Shown here piece after piece: positions 1 to 55,900 of a stretch of DNA of 55,900 nt. The first letter of the stretch is position 1. The number at the start of each line of letters is the position of its first letter. The stretch is from Pleurocapsa minor HA4230-MV1. GTDB lineage: Bacteria > Cyanobacteriota > Cyanobacteriia > Cyanobacteriales > Xenococcaceae. The notes below the pieces were generated by a model, which made no database searches, was not told the origin of the DNA, and saw only the letters and a list, made by a program, of their open reading frames with translations. The translations under genes and the position numbers were made by a program. The stretch is from NCBI GenBank assembly GCA_019359095.1, contig JAHHHZ010000004.1:1-55900 (forward strand), in the 5' to 3' direction.

Positions 1-733
1 CACGCCATTTTTCGAGAGGCGCTGCCAGCATTTCTTCCAGTTCGGCATCATCTTCAACAATATAGAATCTGCGCTTACTGTCATCGGTTTCCAAGGCAGT
101 ATCAAAGTCTTCTGTATTAATTTGGAGATCGCTCTGCTTATCTTGTAGCTTTAGAACGTCGTCAAGTGAATAACCAGCAGCAAGTATTAAAATAGCATCG
201 GCAGCCTCTTCTGGTAGTTTAGAGATTAATTTATCGACATCATCATCCGTAACCACAGATCTCACTGCTGCTAATAATTCTTCTGGAACTCCCAATCTTA
301 ATAGGTGACGATCGCGAATATCGGCAAATCTTTTTTGTCTGGATGCTTTAGGGTCGGCTGCTATTTCTCTCTCAATTGATGCTACTTCTTCGACATCAAT
401 AATTTGTAATGCACCAGATTCGGGATTAATTTTACAAACTCTTCTTTGCGCCCATTGGTATGCTTCGTCGTGATTATCCACCCATAATAGTAAATAAGTA
501 TTACCAGTTTCGGGTTTAAGCACGATCGCCCGATAGCTGCCATCAACTCTGACGGATTTGAGGTTTTTATCGGTAGCATTATGAATTGATTCGTAGTTAA
601 TCCCTGAGCTAGTAGGATTTTGCCTAAATTTGCTAATAAAAGAATTGGTTTTAGCTTGAGTCTGTTTGGGTAGCTTGCTAAAAGCATCTAAAAAGTCGGC
701 GGCGATCGCTATGCGGATATTGTGGTTGAGCAT
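1..733 (-). CDS. UvrD-like helicase with RelE/ParE-like N-terminal domain (partial, 3' end off the window)
   Basis: Open from ATG at 733 to the left edge with no stop (about 244 codons). Residues 1-100 resemble the RelE/ParE fold placed in front of a large family of bacterial UvrD-like helicases; SVRVDGSYRAIV (about 60-71) and WVDNHDEAYQWA (84-95) are the recognisable stretches. A linker with DRHLLRLGVPEELLAAV follows, and the visible part stops at LEKWR, just before the usual Walker A. The ATPase itself is therefore not seen; the helicase call rests on this N-terminal architecture. It lies 33 bp after the DUF1998 helicase on the same strand, so it is probably the fourth gene of the defence operon. 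A free-standing toxin is unlikely because the ORF continues well beyond toxin length. Confidence 0.75.
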   Translation of the reverse strand, partial: MLNHNIRIAIAADFLDAFSKLPKQTQAKTNSFISKFRQNPTSSGINYESIHNATDKNLKSVRVDGSYRAIVLKPETGNTYLLLWVDNHDEAYQWAQRRVCKINPESGALQIIDVEEVASIEREIAADPKASRQKRFADIRDRHLLRLGVPEELLAAVRSVVTDDDVDKLISKLPEEAADAILILAAGYSLDDVLKLQDKQSDLQINTEDFDTALETDDSKRRFYIVEDDAELEEMLAAPLEKWR

Positions 734-766
734 TTTTTTAAAGTAATAAGTAATAAGTTTTAAGTT

Positions 767-3700
767 TTAATTGGCTAAATATTGATGGTAAAAGGCTTCT
801 GGGTTATTTAAAACCTCGTTCACGGTTATGGTCTTCCAGCCATTTTGGGTAAAGGTTTCTGTTTCGCTGGAGTCTATGACTAGAGCTAATTGGCGATCGC
901 TCCAGGCTAGTTCTGCTTCGGCAATTACAGTGTCAGTATCGTCTGTAAATTCGTAACCGACTTCGGGTACTTGCCAATTATGGACTGCCATATAATCGAT
1001 TAGAGCGATCGCATCTTCGTCAAAGACTAATTCTTTGATTTCTTGCCAAATCGGATTGCTATTTCTTGTAGATGTTTCTGGCTCTGCGGTAGGTGAAAGC
1101 AGGATTTTTTCTAGTTGTGTTTCCTCTTCAGAATCACTGTCGTTAACCAGATAGCTGTAATCGAGAAACTGAAATAGGTTGAATTGCCGTAAAACTCCCG
1201 TCCAGGCTTTGATTACTTCATCATCGACCCCTGCAAAGCGATCTCTAAGAGATATGACTATCAGAGAACCTTTACTGTCATAAGATTTGTGTTTTGGAGG
1301 GGCGATCGCGAAATAGGATTGAATTAAATTATTCTGTTGGTTTGATTTCCAATCAAGGCTAGCTAAACGGCAAGAGTTATTGAGTTCAAAGGTATTGATT
1401 ATTTTAGAGCTAGTTAATTTACTAACTTCTTGTTGCCAGATGTCTCGATTGGTTTGGACTTGAGGATTGATATAGGCAAGAGTTCTTAATAACGCCCATT
1501 TTTGCCATAGATGGCGATCTGGATTACTGAGATAATTGACTAACCAAACGAAACTATCTTTGTTTTCTAAAGGTCGTAGTTGTTCGCAATTATATTGTTG
1601 ATGAAGTTGATTTTGATTGTTGCGAAATACAGTACTAATATCTTGGGTTAAGAGATTGACATAAGCTCCCGCCTGCGAATTGAATTGAGATTCAACATCA
1701 GACCAAGTAAGCGACCAGACGTGAAAGTTTCCACTTTTGGCGATCGCCATTCGTTGTTGAAAGTCTTGTGATAAGCGATCGCTATGATATTCCCAACCAT
1801 CGGTAAAGACAGCAATGGGTTTGATATCTGAAGACTCTTTAGCAGGATAAAAAACAAAATCAGCACGACTGGGAATAGCTACTCCGTTATTTTGGTCGAG
1901 TTCTACCTGGGGTTCTATCTGCCAGTTTTGTTCGCCAATAGAGAGAAAATAGCCAGGTTTTCCCTTAATTACTTCTTTACGCAGTGTAGTTGTAGTTGGT
2001 TTATCTTGATGACGATATCGGGCTAAGGCATCGATGAAACGCTGTTCTAGAACACTATCGAACAGGGCATTTAGCTTGACCTCAGATAATCCTGGTTGAG
2101 ATAGGGTAATTTTATCCTTGCGAGTGATAATGGCATTTAAAACAGCGATCGCACTTTGACGACTAGTGTTATCTTGCTCGAAGTTATTGCGATAGGCGAA
2201 AACACATTCGTAACAGCCATCTTCACAACTACAACTGACAAGTACTGCTAAGGCTTTTTCTAAAACTAAAATTAATTCATGGGGATTGCGGAGTAACTGT
2301 TTGAGGTAGCCAGTCCCCCCAGGAACGGTGTCGTAGAGGAATAAAAAGGGTTTTCTGCGAGAACTATTGGGAACGGGTTCTTCACTGACTAAAGTGCGGA
2401 GGTGATCTACTTTACCTTGGAAATGTAGCTTTAGTCCCAGATGTAAAGCAGCCAGAAAAGATGGTAATTGTTGGGAAGAATTGATCGTATCTACTGGCAT
2501 TAAAATACGAATTGCTTCTGATTCAAACTGCCTGAATAGATACAGCACATCAATAAAGTTGTTGGGGTTATCATCTTTCTTACAAGCCAGGGTATGATTG
2601 CCTAATTCATCACCATTTTGAACTTTGCCACACTCACGACAGATTTTAAAACCACCCCTCGGACGAGCTTCACCAGCTATTTCAACAGTTTCGGCTTGAT
2701 TGGTGATTTGCCCGAAATTAATTTCACGAAAGTTAACTCGTGAGAGGAATTCAAAGCCAAAGGGAAATTCTTGTGAGTCAATTAAATAAGACTTTTCTCG
2801 AACTTCGGGAGCAAAATCAGCTAGTAATTGATGGTTGAAAAAAGAAGGAGTACGTTCGTCTCGGTCATCTCCAATTCTACTTTTGCGATCGCCTGTAGTT
2901 GCCATTACCTGACGCAGACGAACCATTTTACGTTTACGCCCTTCATCAGCCCACATCGTATCTCCGCAGCGTGGGCAGGTTTTTTGTTTAGCAGTTTCGT
3001 AAAGAGTAGGAACGGCATAGCTACAATTGCGACAAAAACGCCATTCTTCAATTTCCGATAGTTTGACATCAATTTGGTCTACTTTGACCCGACGACCTTC
3101 AGCATAAAAGGTACTAGAGGGGACAAGTTCTCTAATGGCTAATGCACCAGGACGTTCGTATTCAAAAGGATGGGTTTCGTATTTACTATTTTGTTGGTTA
3201 CTTTTGCGCCAAATGATGGATTTAAGAGTTACGCCAGCTTCGGGAAAGGCATAGTTGGGCAGCAAACCTTCATCAGTGAAGAAATTAAGAGTATTTTTTT
3301 TATTTATTAATTCCACCAAGCTCATAAAGCCCCTTCTTTCCTGCTTTAACTCCTCTAATTCTTGCTCATAGTTTTGAGACTTGGCACCGCTTTCTTTATC
3401 CTTGATACGACGACCGAGAGTTTTAATTTGATTTTGCAGTCTTTTCCGTTCTTCAACTACTTCCTGTAGACGATTAAGAATACGCCAGCGCAATCCCCCT
3501 TCATCCCCTTCTCCTTTAAAAATAAAAACTTCTAATTGTTCTTTAGTACCTTTGTCTATTTCGGTATCGAATAGTTGAATAAACCCTTGTAAAAGTTGTT
3601 TTTGATGGCGATCGATAAAATTAAGCCAAGTGTAAGGAAAACGATTTAGATCGCCTTGCTGTATTGGTGCTAAAACACGACTAAAGATTTCAGGTAAATC

Positions 3701-6700
3701 AGGAATATTTTCTGACGTACCAATCCAACAATCCAAACAATAAGCCGTTAGTTGACGCTGGAGAATAGCCGAGGCATCTAAATAACAGCCAGGAGTTTCT
3801 ACTCCTCCAGCAATCATCTTGAGTGGGTTAGACCAAAAATAAAGATCGTGATTTGTACCATTGGCGATGGTAGTAACAAAAGCATTACCGTCTCTTCTTC
3901 CCGCCCTTCCGATTCTTTGTTGATAGTTTGCTTGTTGGGGAGGAATAGAACAAAGTAAGACTGAGGATAAATCCCCGATATCAATCCCCATTTCTAAAGT
4001 AGAAGTCGCAGAAAGCAAATTGGGATCACAACGATGTTGACCGTTAATAAAGCGACGTTCTAATTCTTCTCTGGCTTCTCTTTCTAATAGTCCTGTATGT
4101 TCCTGGGCAAAAATACGTCTGAGATTTCCTGTAGAGTAGAGATTTTTATAGAAATTAAGCTTTTCTGCTTCCTCTTGATAGTGTCCCGAACACTGAGATT
4201 GCAAGCAAGACATTCCCTGCCAAAAAGATAGTTCAGTAGCTGTACTCACAATGGAGTGATGACAATGGGAACAAGATAAATTTTTGGTGTCTGTATCTAA
4301 CCTTACTACTGTAGTTTCGATTCCCCAAACTTTGGCGTTTTTGTTAGTATGGCGATCGCCTAAAAGACCAAACTTAACTAGAGTTTTAAAAGTCTGTTGA
4401 TAGATAGCGGGTGTTTGTGCGCCAATTAAACTAACTTCTTGGGTATTGTTCAAGTTTTTAAATGCCCAATTCTCCCACCAAGTAGAATTTTTGATGATGA
4501 CTGGTTCAAATTCTTGATGGCTTCTTGCTTCTACTGGGTAACTAGGTTTGATCGAAGCGGGTCCCATATTGGGCATAAATGTCGGTCTTTGTAAGAGAAA
4601 AATATTGCCATCCTGTTCAATGTACTGTTTGAGCAAAGGATGTAAAATTCCCCCCTTCTGTCTCATGTGATGAATAATGCCCAGGATAAACTGTTGTACT
4701 GTGCGATCGCTAATATGATGCAGTCCCACTTCGTTCTGGAGTTTGATTAGTACTTCTGCTGTAGCTCGGTTTAATTGTTCGAGATTAATCCCTACTGCAC
4801 AAGTTCCCGTTTGTTCTAATGACCCACCAAAAGAGGTTTTAAGGCTAAGTTCTGAGATTATTTCCCAATCCAAACGGCGATCGCAATATTCTTTTAACTG
4901 AGAACTACATTTACCAGATTTCCTTAACTCTTCCCATTCATAAAGCCACTCCAAATCCGAAGGCAGAAAAGTAGCTACATAATCAGCATCCGAACCCAAT
5001 TGCGATCGCCAATATTGTTTGAATTCGGGAATAATTAACTCTAAATTTTTGCCATTACCTTGTCGATCTAAATATTGCTTGATCGCAGTCCTTAAAGTAG
5101 TACGAAAAGTTCGCGCAGCAAAGAAACCAGCCCGATGAGCAGCATCTTGTACGGAGTCGGAGAAGGTGATTAGTTTTTTATCGTCGTTATAGGTAGAAGC
5201 AAACAAAGTTCCAATTGCAGCACTAGCTAAACTAGCAGCACGGGAACCTAAAATAGCTAGATTATTCTTTGTCAGACAAAATGGACAGTCATGACTGGAT
5301 TCTCGCCATTTAGAGCCATTTTTGCTTTTCTCCCGCACCATATTCGGCTCGATAACTGAGAGTAAATTTTTACTATTACAGGTATGGCAGTAAGTAGCTT
5401 GAGGAATATTTAACCTCAAACAGTCCTGGCACAGCTTTTGCTCAATTCTTTCTTTCTCCTCATGTTTTTCATTTTCTTTGGTAGGAAAAACAAAAACAGT
5501 TAGAGGATTACGATTAAAAAATGCTGTATAGAACGACCTGAGATCGCACCCAAGCTGTTGGTCGTTTTGTTTGCGTCGTAAACTCCCCCATCCCGTAGCA
5601 CCGCATTCACGACAGTGAATTACAGGGAGGGTTTTACCTGCTTCTTCCGTAGTCAGATCGTCAGCAAAAGTTAGTGCAGGGCGATCGCTAATATTTGCTA
5701 CCATGCGTCTTAATTCCCTTAGCCATAGTTGAATACGAATATTAGCCCAAGGACGATTATTAATATCCCGTGCAATGGAAAATAAAGCAGCCAGACTGGT
5801 AAATATGGCAATTTGATAATTTGTAGGGGCGAATCGCGATTCGTCCTTACTATCAGGAAGACGCATTTTACGACTTAACTGCGCCCAGAGAGAAGGTAAA
5901 GAAGTTGGTTTACCTGAAAGAATTTTAAGCAGGTTATGGACTATAGGCAAAGATTTTAAGCGATCGCCTAGATCGATGCGCCAGTCTATTTCCTGCCAAT
6001 CAGCTTCTAGAGGATAATTAAACCAAACTTGATATTGAGCGCGGATATATTTTTCTACGCTGTCATAATTTTGCGGTAGTAACGAGTCTAATAAATCTGG
6101 ACTAGGTACAGGTTGCGGATCGATAAAGGCATCGGCTAAAAACTCGGCTGCGCTTAACCGATCTTCCGTAACAACAGCATTGAGATCGAATGTCTCATTA
6201 AATATTTTCCCTGCATAACTCAACAATTCATTCCCCGTGTCTTTCTTTTCGCCTAAAGTTGCTGAAGTTCCCACACAAGCTAAATGATTTGCGGGGGTTT
6301 GCAAACGAGCTTTCAGACGACGAATCAAACAAGCTAAATCCGTTCCCTGTGCGCCATCAAAGGTATGAATTTCATCTACCACTAAATAGCGCAGAGTTTC
6401 GGGACTATTTCCACTCCATAGCCCTTGATCTTTGGGACGAATCAGCAGATAATCCAACATTTTGTAGTTGGTTAACAGAATATCTGGAGGACTGTGGCGC
6501 AGTATATCTTTACTGGTAATTACTGCCGTTTCCGTCATTACCGAAGTAGGTTCGCGTTCGCTTTCTCCCACAAATAAACCAGCCGTAACATAACCCTTGA
6601 GGTTGGAATTATGCCAAATCAACTGTGCCAATCTTTTAGCTTGGTCGGTAGCCAAAGCATTCATGGGATAGATTAGGATTGCCTTGATACCTGGTTCGCC

Positions 6701-7057
6701 CCGATGTTTAAAACAATGGTCGAGGATCGGCATCATAAAACACTCTGTTTTACCCGAACCCGTCCCAGTAGCGACGATGGTTGACTGATAATTGGGGTGT
6801 TGCAGTCGCCCAAATGCTTGTTCTTGATGGCGATGAGGCGGAAAAGCCATCGGTACGTCAGGAAAATAATCGATTCCCGAACTTCCCGATCTAAAAGGTA
6901 AACTGGCAGATAAATATGGCCCTTTAAAGATTGCTTCTGGTTGTGACAAAAAGCGATCGATTAAATCTTCAAAACCAGGAGAAGATGAGCGAAATTCGGT
7001 TTTGAGGAAGTCGGTAATGCTGGCTTGGATTTCGGAGGCAAGAACAGATGGTATCAT
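767..7057 (-). CDS. Giant DEAD/DEAH helicase with DUF1998 (MZB-type) C-terminal region, DruE / DrmA-DrmB-like
   Basis: 2096 residues. Visible parts: Walker [10 protein letters not shown] (96-104), DEIH box (228-231), GTSATL (263-268), C-terminal helicase motifs [12 protein letters not shown] (about 1020) and [12 protein letters not shown] (about 1050). Several zinc-type Cys pairs occur (CRECG near 485; CQDC and CHTC near 550; CRNC and CPRC near 1350). The DUF1998-like cluster [16 protein letters not shown] is near 1610. After it comes a region around 1745-1790 with [10 protein letters not shown] and VWSLTWSDV, which resembles the nuclease-like tail of long DUF1998 helicases. Known families: DISARM uses separate DrmA and DrmB (DUF1998); Druantia DruE is a single chain of about this length. 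The start is supported by AGGAGG about 9 nt upstream, and the ATG overlaps the methyltransferase stop (ATGA), so the two are translationally coupled. Likely role: the ATP-driven nucleic-acid arm of an anti-phage system. Confidence 0.85.
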
Positions 7058-10000
7058 GCGTTAACCTCCTGATTAGCAAATCTTTGTTCAAAAGCTTCCC
7101 AGGCAATACGATAATCTTCTTCTCTGTCGCAAAGATCGAATGGGGCTTCGTAAACAATCGTCCTAGTAACAGTTCCTCCTGGTAGGGTGTTGTCTTCAAT
7201 CACTCGTTCTACCGTTTCAAATTTCATATTTTTGATATCTTCCCAACCTGTTTCGTCTCTGGATGCTTTACGGGGGAAGCCTACCCCTGGAAGTCCTTTA
7301 CTGGAAGTGAAGACAATGCGCCCGTTTTGGTCGTACCAAGTATCTTTTTCGTATTGGCGCATTACGGGGAATTGCACTCGGTAGATGGTGATGAGTTCGT
7401 CTAGAGTTAAACCCAGTGCCATTGCTGCGAGTACGTCTATTTCTACTAATGCCTGTCGGCGTTCAAAGTCAGTGCGGAGGGCAATGTTTCTTTGCCAGTT
7501 TGGGGTTAGGTTTTGGAAGAATTGGTTCTTTAATCTAGAGTCTTGTTTTGTCCAAGTGTCTTGATTGAATTCTGGGGTGTGGGTTGTTTCCCAAAGTTCG
7601 GCGTAGTGTGTAGTTAGACAATTAAGAGTGAGAACTCTAGAGAAAAATAATCTTTCAAATGAGCTTAAATAAGGCAAAGAAGAAAATTGAGAACCTCCCA
7701 AATTACCTACTCCTGTCGATTTAATATAAAAGTCTGCAATTAATGAGGAAGTTATTGCATGAGCAATAATTAGATATTTAGTAGAAATAAACGTAAAAGA
7801 TAAGCATCCATGAATATGAGATATATTTTTAGGTACAATCGATGAAATAAGCGTTCTTTCTCCACTTTGAGAAAGCATTTTTCTAGCAATTAAACGATAG
7901 TACTCAGTTACTTTTTTTGGCTCATTTTCTCCTTTTTCTATCCAAGTAACTTTAGGTATTCGATTTTGATACTCATTTACACTGCACGCAGGAACATAAT
8001 TAGTACGAGGTAAATAATCATCAGGAATAGCAGTTAAATCTAAAACATCATAATGACCATTAGCAGTACAGACTTGTCTAGGAGTTTTATTTAAGGGATT
8101 ACCTACAAAAAAATGAGGGCCCGAAAGGATTAATTGATCTGTCGATTCAGGAAAACAAGTATTTCGCTTTATTGTTCCATCTTTACAAGCATTAGTTTCA
8201 TCAAACATTACCGTAGAGTAATATTGCCCTACGAGGTTTTCTAATTTTTGGGGCTGTGCAGCAAATTTTTCTAATACACTCAATAATTGTTGAGATTGAA
8301 GTACTGGAAGCCGTGCTTGTAAAGTAGGTGTATTTTCTCCATCATAAAGTTGAGCAAATAATTTTAATTTCGACTCATTAATATGAACAATTCTTAGAGG
8401 ATGACCATCAGTATTCCATTTATCATCATCATTTTTAATCCCTGGAACTTTACCTTCTCCGTCATGTTCAAAACAAGAATTAACGGTAGTAGGAGTAAAT
8501 AAATTATTGATATTGTTGAAATTAACTAAATTAGCTTTGCTATTTCTATAAATATGAGTACCGAACCTCATTCTTCCATGATCGTTAGTACCTTCAAATA
8601 ATTGAAATTCATTTTGATATTGACAATGCAATAAAAGACGAGGGTATATTTCTTCTCTCAAATGTCCACCCTTTGGATCGTCATAAGTTCCTTCTGGATG
8701 AACAAAAGCAGATATTCCATTACGGCTTCCAATCATCCAACTTTGAGGTAAAAAACATTTATACAAATTTGTTTGAATACCTTTTAAAATCGGATAATTT
8801 TGATAACTGTTAAGAAAATCTTGAGTACCTTCAAAACCTTCATAAACATTAAAATAATCAAATTGTAATTGAGAATATTTAGTAAAAGTTTCCTCTCTTA
8901 ATTTTCCTAACTTACTAGCTGAAAACTTACGCAATATAAATAAAGGTTCGGCATCGCCTAAAACATCACCTTCTTGCCACTCAACTTTTATCCAAGGTGG
9001 ATTTCCTAAGATAAAATCAAAGCCATTATTATCGGCAAAAATGTCAGCAAATTCTAATTCCCAATGAAAGAATCTTTTTTCTTTGGCTATTTCTTCCACT
9101 AACTGCAATCTCGGATAGCGACTACAAAGCATTTTTAAGTCAACCGAACCATATTTATTAATAAACTCTTTTGCCTCTGCTTCTGGTAAAGTTTCAGGAT
9201 AAAGAGGAATTTCTAATTGTTTTTCTGGGACGATGGACATTTCTCCTAAAATGACAGAAAGCTCCATTAAATATTCACTACGAGTAGGTAATAAATCCGC
9301 TTTCTCGATGCGCCAAAACCATAAAGAACACCAATAATCCATTACCAGTTTTAATCGCCGATAAGCACTAGAATTACCAACTCCTTCCGACATTTTTTCT
9401 TGAGCCACGATTTTATCTTTCATACTCAAGGTACTACGCTGTAACTTATCCTCTTCTTGACCAAAAACAGCCAAAGGGTCGGTGGTACGATTTCGCATCG
9501 ATCGCTGTTGTTTAACGTGACGCTGCCAAAGTTGATTAATCTTTTTGCTAAAACTGATTAACTGTTCTATTTCAAATTCGCTATAAACTTCTTTGCCAAA
9601 TTCTTTTTGCCAATCTTTAATCTTTTTGATGTTTTCTGGTGCTAATTGTTTGATTACTTTGTCGGTATAATTAGCCATTCCTGGATCGGGTAATAGGAAA
9701 TGAAAGATAGTTTTTGCTGGTAATTCTTCTGTTAATAAAACTCGTTTAGGTTCATTATCATACCAGTAGTTTTTATGCCTATTACTCTGGGGTATTAAAC
9801 TGGTGTCGTAAACTTGACGACGCGCCCCAATGAGAGAATTACCGCAGTGTAACTGCATCCCAAACCAAGGAACGTGCGCCCCTTGATAGATAGAATTGAG
9901 CCATAAAGATACTTCCGCTAACTCTACCGCTACGGGATTTAAGTCAATGCCAAATACATTACGATCCGCCAACAGCATTTTGACTTTCTGCTTTTCTTGC

Positions 10001-11841
10001 AGATAATCTTCTTGTTTAATGCGTCGATCTAATTCTTTTTGTTTGAGTTCTAAATAAGCTTCTGCTAATTGATTAATCGCCTCATTCAAAAACGCAGCAC
10101 TTCCCATTGCTGGTTCGCAAATTTTTAAATTGAGAATATCATCAGCAGTTTTATCTTTGAGTAATTCTTTGAGAGAATATTTAACCAAACAACGAGTTAG
10201 AGATTCTGGAGTGTAGTAAGAAGCGGAATTTTGTCTATCTCTTCCTGCTAAACGATAGATAAAAGTACCCTTGGGATAGCATTTAGGCGTACCATCATCA
10301 TTGAAAACTCGTTCGTCATCGGTATAGTTTTCTAAATCTGGTAACTTAACAAAATAAGCCACTTTTAATTCATCAGTATTTTTATCATCGGCTTTCTTAA
10401 CCTCATACAAATCTTCTTCGGCAAAAAAGCCCCGAAAACAGAGCAAAGCTTCGTAAACTGCACCTAATTGGTTAATTCCTAACTGAGCATAGGAAATACG
10501 CCCTCTTCTTTTACCTTTACTTGCCCTAGAAAGAGACATCAACTCAATCACGCGACGCAAAACCACATTGCGAAACTTGACTTTATTGAGTATGGATAAA
10601 CGTTCGGGATCGAAAAGATGACTTTTTAACGCCTTGAGTTCAAAAGTATCGTGGGTAACTTCTTTGCGTTCTAAGTTAAGACTAGATTGCTCATACTCTA
10701 ATTCGGGAAATCCCTCCCAAACCAACTTGAACAGCTTTTTAATCGAAGCATCAATAAAATAGCCCTCTGTATCTTCAGTCGTGCGTAACTCTGCTTGCTC
10801 CAAATTTCGCAGAAACTCCAAACTATAACCCTGGCGGTAAATATCCGAATTCATCGGCGCATAACCCAATTCCCGACGCGCCTCGATATAAAACAGAAAC
10901 AACAAGCGATACATATACCGCAAGCATTCTAGGGTTAACTGTCCCTCATGCAGCTTTCCCTTGTATACCCCTTCCTTGAGCTTATTTTGCTTATACCAAA
11001 CCGCTTCATTCCCCAGTAACTCAATGGACTCTCGCAAGGCATACTTAAGATCGTCGGAGACAGAAAAGGCGTGTTTGTGAGAATTCTCATCCAACTCATC
11101 CAGTAAAGCCGTTCCCTCACTAGGACAGGTATGTTCGCGATGGAGTAAAATCGCTTTAGCTTGCAGAACATCATTGTCTAGACGCGCCAGAATTTCCTCC
11201 AAGTCAAACCGCAGCAACCGCGAAGCATTCCACTTAAAGCGATCTAACAAAACTATTTGGTGAATACCAGCTAAAATAACCCAACGGGGAGGATCTTCTT
11301 GAGCAAAAATATAGTCTGATATTAAATCCTCGAAGTCGATGTTGAGTAGTTCGGGATTAGGAAGGCGCGGTGATGGGTTAGTATCGTTAGTTGCATAATT
11401 TAGATTAAATTGCGCCTCGTTTAAACTTAGAGAAAGGACATCAACGGCTTCTTGTGAGTCAGAAATAGCTTCAATAATCCAAAATAAAGGCTGTCCGCTA
11501 CTCTTATTAACCTCCGCAATCACTGGAATTATCTCGTCTTCATCCAAAACTTTTTCAGTCGGTTTAAACTCATAACCCAGTACAGAGAAAAATTTACTAA
11601 ACCATTCTCTTTGAAGCAATAATCGCTCCTGAATATCCTTTTCCTGACTAATCTGACTGCGAGTTTTGAAATAATCAACTTTTAGAGAGGCGATCGCGTT
11701 TGGAGGCGACTTATCGCCTGTTAACTCTGCTTTTTCATTCCAGCGTTTGACAACATCTTTAAGATCGTTCTGTAAAATAGCATCAAGATAATGGTGGGAA
11801 TAAAATTCATTCTCGTTGATAATTCCAGTTAAAATAGCCAT
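7054..11841 (-). CDS. Eco57I-like N6-adenine DNA methyltransferase (DrmMI / type IIG-like)
   Basis: 1595 residues. A specificity or coupling region of about 500 residues precedes [16 protein letters not shown], the SAM-binding motif [16 protein letters not shown] (about 575) and [20 protein letters not shown] (about 635). The catalytic NPPW tetrad in FILGNPPW is near 948. The last 600 residues probably contain target recognition. This is the layout of large Eco57I-type adenine methylases such as DISARM DrmMI, BREX PglX and type IIG enzymes. The helicase neighbours favour DrmMI; no pglZ or brxC is present, which argues against BREX. No nuclease motif was recognised in the N-terminus. The gene begins 51 bp after the SNF2-like helicase stop and its TGA overlaps the next ATG. 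Predicted role: host DNA marking, so that the system discriminates self from phage DNA. Confidence 0.87.
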
Positions 11842-11892
11842 GCTTTTTAAGTAATAAATAATAGGGAATAGGTAATAAGTTAGGGTTATTAA

Positions 11893-14781
11893 TCATTCAC
11901 TACTGCTTAAAACTGCGACAATTTTTATATAAGGAACTTTCTCGGTAATAGTGCTTTCTTCTACCCAAGAGTAGTAATCGTCAAAAATGCGCTTGATACG
12001 GTTTTGCTCTTTCTGCTTCTTACTCTCTGTAATCGTATTTATATTCTCGAACTTCAGTTCAAGCTGTCGATTGTGTTCCCATCTAAGCTGCTCTAGGCGA
12101 TCTAATTGCTGAGAAAGTATGGGATTAATGCGATCGTTATATTCTTTGTCTGCTGCGAGAATATTTTTGGTCGCCTGATCCACAGCTTGCGATCGCAATT
12201 TTAGTAAAGACTCATCTATCGGTTGATTAGTATTGGGAATTGGTTCATTCCCTAAATTAGTGCGATCGCGTGTGGCAGTAAATTCTTCAACCCTGACAAA
12301 TTTATTTTTCTCAAACACTACCCCCAACCACTTGTTGATCAAAGGTTGCCCTCGGCGGTTAGGAATCACTCCAGAGATAATAAATACAACTTCAGTCGGT
12401 GCTAATTTATCACCTAAAGTAATTACAGGAGCTTGATGACGACCAAATAAAGTTACTCCCCTATCGTTGAGCCAAGTAACTATTGGATGTAATTCCCAGA
12501 GATACTGCAACGAAGACCAACTATCTTCAGCACGTCTGGCTTCATCTAAACCAAGTGCGATTGCGACTTTATCTGCCGATAACCTTAATGGTTCATTCTT
12601 TTCAGGTAAAATCTCTCTGGGAAAGCGTTTATAGCGATCTCGTAACTCTTTCGGCATGGTTAACTCAATTAAGAGTTCATCTTCAAGAATAGATAACTGT
12701 AAATCTTGCTCCTGTTTATATTCTTCTAAAGCAGCTTTTACATAACTAAAATCATCTTGGAATAAGCTAGGCATTTCAGCAATGTTTTCATCTCCTACCC
12801 GCGTCTCCCGGTCATCGCGTTGCCGTATCTCAACAACTGGCTCATCTAACAAAGCAAAGAAATCAAAATCATCATTTTTTGGCTGTTTGGGTTCGAGGGA
12901 GCTAGCAAAATCTTCCGCCGATGTTCCTGATTCAATAGCTTGGGAAGTAATCCTTATTTCTTCATCAACATCAAATACCCCCATAAATACGGAGGGATCG
13001 CCAATATTCTTAACCGCTTGTTCATCCTTGACCAATAGTACCTGAATAATTCTCTCAACCTCATCCATCCGAGAATTAGTGGAACGAGTTAATAAATAAC
13101 GAATCTGTGGTTGTTCTTCTTGTCCATAGCGATCGATCCGACCATTACGTTGCTGTAACGCCATTAAAGACCAGGGAAGATCAAAATGAATTAATCGATG
13201 GGATAAATAATGCAGGTTAATTCCTTCTGAAGCCACATCCGTAGCAATCAACAATCTGACAGGAGACTGTTCGTTACCAAAATCCTCAATAATCCGCATC
13301 AAATCAACATCAGACATACTTCCGTCCAATGTTGCGAGCGCATTTTCTTTGAGAGACAAATCCTTAGCTAAATTCTTCTCAAGAAAGCGCATTGTCTCCA
13401 AACGCTCGGTAAATATAACAATACGGTCTTTTGAGTCTTTCCCCTTCCAAGCAAATTCATCTTGGCTTTTGCCTTCGATCACAGACAATAACTTTTGATA
13501 TTTAGAAAACTCCGAAGCAGTAACTTGCTTTAAAACAGACTGCAAAACTTCCAACTCAGCAATGTCCTTATCTTGTGTAGACGAATCGCTATTCTTCTCT
13601 ACTTTCTTGATGCGTCTAGTTAGCGTTTCCAAACAAGCCATCGGACTAGATAACATTGCCTTGAGCAAGGTTGTTTTAAACAACATCCCTGCCTTCCCTT
13701 TTTTATTGATCGAGGGGAGTTTCAAACTATCGAGTATCTCAAAAGCTGACTCTTCCAAATTAGAAGCATTACTCTCAATTGCGATCGCGTTTCTTTCGGG
13801 AAAATGTTTGGCTAACTGATCCTTGACATCTTTTTTGAAACGACGGACATAGAGATCTCGTATTTCGCTTTTACTATAGTCTTGTTCAGATGCGATCGCT
13901 GTTGGATCGAGCATATTCATCAAGCTAGCAAAACTTTCTGCCCGACCATCATGAGGCGTAGCCGACAGCATAATCAAACTGTCAGAACGAGTTGCCAGTC
14001 TTTCGGCTAATTTAGCTCTTAAAGAGGTACTTTGTCCTTTTCCGCGACGCGCTACATTATGCGCCTCATCAATAACAATGACATCCCAGTAAGCGTTTTC
14101 AATATAAGTACGATACTCGCGATCCTGCTTGAGAGTATCTACAGAAACTATCGCTTTATCGTAATAGTGAAAGGGATTGTGATTGGTGGGAATGCGCGAT
14201 CTAATTCTTTGAATTCCTACTGAGTCTAAACGTACTAAAGGAATAGTAAAACGCGACCAAAACTCCTTCTGAAATTGAGTTAACATACTTTTAGTTGTTA
14301 CTACTAAAATGCGTCTTCCTTTACCTCGTCGAATCAATTCTGAAACTAAAATCCCCGCTTCTAAAGTCTTACCCAAACCTACTGCATCAGCAATTAATAG
14401 CCGTTGACGAGGCATTTTTAAAACTTTCAAACTCGGGTCTAGCTGAAAAGCCAAGGTATCCATCGCTGCCTTATGACCAATGTGGAGATTAGAGTCGGTA
14501 GGCGCAGTCTGTTTTAAATTACCTTCAATGAATAATAATGATTTTAAATAACCAGAAGAATTATCAGCAACTAACTTTATTTCTTTGGGATCTAAAACAA
14601 CCAAATCATCTTCTAAATCGACGACAAATTGTGCTATTTGATGTTTGATAAAATCACTAATACCAATAACTTCTATCACTACCCTACTTCCAGCAGCAGC
14701 TTTGAGAGTTTTACGTATCAACCATTCAGAATCGCGTACAACAATTTTAGCCCCTGGTGCAAGTACGGCAGAATTGACCAT
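11893..14781 (-). CDS. SNF2/SF2 helicase, DrmD-like
   Basis: 962 residues. Motif I ADAVGLGKT (131-139), DEAH box (238-241, in IVIDEAHNVARRGKGQ), LSATPHDGR (motif III region), and motif VI QQRNGRIDRYGQ (about 543-554) give a complete SNF2-type SF2 ATPase. The GLGKTLEAG form and the C-terminal extension match the helicases named DrmD in class 1 DISARM. It is the first gene of the leftward operon, directly upstream of the methyltransferase, as in class 1 DISARM. There is no clear Shine-Dalgarno before the ATG. The upstream AT-rich stretch 14782-14880 must hold the promoter, but I could not assign -35 and -10 boxes with confidence. An RapA-like or DISARM-unrelated helicase is possible, but the gene order makes DrmD more likely. 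Confidence 0.85.
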   Translation of the reverse strand: MVNSAVLAPGAKIVVRDSEWLIRKTLKAAAGSRVVIEVIGISDFIKHQIAQFVVDLEDDLVVLDPKEIKLVADNSSGYLKSLLFIEGNLKQTAPTDSNLHIGHKAAMDTLAFQLDPSLKVLKMPRQRLLIADAVGLGKTLEAGILVSELIRRGKGRRILVVTTKSMLTQFQKEFWSRFTIPLVRLDSVGIQRIRSRIPTNHNPFHYYDKAIVSVDTLKQDREYRTYIENAYWDVIVIDEAHNVARRGKGQSTSLRAKLAERLATRSDSLIMLSATPHDGRAESFASLMNMLDPTAIASEQDYSKSEIRDLYVRRFKKDVKDQLAKHFPERNAIAIESNASNLEESAFEILDSLKLPSINKKGKAGMLFKTTLLKAMLSSPMACLETLTRRIKKVEKNSDSSTQDKDIAELEVLQSVLKQVTASEFSKYQKLLSVIEGKSQDEFAWKGKDSKDRIVIFTERLETMRFLEKNLAKDLSLKENALATLDGSMSDVDLMRIIEDFGNEQSPVRLLIATDVASEGINLHYLSHRLIHFDLPWSLMALQQRNGRIDRYGQEEQPQIRYLLTRSTNSRMDEVERIIQVLLVKDEQAVKNIGDPSVFMGVFDVDEEIRITSQAIESGTSAEDFASSLEPKQPKNDDFDFFALLDEPVVEIRQRDDRETRVGDENIAEMPSLFQDDFSYVKAALEEYKQEQDLQLSILEDELLIELTMPKELRDRYKRFPREILPEKNEPLRLSADKVAIALGLDEARRAEDSWSSLQYLWELHPIVTWLNDRGVTLFGRHQAPVITLGDKLAPTEVVFIISGVIPNRRGQPLINKWLGVVFEKNKFVRVEEFTATRDRTNLGNEPIPNTNQPIDESLLKLRSQAVDQATKNILAADKEYNDRINPILSQQLDRLEQLRWEHNRQLELKFENINTITESKKQKEQNRIKRIFDDYYSWVEESTITEKVPYIKIVAVLSSSE

Positions 14782-14915
14782 ATTAAATATCTATTTAAAA
14801 TATCTATGTATTTCAAATATGCCCAGATCCAACAGCTAAAATGGCAATAGTACATATATTTGGTTGTTTTTGCCTAAATTAATCAAAGAAGATCTTATTT
14901 ATCACTAAAAAGCAC

Positions 14916-14950
14916 GTACATTTCTCAATGTATTACATTGAGAAATGTAC
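14916..14950. repeat. Perfect 35-nt palindrome in the gap between the helicase operon and the cold-shock gene
   Basis: Two perfect 15-nt arms, GTACATTTCTCAATG and CATTGAGAAATGTAC, flank TATTA. It lies in the 323-bp divergent gap 14782-15104, which has no gene. No T-run follows, so it is not a typical terminator. A near copy of one arm (AAATTTCTCAATGTATTA) occurs near 16005 beside the thermonuclease-like gene, suggesting a dispersed repeat end. It could also be an operator shared by the divergent transcripts. Confidence 0.7.
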
Positions 14951-15104
14951 TGATAAAGTTGTTGATTGCGTTATCTTTATTATGCTCGGCGATTGGCTTG
15001 GCCTCCTCTCAAAAAGATCGCAGTAGCAGACAATTTCTGGCTACCTCTGTTTTTGCGATAGACTACAATCTTACTGATGATTTATTTAATAAGCAAAATA
15101 CGGT

Positions 15105-15308
15105 ATGAGTACTGGTACAATCAAGTTTTTCAATGACGAAAAAGGATTTGGTTTCATTCTTCAAGATGATGGAGGGAAAGATCTTTTTGTACATGCTTCG
15201 GAAATTGAAGGCGAACGCAATACCAAGCTCAAGGAAGGTCAGAAAGTAGAATACGAAATCGGGCAAGGTAAGAAAGGACCATGTGCAATCAACGTCATTC
15301 CCAAGTAA
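15105..15308 (+). CDS. Cold-shock domain protein (CspA family)
   Basis: 67 residues, the usual length of a single cold-shock domain. RNP1 is KGFGFI (about 14-19) and RNP2 is DLFVHAS (about 26-32), the aromatic nucleic-acid binding motifs. The sequence opens with [16 protein letters not shown] and ends with A-I-N-V-I. These proteins bind single-stranded RNA or DNA and act as RNA chaperones in the cytoplasm. It stands alone on the plus strand, with no partner downstream and only a weak ribosome site. Two ends of accessory DNA flank it, so it may have moved with the region, but Csp genes are also common on the chromosome. Confidence 0.95.
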
Positions 15309-15419
15309 ACTATTTTGATTTCAATCTTCTGGAGTTGGTTTTAAAACTAGTCTGCCTTTTTCCGCCAGAAATCTCAAAAGAGTACTGCGACCGTAGCTTC
15401 AGCTTAATCGTAGAGTATG

Positions 15420-15962
15420 TCAATTGTGATGCCAAATTCCCAAGTTGTCTTCTCTAGCGATATTCTCTGCCCAGACTAAATGTTCTGGTTCTTTACATCG
15501 ACTCGACCCTTGGGTGTCGCGACGGGCTAACCCCCGTTCGAGCAACCAGGTATTGAGATGAATCTCTTGCTCGACTAGTTCATTAGATTTGGTTGAGATA
15601 TGTTTGACCAACTCAACATCATAGTTACGATCCATTGAGATCCAAGCTTCGTAGCGATCGCCAACTTTTTCTAGTTCTACTGTGCCATCACCCAAATTAA
15701 TGACTGACTGCAAATACTTCTTGGACTCATCTCCTGTTGCTGCTACACCACAAAGATTAATAGTTTTAGTTTCATGGTGACTAGCCACTGTAAAACTTGA
15801 GCCACTGTTAACAGTTACTAAAGTCCAGGGGGTGTAGTCGGCTGTTTTGTATTTATATCGCTGCCACTTGTCCAAACCTACGATAACAGAGACGATAAAA
15901 GCCAAGACCAAGATTATCGGCTTACGAAAACGTAAATAGAATAGAAATAACTTTGCTTTCAT
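15420..15962 (-). CDS. Membrane-anchored thermonuclease-like (SNase fold) protein, catalytic site degenerate
   Basis: 180 residues. An N-terminal hydrophobic segment (about 14-30, IILVLAFIVSVIVGL) suggests a single membrane anchor. The rest follows the staphylococcal nuclease-like fold: VNSGSSFTV where active enzymes have DGDT, INLCGVAAT where they have rvRLxGIdaPE, and a final LNTWLLERGLAR...LVWAENIAREDNLGIW that matches the domain end well. Loss of the Asp/Arg/Glu catalytic positions suggests a non-nucleolytic or altered role. A truncated paralogue lies at 35691-36233 and keeps the same N-terminal anchor, so the gene was duplicated together with surrounding accessory DNA. Confidence 0.75.
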   Translation of the reverse strand: MKAKLFLFYLRFRKPIILVLAFIVSVIVGLDKWQRYKYKTADYTPWTLVTVNSGSSFTVASHHETKTINLCGVAATGDESKKYLQSVINLGDGTVELEKVGDRYEAWISMDRNYDVELVKHISTKSNELVEQEIHLNTWLLERGLARRDTQGSSRCKEPEHLVWAENIAREDNLGIWHHN

Positions 15963-16095
15963 GACTTGAAATTTACAATTTTATCTAGTGTTCCCAAATC
16001 AGTAAATTTCTCAATGTATTATTTTGCGAATTGTCACAACCAAAAGTATGTTGACTCAATTTCAAAAAGAATTTTGGTCGCGCTTTACTATTCCT

Positions 16096-16470
16096 TTAGA
16101 CAATCTCGGATATTAACGAGATATAACCATCCTGATTTGCTCTGTATTTTTCTTGGACAAACTTTAAAGCTTCTATTTGTCGCTCAAACTTTTCTATGAT
16201 GATGAACTGATTATTGTTCGGGCTATAGCTGAGACGAGGCACCTTCACTACATAGCCAGCAGCTTCCTCGGAGATTAAACATAGAAAGCCTTTTTCTGCT
16301 CCCCATACTCTTTTAGCAAAAGTAATTGCCATTGCCTGACGCTCAAAGCTTTTAACTATAATCCATGGTTTCGAGGGGTCTTGGTTAGGGATCTCAATTA
16401 TGTGTGACGGCAAAATTAAAAAATACCTCCAGAAATCGTTTTTTAACCGTTCACCAATATTACCGAACAT
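16096..16470 (-). CDS. Conserved small protein of the module family ('DPSKPW' protein), with a MITE-derived N-terminus
   Basis: 124 residues in two related halves: IIEIPNQDPSKPW...AEKGFLCLISE and NNQFIIIEKFERQIEAL...NQDGYISLISE. The same two units appear as separate ORFs in module A (22896-23054 and 22717-22902). Function not recognised. The first 24 or so residues (MFGNIGERLK...LPS) are translated from the right end of a MITE whose terminus is at 16404. Homologous copies begin at the M-x-x-E-V-P-N position, so the MITE appears to have replaced the original start and supplied a new one. No partner genes remain next to it; it is probably a stranded remnant of another module copy. Confidence 0.55.
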   Translation of the reverse strand: MFGNIGERLKNDFWRYFLILPSHIIEIPNQDPSKPWIIVKSFERQAMAITFAKRVWGAEKGFLCLISEEAAGYVVKVPRLSYSPNNNQFIIIEKFERQIEALKFVQEKYRANQDGYISLISEIV

Positions 16471-16475
16471 TATCT
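16404..16475 (-). mobile_element. MITE copy 1 (right end, GTGACGGCA family)
   Basis: The complement reads GTTCGGTAAT...GATTTCTGGAGGTA...AATTTTGCCGTCAC, matching the right half of the copy at 28154-28246. The opposite terminus (GTGACGGCATTTTTCAAAAC) was not found in the following 100 bp, so the inner boundary is approximate. It forms the 5' end of the gene at 16096-16470. Confidence 0.55.
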
Positions 16476-16536
16476 TTAGAGCCTAATCGCAAACCTTCTC
16501 AAGATAAACCATATTTATATTCTTCCAATATTGCAG

Positions 16537-16689
16537 CTAATCTATTTCTGGTAATTGTTCCAACACTGTTTCTAAGCCTCGTAGAGTTTTGCCTGTATCG
16601 GTAAACTGCCAAAAAGAATATAGATACTTGCCTTTTCCTCCTAGCAGCAACTCAAATCTTGGTTGCTGACACAACCAAGATTCATATCA
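16537..16689 (-). pseudogene. Short coding remnant, unrecognised
   Basis: The complement has an open stretch of about 50 codons with protein-like composition, ESWLCQQPRFELLLGGKG followed by FTDTGKTLRGLETVLEQLPE and a stop at 16537. There is no start codon. It may be the 3' end of a lost gene or of a transposon gene. It lies in the otherwise empty stretch 16471-16718. Confidence 0.25.
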
Positions 16690-16718
16690 TGAAGCTGGAA
16701 CGCCGAAATCAGTAATTT

Positions 16719-17387
16719 TCACTGATTTGCTCCACTGTGAAATGGACATCCAGCAGTAAGCGATTGGATGAACCTAGAATTATCGAAAAAATGCTCTAGG
16801 TTTTCAATTTGCAGGCGATCGTTGACGCGAGCAACCGATATCCCCACAATCTCAATCGTTTCACCCGTAGCAGCACGATCCTTAAACGTTCCTGTAAACT
16901 CGCCCCAGTGCCGCCACTTGAACGTAACAGCAGGAGGACCCGAATAAACTTCTACTAACTCCCACAAAAACCCTTCTGGAAAAGCGGTGTGAAATACGTC
17001 TGCTGATGATTCAAAATCTTCCCGATCTGGGTCGTAATGTTCGCTTTTGAGTAGGAATGTATTATACGTTCCTACTTTTGCTATCTCTTCAGCGGTGTAG
17101 GCACGTCCGTTGTTCGTCTGCATGACAAACTTATCTTGGACGACTGAAAGCCATTCAGATGGATTCTTCTTGAACGAGGCTTCCATTTCAAACACTCTCA
17201 CCAGGTTCTGCGCGATCGCGGCTAGCGACCCTTCAGCATGATTGTGCTGACTATGTTGAGCTAACCGTTCTTCGCTTTTTGTATAGTCTGGCTTTTCACC
17301 GTAACGCCAAGATTGAGATTCATGATCTAAAGCGAGAACAGTAGAACGGTTTTGAACGCCCAACGAGATATCTTCTCTATCTGTCAT
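16719..17387 (-). CDS. SnoaL-like (polyketide cyclase / NTF2-fold) protein
   Basis: 222 residues from ATG at 17387, chosen over an upstream start because GGAG lies about 8 nt before it. The C-terminal half (VTFKWRHWGEFTGTF, AATGETIEIVGISVARV, LQIENLEHFFD) matches the SnoaL-like fold of polyketide cyclase and ester-cyclase relatives; the N-terminal part (about 1-90) is not recognised. The protein ends in CPFHSG. Substrate unknown. It is a single gene on the minus strand between remnants, with a chimeric transposase remnant upstream. The fold call is reasonable, but a catalytic function cannot be assigned. Confidence 0.65.
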   Translation of the reverse strand: MTDREDISLGVQNRSTVLALDHESQSWRYGEKPDYTKSEERLAQHSQHNHAEGSLAAIAQNLVRVFEMEASFKKNPSEWLSVVQDKFVMQTNNGRAYTAEEIAKVGTYNTFLLKSEHYDPDREDFESSADVFHTAFPEGFLWELVEVYSGPPAVTFKWRHWGEFTGTFKDRAATGETIEIVGISVARVNDRLQIENLEHFFDNSRFIQSLTAGCPFHSGANQ

Positions 17388-17618
17388 TATTTTCTCCAAT
17401 TCTCTTGCTAGCAAATTGACATCTTCCTTTCTTTCTATATTAGATGATTCAGATCTCCATTTTTAGCTCATTCAAACAGACGGGCAGTAAAGCACTCTTC
17501 CACATTTGCCCCAATCAGATTATTTAGAAGGTCGAGAATTTGGGTAGTGCCATATAATCCCCACTAGATAAATCATCTAGCCAAAATACACTATCTGAAC
17601 CAGGGCAAACGTATCAAA

Positions 17619-17994
17619 TTACGAAGATAAAACTCTAATCAGATAGTCATTGTCCATTGCAGCATGATACCTTTTCAGTCGAATGCTTTTTTTCAAAGTT
17701 ATATCTCTCTTTAATAATCCTAGTGTTTGTCTTCTCATCGTCCCAAAGTTTTCAGACCCATGACCGGTGCGGATTCGTGACTTATCTTCGCCGAAAATCA
17801 CATCTATCGACCAGTGCAATTGATTTTCTATTCCCCGAAGATTAGCTTCCAGCCACTCTGGGTCGGCCTCGGCTAGAGTATTTAAGGGCATGGCGTAGAG
17901 TTTCAATGAGATTTTCCAAGCGGGTCAATTCCCAAACCTTTGCCAGTACATGGGTTGAATCCGTCCGTTGTTTACCTCTAGCTTTAAGCAGTCC
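17619..17994 (-). pseudogene. Chimeric transposase remnant (IS1182-like joined to ISAs1-like C-terminus)
   Basis: The complement first reads GKQRTDSTHVLAKVWELTRL and LIETLRHAL, typical of IS1182-type transposases. A frameshift then leads into LNTLAEADPEWLEANL of the same type. At RGIENQLHW the sequence switches to an ISAs1-type C-terminus: LHWSIDVIFGEDKSRIR, GHGSENFG, and the end DNDYLIRVL. There is no intact start and no catalytic DDE set. Two decayed transposons therefore appear joined at a shared R/W-G-I-E-N-like motif. The surroundings (17388-17618 and 17995-18177) hold no further gene that I recognise. Confidence 0.7.
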
Positions 17995-18177
17995 TTTCTC
18001 TTAAAATCTTTGTAACATCGTATTACTTGGTGTTTTTTACTTCTTTTATCCAGAATTTATACACTAATAACGCACTTTGACATTACGCTCGACTACTTAT
18101 TGATTACTTTCGCCAACAGATTCGGTCGGCTTATCCTTTAGCATAAGCTTCGCAAATGGGTAAGAATACTCTCACGA

Positions 18178-18217
18178 GGCGCGTTTTATGTGGGAAGCTT
18201 CCCACATAAAAGCCGCC
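18178..18217. repeat. 40-bp palindrome, family copy 1
   Basis: GGCGCGTTTT, then a near-perfect stem TGTGGGAAGCTTCCCACA, then AAAAGCCGCC. The layout of outer boxes GGCGCGTTTT / AAAAGCCGCC around a GAAGCTTC core is shared with copies at 20216, 26195, 29841, 39150, 41233 and 41262. This copy is intergenic, upstream of psbA. Confidence 0.85.
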
Positions 18218-18431
18218 GCCCAAAACGCGACCGTATATACAGACAGGTTTTTGATTCGATTCCTCACAGTTCACCAAGATTGGTTATCTGCTACTGTCAT
18301 AGTCTATTGGGTGGGTTTTGGGTGTAATTTGATTACGTTTGGGAGCGATCGCCTTGGGTTGAAAGTGGGAATCCGCATATTGCTATCTATTACGACCTGC
18401 GATAGAGATCGTCAACAATTTCGTTACAAAA

Positions 18432-18460
18432 CTTGACAAATAACTTTACATTCGTTAATG
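18432..18460 (+). promoter_or_regulatory. psbA promoter (sigma-70 type)
   Basis: TTGACA at 18432-18437, a 17-nt spacer, then TAATGT at 18455-18460. It lies about 97 bp upstream of the psbA ATG, leaving an untranslated leader of roughly 90 nt, as is usual for cyanobacterial psbA. Confidence 0.7.
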
Positions 18461-18556
18461 TACTTATATGGATGAAGAAACACATTATTTTTTACCTCGT
18501 TGACCATCCTGTTCTGGAAACCGAACAAATATATAAACAACGCAATCATAAACACA

Positions 18557-19639
18557 ATGACAACTACACTACAACAAACCCAAACCCAGAATAACTGGGA
18601 AAGGTTCTGTCAGTGGGTAACAAGCACTAACAACCGCATCTATGTTGGTTGGTTCGGAGTCTTGATGATCCCCACCCTCCTAGCAGCCACAACTTGTTTT
18701 CTCATCGCCTTTGTCGCAGCACCTCCTGTAGACATCGACGGAATCCGCGAACCCGTAGCAGGTTCACTACTATACGGAAACAATATCATCTCTGGTGCAG
18801 TTGTTCCTAGCTCCAATGCAATCGGTCTTCACTTCTACCCAATTTGGGAAGCAGCATCCTTAGATGAGTGGTTATACAACGGTGGCCCTTACCAATTGAT
18901 TATTTTCCACTTCTTGATTGGTGTATTCTCATACCTCGGTCGTCAGTGGGAACTATCATTCCGTTTAGGAATGCGCCCTTGGATCTGTGTAGCTTACTCA
19001 GCACCTGTATCCGCAGCCACAGCAGTATTCTTAATCTATCCTTTAGGACAAGGTTCATTCTCTGATGGTATGCCTCTTGGTATCTCTGGTACGTTCAATT
19101 TCATGTTGGTCTTCCAAGCAGAACACAACATTTTGATGCACCCCTTCCATATGTTGGGAGTAGCAGGTGTATTCGGTGGAAGCTTGTTCTCTGCAATGCA
19201 CGGTTCACTAGTAACATCTTCCTTAGTACGTGAAACAACTGAAACCGAGTCTCAAAACTACGGTTACAAGTTCGGACAAGAAGAAGAAACCTACAACATC
19301 GTTGCAGCGCACGGCTACTTCGGTCGTCTAATCTTCCAATACGCATCCTTCAACAACTCCAGAAGTCTACACTTCTTCCTCGGAGCATGGCCTGTAATCG
19401 GCATTTGGTTCACAGCAATGGGTATCTCCACAATGGCGTTCAACCTGAATGGATTTAACTTCAACCAGTCCGTAATGGATTCTCAAGGACGTGTAGTCAA
19501 CACCTGGGCAGACATCTTAAACCGAGCCAACCTTGGTTTTGAAGTAATGCACGAGCGTAATGCACACAACTTCCCATTAGACTTGGCTAGTGGCGAACAA
19601 GCTCCTGTAGCAATAAGCGCCCCTGCTATCAACGGCTAA
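18557..19639 (+). CDS. psbA: Photosystem II reaction-centre protein D1
   Basis: 360 residues from ATG at 18557, the canonical D1 length; an in-frame upstream start is rejected because MTTTLQQ is the conserved N-terminus. All functional residues are present: Tyr-Z Y161, D170, E189, H190, H198, H215, H272, H332, E333, H337, D342 and A344, after which CtpA removes the tail [16 protein letters not shown]. Residue 130 is Gln, the form usual in low-light or constitutive D1 copies. D1 sits in the thylakoid membrane and binds the P680 chlorophylls, pheophytin, QB and the Mn cluster. The gene is complete, but it lies between two broken transposase regions, so this copy may be an accessory member of a psbA family. 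Confidence 0.98.
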
Positions 19640-19667
19640 GAGTTAGTTAATCAAACTATCAGTAAAT

Positions 19668-19704
19668 AAAAAAATGCTCTCCAGAAATGTGGGGCGTTTT
19701 TTTT
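19668..19704 (+). terminator. psbA terminator (probable)
   Basis: About 30 bp after the psbA stop, AAAAAATGCTCTCC and GGGGCGTTTTTTTT can pair across a short loop and end in a run of eight T residues. The stem is imperfect, but the position and T-run fit a factor-independent terminator. The following 19705-19863 contains no gene, only a fragment of the GCGATTGGC...-type palindromic repeats. Confidence 0.55.
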
Positions 19705-20117
19705 GGCGGTTTTTAATTTAACAGTTTGGTCTGTACCACCTTAATCTCGACCGTCCCAACCGCATACTGCTCCTTCAAGTACGCGATTGGCTGAGTCTAC
19801 GACTTGCTCCGCAAACGCCAGCCCGAAGGGCATCGCATTCCTCAAACTACAATAACTAAACTTGGTAGTGCTAAACAAGTAATGATATAGAATAAGCGTT
19901 GATATTAAACAACTCCGACCAATGCTGACTTGTCCAAGCTGTCATTCTGAAAAAACTGTAAAAAACGGTCATATTCACAACGGAAAACAACGGTTCAAAT
20001 GCTGTGGGTGCAATAGACAATTTGTTAAAAACCCAGAGAAGATAACGATCTCACAGGAAAAGCGAGAGCTAATTGACCGACTATTGTTGGAACGGATTTC
20101 TCTGGCGGGAATTGCGA

Positions 20118-20158
20118 GACACTGCGTTGGGCGGTTTCACCGACTTGAAGCAAGTGTC
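20118..20158. repeat. 41-bp palindromic insertion inside the IS1 transposase gene
   Basis: GACACT and AGTGTC flank GCGTTGGGCGGTTTCACCG-type sequence ending in CTTGAAGCA. It interrupts a conserved stretch of the transposase and differs from the 40-bp family, so it is a second palindrome type. Confidence 0.65.
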
Positions 20159-20215
20159 GAGGTTGCTCGTGCAGTGAAAGTTTCCGAAAGATGGCTTCAA
20201 ACCTATGTCAATAAC

Positions 20216-20255
20216 GGCGGCTTTTGAGTAAGAATCTTCTTACTCAAAACGCGCC
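20216..20255. repeat. 40-bp palindrome, family copy 2 (inside the IS1 transposase)
   Basis: GGCGGCTTTTG, stem AGTAAGAATCTTCTTACT, then CAAAACGCGCC. TAAC is present on both sides (AATAAC and TAACAAG), compatible with a short target duplication. It truncates the transposase reading frame. Confidence 0.85.
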
Positions 20256-20752
20256 TAACAAGTATGCCCTCGTATCAAGAGCAATACAAGCAACTCCCAA
20301 AAAAAAGGAAAGTTGACAATTCAAAGCGATGAACTATGGTCATTTGTAGACAATAAGGGGAATAAACAATGGGTATGGTTAGCTTTGGATGTAGACAGTA
20401 AAGAAATTGTTGGTGTTTATATTGGCGATCGCAACGAAAAAGCAGCTCGAAAGCTTTGGGAATCTTTGCCTCCTGTTTATCGACAATGTGCAGTTACCTA
20501 TACTGATTTTTGGTCTGCTTATGGGGCAGTATTTCCTAGTCAACGTCACCAAGCAGTGGGTAAAGAAACGGGGCTTACAAGTTATATTGAACGATTTAAC
20601 AATACATTGAGACAGCGAGTGTCACGTTTAGTCCGAAAAACTTTATCTTTTTCTAAATCGTTAGAAAATCATGTCGGTGCTATTTGGTACTTTGTGCATT
20701 ATTACAATTTATCATTACTTGTTTAGCACTACCTGAAGATTTATTAAACTAT

Positions 20753-20998
20753 TTAAGAAGCTTGCAGTACGACAGGACGATAAAGCAAAGGAATTAATTG
20801 GTCTACTGGTAAAGTTTCCATAGCATAAGTTATTCCTTCTGGGTCGGCAAAGTCAACCAAATAAGCTTCGCCATCAAAATTCATAACTACTGTTCCAACT
20901 TGTCCTTTTCTGAGTAAAATAGGTTCGTTGGTTTCTTTGTGATTAGCTTGGATATCAGTAGTGATCGCTATTAAATCATATTCTTGAATTAGACTCAT
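20753..20998 (-). CDS. DUF4926 protein (probable immunity/antitoxin partner)
   Basis: 81 residues. It has the DUF4926 character: EYDLIAITTDIQA at the start, then LLRKGQVGTVV and AYLVDFADPEG, an SH3-like small fold. Proteins of this family are commonly encoded next to DUF6883 proteins, as here: the DUF6883 gene ends 11 bp upstream. The pair probably works as a toxin and its neutraliser, with DUF4926 as the neutraliser, but that role is inferred from gene neighbourhood. The stop lies 20 bp from the end of the IS1 element, so the module may have been cut here. Confidence 0.7.
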   Translation of the reverse strand: MSLIQEYDLIAITTDIQANHKETNEPILLRKGQVGTVVMNFDGEAYLVDFADPEGITYAMETLPVDQLIPLLYRPVVLQAS

Positions 20999-21009
20999 AA
21001 AAACCTCAA

Positions 21010-21363
21010 TTATTTATTAACTGGATAAACATTTGTCAATCGGGGAAAAGTTTCCTGATGACGAATAATCCAAGAGCTTAAAATCAAAGAACTTCCTACT
21101 TCGGTTTGAAGTCTAAACTTGATATCGTAATGAATACCGTAACGATCTTGTTTATAGATTACAACATTATTGTTCTCTCGAATAGCTTGTAATAATGCTT
21201 GTTCTAATATTGCTTTATTTTCCAGAGTAATGCCAAGTTTTTTATGAAAAAGGAAAGCTTTGTGTTTTCCTTGCAAGTGTTGGGTATTTAAACAATATTG
21301 TTCGAGTTTGTCTCCTAAAACAGCTTGGTCACTGTTTGGTAATTTCATTTGTAAATATTCCAA
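21010..21363 (-). CDS. DUF6883 protein (putative toxin)
   Basis: 117 residues. MKLPNSDQAVL, LEQYCLNTQHLQGKHKAFLF, an RYGIHYDIKF strand and a SSWIIRHQETFPRLTNVYPV end match the small DUF6883 domain, found as stand-alone proteins and as C-terminal domains of polymorphic toxins. The conserved K-H (GKHKA) and the R-x-x-x-x-F-P-R segment are candidates for active or binding sites. The likely start is the MKLPN Met (six residues in). It is paired with DUF4926 downstream. Toxin activity is inference from family context. Confidence 0.7.
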   Translation of the reverse strand: MEYLQMKLPNSDQAVLGDKLEQYCLNTQHLQGKHKAFLFHKKLGITLENKAILEQALLQAIRENNNVVIYKQDRYGIHYDIKFRLQTEVGSSLILSSWIIRHQETFPRLTNVYPVNK

Positions 21364-21457
21364 CCCATTTCTTCAATAGTTTATCGTGATCTGTAGACTA
21401 AGCGTGTCCTAAAGAGTACTGCTATGCATATCTTCTAAGGCGGAGCGCGATCGCCTA

Positions 21458-22240
21458 TCAAATACCATTGCCATCAGAATTGGCAAATTGTTGAGTATCA
21501 GATTCAGATTTAAGCCAAGATTTAGTCGTTTGAATCAGTTGCTTAATCTTGATACTTATCTCCGAACCATTTTTAATGATTAAAGAAGCAAAGTTATCTG
21601 GAGTAGGCTGGACAAAGCTCTCGGTGATCACAGCCGAAGATTTCTGACCATTGACACTAGAAGTTACGAGCTTCCTAACAAAGGTCGGTTGATAAATAGC
21701 ATGAGCGTAAAATATTTCATTCTTATCAATAGCTCTATCGCCAGTGAGAGATTTATAGACAGCTAGGAACTGTTTGCAGAAACAGTCAGCAACGTTGTAG
21801 TAAGAATAATTCTGAAGAAAAGTCAAACCAGCGTAGCCACTACATTTAAGCCGAAAAGGTAATTGAGAAAGGGGTTTGTTGTTATCGTCTAAAAACCAAA
21901 CTATGACATAGCTGAATGCTTTATAACCTTCCGCATCATGTTTCTGTTTATCGTAGGGAAGAGTCTCAAAATCATTGCTCATCAGGGCTTGAGAACGATT
22001 GAGAATTAAGAGCTTGGGCGATTTGGTCAACAAAAGAGTTTCTTGAGTACCATCACGAAACTCATGTTCGACGGGCTTCCAAGCATCAGTTAATTCAAAC
22101 TTGGCTAATTCGGCATTAGTTGAAGTAATGGCAATACCAAACTTTTTATCTGAAGCGTTAATAAATTGCGCGTAAGGAATTGAGGATAATTCACCGAGAA
22201 ATTCCTCAGTGTTAAAGCCGAAATCGTGATTATTTTGCAT
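21458..22240 (-). CDS. Conserved module protein, DUF5895-like (copy A)
   Basis: 260 residues and very close to the 259-residue protein at 48253-49032: the two share KKFGIAITSTNAELAKFEL, TQETLLLTKSP, YKAFSYV and RKLVTSSVNGQKSSAVIT. From memory it resembles cyanobacterial proteins listed as DUF5895; no function is known and I see no catalytic motif. No signal or membrane segment. It is the sixth gene of the leftward set in module A and the last gene of the leftward set in module B. Its strict conservation across both suggests a core role for the element, perhaps DNA binding or replication control. Confidence 0.7.
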   Translation of the reverse strand: MQNNHDFGFNTEEFLGELSSIPYAQFINASDKKFGIAITSTNAELAKFELTDAWKPVEHEFRDGTQETLLLTKSPKLLILNRSQALMSNDFETLPYDKQKHDAEGYKAFSYVIVWFLDDNNKPLSQLPFRLKCSGYAGLTFLQNYSYYNVADCFCKQFLAVYKSLTGDRAIDKNEIFYAHAIYQPTFVRKLVTSSVNGQKSSAVITESFVQPTPDNFASLIIKNGSEISIKIKQLIQTTKSWLKSESDTQQFANSDGNGI

Positions 22241-22354
22241 GGTCTTTATGAAGATAATATTAATACTATTGTACTATTCAACTGCTCAACAGCGTGGTTG
22301 GATATGCGTGGGCTTGCATCGCATAGTTTGATGAAACCCACGCATCCCCCACGC

Positions 22355-22657
22355 TCAATTCTTACCAGTTTGGCGGAATCTGCGCCCTCGGAGTTTACGC
22401 CCTCGGATAGAGGCAATGAGCGCATCTGTTTGATCACCAGGCAGAATTTGAACGTTGAAGAATAAAGGATGGCGAAAGTTGGTTCCAAGGTGGGGAATTG
22501 CGCCGATAATCGCGGTTTTGACTTGATCGAGGCTTGAACCGATAAAACAATTGTTCTGTGGGTCGCAAAAAATAGTGACGACGGAATCAGCAAGAGGATT
22601 GTTGAGGCTTGGCTCAACGGTTCTGATCTCAATTGAAAGTAAATATGTTTGAGTCAT
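22355..22657 (-). CDS. Conserved module protein, about 100 residues (copy A)
   Basis: 100 residues, paralogous to 49078-49383: LLSIEIRTVEP, TIFCD, AIIGAIPHLGTNFRHPLFF and QI.PG.. are shared, as is a basic C-terminus (GRRFRQTGKN here). Family not recognised. A longer overlapping frame on the same strand was rejected because only this one is conserved between the modules. It lies between the DUF5895-like gene and the split DPSKPW genes. The basic tail would suit nucleic-acid contact, but this is a guess. Confidence 0.7.
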   Translation of the reverse strand: MTQTYLLSIEIRTVEPSLNNPLADSVVTIFCDPQNNCFIGSSLDQVKTAIIGAIPHLGTNFRHPLFFNVQILPGDQTDALIASIRGRKLRGRRFRQTGKN

Positions 22658-22716
22658 TTTATAGAGTGAGAGATTGTAGACTGAAAAGATTTAAACGATC
22701 GCGACTTTAAAGATTT

Positions 22717-22902
22717 TTAATTGGTCTGGGAAATCAAGTAAATATTTCCATCGGCATTAGCATCAGGAAAGTTAGCACGAATAAAATCTAAACAATCGCA
22801 CTCCAGCTCAAATTCTTCAATAGTTAAAAATTGGTTGTTACGGGATTTAAGTTGAGGATTAGGAGTATCGCATGACCAATAACTACCGTTAGTCGTCAAC
22901 AT
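22717..22902 (-). CDS. Second half of the 'DPSKPW' protein, or separate small gene
   Basis: 61 residues, aligning with the C-terminal half of the protein at 16096-16470 (NNQFLTIEEFELECDCLDF against NNQFIIIEKFERQIEALKF; GNIYLISQ against GYISLISE). Its ATG overlaps the stop of the preceding ORF by seven bases. Either this is a coupled gene pair or one gene was split by a frameshift; the fused homologue supports the second view. Confidence 0.5.
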   Translation of the reverse strand: MLTTNGSYWSCDTPNPQLKSRNNQFLTIEEFELECDCLDFIRANFPDANADGNIYLISQTN

Positions 22903-23054
22903 CGGATACCAACCATTTGTGCAGCATAAATGATCGTCACAAAAAGCCCTAAAGGATTAGCTTCGCGTCCGATCGCTTCGGATCTCGTCTTGAACTCCGT
23001 AACTGTGTGCCAAGTTTTAGAAGGATCGACGTTGGGAACTTCTACTAGATACAT
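22896..23054 (-). CDS. First half of the 'DPSKPW' protein, frame-disrupted by a small repeat
   Basis: 52 residues from ATG at 23054 (an in-frame upstream start was discarded because homology begins at MYLVEVPNVDPSKTW). It aligns with IIEIPNQDPSKPW of the protein at 16096. After SEAIG the DNA carries ACGCGAAGCTAATCCTTTAG, a piece of a dispersed cyanobacterial repeat seen again near 30520 and 53860. Beyond it the frame ends early and the second half continues in another frame. Probably a decayed gene of unknown function. Confidence 0.5.
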   Translation of the reverse strand: MYLVEVPNVDPSKTWHTVTEFKTRSEAIGREANPLGLFVTIIYAAQMVGIRC

Positions 23055-23085
23055 GTTGATTAAAGAAGAGAAAAGAAAGGAAAGA

Positions 23086-23280
23086 TTATTTAATTTTCTG
23101 GAGAAAGAGTTTAAGAGTTTTGACTTGATAGGGTTTGGCATCACTGTTATCTTTTCCAGACTGAACAATGGCTATTGGATAAAAAGGATGTTGCCAGACG
23201 GTGTGACTGCCCTTACCGCGTTTGGTCAGCCGAATAAAACCTGCTTTGGATAAGCGAGACTTAAGGATTCGGTTTTTCAT
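23086..23280 (-). CDS. HicA-like small protein (copy A)
   Basis: 64 residues from ATG at 23280. The pattern MKNRILKSRL, AGFIRLTKRGKGSHTVWQHP, ending KPYQVKTLKLFLQ, is that of HicA-like mRNA interferases, with the G-S-H catalytic His motif and the usual small double-stranded-RNA-binding fold. The paralogue at 49386-49586 is nearly the same. The ATG overlaps the upstream gene's stop (ATGA). No HicB-type antitoxin lies beside it in either module; the neighbours are the coiled-coil protein upstream here and a zinc-ribbon protein in module B. It may be a domesticated RNA-binding protein of the element rather than a toxin. Confidence 0.65.
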   Translation of the reverse strand: MKNRILKSRLSKAGFIRLTKRGKGSHTVWQHPFYPIAIVQSGKDNSDAKPYQVKTLKLFLQKIK

Positions 23281-23672
23281 AGGAAGTAGGGCAGAGAGGG
23301 TTTGTTGTTTAGAGAAATTAACTCGGCTCTTTTTTCGAGATAAGATTCGTTTAAATGCAGCAAGAATTTGAAGTATTCCGCTGCCCAAAATTTAGCCTGG
23401 TTGTAATTAGGTTCTGATGCCAAATTTCTTTTGAGTATTTCGACACGAAGGCGATTCTCTAAAGTCAATTGAGTATTGTTCGAGGGAGCAAGATTCACCT
23501 TGGATTGATTGGATTGTCGAAGTTGTCTAATTTGGTCTTCAAGACGTTGACACTCATTGAACAGAATCAAATAGTCTTCTAGATGATTGACGGCAAGTTG
23601 GGCAGCTTTATGTGGATACTGATCGAGATAAACTTTTAATTGCTGAAGTTCAGCATCAATATTTGGATTCAT
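23277..23672 (-). CDS. Helical/coiled-coil module protein (paralogue of 34097-34333)
   Basis: 131 residues from ATG at 23672. The segment LKVYLDQYPHKAAQLAVNHLEDYLIL matches LKRHLEKYPEQAPQLAINHFEDFVLL of the 78-residue protein at 34097-34333, and is followed by a predicted coiled coil (CQRLEDQIRQLRQ). The remainder (ILKRNLASEPNYNQAKFWAAEYFKFL) is unique to this copy. Function unknown. It is coupled by an ATGA overlap to the HicA-like gene. Its presence in both A and C links these two modules. Confidence 0.6.
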   Translation of the reverse strand: MNPNIDAELQQLKVYLDQYPHKAAQLAVNHLEDYLILFNECQRLEDQIRQLRQSNQSKVNLAPSNNTQLTLENRLRVEILKRNLASEPNYNQAKFWAAEYFKFLLHLNESYLEKRAELISLNNKPSLPYFL

Positions 23673-23759
23673 GGCGAGATGGATGATTTTGTAGAGGGTG
23701 GTTAAGAAGTAAAGCCATAAGAGCGATCGCATTACTTGTGCGATCGCATCACGGAGCGA

Positions 23760-24479
23760 CTAAAAGATGTCTTCAGTAGAGATCAGATGAGACTCATCGA
23801 ACAGACAAATTTGGTCTTCAGCCACCCAAAGACGCTCACCATAGGTTGACTCGTAACTGGGGTTGACTAGCCAGTAGTACCAAGCAGTTTCAGACAAATA
23901 AGCTTCCGTAGAACGATAGAGTTCGTGATTGTATTGGCGACCGATAATTACAAAACTTGCCCATTCAGAATGATGTTCAGTCGCATCGATGACTTTAACG
24001 ATACTATCAAGCGCGAAACGAGCATGAGGAACATCGAGGGGATTTTGATCGCCAAACAAATCGCAGTCATTAGTTCTTTGATGATGAGTTTTGGCAGCCT
24101 GTTCAAACAAGCGACACCAACCACGTCCATTAGATTCTTGATAATCTTGGAAATGAGAGCATTGAGCGCAGGTATCAGAATAACGCTCCAGAGCCGATTC
24201 AACTTTCCAGAAACTAACTTCACCGTTAGTAATTTTGTATTTCCAATAAGGTTGATTGAGTAACTTTCCTGAATTCGTTTTGGACTCGACAAGCTCCATT
24301 GCGTAGACAGTAAATGGAGTAGAGGAATTATTTTTAAGAATAACTTGTTCATAGAAAACGAATAAAGGTTGTTCGCAACTATATTTGGTTTCATTGGGGT
24401 CTTGTGGGGGTACGAACTCTATGGTGATGAGTTCTCGTTCTTCTGCTTGTACTGTCTGTTTTTCGGCTAAATATGTCAT
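23760..24479 (-). CDS. Conserved module protein with Cys-rich centre (copy A, first leftward gene)
   Basis: 239 residues, paralogous to 49921-50631 (236 residues). Both start MTYLAEK and share LITIEFVPPQDPNET, PLFVF, STPFTV, PYWKYK and the end LISTE-(D/E)-IF. A cluster C-x2-C-x-H-F-Q-D-Y-Q-E-S-N-G-R-x-W-C plus a later T-N-D-C-D-L looks like a zinc or metal site and is fully conserved. No family recognised. It is the first gene read leftward from the divergent control region in both modules, with AGAGGT upstream of the ATG, so it is likely made early and may regulate the set. Confidence 0.7.
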   Translation of the reverse strand: MTYLAEKQTVQAEERELITIEFVPPQDPNETKYSCEQPLFVFYEQVILKNNSSTPFTVYAMELVESKTNSGKLLNQPYWKYKITNGEVSFWKVESALERYSDTCAQCSHFQDYQESNGRGWCRLFEQAAKTHHQRTNDCDLFGDQNPLDVPHARFALDSIVKVIDATEHHSEWASFVIIGRQYNHELYRSTEAYLSETAWYYWLVNPSYESTYGERLWVAEDQICLFDESHLISTEDIF

Positions 24480-24762
24480 GATGTGAATTGACCTCTTAAT
24501 GGGGGGTATAAAAGCGATCGCATTGTTTTCTCAGGACGAGCGATCGCTTTTAATCTAAAAAATTTTGCATCACTTTAGTTAACTTATTTGGCTTGCGGAC
24601 TAATGCTTTCCGTTTCCTCATAGTATTTATATTGACATACTGCTAACTGATTGTCAACATATTGATTGTCAGTTGCTTGATATTTCAAATATTTGGTATA
24701 GTGGATATCAAGTAGTTAATCGACAATAATTGGGGGTGAACTTGACAACAACAGGCGTTTTA
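24480..24762. promoter_or_regulatory. Divergent control region of module A
   Basis: Rightward promoter: TTGCTT (24673-24678), 18-nt spacer, TATAGT (24697-24702). The -10 is embraced by CTTGATAT (24676-24683) and ATATCAAG (24705-24712), an inverted repeat placed to block RNA polymerase. Two direct repeats TGATTGTCA lie upstream at 24648 and 24663, 15 bp apart. This suits autoregulation by the adjacent small regulator. Confidence 0.55.
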
Positions 24763-25020
24763 ATGAACAGAACATATATAGACATACAACTTTGGTGGCC
24801 GAAAGATGATGAAGGAAAGCCATTATCCGTTTATGCAGTCTATAAAACAATTGAGGGAACAAGAAATGAGGTAACTAGACATACCCTAACTAGAGCTAAA
24901 GATGGGTTATTAGAAAAAGCAGATATTTCAAATCTCAAAGCCTTGGCTCGTTTATGTTCTATATGGAGTGGCGAAAACCTGTCTGTTGATGACTTGATAG
25001 TAGAAGAATCTGATAATTAA
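24763..25020 (+). CDS. Small regulator-like protein of module A
   Basis: 85 residues from ATG at 24763; GTG at 24736 is an alternative start, and neither has a good ribosome site. The end (ISNLKALARLCSIWSGENLSVDDLIVEE) resembles the C-terminal half of Cro/CI-type (XRE) regulators, LC.aL.c.pgDLi, as seen in full in the module B regulator at the same position. The first half (IDIQLWWPKDDEGKPLSVYAVYKT) is not a recognisable helix-turn-helix. It lies between the divergent promoter region and the primase, so repressor or copy-control function is inferred from position. Confidence 0.55.
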   Translation: MNRTYIDIQLWWPKDDEGKPLSVYAVYKTIEGTRNEVTRHTLTRAKDGLLEKADISNLKALARLCSIWSGENLSVDDLIVEESDN

Positions 25021-25068
25021 TGTTGATTGATTAACTTTACATTTTGTATTTCACAGCCATAAATAGCA

Positions 25069-25108
25069 AAAGCGATCGCTTCCCGTCGAAAAGTTAGCGA
25101 TCGCCTTT
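25069..25108 (+). terminator. Hairpin between regulator and primase leader, module A
   Basis: AAAGCGATCGCT, a 16-base loop, AGCGATCGCCTTT. Each arm carries a HIP1 octamer. The same hairpin, with the loop motif CCGTCGAAAAGTT kept, is at 51282-51320 in module B. It could end regulator transcription or act as an attenuator ahead of the leader ORF. Confidence 0.6.
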
Positions 25109-25140
25109 GAACCAATATCCGCATAAAGGAATTAGTAGTT

Positions 25141-25233
25141 ATGTACATTTTAAATGGTGGAGTCCAAAACTGCACCTTGACTTTCAAACAACATCAAGAA
25201 AACCGCTCGAACCAGTTGGGAGGTGCGATGTGA
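25141..25233 (+). CDS. 30-codon leader ORF upstream of primase A
   Basis: ATG at 25141 with AAGGA 10 nt upstream; the peptide begins MYILNGGVQNC and ends RSNQLGGAM. Its final ATG-TGA overlaps the primase GTG start. The DNA is almost identical to 51353-51445 (one difference seen, ATTTTAAAT against ATTCTAAAT), while the flanking primase genes differ much more. Inside it, GCACCT (25172-25177) is complementary to AGGTGC (25221-25226), which overlaps the primase ribosome site GGGAGG. Translation of the leader would open this pairing. A cis-regulatory role is inferred; an independent peptide function is also possible. Confidence 0.6.
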   Translation: MYILNGGVQNCTLTFKQHQENRSNQLGGAM

Positions 25234-28094
25234 TTGGATTTATCACACCATTCCAGATTTTAGATTACCTAGAGCGCTTGAACGTAGTCAAAGAAACTTC
25301 AAATGAATACCATTGTACCTGTCCTGTCTGTGGAGATGGTGGGTTCAAAATCAACAAGAAAAACGGTTCGTACCAAGCGTTCAAGTGTGGCTGTGAAATT
25401 AAGGATATTCGGGAAGCGATAAGTCCATGGTCTGAAGCTTCTTCTCAAGGGTCAAGGGTAAGGGGGCAAAGGGACGAGGAGATAGGGAGACAAGGAGAAA
25501 GGGAGAAAATCAAGCTTGCCCAACTTAATGCCTCTGCTGAGAACGCGCCAAAGCCAGAGTTCTCGCCTATTCCAGAATGGTTAATCAAACAAGGAGTACC
25601 TGTTTCAGCAGTAGAAACCCGTTATTGGTACTCAAAAACTCAATGGGTAAGTAGATTTGAGTGGACAACAGAAGAGAGAAAAAAAGCCAAAACGATCAGA
25701 CAGGGGCATATTAAGTCCAATGGCTTAATCCAATGGAGTAAAGGCGCAAAGGATTGGAGAGCATACAAACTATCTGAAGCAGTTAAGCATTGCCAGGGAA
25801 AATGGGTCTTAGGTTTAGAAGGAGAAGGATGTGTCGAGACAGCCAGAGCGATCGCCTTGGCAGCAATAACATGGCAGGGGTCGAACTGGACACCCAAGGC
25901 AATTGTCAATGATTTGAGCGCCTTAAAAGACGCAAAAGCAGCAGGATTAGTTTATTTTCCCGATCATGATAAAGCGGGGCAGAAAAAAGCAGAATTAGTC
26001 AAATCAGCCTGTTTTAAAGTCAACTTACCATGTCTGATCATCTCGCCGACAGATGTATGGAGTGAAATGCCAGCTAAAGGAGATCTTACGGACTTTGTAG
26101 AGGTGCATCCGCATTTTAGTACTGATGAACTGATATCGAGATTAGAAAAAGCGATTGCTCAGGCGATAAAAGTCGAGTCCTTACAAAAATTAACGGCGGC
26201 TTTTGTGAATGAAGATTCATACACAAAACGCGCCTTAACATCAGAATCAGCGGAAGGCGATCAAGAAAAATCGCGGGAGTTACCGAACTGGTCACAGTCG
26301 GATTTGGCTCAGTGGTTAGCAGAGAAATATCGAAGTAAACTAGCCTGGAACGCAGAGCAACAGCAATGGTATCGTTACGGCGCGCAAACAGAGGGGATTT
26401 GGAGTATTGAACCAATTGAATTTGTCGGGCAGCTAGTCAAGTCAGAAGTAGAAGCGATCGCAATGGAAATTGCCCAAACAAGTAAAAATAAGAAAAAACC
26501 AAACTACAGTGTATCGATGCTCAATGGAGCGATCGCATTATTAAAAATGGATTTAGCCGTGAGAACCTGGGACGAAGCGAAAGGAGTATTGCCATTGCTC
26601 AATGGGGTATTAGACCTTGAAACAAGGAAACTTTTATCCCACAGCCCCTCCAACCGATTAACCTGGTGTCTGCCCTACGCCTATAATCCACTCCTAACTT
26701 GTGATCCGATTCAAGATTGGTTACTCGAAATGTGCAGGGGCGATCGCCAATTAATTGAATTGATGAGAGCCTATCTACTGGGAATCGTAACAGGTAGAAC
26801 TGACTGGCAGAAATACTTAGAACTAATCGGGCCAGGAGGAACAGGCAAGTCAACTTTAACCAGATTAGCGATCGCTTTGGTGGGGCAAGAAAATGTACAT
26901 ACCACTACCCTCAAGAAACTAGAAGGAGAAAAGTTTGAAACCGCCTCGATAGCAAGAAAACGCTTAGTCCTAATCAACGATTCAGAAAGATACGCAGGAG
27001 AGGTGGGTAAGCTTAAAAACCTCACAGGTCAGGATACTTTACCTTATGAAGTAAAGTACCAGCAGTCCAAAGGTGGATTCAATCCTGATGCCTTGGTAAT
27101 TGTTTCTACCAATGAAGTAATCCAAAGCAGTGATTACACATCGGGATTAGCAAGAAGAAGAATTTCAATCCCGATGCTCAAAGCGATTAAAAGCGATGCG
27201 CTCCGCGCTGGCTTCGCCAATCGCCAAAAGAATCTAATCGAATATCAGAATGGTGAGATGGTAGGGGAGTTTGTACCATACATTCCAGGATTACTTAATT
27301 GGGTATTATTGATGGATGAAGTTGAAGCTACCAGAATCATCAAAAACTACGAGACGGCAGTACCATCACTCTTGGCAATGAAGGCACAAACGTTAGTAGA
27401 AACTAATCCGATTGCCGACTGGTTAGATAGCAAAGTAGTTTATGACCATGCTGCCAAAACCAATGTTGGTGTAGCCAAAAGGGACAAAGATAACAATTCA
27501 GCCCAATGGTATTTAAATACTAACAAATGGTTATATGCCAGTTATGCCGAACATTGCCATGACACAGGTACTCGCGCACTTTCCTTACGCCGCTTTGTAA
27601 ATTTATTATCTGACTTGGGCAAAAATCAATTGGGGTTGGATATCGAGCGATCGCGCGATCGCTTTGGGTCATATTTCACTGGCTTAAAGATTCGCTCCGA
27701 AGAAGACGATAAGCCGCCTATGATTACGGGTGAGCAGAAATACCACAATATTCAGCCAGCCCGTAGCAACAATAATATAAATACAATACATAGAGTTTGG
27801 ACGATGGTGATAAATAAAGTAACTACTGCGATCGAGAGAATCATTGATGATGCTCTTGGTAGTAAATTAGAAACGGAAGTAGAAACAGAAACAAATCAAA
27901 AATCAAATCTAGATTTAGAGACAGAAAATGTTGAAGAAATTGCGGTAGGAGATCGCATAACTATTTCTGATTGTCCTGGGCATTGGAGTTGGGCCTCGCC
28001 GTTTAAGGTCACAGCAATAGAAGGAAATTGGGTAGCATTAGAGTTAGTAGACAATTTGATTGAGATGGGTCGGTTAGAAAAATGTCGAACTTAA
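25230..28094 (+). CDS. Primase-helicase of module A (zinc ribbon, TOPRIM, SF3 helicase; P4-type)
   Basis: 954 residues from GTG at 25230. This start is preferred to an upstream one because the same GTG follows the conserved leader in module B. Domains: CHC-type zinc ribbon (C29, C31, C34, C53, C55); DUF3854/TOPRIM-like region with GLEGEGCVETARA and VYFPDHDKAG; DUF5906/P4-type SF3 helicase with Walker A GPGGTGKST, LVLINDSERYAG, and the STNE...LARRR sensor/arginine region; then a variable linker and a conserved SH3-like tail (VGDRITISDCPGHWSWASPF). Such proteins start replication of plasmids and satellites. Two palindromic insertions sit in frame (26195-26234 and about 27199-27222). Confidence 0.87.
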   Translation: MIGFITPFQILDYLERLNVVKETSNEYHCTCPVCGDGGFKINKKNGSYQAFKCGCEIKDIREAISPWSEASSQGSRVRGQRDEEIGRQGEREKIKLAQLNASAENAPKPEFSPIPEWLIKQGVPVSAVETRYWYSKTQWVSRFEWTTEERKKAKTIRQGHIKSNGLIQWSKGAKDWRAYKLSEAVKHCQGKWVLGLEGEGCVETARAIALAAITWQGSNWTPKAIVNDLSALKDAKAAGLVYFPDHDKAGQKKAELVKSACFKVNLPCLIISPTDVWSEMPAKGDLTDFVEVHPHFSTDELISRLEKAIAQAIKVESLQKLTAAFVNEDSYTKRALTSESAEGDQEKSRELPNWSQSDLAQWLAEKYRSKLAWNAEQQQWYRYGAQTEGIWSIEPIEFVGQLVKSEVEAIAMEIAQTSKNKKKPNYSVSMLNGAIALLKMDLAVRTWDEAKGVLPLLNGVLDLETRKLLSHSPSNRLTWCLPYAYNPLLTCDPIQDWLLEMCRGDRQLIELMRAYLLGIVTGRTDWQKYLELIGPGGTGKSTLTRLAIALVGQENVHTTTLKKLEGEKFETASIARKRLVLINDSERYAGEVGKLKNLTGQDTLPYEVKYQQSKGGFNPDALVIVSTNEVIQSSDYTSGLARRRISIPMLKAIKSDALRAGFANRQKNLIEYQNGEMVGEFVPYIPGLLNWVLLMDEVEATRIIKNYETAVPSLLAMKAQTLVETNPIADWLDSKVVYDHAAKTNVGVAKRDKDNNSAQWYLNTNKWLYASYAEHCHDTGTRALSLRRFVNLLSDLGKNQLGLDIERSRDRFGSYFTGLKIRSEEDDKPPMITGEQKYHNIQPARSNNNINTIHRVWTMVINKVTTAIERIIDDALGSKLETEVETETNQKSNLDLETENVEEIAVGDRITISDCPGHWSWASPFKVTAIEGNWVALELVDNLIEMGRLEKCRT
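26195..26234. repeat. 40-bp palindrome, family copy 3 (inside primase A)
   Basis: GGCGGCTTTTG, stem TGAATGAAGATTCATACA, CAAAACGCGCC. It is translated as AAFVNEDSYTKRAL in the linker between the TOPRIM and helicase parts, where primase B has unrelated E/Q-rich sequence. TTAA occurs on both sides (ATTAAC and TTAACA). Confidence 0.8.
27194..27222. repeat. 24-bp palindromic insertion splitting a HIP1 site in primase A
   Basis: Primase B and fragment C read GCGATCGCC here. Primase A reads GCGAT, then GCGCTCCGCGCTGGCTTCGC plus CAAT, then CGCC. The added 24 bp encode ALRAGFAN between K-S-D and R-Q-K-N-L. The insert is a copy of a dispersed cyanobacterial palindrome (GCGCTCC...GGCTTCGCC). Confidence 0.75.
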
Positions 28095-28153
28095 AAAAGA
28101 AGAAAAAAGCTCAAGAATTATCCCACCTAATGGTAATTATAGATGTTCTGATT

Positions 28154-28246
28154 GTGACAGCATTTTTCAAAACTACTGAAAAAAAAGACTGAAAAAAAAA
28201 TTCGGTAATAATGATTTCTGGAGGTAGTTTTAAATTTTGCCGTCAC
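28154..28246 (+). mobile_element. MITE copy 2 (93 bp)
   Basis: Left end GTGACAGCATTTTTCAAAAC, right end AATTTTGCCGTCAC; A-rich core with no ORF. The right end stops one base before an ATG in frame with mntA. The 14 bp TAATTATAGATGTT just upstream also precede the copy at 55496. Confidence 0.75.
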
Positions 28247-28313
28247 CATGATCCAGAATATGTATAATCAATCTTTATTTAAGAAACATACCAATACATT
28301 ACAAAAGATTAGG

Positions 28314-28646
28314 ATGAAATTGACCAATATAAAATTCCCAATCAAACAGATCGAAGAATTTTGCGATCGCTGGCAAATTATTGAATTTGCTTTGTTTGGT
28401 TCTGTTCTTCGTGTTGATTTCCGTCCTGATAGCGATATCGACGTGATGGTGCAATTCCATTCAGATGCTCATCCTACCCTGTTCGACTTAGCAGATATGG
28501 AAAATGAACTAAAGGTAATTTTTCAGCGAGACGTAGACTTAGTAACTCGCAAAGGTATTACAGGTAGTCGAAATTATCTGCGTCGTAATAATATTCTTGA
28601 CTCTGCTCAAATTATCTATGCCAAAAGATCCCCAATTTCTACTTGA
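28314..28646 (+). CDS. mntA: MntA-type minimal nucleotidyltransferase (antitoxin)
   Basis: 110 residues from ATG at 28314; an in-frame ATG at 28248, just after the MITE, would add 22 residues not typical of the family. The nucleotidyltransferase signature G-S-V-L-R-x-D-F-R-P-D-S-D-I-D-V (GSx10DxD) is intact. MntA enzymes neutralise HepT by AMPylating a tyrosine near its active site. The stop overlaps the hepT start by 29 nt, as usual for this pair. The pair sits between primase A and a duplicated primase 3' fragment, so it may stabilise the element. Confidence 0.9.
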   Translation: MKLTNIKFPIKQIEEFCDRWQIIEFALFGSVLRVDFRPDSDIDVMVQFHSDAHPTLFDLADMENELKVIFQRDVDLVTRKGITGSRNYLRRNNILDSAQIIYAKRSPIST

Positions 28647-28956
28647 TATGCTGCTCTCTGCCAAAATTGCTGTTGAATACGTAGCAGGGCGATCGCGAGA
28701 GGATTTGATAAGCGATCTTCAACTTCAGGATGCTGTGATTCGACGATTTTTAATTATTGGAGAAGCAGCAAGACGTGTTTCTGAAGAAACCAAACAAAAC
28801 TTACCGAAAGTTCCCTGGACAGCTATTAACGGAATGCGTAATCGGTTGGTTCATGAATATGATGATATCGATCTTGATGTTATTTGGGATACCTTGATTA
28901 AGAGTCTGCCTATTTTGATTAAAGAACTAGAGAATGTTGTTTTACTGGAAGAATAG
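28618..28956 (+). CDS. hepT: HepT-type HEPN ribonuclease (toxin)
   Basis: 112 residues from ATG at 28618 (MPKDPQFLLDML). An all-helical HEPN domain with the Rx4H motif and following Tyr in MRNRLVHEYDDID, the site targeted by MntA AMPylation. Activity: RNA cleavage when not inhibited. Its TAG stop (28954-28956) is followed without a gap and in the same frame by CTC AAA AAC CTC, the coding frame of a primase C-terminus, so read-through of a single stop would fuse the two. Confidence 0.9.
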   Translation: MPKDPQFLLDMLLSAKIAVEYVAGRSREDLISDLQLQDAVIRRFLIIGEAARRVSEETKQNLPKVPWTAINGMRNRLVHEYDDIDLDVIWDTLIKSLPILIKELENVVLLEE

Positions 28957-30072
28957 CTCAAAAACCTCACAGGTCAAGATACCCTGCCTTATGAAGTAAA
29001 GTACCAGCAATCCAAAGGCGGATTTAATCCTGATGCTTTAGTAATTGTTTCTACCAATGAAGTAATCCAAAGCAGCGATTACACATCAGGATTAGCAAGA
29101 AGAAGAATCTCCATTCCCATGCTAAATCTAATCAAAAGCGATCGCCAGAAGAACCTGATTGAGCATCAGAATGGGGAATTGCTTGGGGAGTTCGTACCAT
29201 ACATACCAGGGTTACTTAATTGGGTACTGGCAATGGATGAAGTTGAAGCCACCAGAATAGTTAAAAACTATGAGACGGCAGTACCATCGCTCTTGGCCAT
29301 GAAGGCACAAACGTTAGTAGAAACCAATCCCATTGCCGACTGGTTAGATAGCAAAGTAGTTTATGACCATGCTGCCAAAACTAATGTTGGTGTAGCCAAA
29401 CGAAACAAAGACAACAATTCAGACCAATGGTACTTAAATACCAATAAATGGTTGTATGCTAGTTATGCCGAACATTGTCATGACACAGGTACTCGTGCGC
29501 TTTCCTTGCGTCGCTTTGTGAATTTATTATCTGACCTAGCTAAAAATCAATTGGGATTGGATATCGAGCGATCGCGCGATCGCTTTGGCTCTTATTTCAC
29601 TGGCTTAAAGATTCGCACCGAAGAAGATGACAAACCGCCTATGATTACGGGTGAGAAAAATTTATCCTTAGTTCAAAATAGTCAACCAGCCAATCTTAAT
29701 AATACCAATGTCGTGAATAGAATTTGGACAATGGTGATGGATAAAGTAACGACGGCGATTGAAAGAATTATTGATGATGGTCTTAGCAATGAATCAAATG
29801 ATTCACAAGAAATTGAACAAGAACAAGACAAATTAACCGTGGCGCGTTCTAGGTGGAAAGTTTCTCACCCAGAAGCCGCCACCACTAAGACTGAGATAGA
29901 AGCAGAAAATAATCAAGAAATAGCGGTAGGCGATCGCGTAACCATTTCTGATTGTCCAGGTCATTGGAGTTGGGCCTCGCCATTTACCGTTCGAGCAATA
30001 GAATCGAATTTGGTAGCATTAGAGTTAGTGGACGAGTTAATTGAAATGAGTCGGCTAAAAAAGTGCTGTTGA
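28957..30072 (+). pseudogene. Primase-helicase C-terminal fragment (copy C)
   Basis: Open frame of 371 codons matching primases A and B from LKNLTGQDTLPYEVKY to the SH3-like tail. It lacks the zinc ribbon, TOPRIM and Walker A, and has no proper start. Its body is closest to primase A (VVYDHAAKTNVGVAKR), but the 3' flank (GTGCTGTTGAGCAAACTATC) matches the region before 54906 in module B. It carries a 40-bp palindrome at 29841-29880 in the linker. Most likely a leftover of recombination between element copies. Confidence 0.85.
29841..29880. repeat. 40-bp palindrome, family copy 4 (inside primase fragment C)
   Basis: GGCGCGTTCT, stem AGGTGGAAAGTTTCTCACCC with mismatches, AGAAGCCGCC. It is translated within VARSRWKVSHPEAAT. 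This copy has drifted from the consensus. Confidence 0.65.
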
Positions 30073-30087
30073 GCAAACTATCAAACA

Positions 30088-30192
30088 ATGGGCGAAGCCA
30101 AAAGAAGAAAACAACAAGGAACCAAATCGATTAATCAAGCCATAGTAGTCAAAATAGAAAAGTCGAAGACGACCGAAATTAAAAGCTATTAG
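30088..30192 (+). pseudogene. 5' remnant of the MGEARRRK gene
   Basis: 34 codons beginning MGEAKRRKQQGTKSINQA, matching the first 30 or so residues of the gene at 54906-55340, then ending in unrelated sequence and TAG. The preceding 20 bp also match module B. The following 30193-30435 holds no gene that I can support. Confidence 0.7.
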
Positions 30193-30435
30193 CCTTTAGC
30201 TTTATCAAACGGTAAGTTTGGAGGCAATTTTAGGATTATCGCCCCCATATTCTCCGCAACAAGCTTACTCCATTTCGATTTTTTTCATCTTCTTTTACAG
30301 ACGTTTCCTTGCCAAATTGATGAATTGGCATACAAGGACTATATACAACTTTCGCTCTACCGTTGGAAACAAAGTTTTTCTTCATGACACTTTCAAAGAC
30401 TAATTTTTCTACATACTAGCGTTTTTATCTCTACA

Positions 30436-30866
30436 AAGGGTTGTCGATTTGTCACCTTGCTTGGTGATTTGGGCAAGAATCAATTGGGTTTAGATATCAG
30501 GAGAGAGCGCGATTGGCGAAGCCAGCGCGCGACGCGAAGCTATATGCGAAGCGGTATCCTTTAGGAGTCCTTTAGGGGAGCGCATCGCTTTGGGTCATAT
30601 TTTGCGGGGCTAAAGATTCGAGATGTCAATGACACTTCACCACCACTAATTACGGAAAACTCTGAAGCAGGGTATGAGCTAGACGAGGATAAGTCTGTTA
30701 TCACAATAGGGGATTGTGTGACGGTAGAAGATGCGCCTAGCTATTGGTCGTGGGCGAGTCCTTTTAAAGTAGAAGCGATTGATGGAGAAATGGCAAAGCT
30801 TCAAATGGTGAGTGAATTAATAGAAATTAGTCGGTTGCAAAAATGCTTCAATACAGACTTAAAATG
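30436..30866 (+). pseudogene. Primase C-terminal fragment (copy D) with a repeat insertion
   Basis: RFVTLLGDLGKNQLGLDIRR matches primase B. After R-E-R-D the frame is broken by about 75 bp of palindromic repeat (30508-30582: TGGCGAAGCCAGCGCGCG..., GCGAAGCGGTATCCTTTAGG...). Then RFGSYFAGLKIRD and the SH3-like tail (IGDCVTVEDAPSYWSWASPF, ISRLQKC) resume. The insertion again splits a CGATCGC-type site. The final TGA overlaps the ATG of the small gene at 30864. Confidence 0.8.
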
Positions 30867-31037
30867 ATGATGGCTATAGAGGGCTGTATCTTAGCGATCT
30901 ACTATTCACCAGCAAAATGTTATCAGTTTTCAATTATTGATGACTTTAATTGCGTCTACGATTATTCTGATATTTTTTACAGTTTAGAGGCAGCAGAAAT
31001 TAAAGGAAGAGAAGCAGTTAAAGAACTCTGGTGCTAA
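30864..31037 (+). CDS. Small conserved module protein (about 57 residues)
   Basis: 57 residues from ATG at 30864, which overlaps the TGA of primase fragment D (ATGA). IEGCILAIYYSPAKCYQFSIIDD and SDIFYSLEAAEIKGREAV match the protein at 54463-54645 (YLLMVYFSPRKCYQFLVVDE, EEIFYTVAAARAEG). Both sit just after a primase gene, so this is the primase-following gene of the element. Function unknown; no motif recognised. Confidence 0.7.
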   Translation: MMMAIEGCILAIYYSPAKCYQFSIIDDFNCVYDYSDIFYSLEAAEIKGREAVKELWC

Positions 31038-31069
31038 TCATGAGTCATGGTCATTATGACTCATGATTA
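31035..31069. terminator. Perfect 14-bp stem hairpin after the small gene
   Basis: TAATCATGAGTCAT, loop GGTCATT, ATGACTCATGATTA. It starts at the stop codon of the gene at 30864 and lies between converging genes, so a bidirectional terminator is likely although there is no T-run. Confidence 0.5.
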
Positions 31070-31168
31070 TGTTATCATCTGCAATCGCTTCATAAACGCA
31101 GGTAATAATTGAATTGAGAACGAACATCGGGAACAAGGATAATGAAGAGGAATCGGGGATAAAAGAGA

Positions 31169-32320
31169 CTAGAGAGAGATTTTTTGCCAAGCTAAATCTA
31201 GGATATGAAGAGGATAAGCAGGATAACCATCTTGGATAGTAGTTTTAATGTCCAACTGTTTGGCTAATTTCCTGGTCAGTTCTAAAAAATACAAAAAGTC
31301 ATCGCGTTCGAGCCATTTTCTTCTTAGTTTGAGGTATTGACCGCAGTTGAAACAAAAAGTTTCAGCTTTTGTTTGTTGATGCTTCTGCTGCTTCGATTTG
31401 TGATCGTGTGGGGATTGCTCAAAATTGCTATGGTAGTCGCAGTAGATAAATTTATGTTTCCAAAGTGGTCTAGGGGAGGTCACCATCAAAGTCCAAGGAT
31501 TCACACTCAGTTGGTTTTGTGAATCATGAGATTTGTTTTGGAAATGATTCTTGAGATTACTGAGCAAATCATTTTTACGTTCAAACTGATTGTAAGCGAC
31601 CGCTTCATATTCACTCATAGTCCACAAATCGTTTTTGGTCAGGCTATTTAAGTTGAGTTGATCGAGGATATAAAAGAAATTGTGATGAATAGCCGTTACC
31701 TTTTCTCTAAAGGTACATTGCTGACGGAAAACGATTTCTAGCTCGGTATCAAAATAACCATAGTAACAACGCTTAAAAAGCCGAAAATTAACATTTAGGT
31801 CTCTTTCAAAGGTGTTAAAGTCACCAAACATTTTCCAGTAACTAGTGGGAACATGACTGAGTAAAGTTTCAAAATCCAATTCAACTTTGGGGGGCTTCGG
31901 CTGTTGATAACTACTTTGGCGTTGAGATTGGTTTTGATTGGAAGCAGCCCAATCAGTCCAGTTATATTTAGCCGAGCCAGAGCGAGAATTGGACTGAGTG
32001 TAAGCTTCTGTGTGCGATCGCGATTGATGATTAGTTTTCCAAGGGGAGGTAGCTGTTGCCATGCCATCTTTGGCATTAATAATTGTCTGGGCGATTTGTG
32101 TAGCTAAATGTGAATCTAAATCACTAATATCTGGGTGAAAAACTTTGAGTAGAGATAAATACTTTTTCCTGTCTAAAGTCGGGTTAACAAAAATACCGCG
32201 ATTGAAAGATTTGATGGCATTGAAACCTTTTTCCTCTGTGCCATCATCAAACTGAATACATTGTATTTGTTCTACATTAATGGCGATAATAATTTGCTTA
32301 CCCAGATAAGTCCACATCAA
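31169..32320 (-). CDS. J-domain-like protein with C-terminal zinc pair
   Basis: 383 residues. RKKYLSLLKVFHPDISDLDS with HPD at 62-64, followed by a helix (ATQIAQTIINAKDG), fits helices II and III of a J domain, the part that stimulates Hsp70 (DnaK). Helix I is unclear. A low-complexity S/N/Q-rich linker (about 90-150) follows, then a globular region and FCFNCGQ near 330, a single Cys pair. Phage and plasmid J-like proteins recruit host DnaK for replication or assembly. It is the last gene of the leftward set of module C. The J-domain call rests on the HPD context; the rest is unrecognised. Confidence 0.55.
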   Translation of the reverse strand: MMWTYLGKQIIIAINVEQIQCIQFDDGTEEKGFNAIKSFNRGIFVNPTLDRKKYLSLLKVFHPDISDLDSHLATQIAQTIINAKDGMATATSPWKTNHQSRSHTEAYTQSNSRSGSAKYNWTDWAASNQNQSQRQSSYQQPKPPKVELDFETLLSHVPTSYWKMFGDFNTFERDLNVNFRLFKRCYYGYFDTELEIVFRQQCTFREKVTAIHHNFFYILDQLNLNSLTKNDLWTMSEYEAVAYNQFERKNDLLSNLKNHFQNKSHDSQNQLSVNPWTLMVTSPRPLWKHKFIYCDYHSNFEQSPHDHKSKQQKHQQTKAETFCFNCGQYLKLRRKWLERDDFLYFLELTRKLAKQLDIKTTIQDGYPAYPLHILDLAWQKISL

Positions 32321-32357
32321 TCTGCAATTATTAGTGGTGAATAAATTTGTTAGTGAC

Positions 32358-32864
32358 TCAATCTAACTGATGAATAGCTATTGGTAAATATTTAGGCAAG
32401 TCTACCTTGACTCGATTAGAGATTAGGCGTAACTGCCCTAGTCCTTTAGGGTAATTGTGGGCATTGAAGCGGTAGCTCAATAAATCTTGAGCTAGAAAAT
32501 ATGACCACAGAATTTCTGCTTCGGTTTTTTGACTAATCTCGATTAAATGTTGACGTTGGCAGTCAAAAAATCGAGTATATAACTTCAAACATCTGTCAAA
32601 AGCAGATTCTCTGATGATGAGGACAAATCGAGAATTGAGAGACGATTGTAAACAGTAGCGAAGATCTTGCCAGTTAAAAAGCAGTTGCTTATGAGTTCTA
32701 AATTTAGAGCCGACTAAATTAGAACCATCATAAAATTCAATTTTGTAGCCATGTTTAGTCGGAGTAATATATCTGTACATAAAGGGGTCTGGAGCCGTAA
32801 AAGATGTTTCGTTTTTGTTTTTCTTACAAAACAAAGCAAGATAAATTCGATTGAAAAATTGCAT
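32358..32864 (-). CDS. Hypothetical protein of module C
   Basis: 168 residues, with a good start at 32864. No family recognised. Features: basic N-terminus with CKKNKNE, aromatic-rich middle (YRYITPTKHGYKIEFYDGSN), FNWQDLRYCLQ, and an end KVDLPKYLPIAIHQLD. No signal or transmembrane helix stands out. It lies 37 bp downstream of nothing on this strand but upstream of the J-domain gene, probably co-transcribed with it and the DprA-like gene. Confidence 0.6.
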   Translation of the reverse strand: MQFFNRIYLALFCKKNKNETSFTAPDPFMYRYITPTKHGYKIEFYDGSNLVGSKFRTHKQLLFNWQDLRYCLQSSLNSRFVLIIRESAFDRCLKLYTRFFDCQRQHLIEISQKTEAEILWSYFLAQDLLSYRFNAHNYPKGLGQLRLISNRVKVDLPKYLPIAIHQLD

Positions 32865-32905
32865 GTTGTCTTCTCTTTTTACTCCACTCTTTTATATCTA
32901 GGTAA

Positions 32906-33652
32906 TTAATTCAGGCTAGCTAAAGCATGAATATATTGATTACGGCCCATCGCGTTATCGATCTTAAAACCAGCATCAGGATCTAGGGCTGAGATTAGAG
33001 TTAATCTCCCTTGAGGAATTCCTCTGCGATAATTCTTGGCTACTGCTGATGTGGCTAAACCATCAGCCATCACACCGACAACTGTTCCACCAGCTTCAAT
33101 TGTACCTAACATCAAAGCCCGATCTACCCCTCTTGTACCACCAACAATTATTTGGCTCTTTTGTTGAACACAAGTTTTAATCAGTTTCTGAGTATATTCT
33201 AATCCTGCATCATCTAGATTGCGAGAACCAACAATTGCTAATCCTCCTTGATCGAGCAAGTTTTTGTTACCCACACCATAAAGAATAGCGGGAGCTTGAT
33301 CTTTTAGTTTTTGTTTCAAGCACTTAGGATATTCAGCATCGCCTCTGCTCAAGATCCATAATCCTTGATTTGTCCATTTTTCCACCGCTAAACTCAACAT
33401 CACACCACGTTTTAATAAAGCCAAGATGCGGTGAGATTCTAGCTGATTAATTGTCAACTGAAGAAGTTTATCTTGAATTATTGAATCAAATAAATCTTGA
33501 GGAGTCAAATCATTATCTTTTAACCAAATTACTAGACTATTATATTCTCTTAAGGTTAAAGGTTTTGGCACAGTTGTACGCGACAAACCAAAACTGGCAC
33601 ATAAGAGTAATATTGCCTGAGTATCAAGGGAAAAAATGTGATTTGTCATCAT
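32906..33652 (-). CDS. DprA/Smf-like Rossmann protein, C-terminus short
   Basis: 248 residues from ATG at 33652, overlapping the upstream gene by 29 nt. After a helical N-terminus, ILSRGDAEYPKCLKQKL, APAILYGVGNKNLL, LAIVGSRNLDDAGLEYT, IIVGGTRGVDRALMLGTIEAGG and VVGVMADGL are the hallmark segments of DprA (GSR, sGxArGID, Gxd). The protein ends at GRNQYIHALASLN, exactly where DprA continues with the VVE-A segment and the SG-TA-R sequence, so the last part is missing. DprA loads RecA on incoming ssDNA; DprA-like proteins also occur in defence loci. Here it belongs to an element module; function is uncertain. Confidence 0.75.
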   Translation of the reverse strand: MMTNHIFSLDTQAILLLCASFGLSRTTVPKPLTLREYNSLVIWLKDNDLTPQDLFDSIIQDKLLQLTINQLESHRILALLKRGVMLSLAVEKWTNQGLWILSRGDAEYPKCLKQKLKDQAPAILYGVGNKNLLDQGGLAIVGSRNLDDAGLEYTQKLIKTCVQQKSQIIVGGTRGVDRALMLGTIEAGGTVVGVMADGLATSAVAKNYRRGIPQGRLTLISALDPDAGFKIDNAMGRNQYIHALASLN

Positions 33653-33962
33653 TTTCAACATATATAAACTCAATTTGACTAAGACTATATTTGCCTAATT
33701 TATAATTAGAATTATGCCAAAATACTTGTTTAGTGCCTGATACTAAACATATACCAGCTTGAGAAAAGTAAACTATACTACGTAAACGTTGAACGGTCAT
33801 ATGTTTGGATACTTTTGGGAGAAATTCTGACGCATCCATTAGCACTGACTTTCTTGACCAATCTTGCCAAAGACTGTGTTGTTTTTTATAAATGTTGATT
33901 GCTGTTTCAATTGCCAGCAAATCATTTAAAAGTAAGATAGATGTTTGATTCATGGCATCCAT
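33624..33962 (-). CDS. Hypothetical protein of module C
   Basis: 112 residues. No family recognised. A helical N-terminal half (LLNDLLAIETAINIYKKQ) is followed by SEFLPKVSKHMTVQRLRS and a beta-rich part (CLVSGTKQVFWHNSNYKLG). The reading frame overlaps the DprA-like start, indicating coupled translation. Confidence 0.55.
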   Translation of the reverse strand: MDAMNQTSILLLNDLLAIETAINIYKKQHSLWQDWSRKSVLMDASEFLPKVSKHMTVQRLRSIVYFSQAGICLVSGTKQVFWHNSNYKLGKYSLSQIEFIYVENDDKSHFFP

Positions 33963-34096
33963 TTGTCGAGCCTGATAATCTAGAAAAGCACTACCTAACC
34001 TACCTGTTTAAGCTTTTAAATATTGAGGAGGATTAGACAGCTTTTGTAAATAATCCATAACAATCGGTGGTGTATTTTTCATCTTACAAAGAAAGT

Positions 34097-34333
34097 TTAT
34101 AGCTTCTGATGGTTAAGGAATAAAGCAGAAGGGGCTTGTTGTTGATGTTGGAGAATTCGGCTCAACTCATTGAGAAGGGCATAATTTTTCTGCTCCAGTT
34201 CTTTGTATTGACGCGCCAAGAGAACAAAATCTTCAAAATGGTTAATGGCTAGCTGAGGAGCTTGTTCAGGGTATTTTTCAAGATGACGTTTAAGGCATTC
34301 GACGGAAAAACAGAATTCTAGGTCAAGTTTCAT
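34097..34333 (-). CDS. Small helical module protein (paralogue of the 23277-23672 gene)
   Basis: 78 residues. LKRHLEKYPEQAPQLAINHFEDFVLL then a coiled-coil stretch (RQYKELEQKNYALLNELSRIL). It matches the N-terminal part of the module A protein at 23277-23672, which ties module C to module A. A remnant of its 3' end recurs at 39364-39405. Function unknown. Confidence 0.6.
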   Translation of the reverse strand: MKLDLEFCFSVECLKRHLEKYPEQAPQLAINHFEDFVLLARQYKELEQKNYALLNELSRILQHQQQAPSALFLNHQKL

Positions 34334-34342
34334 AGTAAAAAA

Positions 34343-34747
34343 TTAAAGTGTCACTTCAATGAGTAAATTAGTGTCAGGGTATGGCAGGAAGGTTGTGTAA
34401 TCAAGAAAACTAAGGAGTTCGCGATACCAAGGATAAAGTTGGTTCGCGTACAAGTTAGCTTTGTTCAGATTCCAAATCGTACTTTGAGTGGGATTTCTCA
34501 GATTAAATTCAAAGATAGTGGCTTCCAGAAATTTCGCTCGAAATTCTGCCAAGCAAGCTATTGTTAATACGTCTTGATTAGAAGTGGTTTGGCTCCGTAT
34601 ACTCTTCGAGATCGTTGCAGAATTAAGCTGGTTATAAAGTTCATCAGAAACGACCAAAGCATTGATGAAGTTGCTCTGCTGGGTAAAAATGGTAATCAGT
34701 GGCATGAGATTAAAGAACAGATGGAAGCCGTTTATATAACGGGTCAA
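34343..34747 (-). CDS. Hypothetical protein, first leftward gene of module C
   Basis: 134 residues; the start may be the Met at 34705 (MPLITIFTQQ). No family recognised. Motifs are few: ALVVSDELYNQLNS, LAEFRAKFLEATIFEFNLRNPTQSTIWNL and LYPWYRELLSFL. It is read away from the regulator at 34880 and ends 9 bp before the next gene. Confidence 0.55.
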   Translation of the reverse strand: MTRYINGFHLFFNLMPLITIFTQQSNFINALVVSDELYNQLNSATISKSIRSQTTSNQDVLTIACLAEFRAKFLEATIFEFNLRNPTQSTIWNLNKANLYANQLYPWYRELLSFLDYTTFLPYPDTNLLIEVTL

Positions 34748-34879
34748 AGCAAACTTTCTTTTCTTTATGGTCTAATTATAGCATGATAACGCTGTAATAT
34801 GTTATTTTTTACGCTATAAATAAGAAAATCAAAAATGATTAGACTAGCGCGAAAGTGATATAACTAGTGAGTAGAATTA

Positions 34880-35158
34880 GTGAAGGAAAAGAAATTGGAC
34901 GCAAAACCGTTTAACGATCGTCTGAAAGACTTGGGCTGGAGTCCCTATAGACTGGCTCAAGAACTAGATAAAATAAGGCAGACAGAGAAAGGGGCAGGGA
35001 ATTACACTAGTACAGTGGTTAAGTTTTTGGAGAACCCAAATAGTTCTCGAACAATGACTTTTTTAGATTTGGTGACAGCGATGGATGGAGAAATTGTGAT
35101 TCGCTGGAAAGTCAAAAAAGAAGTCACAGTAGATTGTAAAGAAGTCAAGATAAACTAA
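34880..35158 (+). CDS. Helix-turn-helix-like regulator of module C
   Basis: 92 residues from GTG at 34880. LKDLGWSPYRLAQELDKI and STVVKFLENPNSSRTMTFLDLVTAMDGEIVIRWK match a lambda-repressor-like small DNA-binding protein: the P-Y-R-L-A-Q-E-L helix and the S-T-V-x-K-F-L recognition-like helix, then a dimerisation strand. Read divergently from 34343-34747. The 130-bp gap between them is AT-rich and should hold the shared operators. Same place as the regulators of modules A and B. Confidence 0.65.
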   Translation: MKEKKLDAKPFNDRLKDLGWSPYRLAQELDKIRQTEKGAGNYTSTVVKFLENPNSSRTMTFLDLVTAMDGEIVIRWKVKKEVTVDCKEVKIN

Positions 35159-35197
35159 TTCAGCTACCTTTGTTTAATAACTATAGTAAACTAGATT

Positions 35198-35780
35198 GTG
35201 GAAAAAACACATTTAAAATCATATCACAACTTGATTAAACTGAGATCGGGTGTTTATCGAGGTTTAGATAAAACGGGTAACTTAGTTTTAATTAAATCTT
35301 TTGAATTTAATAGTGGGCAAAGCTGGAGTTTCCAAAGACAATTAGAACAAGAGACAGCTATTCTTAAGTCTCTTTCTCATCCTAGAATACCTAAATATTT
35401 TGATAGTTGGCAAGATGGAAGTATTTTTTATTTAGTTCGTGAATATATTGAAGGTAATTGTTTGGTTACAAACAAAATATTTACTGAGAAAAACGTAATT
35501 AATATTGCTTTACAGCTATTAGATATTCTAGTTTATTTAGAGTAACGTAATGTAACACATCACGATATTAAACCACAGAATATTATAATAGATTCCGAAG
35601 AAAATATACATTTGATTGACTTTGGTATTTCTAAGGAACTGAGTGATAAAACATTAGGGATAACTACTCAGTTTGGAGGCACAGAAGGGTTTATTGCACC
35701 AGAGAAAATTTTACTTCGCAGAACAGATAATCGAAGCGATTTATATAGTTTAGGAATGGTGCTGGCTCTCTACATCGATC
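35198..35780 (+). pseudogene. Ser/Thr protein kinase, interrupted and truncated
   Basis: Starts with GTG at 35198. VYRGLDKTGNLVLIKSFEF (VAIK-like lysine) and LEQETAILKSLSHPRIPKYFD form the N-lobe. A TAA at 35543-35545 stops the frame, and the same frame continues with H-H-D-I-K-P-Q-N (catalytic loop), HLIDFGISKEL (DFG) and GGTEGFIAPEK. Homology ends after LYSLGMVLAL, where it runs into the thermonuclease remnant on the other strand. The kinase is a Hanks type, common in cyanobacteria, but inactive here through the stop and the lost C-lobe. Confidence 0.8.
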
Positions 35781-36233
35781 GGCTTCAATAGAGTTACGAC
35801 GAGCCATCCCACGTTCAATTACCCAGGTATTAAGGTGAATTTCTTGCTGCACTAATTCATTGGGGGTATCGGAAATGTGTTTAAGCAGATTAACATCATA
35901 GTTAGAAGCCAGAGAGATCCAAACTTCATGGAGATCGCCAACTTGTTCTAGTTCTACTGTGCCATTACTCAAATTAATAACTGACTGCAAATACTTCTGG
36001 GACTCATTTCCTGTTGCTTCTACACCACAGAGACTTATAGTTTTCTGTTCATTGTGACGTTCAACTGTAAAAGAAGAGCCACTATTGACACGGCTGATTT
36101 TCCAAGGCGTATAGTCGGCAGTTCTGTACTTGTACCTTTGCCAATTGTCTAAACTAATGAGAGCAACAGCCGCAACAGCAGACAGAATAATCAAGGGTTT
36201 TCTAAAGTAGAACAGAAATAACTTGGTTTGCAT
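35691..36233 (-). pseudogene. Truncated thermonuclease-like protein (paralogue of 15420-15962)
   Basis: 180 codons. It matches the protein at 15420-15962 from the N-terminal anchor (KPLIILSAVAAVALISL) through WKISRVNSGSSFTV, LCGVEATGNESQKYLQSVI and LNTWVIERGMARR up to RCREP. The last 35 residues are unrelated because the frame runs backwards through the kinase remnant; the homologous end (LVWAENIAR...GIW) is missing. The breakpoint is at about 35766. Confidence 0.75.
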
Positions 36234-36478
36234 GACCAGAAAGCTAGATTTATTTCTAGTATTCCCATTCTGCTATTTAAGCTAACTGCTTCTCCATCTT
36301 TTGTTTTAAGCCTGTAGATCTCTACTATTGTTTAACTTGCTTGGTCGCAACGGCGATCGCGGGGATAATAAACCCGCATTTTGGCTGGATTAATTAATTA
36401 TCAATAGAGCATAAGTGACTTTACATAAAAGTGTATAAATTCAAAAATGCATTTTTACAAGCGATCGCTCTTTGTGGT

Positions 36479-36535
36479 CAAATAGCCGTGGGGTGGAGGC
36501 TGAAGAATCCAGTTCAAAGCCTTGAGATACTTTAG
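36479..36535 (+). repeat. Dispersed repeat, first copy
   Basis: AAATAGCCGTGGGGTGGAGG...TTCAAAGCCTTGAGAT is similar to 37332-37388 (AAATAGCTGTCGGGTTGAGG...TTCAAAGCCTTGCGAT). It lies in the gene-free stretch 36234-36688. A further 20-nt piece near 36557 (TTAGAATGAAATAACCCTG) recurs near 39050. Confidence 0.6.
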
Positions 36536-36688
36536 AGGCTTTTGAACACCATTGCTTAGAATGAAATAACCCTGCGCCTAGTACGGTTATTTTGTAATCT
36601 TTCAATAGCTCAAAAACTAGTAATAATACTTTCTGCTGTTGAGCTAAATTAGTATAAAACGATAAAAAATATTTGTTTGTAAATTAAT

Positions 36689-37171
36689 ATGCCTTTAACT
36701 CAAGAGGAAGAAAGAGATTGTAAGACTAAAATATTAAACTTAATTATACAAAAGAATCATCGTTATAGAGAAATAGATAATTTTTGCGGTGATTACACTC
36801 CAGCAGAAATTGTCAAATGTATAAATCAACTAGTGAATGAAAATATTATAAGGGAAGAAAAACTTCCCTATGAACATGAAACTTCTTATTATTTGATATC
36901 TGACAATTATTTATTATTTGATTCGACCTATGAAATTACCAGCAGTAGCGATACATTTGAGAGATATTTTAACCGTATACCTCTAACTTTAGAGCAAGAA
37001 AGAGATTGTAAGACTAAAATACTAAATTTAATTAAGCAAGGCAGAAATCATCATAGACAAGTAGAAAATTTTTGTGATGATTTCACTGTGATAGAGATTG
37101 TCACATGTGTAAATCAACTAGTGGGTGGAAATATTATTAGGCAAGAAGGAGCTTATTACCATCTAAACTAA
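36689..37171 (+). CDS. Protein of two tandem similar domains (winged-helix-like)
   Basis: 160 residues. Residues 1-65 (PLTQEEERDCKTKILNLI...FCGDYTPAEIVKCINQLVNENIIREE) and 97-160 (PLTLEQERDCKTKILNLI...FCDDFTVIEIVTCVNQLVGGNIIRQE) are clear repeats of one about-60-residue unit. The helix-strand pattern with a final IIR.E...YYL resembles a winged-helix domain. The conserved C-K-T and F-C-x-D may be structural. Family not recognised. The DNA of the two halves is also similar, so the duplication seems fairly recent. It stands alone between repeats. Confidence 0.65.
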   Translation: MPLTQEEERDCKTKILNLIIQKNHRYREIDNFCGDYTPAEIVKCINQLVNENIIREEKLPYEHETSYYLISDNYLLFDSTYEITSSSDTFERYFNRIPLTLEQERDCKTKILNLIKQGRNHHRQVENFCDDFTVIEIVTCVNQLVGGNIIRQEGAYYHLN

Positions 37172-37331
37172 TCTGAGTTTGGGCTAGCTGTTTGGGTTAA
37201 CTTGTTAGGGGCATGGGAGAAATGGGAGGAAGCGACGAAGAGAGGATATTCGCTCTTTGTATCTGAAGAAAATAATGAAGAGGAATCGGGAATAACTAAA
37301 GATTTTGGCTATTTTGGTTGATGGCGATGGT

Positions 37332-37388
37332 GAAATAGCTGTCGGGTTGAGGCTGAGGAATTGAATTCAAAGCCTTGCGATGTTTAAG
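37332..37388 (+). repeat. Dispersed repeat, second copy
   Basis: Related to 36479-36535. Just upstream, 37272-37290 (ATAATGAAGAGGAATCGGG) is identical to 31139-31157. The 268-bp gap 37172-37439 therefore consists mostly of repeat debris. Confidence 0.6.
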
Positions 37389-37439
37389 ATTGTGTGTGAC
37401 GAGTGAAGGAGATCGCCCTTTGATGAGACATTCCAATCA

Positions 37440-37865
37440 CTATTCGCAGCGCTCTGAATACAGATTATATTTTTGGTTCAAATAATCCTCTTTGACTTTT
37501 TGCGGATCAAAGTCTGAAGATACGGGTTGAACTTGTGGCGTGTTTTGCTGAATTAAAGATTTGAAAGTTTTACTTTGGCATGGAATCAGTTGTTTCTGAA
37601 CGTTTTGTTTACTTTCTTCTTCGTCCGCCTTTTCAAGGCGGACATTGCTAAATTCACTGTTGCTGATATGTTTATCTAGCTGATCGACTTTGGTATCTAG
37701 AGCTTTGATCTCTCCTGAAAGTTTTTCATCAACGGTATTTATTTTCCCTTTAATTTCAGATTGACCAAGCTTAAGAGAATTGACTTCTTCAAGTAGTTTC
37801 CTCTGGTCTAATTTAATTTCGTTGAGGATATCGGCGATGTCGGTCTGGATAATAGGATTGGTCAT
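37440..37865 (-). CDS. Coiled-coil protein with a palindrome-encoded insert
   Basis: 141 residues from ATG at 37865 (MTNPIIQTDIADIL). A long coiled coil (ILNEIKLDQRKLLEEVNSLK, IKGKINTVDEKLSGEIKALD, KVDQLDKHI) is followed by a short tail. The tail carries SNVRLEKADEEES, encoded by a palindrome at about 37625-37645 (GTCCGCCTT, loop, AAGGCGGAC). Function unknown. Similar coiled-coil proteins in cyanobacteria are often hypothetical. Confidence 0.6.
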   Translation of the reverse strand: MTNPIIQTDIADILNEIKLDQRKLLEEVNSLKLGQSEIKGKINTVDEKLSGEIKALDTKVDQLDKHISNSEFSNVRLEKADEEESKQNVQKQLIPCQSKTFKSLIQQNTPQVQPVSSDFDPQKVKEDYLNQKYNLYSERCE

Positions 37866-38104
37866 TTGGTATACTCCAATTAGATTAAGTAGTTGAATGA
37901 ACATCCCCAATGATTTGGTCGTCGATGGGGATGTTTATATTTTAAAGCTTCCAAGGATAAGGAAACAGTGGGTTAACTTGTTGTCAGGAGTATGGAGAAA
38001 GCGATCGCAAGCTCGGAGATATTCCACGTTGAGTAAAAGAATGACTCAGGGGGTGTATTTTGCGGCGTTGAGCCAAGCGTCATCAGTGGGAGATTCTAGA
38101 ACGC

Positions 38105-38518
38105 CTAGTCGGTAAAGTTTTGATAGTCATGGTGATGGTTGATGGTTGATGGTGATGTGAGATCGTTTTCCGATTTTAAGCTAGCTAATATTCGTTGAAA
38201 CTCTGGTCGATCTGAATCAAAGAAACGTTCGTGAGTAGAATCACGGTTGAGAAATTCAGAAATGTTTTGCTCGATGGAGAGATGGGAGTAACCAATCCAA
38301 CCATCACCCCGTAAAACCGTGTCCAAAAACTCAAAGTCGCCATTAATAATCTCCTGCTTATCTTCAAAGATCATCAATTCAATCAAATACTCCGCTAATA
38401 GATAGCGATCGCCTTTTGCGACAATTGTTTGTAACAAATCAAGGCGTTGCTGGCGTGTACCGTGGGAGACGTTAAGATCAATAATTTGCGACCATTCTGG
38501 TGTTTGTGGATTGTTCAT
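38105..38518 (-). CDS. Hypothetical protein
   Basis: 137 residues. Helical first part (RQQRLDLLQTIVAKGDRYLLAEYLIELMIFEDKQEII), then NGDFEFLDTVLRGDGWIGYSHLSIEQNISEFLNRD. The order suggests a small helical fold. Family not recognised. No partner is evident; the neighbours on the same strand are separate small genes. Confidence 0.5.
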   Translation of the reverse strand: MNNPQTPEWSQIIDLNVSHGTRQQRLDLLQTIVAKGDRYLLAEYLIELMIFEDKQEIINGDFEFLDTVLRGDGWIGYSHLSIEQNISEFLNRDSTHERFFDSDRPEFQRILASLKSENDLTSPSTINHHHDYQNFTD

Positions 38519-38648
38519 AATCTTAATTTAATGAGGAACAGGGAGGTTATGAATGCGAGTGCCGAGAAATTGACCGTTGAGATCGAAGACATCAAGACAC
38601 AGAGTATAAAAAAGTGGAAACGTTCTCTAAGTGAACTAACTCATTCCA

Positions 38649-38948
38649 TTAGTGATGGGAGTGTTCAAGAGAATCGCAGTTTTGAACTAGCTTCCCTTCG
38701 GCAAAACAACTAAGGCAGTAGTTAAAGTCCTCAAATGATTCTTCAATTGGAATTTCTAGCTCTTCTGGAGGGTACTGGTCGTCGCACAAAAAAGCAATAC
38801 GAGAAATTGGTATTCCAGCAAAATCAAAACGCGCAAGCTCAATCAGCATCCAAAGTTGGTTGTTGGGGTTAAGTTGTTTGTTATATAGTGTAATACACTT
38901 TCTTAAAGATTTTAATCTGTAGGAGGGTATTATACAGATATGGATCAT
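38649..38948 (-). CDS. Hypothetical protein
   Basis: 99 residues; the start may be a later Met (MLIELARFDF). The middle (ISRIAFLCDDQYPPEELEIPIEESFEDFNYCLSCFAEGKLVQNC) looks protein-like and acidic, with four Cys near the end. Family not recognised. The call is weak because nothing conserved supports it in this window. Confidence 0.4.
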   Translation of the reverse strand: MIHICIIPSYRLKSLRKCITLYNKQLNPNNQLWMLIELARFDFAGIPISRIAFLCDDQYPPEELEIPIEESFEDFNYCLSCFAEGKLVQNCDSLEHSHH

Positions 38949-39070
38949 TTTTCTTTTATTATTTAAAGGTGTTGAATGTGATCTGGCTTAAGGAAGGTCA
39001 TAGCCTGACTGCCTGACACAAGTGCCTGAAACATATTGCGTCTCTTTTTAGAATGAAATAGCCCTGTGAA

Positions 39071-39337
39071 TCATTCAATGTTAAACCTTCCATTTCCGTA
39101 TAGTGCTTTGTGTTCACTGTTAACAATTGTACTCGTACCAATCCTAACAGTCGGCTTTTGAGTGGGAAGCTTCCCACTCAAAACGCGACGTAAGTTTGTG
39201 TATCCTTTTTCTCTAAATTGTTGCTTGATTTCTTCTATTTTTTCTTCGTCTTTTTTTTCGAGCCTGGTAAGAAATTGATATATTTGACCGTTAAATTGTC
39301 TAAAGTCACCAAATTTACTTTTTTTCACAGTTGACAA
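39071..39337 (-). CDS. Small hypothetical protein with a 40-bp palindrome near its 3' end
   Basis: 88 residues. A lysine/glutamate-rich helical first part (RQFNGQIYQFLTRLEKKDEEKIEEIKQQF) ends in REKGYTNL. Then RRVLSGKLPTQKPT is encoded by a palindrome (39150-39189), after which 25 residues follow. The insertion keeps the frame open but probably altered the original C-terminus. Confidence 0.45.
   Translation of the reverse strand: MSTVKKSKFGDFRQFNGQIYQFLTRLEKKDEEKIEEIKQQFREKGYTNLRRVLSGKLPTQKPTVRIGTSTIVNSEHKALYGNGRFNIE
39150..39189. repeat. 40-bp palindrome, family copy 5
   Basis: GTCGGCTTTTG, perfect stem AGTGGGAAGCTTCCCACT, CAAAACGCGAC. It lies inside the gene at 39071-39337. Confidence 0.85.
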
Positions 39338-39360
39338 AAATTGAGTAGAAAATTAGCGAT

Positions 39361-39425
39361 CGAAATAAAGCAGAAGGGGCTTATTGTTGATGTTGGAGAA
39401 GAAGGATTAATCCATTGAGCTGGCT
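39361..39425 (-). pseudogene. 3' remnant of a 34097-type module gene
   Basis: GCAGAAGGGGCTTATTGTTG and the next 15 bases match the 3' end of the gene at 34097-34333 (GCAGAAGGGGCTTGTTGTTG at 34127). The rest of that gene is absent. This shows that a further module copy once lay here. Confidence 0.55.
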
Positions 39426-39485
39426 AGATTCCGTATTGTTCAAGTTGTTTGAGAAGGTTTAGTTTGTTCAGCAGCAGCACCGCGA

Positions 39486-40049
39486 TTAAGAAAGTGATCG
39501 GACGTAAACAATATCATGTCTGTAAAAATTATCTGAAGTAAAACTGAAATTTAATTTTTCTTCAATCCAATAGCAATATTTTCGATAATAAGCTCTGAGT
39601 TCTAAAAATTCAGGATCGTTAATTGAATCACGACAAATGTGTCCTAGAGTATTCAACATTTCACGAGCTGAATCTAATTCCAATCCATATAAACGCTGTT
39701 TATTAGGGTCGAGAGTTTCAAGAGTTTCAAAAGAAAAAGTTTCATTTTCTGAATAAAATTGTTTCACTAATGGTATGGCATTGAGGATTTCAGTATTATT
39801 AACCTTAATTAATTTGTCATGCTCATAAAATATTTCGTAATAAGGCACTGAGCCTATATCAAAAGAATTTTCCTTAACATAGGTAACGTTTACCCAATTA
39901 ACATCAAATAAATGGATGTGATGATATTCTTTATTTCTTTTATAGCTGACAGCAATAGGATTAACTACTTTCTCTATGGATTTTTTTGGCATTTTATCAA
40001 CTTCTGCTTGAAAAATATATTTTTTAATTGCTTGAGCCTGATTGAGCAA
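39486..40049 (-). CDS. Hypothetical protein
   Basis: 187 residues. Segments: VSYKRNKEYHHIHLFDVNWVNV, DIGSVPYYEIFYEHDKLIKVN, ETLDPNKQRLYGLELDSAREML and YYRKYCYWIEEKLNFSF. A mixed alpha/beta fold without a recognisable motif; no signal peptide. The gene is intact but has no relatives in the window. A start at the Met beginning MPKKSIEKV is also possible. Confidence 0.5.
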   Translation of the reverse strand: MLNQAQAIKKYIFQAEVDKMPKKSIEKVVNPIAVSYKRNKEYHHIHLFDVNWVNVTYVKENSFDIGSVPYYEIFYEHDKLIKVNNTEILNAIPLVKQFYSENETFSFETLETLDPNKQRLYGLELDSAREMLNTLGHICRDSINDPEFLELRAYYRKYCYWIEEKLNFSFTSDNFYRHDIVYVRSLS

Positions 40050-40207
40050 AGTTTGTAAGCTTTAGGGAAGTTTGGATCAGATAATTTGTGTCATGTTCTT
40101 CGATCAATATGGTAGTCGGTGGGGATCTTTATATTTTATAGCTTTTAAAGATTGCGATGCCGAAGGCTAGGCAGAGCCTAATCGCGATTTCTGTTGAGAT
40201 TGTATAG

Positions 40208-40708
40208 TCATTCTAAATAATTTCCGTATGATTTAACGATATCATCCAAGGAAGTACCAGGAGCGGAATAAATGCGTCTTTTTTTGAGGATGGCAAAGTC
40301 TTGTTCGATCCGATTAAAATCAGGTGAATAGGGTGGTAAAAACAAAACTTTGTGACCCGCTTGTTGGGCAATGCGAAATACATCATCCTGGCGGTGAAAT
40401 GACGCATTATCAAGGATTAGAGTGGAGTTTGGTTTTAATTCGGGAATGAGATGTTTTTCGAGCCATTGATTAAACCATAAAGCATTAGTACTTCCTTGAA
40501 AAAGAATTGGTGCTAACAACTGTTTACCTCTTTTCCCAGCTATCAGACTGGTTCTGGTTCCTTTTTGACCATGGCGATCGCCATAAGTTTTTTGTCCTCG
40601 TTTTGACCAGGCATAAGGACGATAGACATATTCTTCAAAGCCTGATTCATCCAAATAAACTAAATTGCTTGACCCATCCAGGATGACAATTTCACGTAAA
40701 TTTCTCAA
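40208..40708 (-). CDS. IS630 transposase, DDE catalytic part (orfB)
   Basis: 166 residues. LVYLDESGFEE (first Asp), TLILDNASFHR (second Asp) and LPPYSPDFNRIEQDFAILKK (final Glu) form a complete DDE_3 core. It is in the frame shifted by one base from orfA. Reading through the A8 run near 40753-40760 with a shift gives a continuous protein (RKKTLKYSERR...NLREIV), so expression by frameshifting at that run is likely, as in other IS630 members. Confidence 0.9.
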   Translation of the reverse strand: MRNLREIVILDGSSNLVYLDESGFEEYVYRPYAWSKRGQKTYGDRHGQKGTRTSLIAGKRGKQLLAPILFQGSTNALWFNQWLEKHLIPELKPNSTLILDNASFHRQDDVFRIAQQAGHKVLFLPPYSPDFNRIEQDFAILKKRRIYSAPGTSLDDIVKSYGNYLE

Positions 40709-40736
40709 AAAGTTGATTCGCTCACTATGCCTGCGT

Positions 40737-41054
40737 TCACTGTATTTCAGAGTTTTTTTTACGAGTTAACTTCATTTGCTTCTGGGCATACCCAATAGCA
40801 CTCGTATGCACTCCAAAATATTGCGCTCTTTCTCTTAACAAAGCATCTGGATGTTCTTGAATATGTTGGGCAAGTGCTTTCCAGTTTAGTTTTCGCCTTC
40901 TTCCAAGTTGTGGTGATGGAGTCAAATTTTTTCTTCGACACCAATCATTCACACACCATAAGCTTACTTCATATCTTCTTGATGCTTCGGCTTTTGAGCC
41001 TCCAGCCGCGACAAACTTTACCACCCGCTTTCGCAGATCTACACTATAAGTCAT
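40737..41054 (-). CDS. IS630 transposase, helix-turn-helix part (orfA)
   Basis: 105 residues. MTYSVDLRKRVVKFVAAGGSKAEASRRYEVS is the usual helix-turn-helix start of IS630 transposases, followed by a second DNA-binding region (LNWKALAQHIQEHPDALLRERAQYFGVHTSAI). The frame ends shortly after the slippery AAAAAAAA at TRKKNSEIQ. Confidence 0.9.
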   Translation of the reverse strand: MTYSVDLRKRVVKFVAAGGSKAEASRRYEVSLWCVNDWCRRKNLTPSPQLGRRRKLNWKALAQHIQEHPDALLRERAQYFGVHTSAIGYAQKQMKLTRKKNSEIQ

Positions 41055-41119
41055 CTAACTTGATCAATTTCTCAGTTAGCTTATATTATTTCATATGTTT
41101 CTTATTTAGAATGACTATA

Positions 41120-41470
41120 GCTGCTCAACAAAGCAGAAAAAGAGTCGGCAGAATTATCAATCAATTGCCAAAGCTGCTCGGCGGAGAGATGCGGCTTTGG
41201 CTGCACTAAAGTATTAGGCGGCTTTTCTGTACGTCGCGTTTTGGGTGGTAAGCTTCCCACCCAAAAGCCGACTGTGAGAAGCTTCCCATAGAAAACGCGC
41301 CGTATATCTTCGCGTCGCCAAGTGCGATCACAAAGAAAATCATCTTGTTCGAGTTCAGTAAGTTCGTACCAGTCATTAGGTGGTGGATTAGTGAGAAAAT
41401 TTCTGCTACAAGCCTGTAAAATCTCGAAACGAAATCGATGGTCATTTGGATTGTGAGTAGAAGTATTAAT
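41120..41470 (-). pseudogene. Unrecognised coding remnant cut by IS630 and two palindromes
   Basis: One complement frame is open and protein-like: HNPNDHRFRFEILQACSRNF, PPPNDWYELTELEQDDFLCD, RTWRREDIRRVF, then palindrome-encoded sequence, then PKPHLSAEQLWQLIDNSADS up to the IS. No start codon remains. The different frame starting MTIDFVSRF is less convincing. The gene seems to have been broken at both ends. Confidence 0.4.
41233..41272. repeat. 40-bp palindromes, family copies 6 and 7 (overlapping)
   Basis: Copy 6: GTCGCGTTTTG, stem GGTGGTAAGCTTCCCACC, CAAAAGCCGAC (41233-41272). A second, more diverged copy overlaps it (41262-41301: ...CTGTGAGAAGCTTCCCATAG...AAAACGCGCC), sharing the CAAAAGCCGAC box. 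They appear nested or tandem. Confidence 0.75.
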
Positions 41471-41526
41471 GTTTATCGAAAAAATTAGTATGAAAAACTA
41501 CTCTTTTTGTAAACATCTAAAGAGCT

Positions 41527-43031
41527 TCACTCGCTTTGGCAAAGTTCAGGTGGGGAAACTGGCTGATTAGATTTAGACTCAGCCACCAAGAAGATTCGAC
41601 CATCAGACATCCTCTTAACGGTGTTGGCTTCAACAATTGGCTCGTCCTGTTGAGCCGAAGGCGAACCTTTAATCTCAGACTGATAGTTTTCCATTTGGGG
41701 TAATCCTTCAGACTCAGCAAAATCATAGGGGTTGGGTGCAATTGGGCTACCCAAATCCTGTACTCGAACTCTTCTTTCATTGTAACCAGTACAATTTTTG
41801 GAGATTAAGTCTCGTTCATTGATCGAGCGATCTTCTCGACCGACAATGATGATCTCTTCGCCCACGTTATTTTCAGGGGAGGAGATGATCACTGTCCCGT
41901 CAATGCCCAGTTCGGAACTGGCTGTAATGTCATTGAAAGGAGTTAACGACTGGCGCGATTCTAGACCAAAAATATAGTTAGAATCGATGGTAATATTGCC
42001 ACCGTTTCCCGCGACGGCATTAGCGGTAATGTCACTATTTTCTAGACCGACCATTGTATCGGTATCGATGGTAATGTTACCACCGTTTCCTTGTCCTTGC
42101 GCCGAAGCCGTGATGTTTGATTGACCAAATAGTTTTAGACTTTCGGTGTCGAGGTTAATATTTCCGCCTTCTCCTGATAACGTTGAGGCAGAGATCTCGC
42201 CTCCGTTGTCTAGAGATATAGAATCGGCATTGATTTCAAGATTACCTGCGTTACCTATTCCTTGGTTTTGAACAGATACAATTCCCCGATCAAAAATCTT
42301 TAGTTTCGGTGTATTTATAATTACACTACCTGCATCGCCTTCAGGAAAAGAAGGTAGATCGAACAATTGTCTTAACGATGGATTAGTAATTTCACTGGAG
42401 GCTGTAATTTGGCTATAGTTGATTAAGCTATCATCTGTCGAGTCAGGAACTTTACCATTTATTTGAACATAATTGTTGGCATCAACAATTATGTCTCCTG
42501 CCTTGCCTGTTCCAGAATTTGTAGCATTTACTCTCGCTCCATTTTCAAGCTTTAACATCGAAGTAAAAACTTTTACATTTCCTCCCTTGGCAAAGACTGT
42601 GGTGCTTCCAATAACACTATGAGCAAAGCTATTTAAAGATGTATCCAACGTGAAAGCCCCTGACAATTCAACACTATCGGAGAAATTAGCTTGAATACTT
42701 CCTCCATTACCCTCTTGTAGAGCTTGGGATATGATCGTTGCTCCTTCTCTCAAGAATAAGCGATTACCCGAAAGGCTGATGTTTCCTCCGTCTCCAGATG
42801 CTGCTGCAATTGAAGACACTCCACTTAATGCAGGAATCCTTTCAATTGGAGAAACTCCGATAATTGTTATAGAATCATCGACATTAATGTTAATATCTCC
42901 AGCATTACCCGAACTATATGCTGAAGTATTTATTAAACTAAAATCGCTAATATTTAATTGATTAGCAGAGATGTTTACATCAGAACCTTTTCCAGACTCA
43001 AAAGATTGAGAAATTATGCCTGGTTTCACTA
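41527..43031 (-). pseudogene. Two-partner-secretion exoprotein (haemagglutinin), 3' part
   Basis: About 500 codons of repeats such as GSDVNISANQLNIS, AGDININVDDSI, GGNISLSGNRLFL, GGNITIDTDTM, typical of the beta-helix of filamentous-haemagglutinin-like TpsA proteins in cyanobacteria. It ends LVAESKSNQPVSPPELCQSE, a usual C-terminus. The frame is open through the junction (NNSSVVKPGIISQSFESGKG), and continues in 44836-45850 on the other side of the IS200/IS605 element. Removing the element would restore one gene of about 850 codons. Confidence 0.85.
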
Positions 43032-43057
43032 CAGAGGAATTATTGACACTCCCACGT

Positions 43058-44350
43058 TTACGCTGACGCTAAAAACGTGGGATTCTCCCGTCTAGTCTCA
43101 TAATTGGTAGTATCGAACAGGCACAATTGCTCTGCTCTTCCATTTATGATGTTCATGGAGTTCTGGGGATTGCCAAATACCCCGTCCAGTAGATTGTCTG
43201 CATCTATTACGGGTGCAGGTCTGTGAAAATCTACTGGACAACTGCGATAATCCCAAATAGCGAGATTTTTCCCAGCATTAAAATCAGAGTTTAAAATTGC
43301 GCCACTGGTACATTTAAACCAATGACCATTTCGCTTCCCGATAACACCATTAACCGATGAGGTTTTGGAAGAATAATGAGGTGGTCTAACATGAACTTGT
43401 CGTCCAAGTTTTGCCATCTTATATTCTAGTTTTTGCCCAAGATCGTAGTATGCCCAGGCATGACGAGATTCGGCATTGTCAGAGCGAGACTTTTTTCTTT
43501 GCTTCATCGTCTGACGACAACCAGACAAATCTTCCAGCATTAAGTCTGCATTTTGCCAGTCAGCAAAATCAACAATACGACGAGATACAGTGTGATTAAC
43601 CGCTCTCATCCAGCGCTGTTCTTTTTGCTCAAGTCTTTTTACAGCACGATATTTACCAGCTTTTTGTAGCTGCTTTCTACGTTGCTGAAATTTGCGACGA
43701 CGATGTTTGACCTGTTTCCCAGAAAAGAATAAACCAAATCCCTTTTTGGGAACGGCTACAGCTATTTGGTTTTGACCTCTATCTACCCCAACTCGATTAT
43801 CAACGATCACCTCTGGAACTTCCTCGGTGATTGAGATTAAGGCATACCATTTATTTCGATATTGGCATAGCTTTAATGTGCCTTTAGTTAATTTTGGATC
43901 ATTGTCCAACAACCTATCTAATATAGGTTGCCAATAATGACTTTTAACCGATATAGGAACTCGCTTAATCCCATGCAAAGTAGGGAAAGACACGGAATAA
44001 ATGTCACCAACTTTAAACAGCCTCCAATTTTGGCAATTAACCTCTGGAGGTAGCAGCTTGAATTTCTTGGTTTTTTTGCCAGCTTTGCCTTTGCAATGAC
44101 GAATAACTTGATTAGCTAATGCCGATTTTAGAGATGTTAGTACGCAGCCTGCGTTAGCAGGCAAGTCGCGTCTAGCGACGCTCTGGTGCATTCGCACCTG
44201 CGCAGTAGTTAACTTTTTTCGTTCTGCAATCGGTAGCTTTATTAGCTCGTTAGCCAGTTCAGTACAAGCTGCTGTCGTCTCAGCAAACATTTGTGCTTTA
44301 ACGCCGTTAAGACTATGAAATTTAAGTTTCAAAGTGGTGGTGACTTTCAT
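43058..44350 (-). CDS. tnpB: TnpB, RuvC-like nuclease with a degenerate zinc finger
   Basis: 430 residues from ATG at 44350 (numbering below from a TTG six codons earlier). RuvC-I Asp196 (VGVDRGQNQIAVAV), RuvC-II Glu279 (LMLEDLSG) and RuvC-III Asp362 (NSDFNAGKNLA) are present. The zinc finger between II and III, normally K-T-C-x-x-C-G ... KC-x-x-C, reads KTSSVNG ... FKCTSGA: three of the four Cys are gone. TnpB is an RNA-guided nuclease that promotes IS retention. Catalytic residues persist, so either the finger is dispensable in this lineage or the protein is losing function. Confidence 0.88.
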   Translation of the reverse strand: MKVTTTLKLKFHSLNGVKAQMFAETTAACTELANELIKLPIAERKKLTTAQVRMHQSVARRDLPANAGCVLTSLKSALANQVIRHCKGKAGKKTKKFKLLPPEVNCQNWRLFKVGDIYSVSFPTLHGIKRVPISVKSHYWQPILDRLLDNDPKLTKGTLKLCQYRNKWYALISITEEVPEVIVDNRVGVDRGQNQIAVAVPKKGFGLFFSGKQVKHRRRKFQQRRKQLQKAGKYRAVKRLEQKEQRWMRAVNHTVSRRIVDFADWQNADLMLEDLSGCRQTMKQRKKSRSDNAESRHAWAYYDLGQKLEYKMAKLGRQVHVRPPHYSSKTSSVNGVIGKRNGHWFKCTSGAILNSDFNAGKNLAIWDYRSCPVDFHRPAPVIDADNLLDGVFGNPQNSMNIINGRAEQLCLFDTTNYETRRENPTFLASA

Positions 44351-44376
44351 ATAAGAAGTATAGTACAATACTGTCT

Positions 44377-44772
44377 ATGAGTCAATCCTATAGACGAACA
44401 AATACTACTGTATCTTTAATTAATTACCACTTTATCTGGATACCTCGTCGTAGAAGAAAAGTGTTAGTTGGTGCTGTTAAAACTAGAGTCACTGAGTTGA
44501 TCTACGAAAAAGCTAACGAATTAGACTGCAAAATCATTAGTCTTGCCGTAGAACCTGAGCATATCCATCTTTTTCTCAACTGTTCTCCTGGCATTGCACC
44601 AAAACAAATCATGCACCGTATCAAAGGCTATTCATCTTATATATTGAGGAAAGAGTTTCCGCATTTAAAAAAGATGCCTAGTATGTGGACTAGGAGCTAT
44701 TTTGTCTCTACTGCTGGCAATGTTTCTAGTAGTACAATTGAGAAATATATAGCTGCTCAAGGGAAAGTTTAA
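44377..44772 (+). CDS. tnpA: TnpA, Y1 HUH transposase of IS200/IS605
   Basis: 131 residues, the normal length. HUH motif EPEHIHLFL (about 59-67) and catalytic Tyr in STIEKYIAAQ near the end. It carries out single-strand transposition with a 5'-phosphotyrosine intermediate. It is divergent from tnpB, with 26 bp between starts. Intact. Confidence 0.95.
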   Translation: MSQSYRRTNTTVSLINYHFIWIPRRRRKVLVGAVKTRVTELIYEKANELDCKIISLAVEPEHIHLFLNCSPGIAPKQIMHRIKGYSSYILRKEFPHLKKMPSMWTRSYFVSTAGNVSSSTIEKYIAAQGKV

Positions 44773-44835
44773 CTGGGGCTAAAGCCCCCGTGTCGCAATT
44801 CATCCAAGGTCTAAAGACGCTTGGCTTTCTTGCTC

Positions 44836-45850
44836 CCGTGCTTTCTGTAAAACTCGATGGAGAAGTTATTCCTACTAAGTTAATCGAGCCACTTATATCT
44901 ACATTTATATTTCCAGAAGGCTTCCCATCAAAGTTTGAGTTCAAAACCAAGGATTTATTTGAAAGAAATAAATTCTTTCCTGTGATATTAATATTTCCTC
45001 CTGGAAAGCCACTCGTACTTATTAAAGAATTATTGCTTATTACAATATCTTGAAAACCAGTCGTTCTCAAATAGTCGAATGTTAATTTCTGAGATGAAAG
45101 GTTGATTCCAACTATTCCAGATTCAATGCTACTAATTTCGATCTCTCCAGAAGGATTCGCTAAAATTCCACCGTCTAATGTAACCTTATTTCCGATTAAA
45201 GACAAAGTTTTTTCGGATGATATATTGAATCCTGACTGAATTTTTTGTGAATCAATTATTGGTGCATTAAAAGCATCAGAAATACTTGATGTATCAGCTA
45301 ATCTTAGTTCATGTCCAGAACCTTGAACTTTAATTTCTCCTGAATTACTGCCAAACCCTAATCCAATCGGAAAATCAATTGTCAATGTGGGAATATTAGG
45401 CGAACTCGCACTAAAGACATCGCCGTTGTTAAATTCAATATTTTCAGCAGTTGTCGCTAAAAAAGAGCCATTAACATTAATTGCTGAATTTTCGCCAAAA
45501 ACAATTCCGTTAGGATTCATCAAAAATAGATTGGCTGCACCCTCTATTCCCAATGAGCCGAAAATTTCCGAAATATTCCCTCCAGTAACGCGAGAAAAGA
45601 TATTTGCTATTCCTGCGGGATTGTCAAAATTAACAATAGCACCCTCACCTACGTTGAATTCTTCAAAGCTGTGAAATAAGTTGTCGCCTCTAACCGCTCC
45701 TCCTTCAATGCGATCGCGCAATTCATCAATTGAATTTACTTCTGAGTTTTCCGCACCCAATGTATCATCAGGGGTTATTTGTGCTTGACTAATTAAGGTA
45801 TAACTAAGGGAAAAAGCTATTAAAGAACATTGAGCTAATATCTTATACAT
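44836..45850 (-). pseudogene. Two-partner-secretion exoprotein (TpsA), 5' part with signal peptide and TPS domain
   Basis: Signal peptide LAQCSLIAFSLSYTLISQAQ (5-24), then the TPS domain: DELRDRIEGGAVRGDNLFHS, NIFSRVTGGNISEIFGSL, NLFLMNPNGIVFGENSAI, NGSFLATTAENIEF. The beta-helix begins about residue 210. It is interrupted after SSFTESTG by the IS200/IS605 element; the annotated frame then ends in IS sequence. Exported through a TpsB pore, which is not in the window. Its ATG overlaps the P450 stop by eight nt. Confidence 0.87.
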
Positions 45851-47132
45851 CTTTTGGTGAATGACGAAAATAAACTTTTAAATTGTCAGAAGGATGAGGA
45901 AAAGGAAATTGCTGTATTTGTAGATTTTGTCCGTCTATCAAATTCCACTCACAGTTGTTGATTAACATTGCAGCAAACATCTTCATTTCTAATCTAGCTA
46001 AATTTTCTCCTAGACATTGTCTTTTTCCTCCTCCGAATGGAAAATATGCTTTAGAATTAGCACTGTTGTTTAGGTCAAAGCGCTTTGGCTCGAAGACATT
46101 AGGTGAGTTGAATAATATAGGATCTTTGTGGGTACGATTTATTTCATAAATAACCTGCCAGCCTTTAGGAAAAAGATAATCGTCAAACCTACACTCTTCG
46201 ATCACTGTACGAAATCCACCGCCTACGGGTGGGATAAACCTTAGCACTTCTTTCAGTATTGATTCCAAATACCCCATTTGTCTTAAAGTTTCCATTGAAA
46301 TAGAATTTGAGGTGTTAAGTAATTTCTTTTGCTCTATTCGGCAAGACTGTAAAATATTTGGGTATTGTGCTGAAAGCAAGCAAAATGAAGATAGAGATGA
46401 AGCCAAAGTACCATGTCCAGCAGATAGCAGATTAAGAACTTGGTCTTTTATTTCATTAATTGACAACGAATGTCCGTTTTCATCATGGGCTTGCAACAAT
46501 AAACTTAAAGCATCTTTATTTAGATTATTATCAAGCTGACGATTGTTCACAATTTCTTCAATATACATTAAGATTTGCTGGCGGCTTTTCAAAGCTCGAC
46601 CCAACTTAGTCCAAGGAAGAGGAAATGAAAAAGAGAAAAGCCCTTGACTCCAGGTTTCGTATAAGTTGCAAAGTTCAGTTTCAGAAGCACGATCTAATCC
46701 AATTAAAAGCTTACAAGCTATATCAAAAGTATATTTACGTAGTTCGGGATACCAGGCAAAATTTTCAAGTTTTGCCCATCGAATAAAATAAGCTTCTGTA
46801 ATTTCTTTGATAATTGTAATTTGCTCCTCCAGATATACGGGAGAAAACACTTTTCTTAAAAGTTTGCGTCTGTCTTGATGTATTTGACCTGTTTGGACTG
46901 TTAAAGAAGATGCGCCTAAAAGAGCTTCAATGTTTGGTAGCATTTTATTTTGAAAATATTCATTTTCATTATCCAAAACAAAATGACATGCTTCGTCTCC
47001 ACTTACATAGATTATGGACTGACCGAAAACGCGAGTTTTGAATATTGCACCATGTTTATAGTGTCTTTGTTGGGAAAAACCTTCTGGATCGGACATGAGA
47101 CTAACAGCCTCCCCTAAAAATGGTAGTCCCAT
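45843..47132 (-). CDS. Cytochrome P450, CYP120-like
   Basis: 429 residues from the visible ATG. Heme loop FPFGGGKRQCLGENLARLEM, ExxR in LKEVLRF, I-helix LLSAGHGTLASSL (the A-G-x-x-T pattern), and an ending of the form DNLKVYF match CYP120 enzymes, which hydroxylate retinoids in Synechocystis. Upstream of the ATG another frame carries NEIAPSVCTLPPGR, the normal CYP120 start, reached from ATG at 47191 if the A10 run (47173-47182) had one base more. The true protein is therefore probably about 20 residues longer. The stop overlaps the TpsA start, an unusual operon partner. Confidence 0.9.
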   Translation of the reverse strand: MGLPFLGEAVSLMSDPEGFSQQRHYKHGAIFKTRVFGQSIIYVSGDEACHFVLDNENEYFQNKMLPNIEALLGASSLTVQTGQIHQDRRKLLRKVFSPVYLEEQITIIKEITEAYFIRWAKLENFAWYPELRKYTFDIACKLLIGLDRASETELCNLYETWSQGLFSFSFPLPWTKLGRALKSRQQILMYIEEIVNNRQLDNNLNKDALSLLLQAHDENGHSLSINEIKDQVLNLLSAGHGTLASSLSSFCLLSAQYPNILQSCRIEQKKLLNTSNSISMETLRQMGYLESILKEVLRFIPPVGGGFRTVIEECRFDDYLFPKGWQVIYEINRTHKDPILFNSPNVFEPKRFDLNNSANSKAYFPFGGGKRQCLGENLARLEMKMFAAMLINNCEWNLIDGQNLQIQQFPFPHPSDNLKVYFRHSPKDV

Positions 47133-47191
47133 CCTACCTGGAGGTAAAGTGCAAACAGAAGGGGCAATTTCGTTTTTTTTTTGCGAGTCAT

Positions 47192-47554
47192 AAATAATTG
47201 TGCTTAGTTATATTCGTCGGTAAATGCTTTTCGTATACCAAATTAAGCTTATATTATTATAAGCTTCAAACGAGAGCGATCGCTCGGAGGGAAAAGCAGC
47301 ATTTAGTAAGAGCATACTACAAAAATTAGTTAAAATTCGCCGTAAGTATATTCCCGTATTATTGGCTATCAAACGACCAGGATTGGTTAACCCTTGAACA
47401 GCAAAATCAAAGATATTTCTGGAAACAAATGTCTACAAATATACTACTTAATTACGGGTTTGTATCTAAATAAATCTCTTGCATAATTAAATTTTCCAGG
47501 TTTCCAGCGCTCCCTTCTTTTAGGCTGGGTCTAGATCATTAAGTTCAGCTGTAG
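47192..47554. other. Gene-free stretch upstream of the P450
   Basis: 363 bp with HIP1 at 47278, AT-rich DNA and, on the plus strand at 47391-47473, an open piece DWLTLEQQNQRYFWKQMSTN ending in TAA. This may be a small coding remnant, but it has no start. No clear terminator or promoter. Confidence 0.35.
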
Positions 47555-48163
47555 CTAAAGAATCTCAGTTAAATCAAGGTTAAAACCAGCCATGAGGGGC
47601 TGGCAATCGATCGCAGTGGGAGAATCGAAGATTTCTGTCTCCCGATCGAGTCGGTAAACTTCAACTTGTTTATCTTTAGGGTTAATGAGCAGCCCCAACT
47701 TTACACCCAATCGTTGATACTCAAGCATCTTAGACTGTAGAATACCGAGGCGATCGCTTTGGGAACGAAGCTCAATGACAAAATCAGGAACGACGGGAAT
47801 AAAACCTGAAATATCAATTCCATCGAGACGAGATTTTTCAATCCAAGAGACATCGGGGGACATTTTACCGCCATCAAAATTTGTAAAGTCATAGCCAGTC
47901 GAAGAATCAAATGCTTTACCTAGTTTTTGTTTTTTATTCCATGCTGCAACCTGAAATGTTAATTCTGAGTTTCTTTCGCCACTTTCACCGCCAGTAGGAG
48001 ACATAACAATTAATTCATGGTCTTTAGTGAGTTCGAGTCGTAAATCGGGGTTATCTAAGCAGAGAGAATCAAATTCTTCGGGAGTAACATGAAGGACAGT
48101 GTTACTAACATTGAGTAACAAAGGTAGGGTTTGAGTATTGGTCGAAATATTGTTGGCAAGCAT
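47555..48163 (-). CDS. Uma2-family (DUF820) putative endonuclease
   Basis: 202 residues. FDSLCLDNPDLRLELTKDHELIVMSPTGGESGERN, KMSPDVSWIEKSRL, VPDFVIELRSQSD and QVEVYRLDRE are the sequence of the Uma2 family, abundant in cyanobacteria. The PD-(D/E)xK-type residues (S-P-D ... D-F-V-I-E-L-R-S) are intact. Cellular role not known. Single gene on the minus strand; no operon partner. Confidence 0.92.
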   Translation of the reverse strand: MLANNISTNTQTLPLLLNVSNTVLHVTPEEFDSLCLDNPDLRLELTKDHELIVMSPTGGESGERNSELTFQVAAWNKKQKLGKAFDSSTGYDFTNFDGGKMSPDVSWIEKSRLDGIDISGFIPVVPDFVIELRSQSDRLGILQSKMLEYQRLGVKLGLLINPKDKQVEVYRLDRETEIFDSPTAIDCQPLMAGFNLDLTEIL

Positions 48164-48252
48164 GATTTTTAGAGGACTTCCACTAAATTCCTTTTCTCTA
48201 GTTTAATATTTCCTGACTGGGAACGTTAATTGTCAAACATAGCGATCACCTA

Positions 48253-49032
48253 TCAAATACCATTGGCATTAGAAATGGCAAATTGTTGAGGATCAGAATC
48301 AGATTTGAGCCAAGACTTAGTAGTTTGAATAAGTTGTTTAATTTGGTTGCTGACTTGACCACCATTTTTAATAATCAAGTCGGCAAAATTATCTGGAGTA
48401 GGCTCGACAAAGCCGTCAGTGATCACAGCCGAAGATTTCTGACCATTGACACTAGAAGTTACGAGCTTCCTAACAAAGGTGGGGTGATAGACCCCGTGAC
48501 TATAAAACAGTTCATTTTTATCAATAGCGCGATCGCCAGTAAGAGATTTATAAGTTGCCAGAAACTGTTTACAGAAACAATCGGTAACATTGTAGTAAGA
48601 ATAATTCTGAAGAAAAGTCAAACCACTGTAGCCACTACATTTAAGCCGAAAAGGTAATTGAGAGAGGGGCTTGTTGTTATCATCTAAAAACCAGACCACG
48701 ACATAGCTGAATGCCTTGTAGCCCTCAGCATCATGTTTCTGTTTATCAAAAGGAATAGTCTCAGTCTCATTGCTCATCATGGCTTGAGAACGATTGAGAA
48801 TTAAGAGTCTGGGGGATTTGGTCAAGAGAAGAGTTTCTTGAGTACCGTCGCGAAACTCATGCTCTACAGGCTGCCATGTATCAATCAATTCAAACTTGGC
48901 TAGTTCGGCATTGGTTGAAGTAATGCCAATGCCGAACTTTTTATCTGAAGCATTAATGAACTGAGCGTAAGGAGTTGAGGGTAATAAAAATTCCTCAGTG
49001 TTAAAACCGAAATCGTGATTGTGCATGGTCAT
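48253..49032 (-). CDS. Conserved module protein, DUF5895-like (copy B)
   Basis: 259 residues, closely related to 21458-22240. It differs from copy A at a few spots (for example EFLLPSTPYAQ against EFLGELSSIPYAQ, FVEPTPDNFADL against FVQPTPDNFASL), which shows recent common origin plus selection on the protein. It is the last gene of the leftward set of module B. DUF assignment from memory; function unknown. Confidence 0.7.
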   Translation of the reverse strand: MTMHNHDFGFNTEEFLLPSTPYAQFINASDKKFGIGITSTNAELAKFELIDTWQPVEHEFRDGTQETLLLTKSPRLLILNRSQAMMSNETETIPFDKQKHDAEGYKAFSYVVVWFLDDNNKPLSQLPFRLKCSGYSGLTFLQNYSYYNVTDCFCKQFLATYKSLTGDRAIDKNELFYSHGVYHPTFVRKLVTSSVNGQKSSAVITDGFVEPTPDNFADLIIKNGGQVSNQIKQLIQTTKSWLKSDSDPQQFAISNANGI

Positions 49033-49077
49033 AGTAATTTAGAGAAATATATTAATACAATTGTACTATTTAGATGA

Positions 49078-49383
49078 TTAATTGATTCGAGTTTGGCGAA
49101 GTCTGCGCCCAGGGAGTAAAGCTTGTCGATGCTCGATGGAGTCAAGTAAAGCATCGATCCCATTACCAGGTTTGATCTGCACACTGAAAAGCAAAGGGTG
49201 ACGGGAGTTAGTCCCTAAATGGGGAATTGTGCCGATGATAGCTGCTTTGATTTGCTCAAGACCTGTGGCAATGCAGCAGTTGTGTTTGTCGCAAAAGATG
49301 GTCAAGGTCGAATCAGCCTGATGGTGATCTGATTGAGGCTCGATGGTTCTGATCTCGACAGAAAGTAGAAATGTTGGGGGCAT
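49078..49383 (-). CDS. Conserved module protein, about 100 residues (copy B)
   Basis: 101 residues, paralogue of 22355-22657 (LLSVEIRTIEP, TIFCDKHN, AAIIGTIPHLGTNSRHPLLF). Basic tail PGRRLRQTRIN. It starts two bases after the HicA-like stop, so the genes are coupled. Family not recognised. Confidence 0.7.
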   Translation of the reverse strand: MPPTFLLSVEIRTIEPQSDHHQADSTLTIFCDKHNCCIATGLEQIKAAIIGTIPHLGTNSRHPLLFSVQIKPGNGIDALLDSIEHRQALLPGRRLRQTRIN

Positions 49384-49385
49384 GA

Positions 49386-49586
49386 TTAATTTTCAGAAAT
49401 TTGCTGAAGAACGAGCTTAAGAGTTTTAACCTGATAGGGTTTGGCATCACGGTTATCTTTGCCAGACTGAGTGATGGCGATGGGATAAACAGGGTGTCGC
49501 CAGACGGTATGGCTGCCTTTACCTCGTTTTGGGAGCAGAATAAAACCAGCAGCAGATAAGCGAGACTTAAGGATTCGGTTTTTCAT
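49386..49586 (-). CDS. HicA-like small protein (copy B)
   Basis: 66 residues. MKNRILKSRLSAAGFILLPKRGKGSHTVWRHPVYP has the HicA-like G-S-H motif; the end KPYQVKTLKLVLQQI equals copy A. Its start overlaps the upstream zinc-ribbon gene by 20 nt. As in module A, no HicB partner is next to it. Confidence 0.65.
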   Translation of the reverse strand: MKNRILKSRLSAAGFILLPKRGKGSHTVWRHPVYPIAITQSGKDNRDAKPYQVKTLKLVLQQISEN

Positions 49587-49848
49587 AGAAAGTGAGGGAG
49601 GTAAGCAACACAGTAACTAGATGATGAGTCAACTGATACCAACAATCATTGCAATAGGCAGTGTATTCATCTGAACCGCCGAAGCAGTAACCAACAGTCT
49701 GTTGACACCCAGGGCAATTGAAATATAGTTGCTCTTCATGACAGTTGCCGCATTTACATTTAATGCTGTCACCCGTTCCCCGCCTTGCAAAGGAGGACGC
49801 GAGACTTGAGGGTGACCGTTGGTCAGTATTGTGTTCTGGTAGAGGCAT
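49567..49848 (-). CDS. Zinc-ribbon protein of module B
   Basis: 93 residues. Three Cys pairs, C-K-C-G-N-C, C-P-G-C and Y-C-N-D-C-W, would bind one or two zinc ions; Gly/Tyr-rich between. It takes the place of the coiled-coil protein in module A (23277-23672), so the two modules differ here. Function unknown. Confidence 0.6.
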   Translation of the reverse strand: MPLPEHNTDQRSPSSLASSFARRGTGDSIKCKCGNCHEEQLYFNCPGCQQTVGYCFGGSDEYTAYCNDCWYQLTHHLVTVLLTSLTFYEKPNP

Positions 49849-49920
49849 GATTATTGCTGAGTAAAGATTGTAGAGGTATTATGGCGATCGCTCTTGAACG
49901 GCGATCGCCCGCTCAATCGA

Positions 49921-50631
49921 CTAAAAGATCTCTTCAGTGGAGATCAGATGAGACTGATCAAAGGCACAAATATCATTCTCAGCAACCCAGAAAGATTCAA
50001 CAGCGTAGGGCAAGGCAGCTAATTGATAAGACCACTCAGATTCATTGAGATAGGATTCAGTGCTGCGATGTAGTTCGGTATTATATTTACGGGCAATGAC
50101 GGTGAAAGTAGCCCATTCGGTGTGATGTTCTTGGGGGTCGATGATTTTTACTAAGCTTTCAATCGCAAAACTAGCGTGAGGAGCATCGATTGGATCTGAG
50201 TCGGAATGTAGGTCACAATCATTAGTCCGTAGATGATGTTTACGTGCTGCCACAGCGAAGAGGTTGCACCAAGCACGTCCATTAGATTCTTGATAGTCTT
50301 GGAAATGAGTACATTGGAAGCAGGTGGGAGAATAACGAACTAAAGCCGATTCATTTAACCAAATCTGTTCTTGTCCGTTATTTACTTTGTATTTCCAGTA
50401 AGGTTGATTGAGCAGTCGTCCTGAAGGGGTTTTAAATTCGACAAGCTCCATTCCGCAGACAGTAAATGGAGTAGATGAATTATGTTGTTTGGTAACTTGA
50501 TCACCGAAAACGAATAAAGGTTGTTCGTAACTATATTCGGTTTCATTGGGGTCTTGCGGGGGTACGAACTCGATGGTGATTAACTTTCGTTCGGATGTTT
50601 GTACTGTTGGTTTTTCGGCTAAATATGTCAT
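49921..50631 (-). CDS. Conserved module protein with Cys-rich centre (copy B, first leftward gene)
   Basis: 236 residues, paralogue of 23760-24479. The metal-like cluster C-F-Q-C-T-H-F-Q-D-Y-Q-E-S-N-G-R-A-W-C and T-N-D-C-D-L are kept. The upstream DNA (GAATTGACCTCTTAAT) is also shared with module A, so start and ribosome region are conserved. Confidence 0.7.
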   Translation of the reverse strand: MTYLAEKPTVQTSERKLITIEFVPPQDPNETEYSYEQPLFVFGDQVTKQHNSSTPFTVCGMELVEFKTPSGRLLNQPYWKYKVNNGQEQIWLNESALVRYSPTCFQCTHFQDYQESNGRAWCNLFAVAARKHHLRTNDCDLHSDSDPIDAPHASFAIESLVKIIDPQEHHTEWATFTVIARKYNTELHRSTESYLNESEWSYQLAALPYAVESFWVAENDICAFDQSHLISTEEIF

Positions 50632-50699
50632 GATGAGAATTGACCTCTTAATTGGTGGTTATTGAGGAGAGCGGTGACCGTCCAAAGTACCTGCTCTTC

Positions 50700-50870
50700 T
50701 TTTTGCGTTGTCTTTAGCTACTATTAATAGTAGTACTCCTAATAGAGGTAGTCAAGTATTTCAGACAAAATATCTATTAATATTGGTGATACCACTGTTA
50801 GTCATCTATAACCAAAAGTAATACTACTTTTAAGTAGACAACTATTGGTAGTACTACGTATAATTAAAAA
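50700..50870. promoter_or_regulatory. Operator array in the divergent control region of module B
   Basis: Three inverted repeats of one type: CTACTATTAATAGTAG (50718-50733, perfect 16 bp), CTACTTTTAAGTAG (50824-50837, arms CTACTT/AAGTAG) and GTAGTACTAC (50848-50857, perfect). Further TAGTACTCC and TATCTATTAATATTGG half-sites lie between. They probably bind the XRE regulator encoded next to them. Confidence 0.65.
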
Positions 50871-50885
50871 GTTGAATTCAAATTT

Positions 50886-51236
50886 ATGTCAGTGAAAGTA
50901 TTGTTGCAGGAGGTTAGAAAATCCAAAGGTCTTTCTCAAAATGAATTAGCTAGATTGACGAATATGTCTCCTCAAAATATTCAAAAAATTGAACAGGGAG
51001 AAGCTAAATCCTTAACGTTCAAAACTTTAAGTAGATTTTGTCAAGCACTCCAATGTCAACCAGGAGATTTACTAATTTATGAAAATCAATCAAAAGCTAT
51101 CGTTCAAGAAAACGCGAAGCATAAGCAAAATAAGTTAACTCAAAATACAAAATTGAACAAAACAGTGAAAGAAAAAGATCTATTTTCTTGGGAAGCAGAT
51201 CAATTGTTTCCAGCCACTTTAACTCCAGTTATCTAA
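50886..51236 (+). CDS. XRE-family transcriptional regulator
   Basis: 116 residues. Helix-turn-helix at 5-60: VLLQEVRKSKGLSQNELARL, T-N-M-S-P-Q-N-I-Q-K-I-E-Q-G, LSRFCQALQCQPGDLLIYE, a complete Cro/CI-type domain, followed by a lysine-rich tail. It sits between the operator array and the primase leader. Expected to repress both its own promoter and the leftward set; equivalent in place to the regulators at 24763 and 34880. Confidence 0.92.
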   Translation: MSVKVLLQEVRKSKGLSQNELARLTNMSPQNIQKIEQGEAKSLTFKTLSRFCQALQCQPGDLLIYENQSKAIVQENAKHKQNKLTQNTKLNKTVKEKDLFSWEADQLFPATLTPVI

Positions 51237-51281
51237 CTCAACAAAGTTAGGATCGACAATTGTTTTGAAAAATTTCATTTA

Positions 51282-51320
51282 AAAGCGATCGCTCTCCGTC
51301 GAAAAGTTAGCGATCGCTTT
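51282..51320 (+). terminator. Hairpin between regulator and primase leader, module B
   Basis: AAAGCGATCGCT, a 15-nt loop CTCCGTCGAAAAGTT, AGCGATCGCTTT: a perfect 12-bp stem. The same structure is at 25069-25108, including the loop motif CCGTCGAAAAGTT. Confidence 0.65.
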
Positions 51321-51352
51321 AGTTCAAAAATCTCCCAGGAGGGAAAGTTATT

Positions 51353-51445
51353 ATGTACATTCTAAATGGTGGAGTCCAAAACTGCACCTTGACTTTCAAA
51401 CAACATCAAGAAAACCGCTCGAACCAGTTGGGAGGTGCGATGTGA
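51353..51445 (+). CDS. 30-codon leader ORF upstream of primase B
   Basis: ATG at 51353 with AGGAGG (51337-51342) 10 nt upstream, a strong signal. The same peptide as in module A. GCACCT (51384-51389) can pair with AGGTGC (51433-51438), covering the primase ribosome site; the leader ends ATGTGA, overlapping the GTG start at 51442. Confidence 0.65.
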   Translation: MYILNGGVQNCTLTFKQHQENRSNQLGGAM

Positions 51446-54360
51446 TTGGATATATAGCACCATTCCAGATTTTAAATCATTTAGAACGGCTAAATGTAAT
51501 CAAAGAAACTGCAAATGAATACCATTGTACTTGCCCAGTTTGTGGTGATGGCGGGTTTAAAGTCAATAAAAAGAACGGAAAATATCAAGCGTTTAAGTGT
51601 CTTTGTGAAGTCAAAGACATTAGGGAGGCGATAAGTCCTTGGAGCGAAGTAACAGGAGAACAGAAGAAGCAAGGGAAGCAAAGAAAGTACACAGACAGAC
51701 AAATAAAATTAGCTCGACTTGATTCACCTGCAACTAATGCCCCAAAACCAGAGAAGAAAAATATTCCCGAATGGCTAGTCAAACAGGGAGTACCCTCATC
51801 AGCTATCGAAACCCGTTACTGGTATTCCAAGACGCAGTGGGTGTCTAGATTTGAGTGGCAAAATAGCGAAGACATTAAAGAGAAGACAATTAGACTGGGG
51901 CATATCAAGTCCAATGGCTTAATTCAATGGAGTAAAGGCAGCAAAGACTGGAGAGCCTATAAACTAACTGAAGCAGTTAAACATTGTGCTGAAAAATGGG
52001 TATTAGGTGTTGAGGGAGAGGGCTGTGTCGAGACAGCCAGAGCTAAAGCGATCGCAGCGATTACGTGGCAGGGGTCGAATTGGCAGTCAAAAAACATCTC
52101 CTTTGACTTAACAAAACTTATTGAGGGCGGAGTAGCAGGATTAGTTTATTTTCCCGACTGCGATAAAGCGGGAGAGAAAAAAGCCGAGTTAGTATTGTCA
52201 GCTTGCCAACTCGTTAACTTGCCATGTTTAATTCTTAAACCTACGGATGTTTGGGCGGATATGCCCATCAAAGGAGATCTCACTAACTGGGTAGAAGCTC
52301 ATCCTCAGCTTAGTACAGGTGAATTAATTAAAAGATTAAACAGAGCGCTCGCTAAAGCATTACAGAGAAATGAGCAGGAGAAACAAAAACAAGAAGAAGA
52401 AGAATTACTAGACAACTTACCTAACTGGTCACAATCAGATATAGCCTGTTGGTTAGCCGAGAGGTACAGAGGAAAGTTAGCCTGGAATACAGATTTACAG
52501 GAATGGTATCGATATAGTTCTGTTACCGAGGGAATCTGGAGTATAGAGCCTGTTGAGTTTATTGGGCAATTAATCAAGTCAGAAGTAGAAGAATTAGCCC
52601 TCGCCATTTCTCAAACAAATAAAAACAAAAAGAAACCAAATTACAGCGTATCGATGCTCAATGGTACGATCGCATTATTGAAAATGGATTTAGCAGTGAG
52701 AAAGTGGTCTGAGTCTACAGGATTGCTGCCATTACTCAACGGGGTATTAGACTTAAAAACCAAGAAGCTGCTGCCCCATTCGCCTGAAAACCGATTAACT
52801 TGGTGCTTGCCATATAACTACAATATTTTGGCCACTTGTGAACCAATCCAAGATTGGCTACTAGAAATGTGTAGAGGCGATCGCGATCTAGTTCAATTAA
52901 TGAGAGCTTATCTACTGGGAATCGTCACGGGTAGAACTGACTGGCAGAAATATTTAGAACTAGTGGGTGCGGGAGGAACGGGAAAATCAACCCTCACCAG
53001 ATTAGCGACTGCACTAATTGGGCAAGAAAATGTCCATACTACTACCCTGAAAAAACTAGAGAAAGAAAAGTTTGAAACTGCTTCGATTGCAGGAAAAAGG
53101 CTAGTGTTGATCAACGATTCTGAAAGATATGCGGGAGAAGTAGGCAAGCTCAAAAACCTCACAGGTCAAGATACTCTGCCCTATGAAGTCAAATTCAAAC
53201 AATCCAAGGGTGGGTTTACTCCGAATGCCTTAGTAATTGTCAGCACTAATGAAGTAATCCAAAGTTGTGACTATACATCGGGATTAGCCAGAAGAAGAAT
53301 ATCTGTCCCCATGTTCAACCAAATAAAGGGCGATCGCCAGAAGAACCTGATCGAACATAAGAATGGTCAGATGTACGGTGAGTTTCTCCCATATATACCA
53401 GGACTACTTAACTGGGTGCTGTCGATGGATGAGGAGTTAGCCACTTCAATTGTGAAGAACTATGAAGTGAGTGTACCTTCTCTTTTAGCAATGAAGGCAA
53501 GAACCTTGGTGGAGACAAATCCCATTGCCGACTGGTTAGATAACTTTGTGGTCTATGAAAAAGAAGCAAGAACCAATGTAGGAGTAGCTAAAAGAGATAA
53601 AGATAGTAATTCACCAAGTTGGTACTTAGACACCGAGAAATGGCTTTATCCTAACTATGCTGAATATTGTCACAATAGCGGGACTCGTCCAGTCAGTCTA
53701 CGTCGATTTGTCACTTTGTTATCTGACTTGGGCAAAAATCAGTTGGGTTTAGATATCAGGAGAGAACGAGATCGCTTTGGGTCATATTTTGTGGGTTTAA
53801 AGATTCGAGATCACGGCAATAGTTCACCGCCATTAATTACAGGTAACTCTAAAGTCCTAAAGGATACCGCTTCGCATATAGTAATAAATGCTCATCCTCA
53901 GTCAGAGAACACAAATGTAATAAATAGGTTTTGGACGATGGTAATGGACAAGGTGACGGATGTTATAGTAACAGTGATGGATGAAAGTATTGCCAATGAT
54001 GAATGTTACGAGTGTGACGGCAAAAATGAAAAGTCTTCAAATAATCAAAATAAAGTAGAATGCGAAAGTGAGTGTAATACGATAATAGAGGGTGCTGAAA
54101 AGAAAAAACCAAGATCAGACAAGTTTTTAAAAATGCCGTCATATAGAGCGCAAAAAGGAAGTCGAACTCAGACAGAGCAGGGTGTGACGAATAACCACTC
54201 TGCCATCACAGTCGGCGATTACGTAACCATTTCTGACTGTCCTGCTCACTGGTTATGGGCGAGTCCTTTCACCGTTAGAGCAATAGAATCAGATTTGGTA
54301 GCACTAGACATGGTAGATGAGTTGATTAAAATTAGCCGCTTAGAAAAATGTCCGAAATAA
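51442..54360 (+). CDS. Primase-helicase of module B (zinc ribbon, TOPRIM, SF3 helicase)
   Basis: 972 residues from GTG at 51442. Same domain order as primase A: zinc ribbon YHCTCPVCGDGGFK...FKCLC, TOPRIM-like GVEGEGCVETARA and VYFPDCDKAG, SF3 Walker A GAGGTGKST, LVLINDSERYAG, STNE...LARRR, and the SH3-like tail VGDYVTISDCPAHWLWASPF. The linker before the tail holds a 129-bp MITE read in frame (54014-54142) and a repeat fragment near 53860 (VLKDTASHI). The gene is otherwise intact, so it probably makes a working replication protein. Confidence 0.88.
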   Translation: MIGYIAPFQILNHLERLNVIKETANEYHCTCPVCGDGGFKVNKKNGKYQAFKCLCEVKDIREAISPWSEVTGEQKKQGKQRKYTDRQIKLARLDSPATNAPKPEKKNIPEWLVKQGVPSSAIETRYWYSKTQWVSRFEWQNSEDIKEKTIRLGHIKSNGLIQWSKGSKDWRAYKLTEAVKHCAEKWVLGVEGEGCVETARAKAIAAITWQGSNWQSKNISFDLTKLIEGGVAGLVYFPDCDKAGEKKAELVLSACQLVNLPCLILKPTDVWADMPIKGDLTNWVEAHPQLSTGELIKRLNRALAKALQRNEQEKQKQEEEELLDNLPNWSQSDIACWLAERYRGKLAWNTDLQEWYRYSSVTEGIWSIEPVEFIGQLIKSEVEELALAISQTNKNKKKPNYSVSMLNGTIALLKMDLAVRKWSESTGLLPLLNGVLDLKTKKLLPHSPENRLTWCLPYNYNILATCEPIQDWLLEMCRGDRDLVQLMRAYLLGIVTGRTDWQKYLELVGAGGTGKSTLTRLATALIGQENVHTTTLKKLEKEKFETASIAGKRLVLINDSERYAGEVGKLKNLTGQDTLPYEVKFKQSKGGFTPNALVIVSTNEVIQSCDYTSGLARRRISVPMFNQIKGDRQKNLIEHKNGQMYGEFLPYIPGLLNWVLSMDEELATSIVKNYEVSVPSLLAMKARTLVETNPIADWLDNFVVYEKEARTNVGVAKRDKDSNSPSWYLDTEKWLYPNYAEYCHNSGTRPVSLRRFVTLLSDLGKNQLGLDIRRERDRFGSYFVGLKIRDHGNSSPPLITGNSKVLKDTASHIVINAHPQSENTNVINRFWTMVMDKVTDVIVTVMDESIANDECYECDGKNEKSSNNQNKVECESECNTIIEGAEKKKPRSDKFLKMPSYRAQKGSRTQTEQGVTNNHSAITVGDYVTISDCPAHWLWASPFTVRAIESDLVALDMVDELIKISRLEKCPK
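54014..54142 (-). mobile_element. MITE copy 4, in frame inside primase B (129 bp)
   Basis: GTGACGGCAAAAAT at one end and AAAAATGCCGTCAT at the other, inverse orientation to copies 2 and 3. The 129 bp are 43 codons (from about CDGKNEKSS to LKMPSY), so the frame is kept. Primases A and C lack this piece. Confidence 0.65.
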
Positions 54361-54462
54361 GGAGCGAATTTTTCATCGCTATTGAAGATCATATTTTGAT
54401 AAAAGAACTAGAACAGGCTAGAACATAAGCTCCTCGATACTTGAAAGCTAAACAGAAAAATA

Positions 54463-54645
54463 ATGATGGAAGAAGTAGTAGGAGTTGATGGATATTTGTT
54501 GATGGTCTATTTTTCACCCAGAAAATGTTATCAATTTTTGGTGGTGGACGAAGAGGGTAGAATCCACCAGTTTGAGGAAATCTTTTATACGGTGGCTGCT
54601 GCAAGAGCTGAAGGTATGGCAGCGATTATGGCAATGTCTTGGTAG
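54463..54645 (+). CDS. Small conserved module protein (about 60 residues)
   Basis: 60 residues, homologous to 30864-31037 (YLLMVYFSPRKCYQFLVVDE, EEIFYTVAAARAEG). It follows primase B. Function unknown; the shared SPxKCYQF segment is the best candidate for a functional site. Confidence 0.7.
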   Translation: MMEEVVGVDGYLLMVYFSPRKCYQFLVVDEEGRIHQFEEIFYTVAAARAEGMAAIMAMSW

Positions 54646-54800
54646 ACAATCTGACTGTTTATTAAGTTAACTTCATCGTAGGAATTCCCTGTTAACGCCC
54701 GTGTCATTTGCAATTAATGTCTGATTGCGTCCTGTTCCCAGCTTTGCTCTACAGAATTCCGAGTCTGTTCGGCGTGGGCAGGTAAGGAGTTACCTTTGAG

Positions 54801-54890
54801 TTTAAGATCACAGCAATAGAATCGAATTTGGTAGCATTAGAAATGGTAGACGAGTTAATTGAAATGAGTCGATTAGAGAAGTGCTGTTGA
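54801..54890 (+). pseudogene. Primase C-terminal remnant (30 codons)
   Basis: FKITAIESNLVALEMVDELI then EMSRLEKCC and TGA, the last residues of a primase, with nothing of the rest. It lies 15 bp before the MGEARRRK gene, the same order as fragment C before 30088, so module B also contains joined pieces of two copies. Confidence 0.75.
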
Positions 54891-54905
54891 GCAAACTATC
54901 AAACA

Positions 54906-55340
54906 ATGGGTGAAGCTAGAAGAAGAAAACAACAAGGAACTAAGACGACTAATCAAGCGGTAGTAGTCAAAATAGAAAAGTCGAAGATGACCGACAAATG
55001 GCTAGTAGTTGCTTATATCTTGAGACAGCGTTATGTTATCAGTCCTTTTATCGAGCGTACTGACGCTGAAAGTGCTAAGACTGAAGTAGAGACTGTATTC
55101 AACTCAATTTCTTACGAGCGTTGGCGAAAACTGCGTCAGGGTGAGCGAACGGTTCTTACTGAAGCTATCTCGTTACTCAGCTACGACGATGATGATGAAG
55201 TAGTCGGCTTGATGAATCTGACGACAAATGAGGTGATTTTCAAACAGCAAGATCCACAGTTGATGAAGGATGCTGCCCAGTGGGCTAATCGCAAAACAAA
55301 GCTCCAATCGGGTAAGCCTTTATTTAAAAATTTCAGCTAA
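54906..55340 (+). CDS. MGEARRRK-type small protein
   Basis: 144 residues. The N-terminus MGEARRRKQQGTK is basic; the body has YILRQRYVISPFIERTDAESAK, ERWRKLRQGERTVLTEAISLLS and an acidic DDDDE. Proteins starting MGEARRRK occur in cyanobacteria and proteobacteria, usually unnamed. A 5' remnant is at 30088-30192. It closes module B; function unknown. Confidence 0.6.
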   Translation: MGEARRRKQQGTKTTNQAVVVKIEKSKMTDKWLVVAYILRQRYVISPFIERTDAESAKTEVETVFNSISYERWRKLRQGERTVLTEAISLLSYDDDDEVVGLMNLTTNEVIFKQQDPQLMKDAAQWANRKTKLQSGKPLFKNFS

Positions 55341-55900
55341 TTCTGTGGGATTGACGCTCGTATGACTGATGTTTTCGCGTCAAGGTTATTCTATCCCTAA
55401 TGTAGTATGTTTGTTGCTAAAAAAATTTCAAACTGCAATCAATTTTAAGGTAGCAGCGATGGCTAAAACCTTTGATAATTATAGATGTTATAACGGTGAC
55501 GGCATTTTTCAAAACTCAATCAAAAAAAATAAGAGCAAGGTAGTTTAGAGCAATGATCATAATCGAACTAGTTTTCAATTTTGCCGTCACAAGGCTTATA
55601 TATTTAGCGATTGAACTACCCAACTTTCGTTTGAAATAGTTCCCGCAAAAGGTGTTGAGAATTACTTTAAAATCCGTATTTATTTAAGCTAAGGGGGCGT
55701 AAGCGCATTGAAGAAAACTTGCCTTCGTTATTGACGGACATCGTGTCAATAGATGGATATGCAACCTTAGAACCTGTGGGGGCGACAATCTAGACTGAAA
55801 ATTAGAGAAGAAGGGAGTTTGAGGCAAGTGGCAAAAAAAGATAGGCTGAAGAGTGAGTCATCAAACCTATCGTCATATAATGTTACCTGAATTATATCAA
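55341..55900. other. Gene-free stretch at the right edge
   Basis: 560 bp with one MITE (55496-55590) and, on the plus strand near 55695-55792, a fragment GRKRIEENLPSLLTDIVSID with a stop, which resembles the start of an ISAzo13-type transposase segment (weak). Otherwise no feature. Confidence 0.35.
55496..55590 (+). mobile_element. MITE copy 3 (95 bp)
   Basis: Left end GTGACGGCATTTTTCAAAAC, right end CAATTTTGCCGTCAC, AT-rich core without ORF. The upstream TAATTATAGATGTT matches the flank of copy 2. Confidence 0.8.

Follow-up and report, generated by a model that had tools for sequence, protein, structure and literature searches.

A probable copy-number-control leader upstream of plasmid replication initiators in Pleurocapsa minor and related cyanobacteria

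Two modules of the same build

The window, i.e., the whole 55,900-nt stretch of Pleurocapsa minor HA4230-MV1 DNA analyzed here, carries two modules in which a hairpin, a ribosome site, a 30-codon ORF, and a 4-nt stop/start overlap follow each other in the same order, as an earlier note on this DNA had described and the coordinates of both modules bear out. Upstream of the module 1 leader, where most related loci have an HTH or RHH gene, the plus strand carries a small ORF (24730..25020; 96 codons from TTG, with an ATG at 24763) that has no match to any Pfam family. Downstream lies a hairpin with HIP1 arms (25069..25107), which we place on the minus strand as a putative antisense-RNA terminator, and then, again on the plus strand, a small hairpin (25118..25130; arms TCC/GGA) around the ribosome site of the leader, whose Shine-Dalgarno (SD) sequence spans 25125-25131. 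The leader ORF itself (25141..25233, plus strand; 30 codons and TGA) encodes the peptide MYILNGGVQNCTLTFKQHQENRSNQLGGAM and contains three plus-strand elements: E1 (25156..25162), the 5' arm of a leader hairpin; E2 (25170..25178), the 3' arm of this hairpin and also complement of the initiator SD; and E3 (25220..25227), the initiator SD and alternative partner of E2. Its final codon and stop form an ATGTGA (25228..25233) overlapping the GTG start (25230-25232) of the initiator gene, a P4-family primase-helicase with D5_N, DUF5906, and TIGR01613 matches (25230..28094, plus strand).

In module 2, the place of the unmatched ORF is taken by a gene for a Cro/C1-type HTH regulator (HTH_26; 50886..51236, plus strand), followed by a HIP1-armed hairpin on the minus strand (51282..51320), a plus-strand leader ORF with the same peptide (51353..51445) and its E1 (51368..51374), E2 (51382..51390), and E3 or initiator SD (51432..51439), and an initiator gene with GTG start at 51442 (51442..54360, plus strand) whose protein has 71% identity to the module 1 initiator. 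For both window initiators, Pfam gives only D5_N and DUF5906 and the best NCBIfam match is TIGR01613; IncFII-type RepA is not among their Pfam or NCBIfam matches, and the DUF3854 domain is absent from both genes by profile search. Across the window there was no Rfam match at gathering score, and the best permissive one in 24900-25500 was ctRNA_pT181 on the minus strand (22.3 bits vs 56 needed, E=2).

Leader identity and mosaic gene copies

The two leaders are equal at 92 of 93 positions, with a sole difference in the first position of a Leu codon (TTA/CTA), and third positions differ at 0 of 31 leader codons vs 28 of the first 70 initiator codons, so that their identity goes beyond chance. The earlier note was thus right that a single leader position differs despite diverged primases, and the equally high similarity of neighboring DNA that it had linked to gene conversion is not seen, with a shared tract of only about 100 nt: near-identity is limited to -91..+9 relative to the initiator start (one mismatch), the hairpins show 3 mismatches over 39 positions, and the spacer of 35-36 nt from hairpin to ATG is mostly different. 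Its description of the leader as nearly invariant holds for modules 1 and 2 but not in general, given that the leaders of two further copies in the same genome (C12 and C5) share just 68-71% identity with them. Module 1 shares 71% identity with C12 in the leader and 92% at the initiator start, vs 99% and 78%, respectively, with module 2. C12 and C5 have a common tract at -71..+577 with one mismatch and sharp edges, the left one within the leader, and are 69% identical further in. Because the histories of leader and primase are, on these comparisons, discordant, short-tract recombination best explains the leader match of modules 1 and 2, and we rejected this identity as proof of selection since the copies are mosaic. 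We likewise rejected the idea that leaders sharing a replicon are held to the same sequence, as the 149-kb Chondrocystis plasmid3 holds two leader loci with different leaders.

A family of leaders before different initiators

A covariance-model search gave 25 matches in 8 of 388 genomes of the order, comprising 22 distinct full leaders, while 72,556 plasmid records yielded a single record with a relative and viral contigs searched with an exact pattern yielded none. Leaders across the family have 27-46 codons and overlap the initiator gene by 4 nt in 20 of 21 cases, with an overlap of 35 nt in the remaining one (G162w); in another locus (G135), the leader is fused in frame to its gene. The peptides show a recurrent pattern, M(IT)YIL...(N/Y)CT or KCIS...F.QQ..NRLN..GGA, and are poorly conserved in the middle. 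Downstream of 21 leaders we found 15 P4-type primase-helicases, three DnaD/O-like initiators, and three DUF3854+VapE primase-helicases, with at least one of each type assigned by profile search and the others by similarity (among three relatives in G120 that resemble each other, one was searched and has DUF3854). The leader cassette hence stands before three unrelated initiator types. Upstream of 14 of the 21 leaders lies a small HTH (10) or RHH (4) gene, three of these 14 matches being under Pfam cut-offs (G233b, G244_C35, and G162_C7), and seven loci have no such match. The comparison of further leaders, as the earlier note had proposed, supports that the leader belongs to a conserved regulatory arrangement; in the open-access papers that we searched, we found no described cyanobacterial coupled leader.

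Selection on the leader RNA

Pairing of E1 with E2 covaries across 17 leaders, with a score of 0.410 vs 0.198 +/- 0.033 for shuffles, none of 500 of which reached it. The summed native stability of the E1:E2 hairpin over 21 leaders is -199.0 kcal/mol vs -75.2 +/- 10.7 kcal/mol for synonymous recodings, the lowest of 2000 recodings being -116.8; per leader, z is negative in 21/21 and P<0.05 in 14/21. By themselves, modules 1 and 2 are non-significant in either synonymous test (P 0.12-0.16), and the stability of the module 1 region is not unusual (z -0.57). Relative to a fixed E2, E1 takes one of three pairing registers, picked as best fit (12, 7, and 2 leaders). All 21 leaders have a C as the last base of one E2 codon, which encodes C, D, R, or G, and where it encodes Cys it is TGC in 17/17, compared to 58 TGC and 128 TGT in sampled initiator genes. 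RNAalifold did not predict E1:E2. Counted by distinct positions, E1:E2 mismatches comprise three A.C vs six G.U, a base-pair asymmetry that says that this hairpin functions in the mRNA. Together, the covariation and synonymous controls support that selection acts on the leader RNA across the family. The earlier note's claim of selection on nucleotides therefore stands on the relatives, but not on its argument from the identity of two mosaic copies.

The hexamers GCACCT (25172-25177) and AGGTGC at the primase ribosome site (25221-25226) are exact complements, as previously noted, and the complementarity is kept in most relatives. Among 93 windows, the one with GCACCT pairs best with the initiator SD in module 1, and its counterpart ranks third in module 2. 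Across the family, 89% of E2:E3 cells pair vs at most 70% when slid, and RNAalifold picked E2:E3 unprompted. Its native sum is -239.6 vs -150.1 +/- 10.8 for recodings, a synonymous test that is confounded with E1:E2; its covariation is not above shuffles (130/500), and the pairing is weak in three loci (G198w, G120_C4, and G162_C7). Ensemble folding gives a mean of 4.6 pairs for E1:E2 vs 1.3 for E2:E3 and a mostly paired initiator site, with a mean unpaired probability of 0.13 (21 leaders, a value standing without a control set). Covering E1 left the initiator site mostly paired (0.13 and 0.11 unpaired), i.e., predicted folding reveals no clean switch. The hairpin at the leader ribosome site falls under the average of its single-base shuffles in 21/21 leaders (mean z -2.2, module 1 -0.55), with arms of TCCC/GGGA, TTCC/GGAA, or GTTTC/GAAAC in relatives.

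The HIP1 hairpin and a putative antisense RNA

Mismatches in the HIP1 hairpin fall into 19 cells that are A.C on the plus and G.U on the minus strand, none of the opposite class, and five others across 22 loci, which all fitted an arm finder in which one core position could be C or T, so that none was dropped for carrying the other class; by distinct positions, this asymmetry is six A.C to zero G.U. In 16 of 22 cases the predicted stability of the hairpin is greater on the opposite strand, and in six it is lower there. Its T-rich tail is on the minus side (6.4 vs 3.8 T per 10), and its end lies 31-42 nt upstream of the leader ATG (21 leaders measured). A control search of the strain's own genome with two one-arm-variant patterns found three hairpins, namely those of the C12 and C5 leaders and one elsewhere. 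With these and only a handful of non-leader hairpins overall, the null is taken from strand symmetry and from E1:E2, where the result is the opposite. HIP1 hairpins of a similar kind also precede some genes without a leader.

The asymmetry says that the HIP1 hairpin acts in an opposite-strand transcript, which is what an antisense-RNA terminator would do, and we infer such an RNA over the leader. A terminator scan, which allows only loops of 3-8, gave no hit for the module 1 hairpin. A count for a minus-strand promoter in the first initiator codons looked suggestive (mean 7.95 vs 7.22 shuffled, 21 loci), but synonymous recodings score equally, and no such promoter signal was seen beyond the constraint of the protein sequence (sum of 124 vs 122.2 +/- 6.1 for recodings, 15 loci). 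A sense terminator or attenuator at this hairpin was rejected, with its pairing kept on the minus strand and the T-rich tail there.

A model of leader-coupled initiator control

We consider it likely that the leader serves in copy-number control of a plasmid by acting on its replication initiator, similar in its working to copB-tap-repA of plasmid R1 yet non-homologous to it, and that it probably sets the replication frequency through RNA folding and an opposing antisense RNA. The initiator ribosome site lies inside the last part of the leader. As it would be buried in free mRNA, the initiator would be made only if a ribosome completes translation of the leader and then re-initiates at the overlapping start. 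E2 may pair alternatively with E1 or the initiator site and so tune this coupling. The antisense RNA would start inside the initiator gene or leader, end at the HIP1 hairpin, and bind the leader to block its translation, limiting replication as copy number rises, while the upstream HTH or RHH protein may repress transcription like CopB in R1.

The earlier note had left open a translational or transcriptional attenuator, and of these, we favor translational control of the initiator. Transcriptional attenuation, in which translation of the leader would keep the HIP1 hairpin from ending the sense mRNA, would suit a terminator-like hairpin ending 31-42 nt before the leader ATG. We regard it as very unlikely, as translation of the leader cannot easily affect a hairpin that precedes it, and the 19-to-0 mismatch asymmetry, greater opposite-strand stability, and minus-side T-rich tail all disfavor it. 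Recent gene conversion probably is the right account of why the leaders of modules 1 and 2 agree, considering how the near-identical tracts of C12/C5 and of modules 1/2 differ in extent and how freely the leaders of other copies vary. That it is the only explanation, without any special RNA function, is highly improbable in light of the RNA-level selection indicated by family covariation and synonymous controls.

Nascent arrest peptides stall the ribosome in translational attenuators of the ErmC or TnaC style, and an E2 that can pair with E1 or the initiator site is the layout of such attenuators. A ligand- or antibiotic-sensing device of this kind is nevertheless quite unlikely for a peptide of 27-46 residues with a poorly conserved middle, an E2 codon conserved in its third position where the amino acid varies, and replication rather than resistance or metabolism genes downstream. 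The same third-position conservation speaks against a leader encoding a small Rop-like protein with its own replication function, which the recurrent peptide pattern might suggest. There is a parallel in plasmid pSYSA, one of whose control RNAs is reported to encode Ssr7036, though the same report describes that an ssr7036 stop codon left the copy-number effect unaltered (PMC9978351), and we deem this reading highly unlikely.

Comparison to known systems

Leader-coupled antisense control has been worked out in enterobacterial plasmids, where it is tied to particular initiators, and in ColIb-P9 the repY leader is coupled to repZ. R1 (IncFII) copB-tap-repA is reported to comprise a small repressor gene, a leader ORF, an initiator coupled to leader translation, and the antisense RNA CopA (PMC5717011). 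The loci studied here similarly often have an HTH or RHH gene and then a leader with overlapping initiator and a putative antisense terminator. They differ from R1 in their P4-primase, DnaD-like, or DUF3854 initiators and in upstream regulators of varying families that lack a match in 7 of 21 loci and whose repressor role is putative. In ColIb-P9 and the I-complex (repY-repZ, Inc RNA/RNAI), RNA structure and an antisense stem-loop RNA forming a kissing complex are reported to control initiator translation, and five RNAI nucleotides distinguish IncK1 from IncK2, which are compatible (PMC10724649). Initiator translation would be under RNA structure and a putative antisense RNA here as well. The I-complex is characterized by an activator pseudoknot between a loop of the leader and the initiator region, and E2, the element that would alternate here, forms one side of a stem rather than a loop.

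The nearest cyanobacterial precedent, by analogy, is ssr7036/asRNA1/slr7037 (CyRepA1) of Synechocystis plasmid pSYSA, where a primase-helicase initiator is described to be preceded by a short ORF that an antisense RNA covers (PMC9978351). Unlike the leader presented here, that ORF is given as 64 residues with an intergenic spacer before the initiator, which, unlike the window initiators, is described as DUF3854-type (PMC10079941). The pSYSA locus, with its abundant asRNA, is further set apart by RNase E processing of the ORF transcript and an RNA-primer model. For the initiator genes slr6031/slr6090 (CyRepX) of Synechocystis pSYSX, antisense RNAs are reported to start within the genes, ca. 25 nt in, and to carry segments that match the ribosome sites of these genes; the initiator is a different one, and the available text of that report mentions no coupled leader ORF (PMC10899382).

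Implications

In cyanobacteria, the logic known from enterobacterial plasmids seems to come as an interchangeable cassette serving unrelated initiators. We propose tentatively, with doubts that slightly outweigh our confidence, that this is one portable, RNA-selected leader-plus-antisense module before at least three unrelated initiator families, and that recombination in the leader reshuffles control specificity without regard to the initiator, making and breaking compatibility groups in Pleurocapsa-like cyanobacteria. If true, this would provide a compact copy-number part for cyanobacterial vectors, make compatibility groups predictable from ca. 100 nt, and represent a case of control specificity and initiator evolving separately through recombination.

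The replication modules and the histories of their leaders

Related multi-gene modules occupy 21447-30072 and 48242-54994 (matching blocks of 66-90% identity), and extra pieces resembling the initiator 3′ end lie at 28955-30065 and 30443-30667; two related plasmid backbones seem to have fused in this contig. In each module a 30-codon leader ORF, with first a HIP1-armed hairpin and then a ribosome site ahead of it, leads into the start of a replication initiator gene (module 1, ca. 25,069-25,235; module 2, 51,282-51,445). The GTG of the module 1 initiator, a P4-family primase-helicase by profile searches, overlaps the leader stop by 4 nt (ATGTGA). Third codon positions differ at 0 of 31 leader codons vs 28 of the first 70 initiator codons, with 92 of 93 leader ORF positions alike; the earlier note was therefore correct on hairpin, overlap and near-identical leaders in both modules, and the likeness is beyond chance.

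Its further step, from this identity to selection, fails by itself since short-tract recombination is the simplest account of these mosaic copies. Two more leader copies lie on contigs C12 and C5 of the same genome, and segment comparisons among the copies give discordant histories of leader and initiator. Modules 1 and 2 are 99% identical in the leader and 78% in the first 210 nt of the initiator, with a shared tract from -91 to +9 containing one mismatch; module 1 and C12 share 71% of the leader, 92% of the initiator start and 70% at 600-1400. C12 and C5 agree at 210/210 positions at the initiator start and 69% beyond, with a single difference across -71 to +577, sharp divergence at both ends and the left edge of the tract within the leader. 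By eye, the 5′ half of the C5 leader resembles G233b and that of C12 resembles G233a (the latter also by segment identity percentages), both loci of a genome, G233, that shares its sequences with Pleurocapsa sp. CCALA 161. Equal similarity of neighbouring DNA, which the earlier note would have taken as gene conversion, is not found for modules 1 and 2, but their identity alone still does not argue for selection.

Elsewhere in the window, three large minus-strand genes at 767-14781 have products resembling defence proteins. One is a DEAD helicase that has an MZB domain and matches DruE best in PADLOC (1.3e-108), another a type IIG restriction-methylase (1e-280), and the third an SNF2 helicase for which DrmD is the best match (4.9e-103). 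Alongside its replication modules, the contig has a photosynthetic reaction-centre gene (18500-19639, plus strand; Photo_RC 1.2e-90). A minus-strand cluster at 43058-47132 comprises a TnpB-like gene (43058-44368) and a TPS secretion-domain gene (44726-45850) adjoining a cytochrome P450 gene (45843-47132). A 45-nt near-palindromic repeat occurs at 18174, 20212, 26191, 39146 and 41229, its copies being 60-84% identical to the reference copy and one lying within the module 1 initiator gene.

Selection on the leader RNA

Selection on nucleotide sequence and not just on the peptide is nonetheless evident at the RNA level from covariation and synonymous recoding across relatives. The leader hairpin formed by arms E1 and E2 has a covariation score of 0.410 in A3, an alignment of 17 leaders omitting G233a because of an insert, against 0.198 ± 0.033 in shuffles (0/500 reach it); doubly changed cells number 14 vs 5.2, and slid registers score at most 0.223. 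Since relatedness can inflate this score, synonymous codons served as a second control, and the summed native energy (-199.0 kcal/mol) lies beyond 2000/2000 recodings of the same peptide (-75.2 ± 10.7 kcal/mol). Statistics cover 21 leaders with their own ORF, fewer where stated; G135, whose leader continues in frame into its gene, enters only the HIP1 hairpin count. Taken singly, 21/21 leaders have negative z and 14/21 reach P<0.05, modules 1 and 2 not being significant (P 0.12 and 0.13). One E2 codon ends in C in all 21 yet encodes four amino acids, and the paired fraction drops from 0.91 to 0.82 when E1 of one leader is set against E2 of another. On a fixed E2, E1 takes three registers (12, 7 and 2 leaders), picked as best fit.

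The pairing of GCACCT with AGGTGC proposed in the earlier note, between E2 and the initiator Shine-Dalgarno (E3), held in part: among the windows scored, E2 is the top-ranked partner of the initiator site in 14/18 leaders (elsewhere ranking 3 in module 2, 2 in G233a and G244_C41, and 5 in G198w), but covariation in A3 is not above shuffles (130/500 reach it). Paired cells make up 89% vs 37.5-69.9% in slid versions, and at one pair 13 leaders have G-C, 2 have G.U and 2 have A-U. Unguided RNAalifold predicts this helix and not E1:E2. In the synonymous control, E2:E3 reaches -239.6 vs -150.1 ± 10.8 (P<0.05 in 14/21), a signal inseparable from selection on E1:E2. In ensemble folding, run without a control set, most of the initiator site is paired, its unpaired probability averaging 0.13 (0.00-0.28), and covering E1 leaves it equally buried (mean 0.11); there is no clean switch, E1:E2 outweighing E2:E3 on average. 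The predicted stability of the whole module 1 region is not unusual (z -0.57).

Strand assignment of the two hairpins

Where one strand of a stem carries an A.C mismatch, the opposite strand has a G.U pair. Read on the plus strand, 22 HIP1 hairpins hold 19 A.C cells, no G.U and 5 other mismatches, against 3 A.C, 19 G.U and 11 others in E1:E2; as cells are not independent, the A.C:G.U counts by distinct position are 6:0 and 3:6. The HIP1 hairpin is predicted to be more stable on the minus strand in 16/22 cases and on the plus strand in 6/22, and its T-rich tail lies on the minus side (6.4 vs 3.8 T per 10). From these mismatch counts, energies and tails, E1:E2 seems to act within the mRNA, the HIP1 hairpin within a transcript of the other strand. 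As module 1 has no minus-strand ORF of 100 codons from hairpin to initiator end, this transcript would be an antisense RNA spanning the leader; a search for its promoter found no signal beyond coding constraint. Similar HIP1-armed hairpins with a similar loop stand shortly before other, leaderless ORFs (L005, L019, L021), so that the hairpin is a more general element.

Distribution and gene context

A degenerate leader pattern matched 13 times in 7/27 family genomes (reversed pattern, 0 matches) and at 3 loci of a genome collection, from Pleurocapsa sp. CCALA 161 and a Myxosarcina MAG. Searching with a covariance model of 17 leaders gave 25 matches in 8/388 genomes of the order, all in two genera of one family; by our count 22 of them are distinct full leaders, one is a 5′-truncated copy and two are duplicates, with three full leaders added (G120 C4, G162 C7, G244 C32 end). 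Related initiator N-termini occur at 20 places in the family, 18 preceded by a leader (one 5′-truncated); the same model found none at G268 and G207. In L014 (G135:C80, reverse strand, ORF 330-1535), the leader reads straight through, in frame, into an ORF of 402 residues that has no match in Pfam and PHROG searches and by eye partly resembles DnaD-like initiators. L006 (G000:C5) has a leader-like start (MYILNGEGKN...) lacking E2 before an apparent transposase gene, judged by eye, and is probably a broken leader copy.

Downstream of the leaders lie P4-type primase-helicases (15/21; profile searches for both window genes and the Myxosarcina twin of G019, otherwise N-terminal similarity), DnaD-like/O-like initiators (3/21; G198w matching phrog_6493 at E=2e-15, G162w and G162_C7 by similarity) and DUF3854 + VapE primase-helicases (3/21, all G120; G120d by profile search, two by similarity). 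Chondrocystis NIES-4102 plasmid3 (149,096 bp, complete record) has two leader loci, with no CDS annotated across either in its incomplete gene table. Among same-strand ORFs of at least 55 codons ending within 260 nt upstream, a small HTH gene precedes 10/21 leaders and an RHH gene 4/21, ending 89-192 nt ahead; 3 of these 14 matches (G233b, G244_C35, G162_C7) fall under Pfam cut-offs. Module 1 and G244_C32e have similar, unmatched small proteins, G244_C41 an unmatched ORF, G162w an IS1-transposase piece and G120_C4 a 410-codon ORF; G120d and G244_C31 have no such ORF.

A model for initiator control

The common order of upstream gene, leader and initiator is the layout of copB-tap-repA in plasmid R1 (PMC5717011). 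Control would work alike in R1, and in part in ColIb-P9, but the initiators differ, so we do not count the leader system as a member of that group. The nearest cyanobacterial system is pSYSA, whose ORF is longer and does not reach the initiator, a spacer lying between the two (PMC9978351). For the leaders described here, the sequences establish the anatomy, the selection on the RNA and, through the pattern of substitutions, the strand assignment. The best reading, which we consider reasonably probable, is that initiator synthesis is coupled to translation of the leader, with E2 switching between two partners, E1 and the initiator site, and the leader blocked by an antisense RNA. The upstream HTH or RHH product may act as a repressor, and we infer that such control would affect plasmid copy number.
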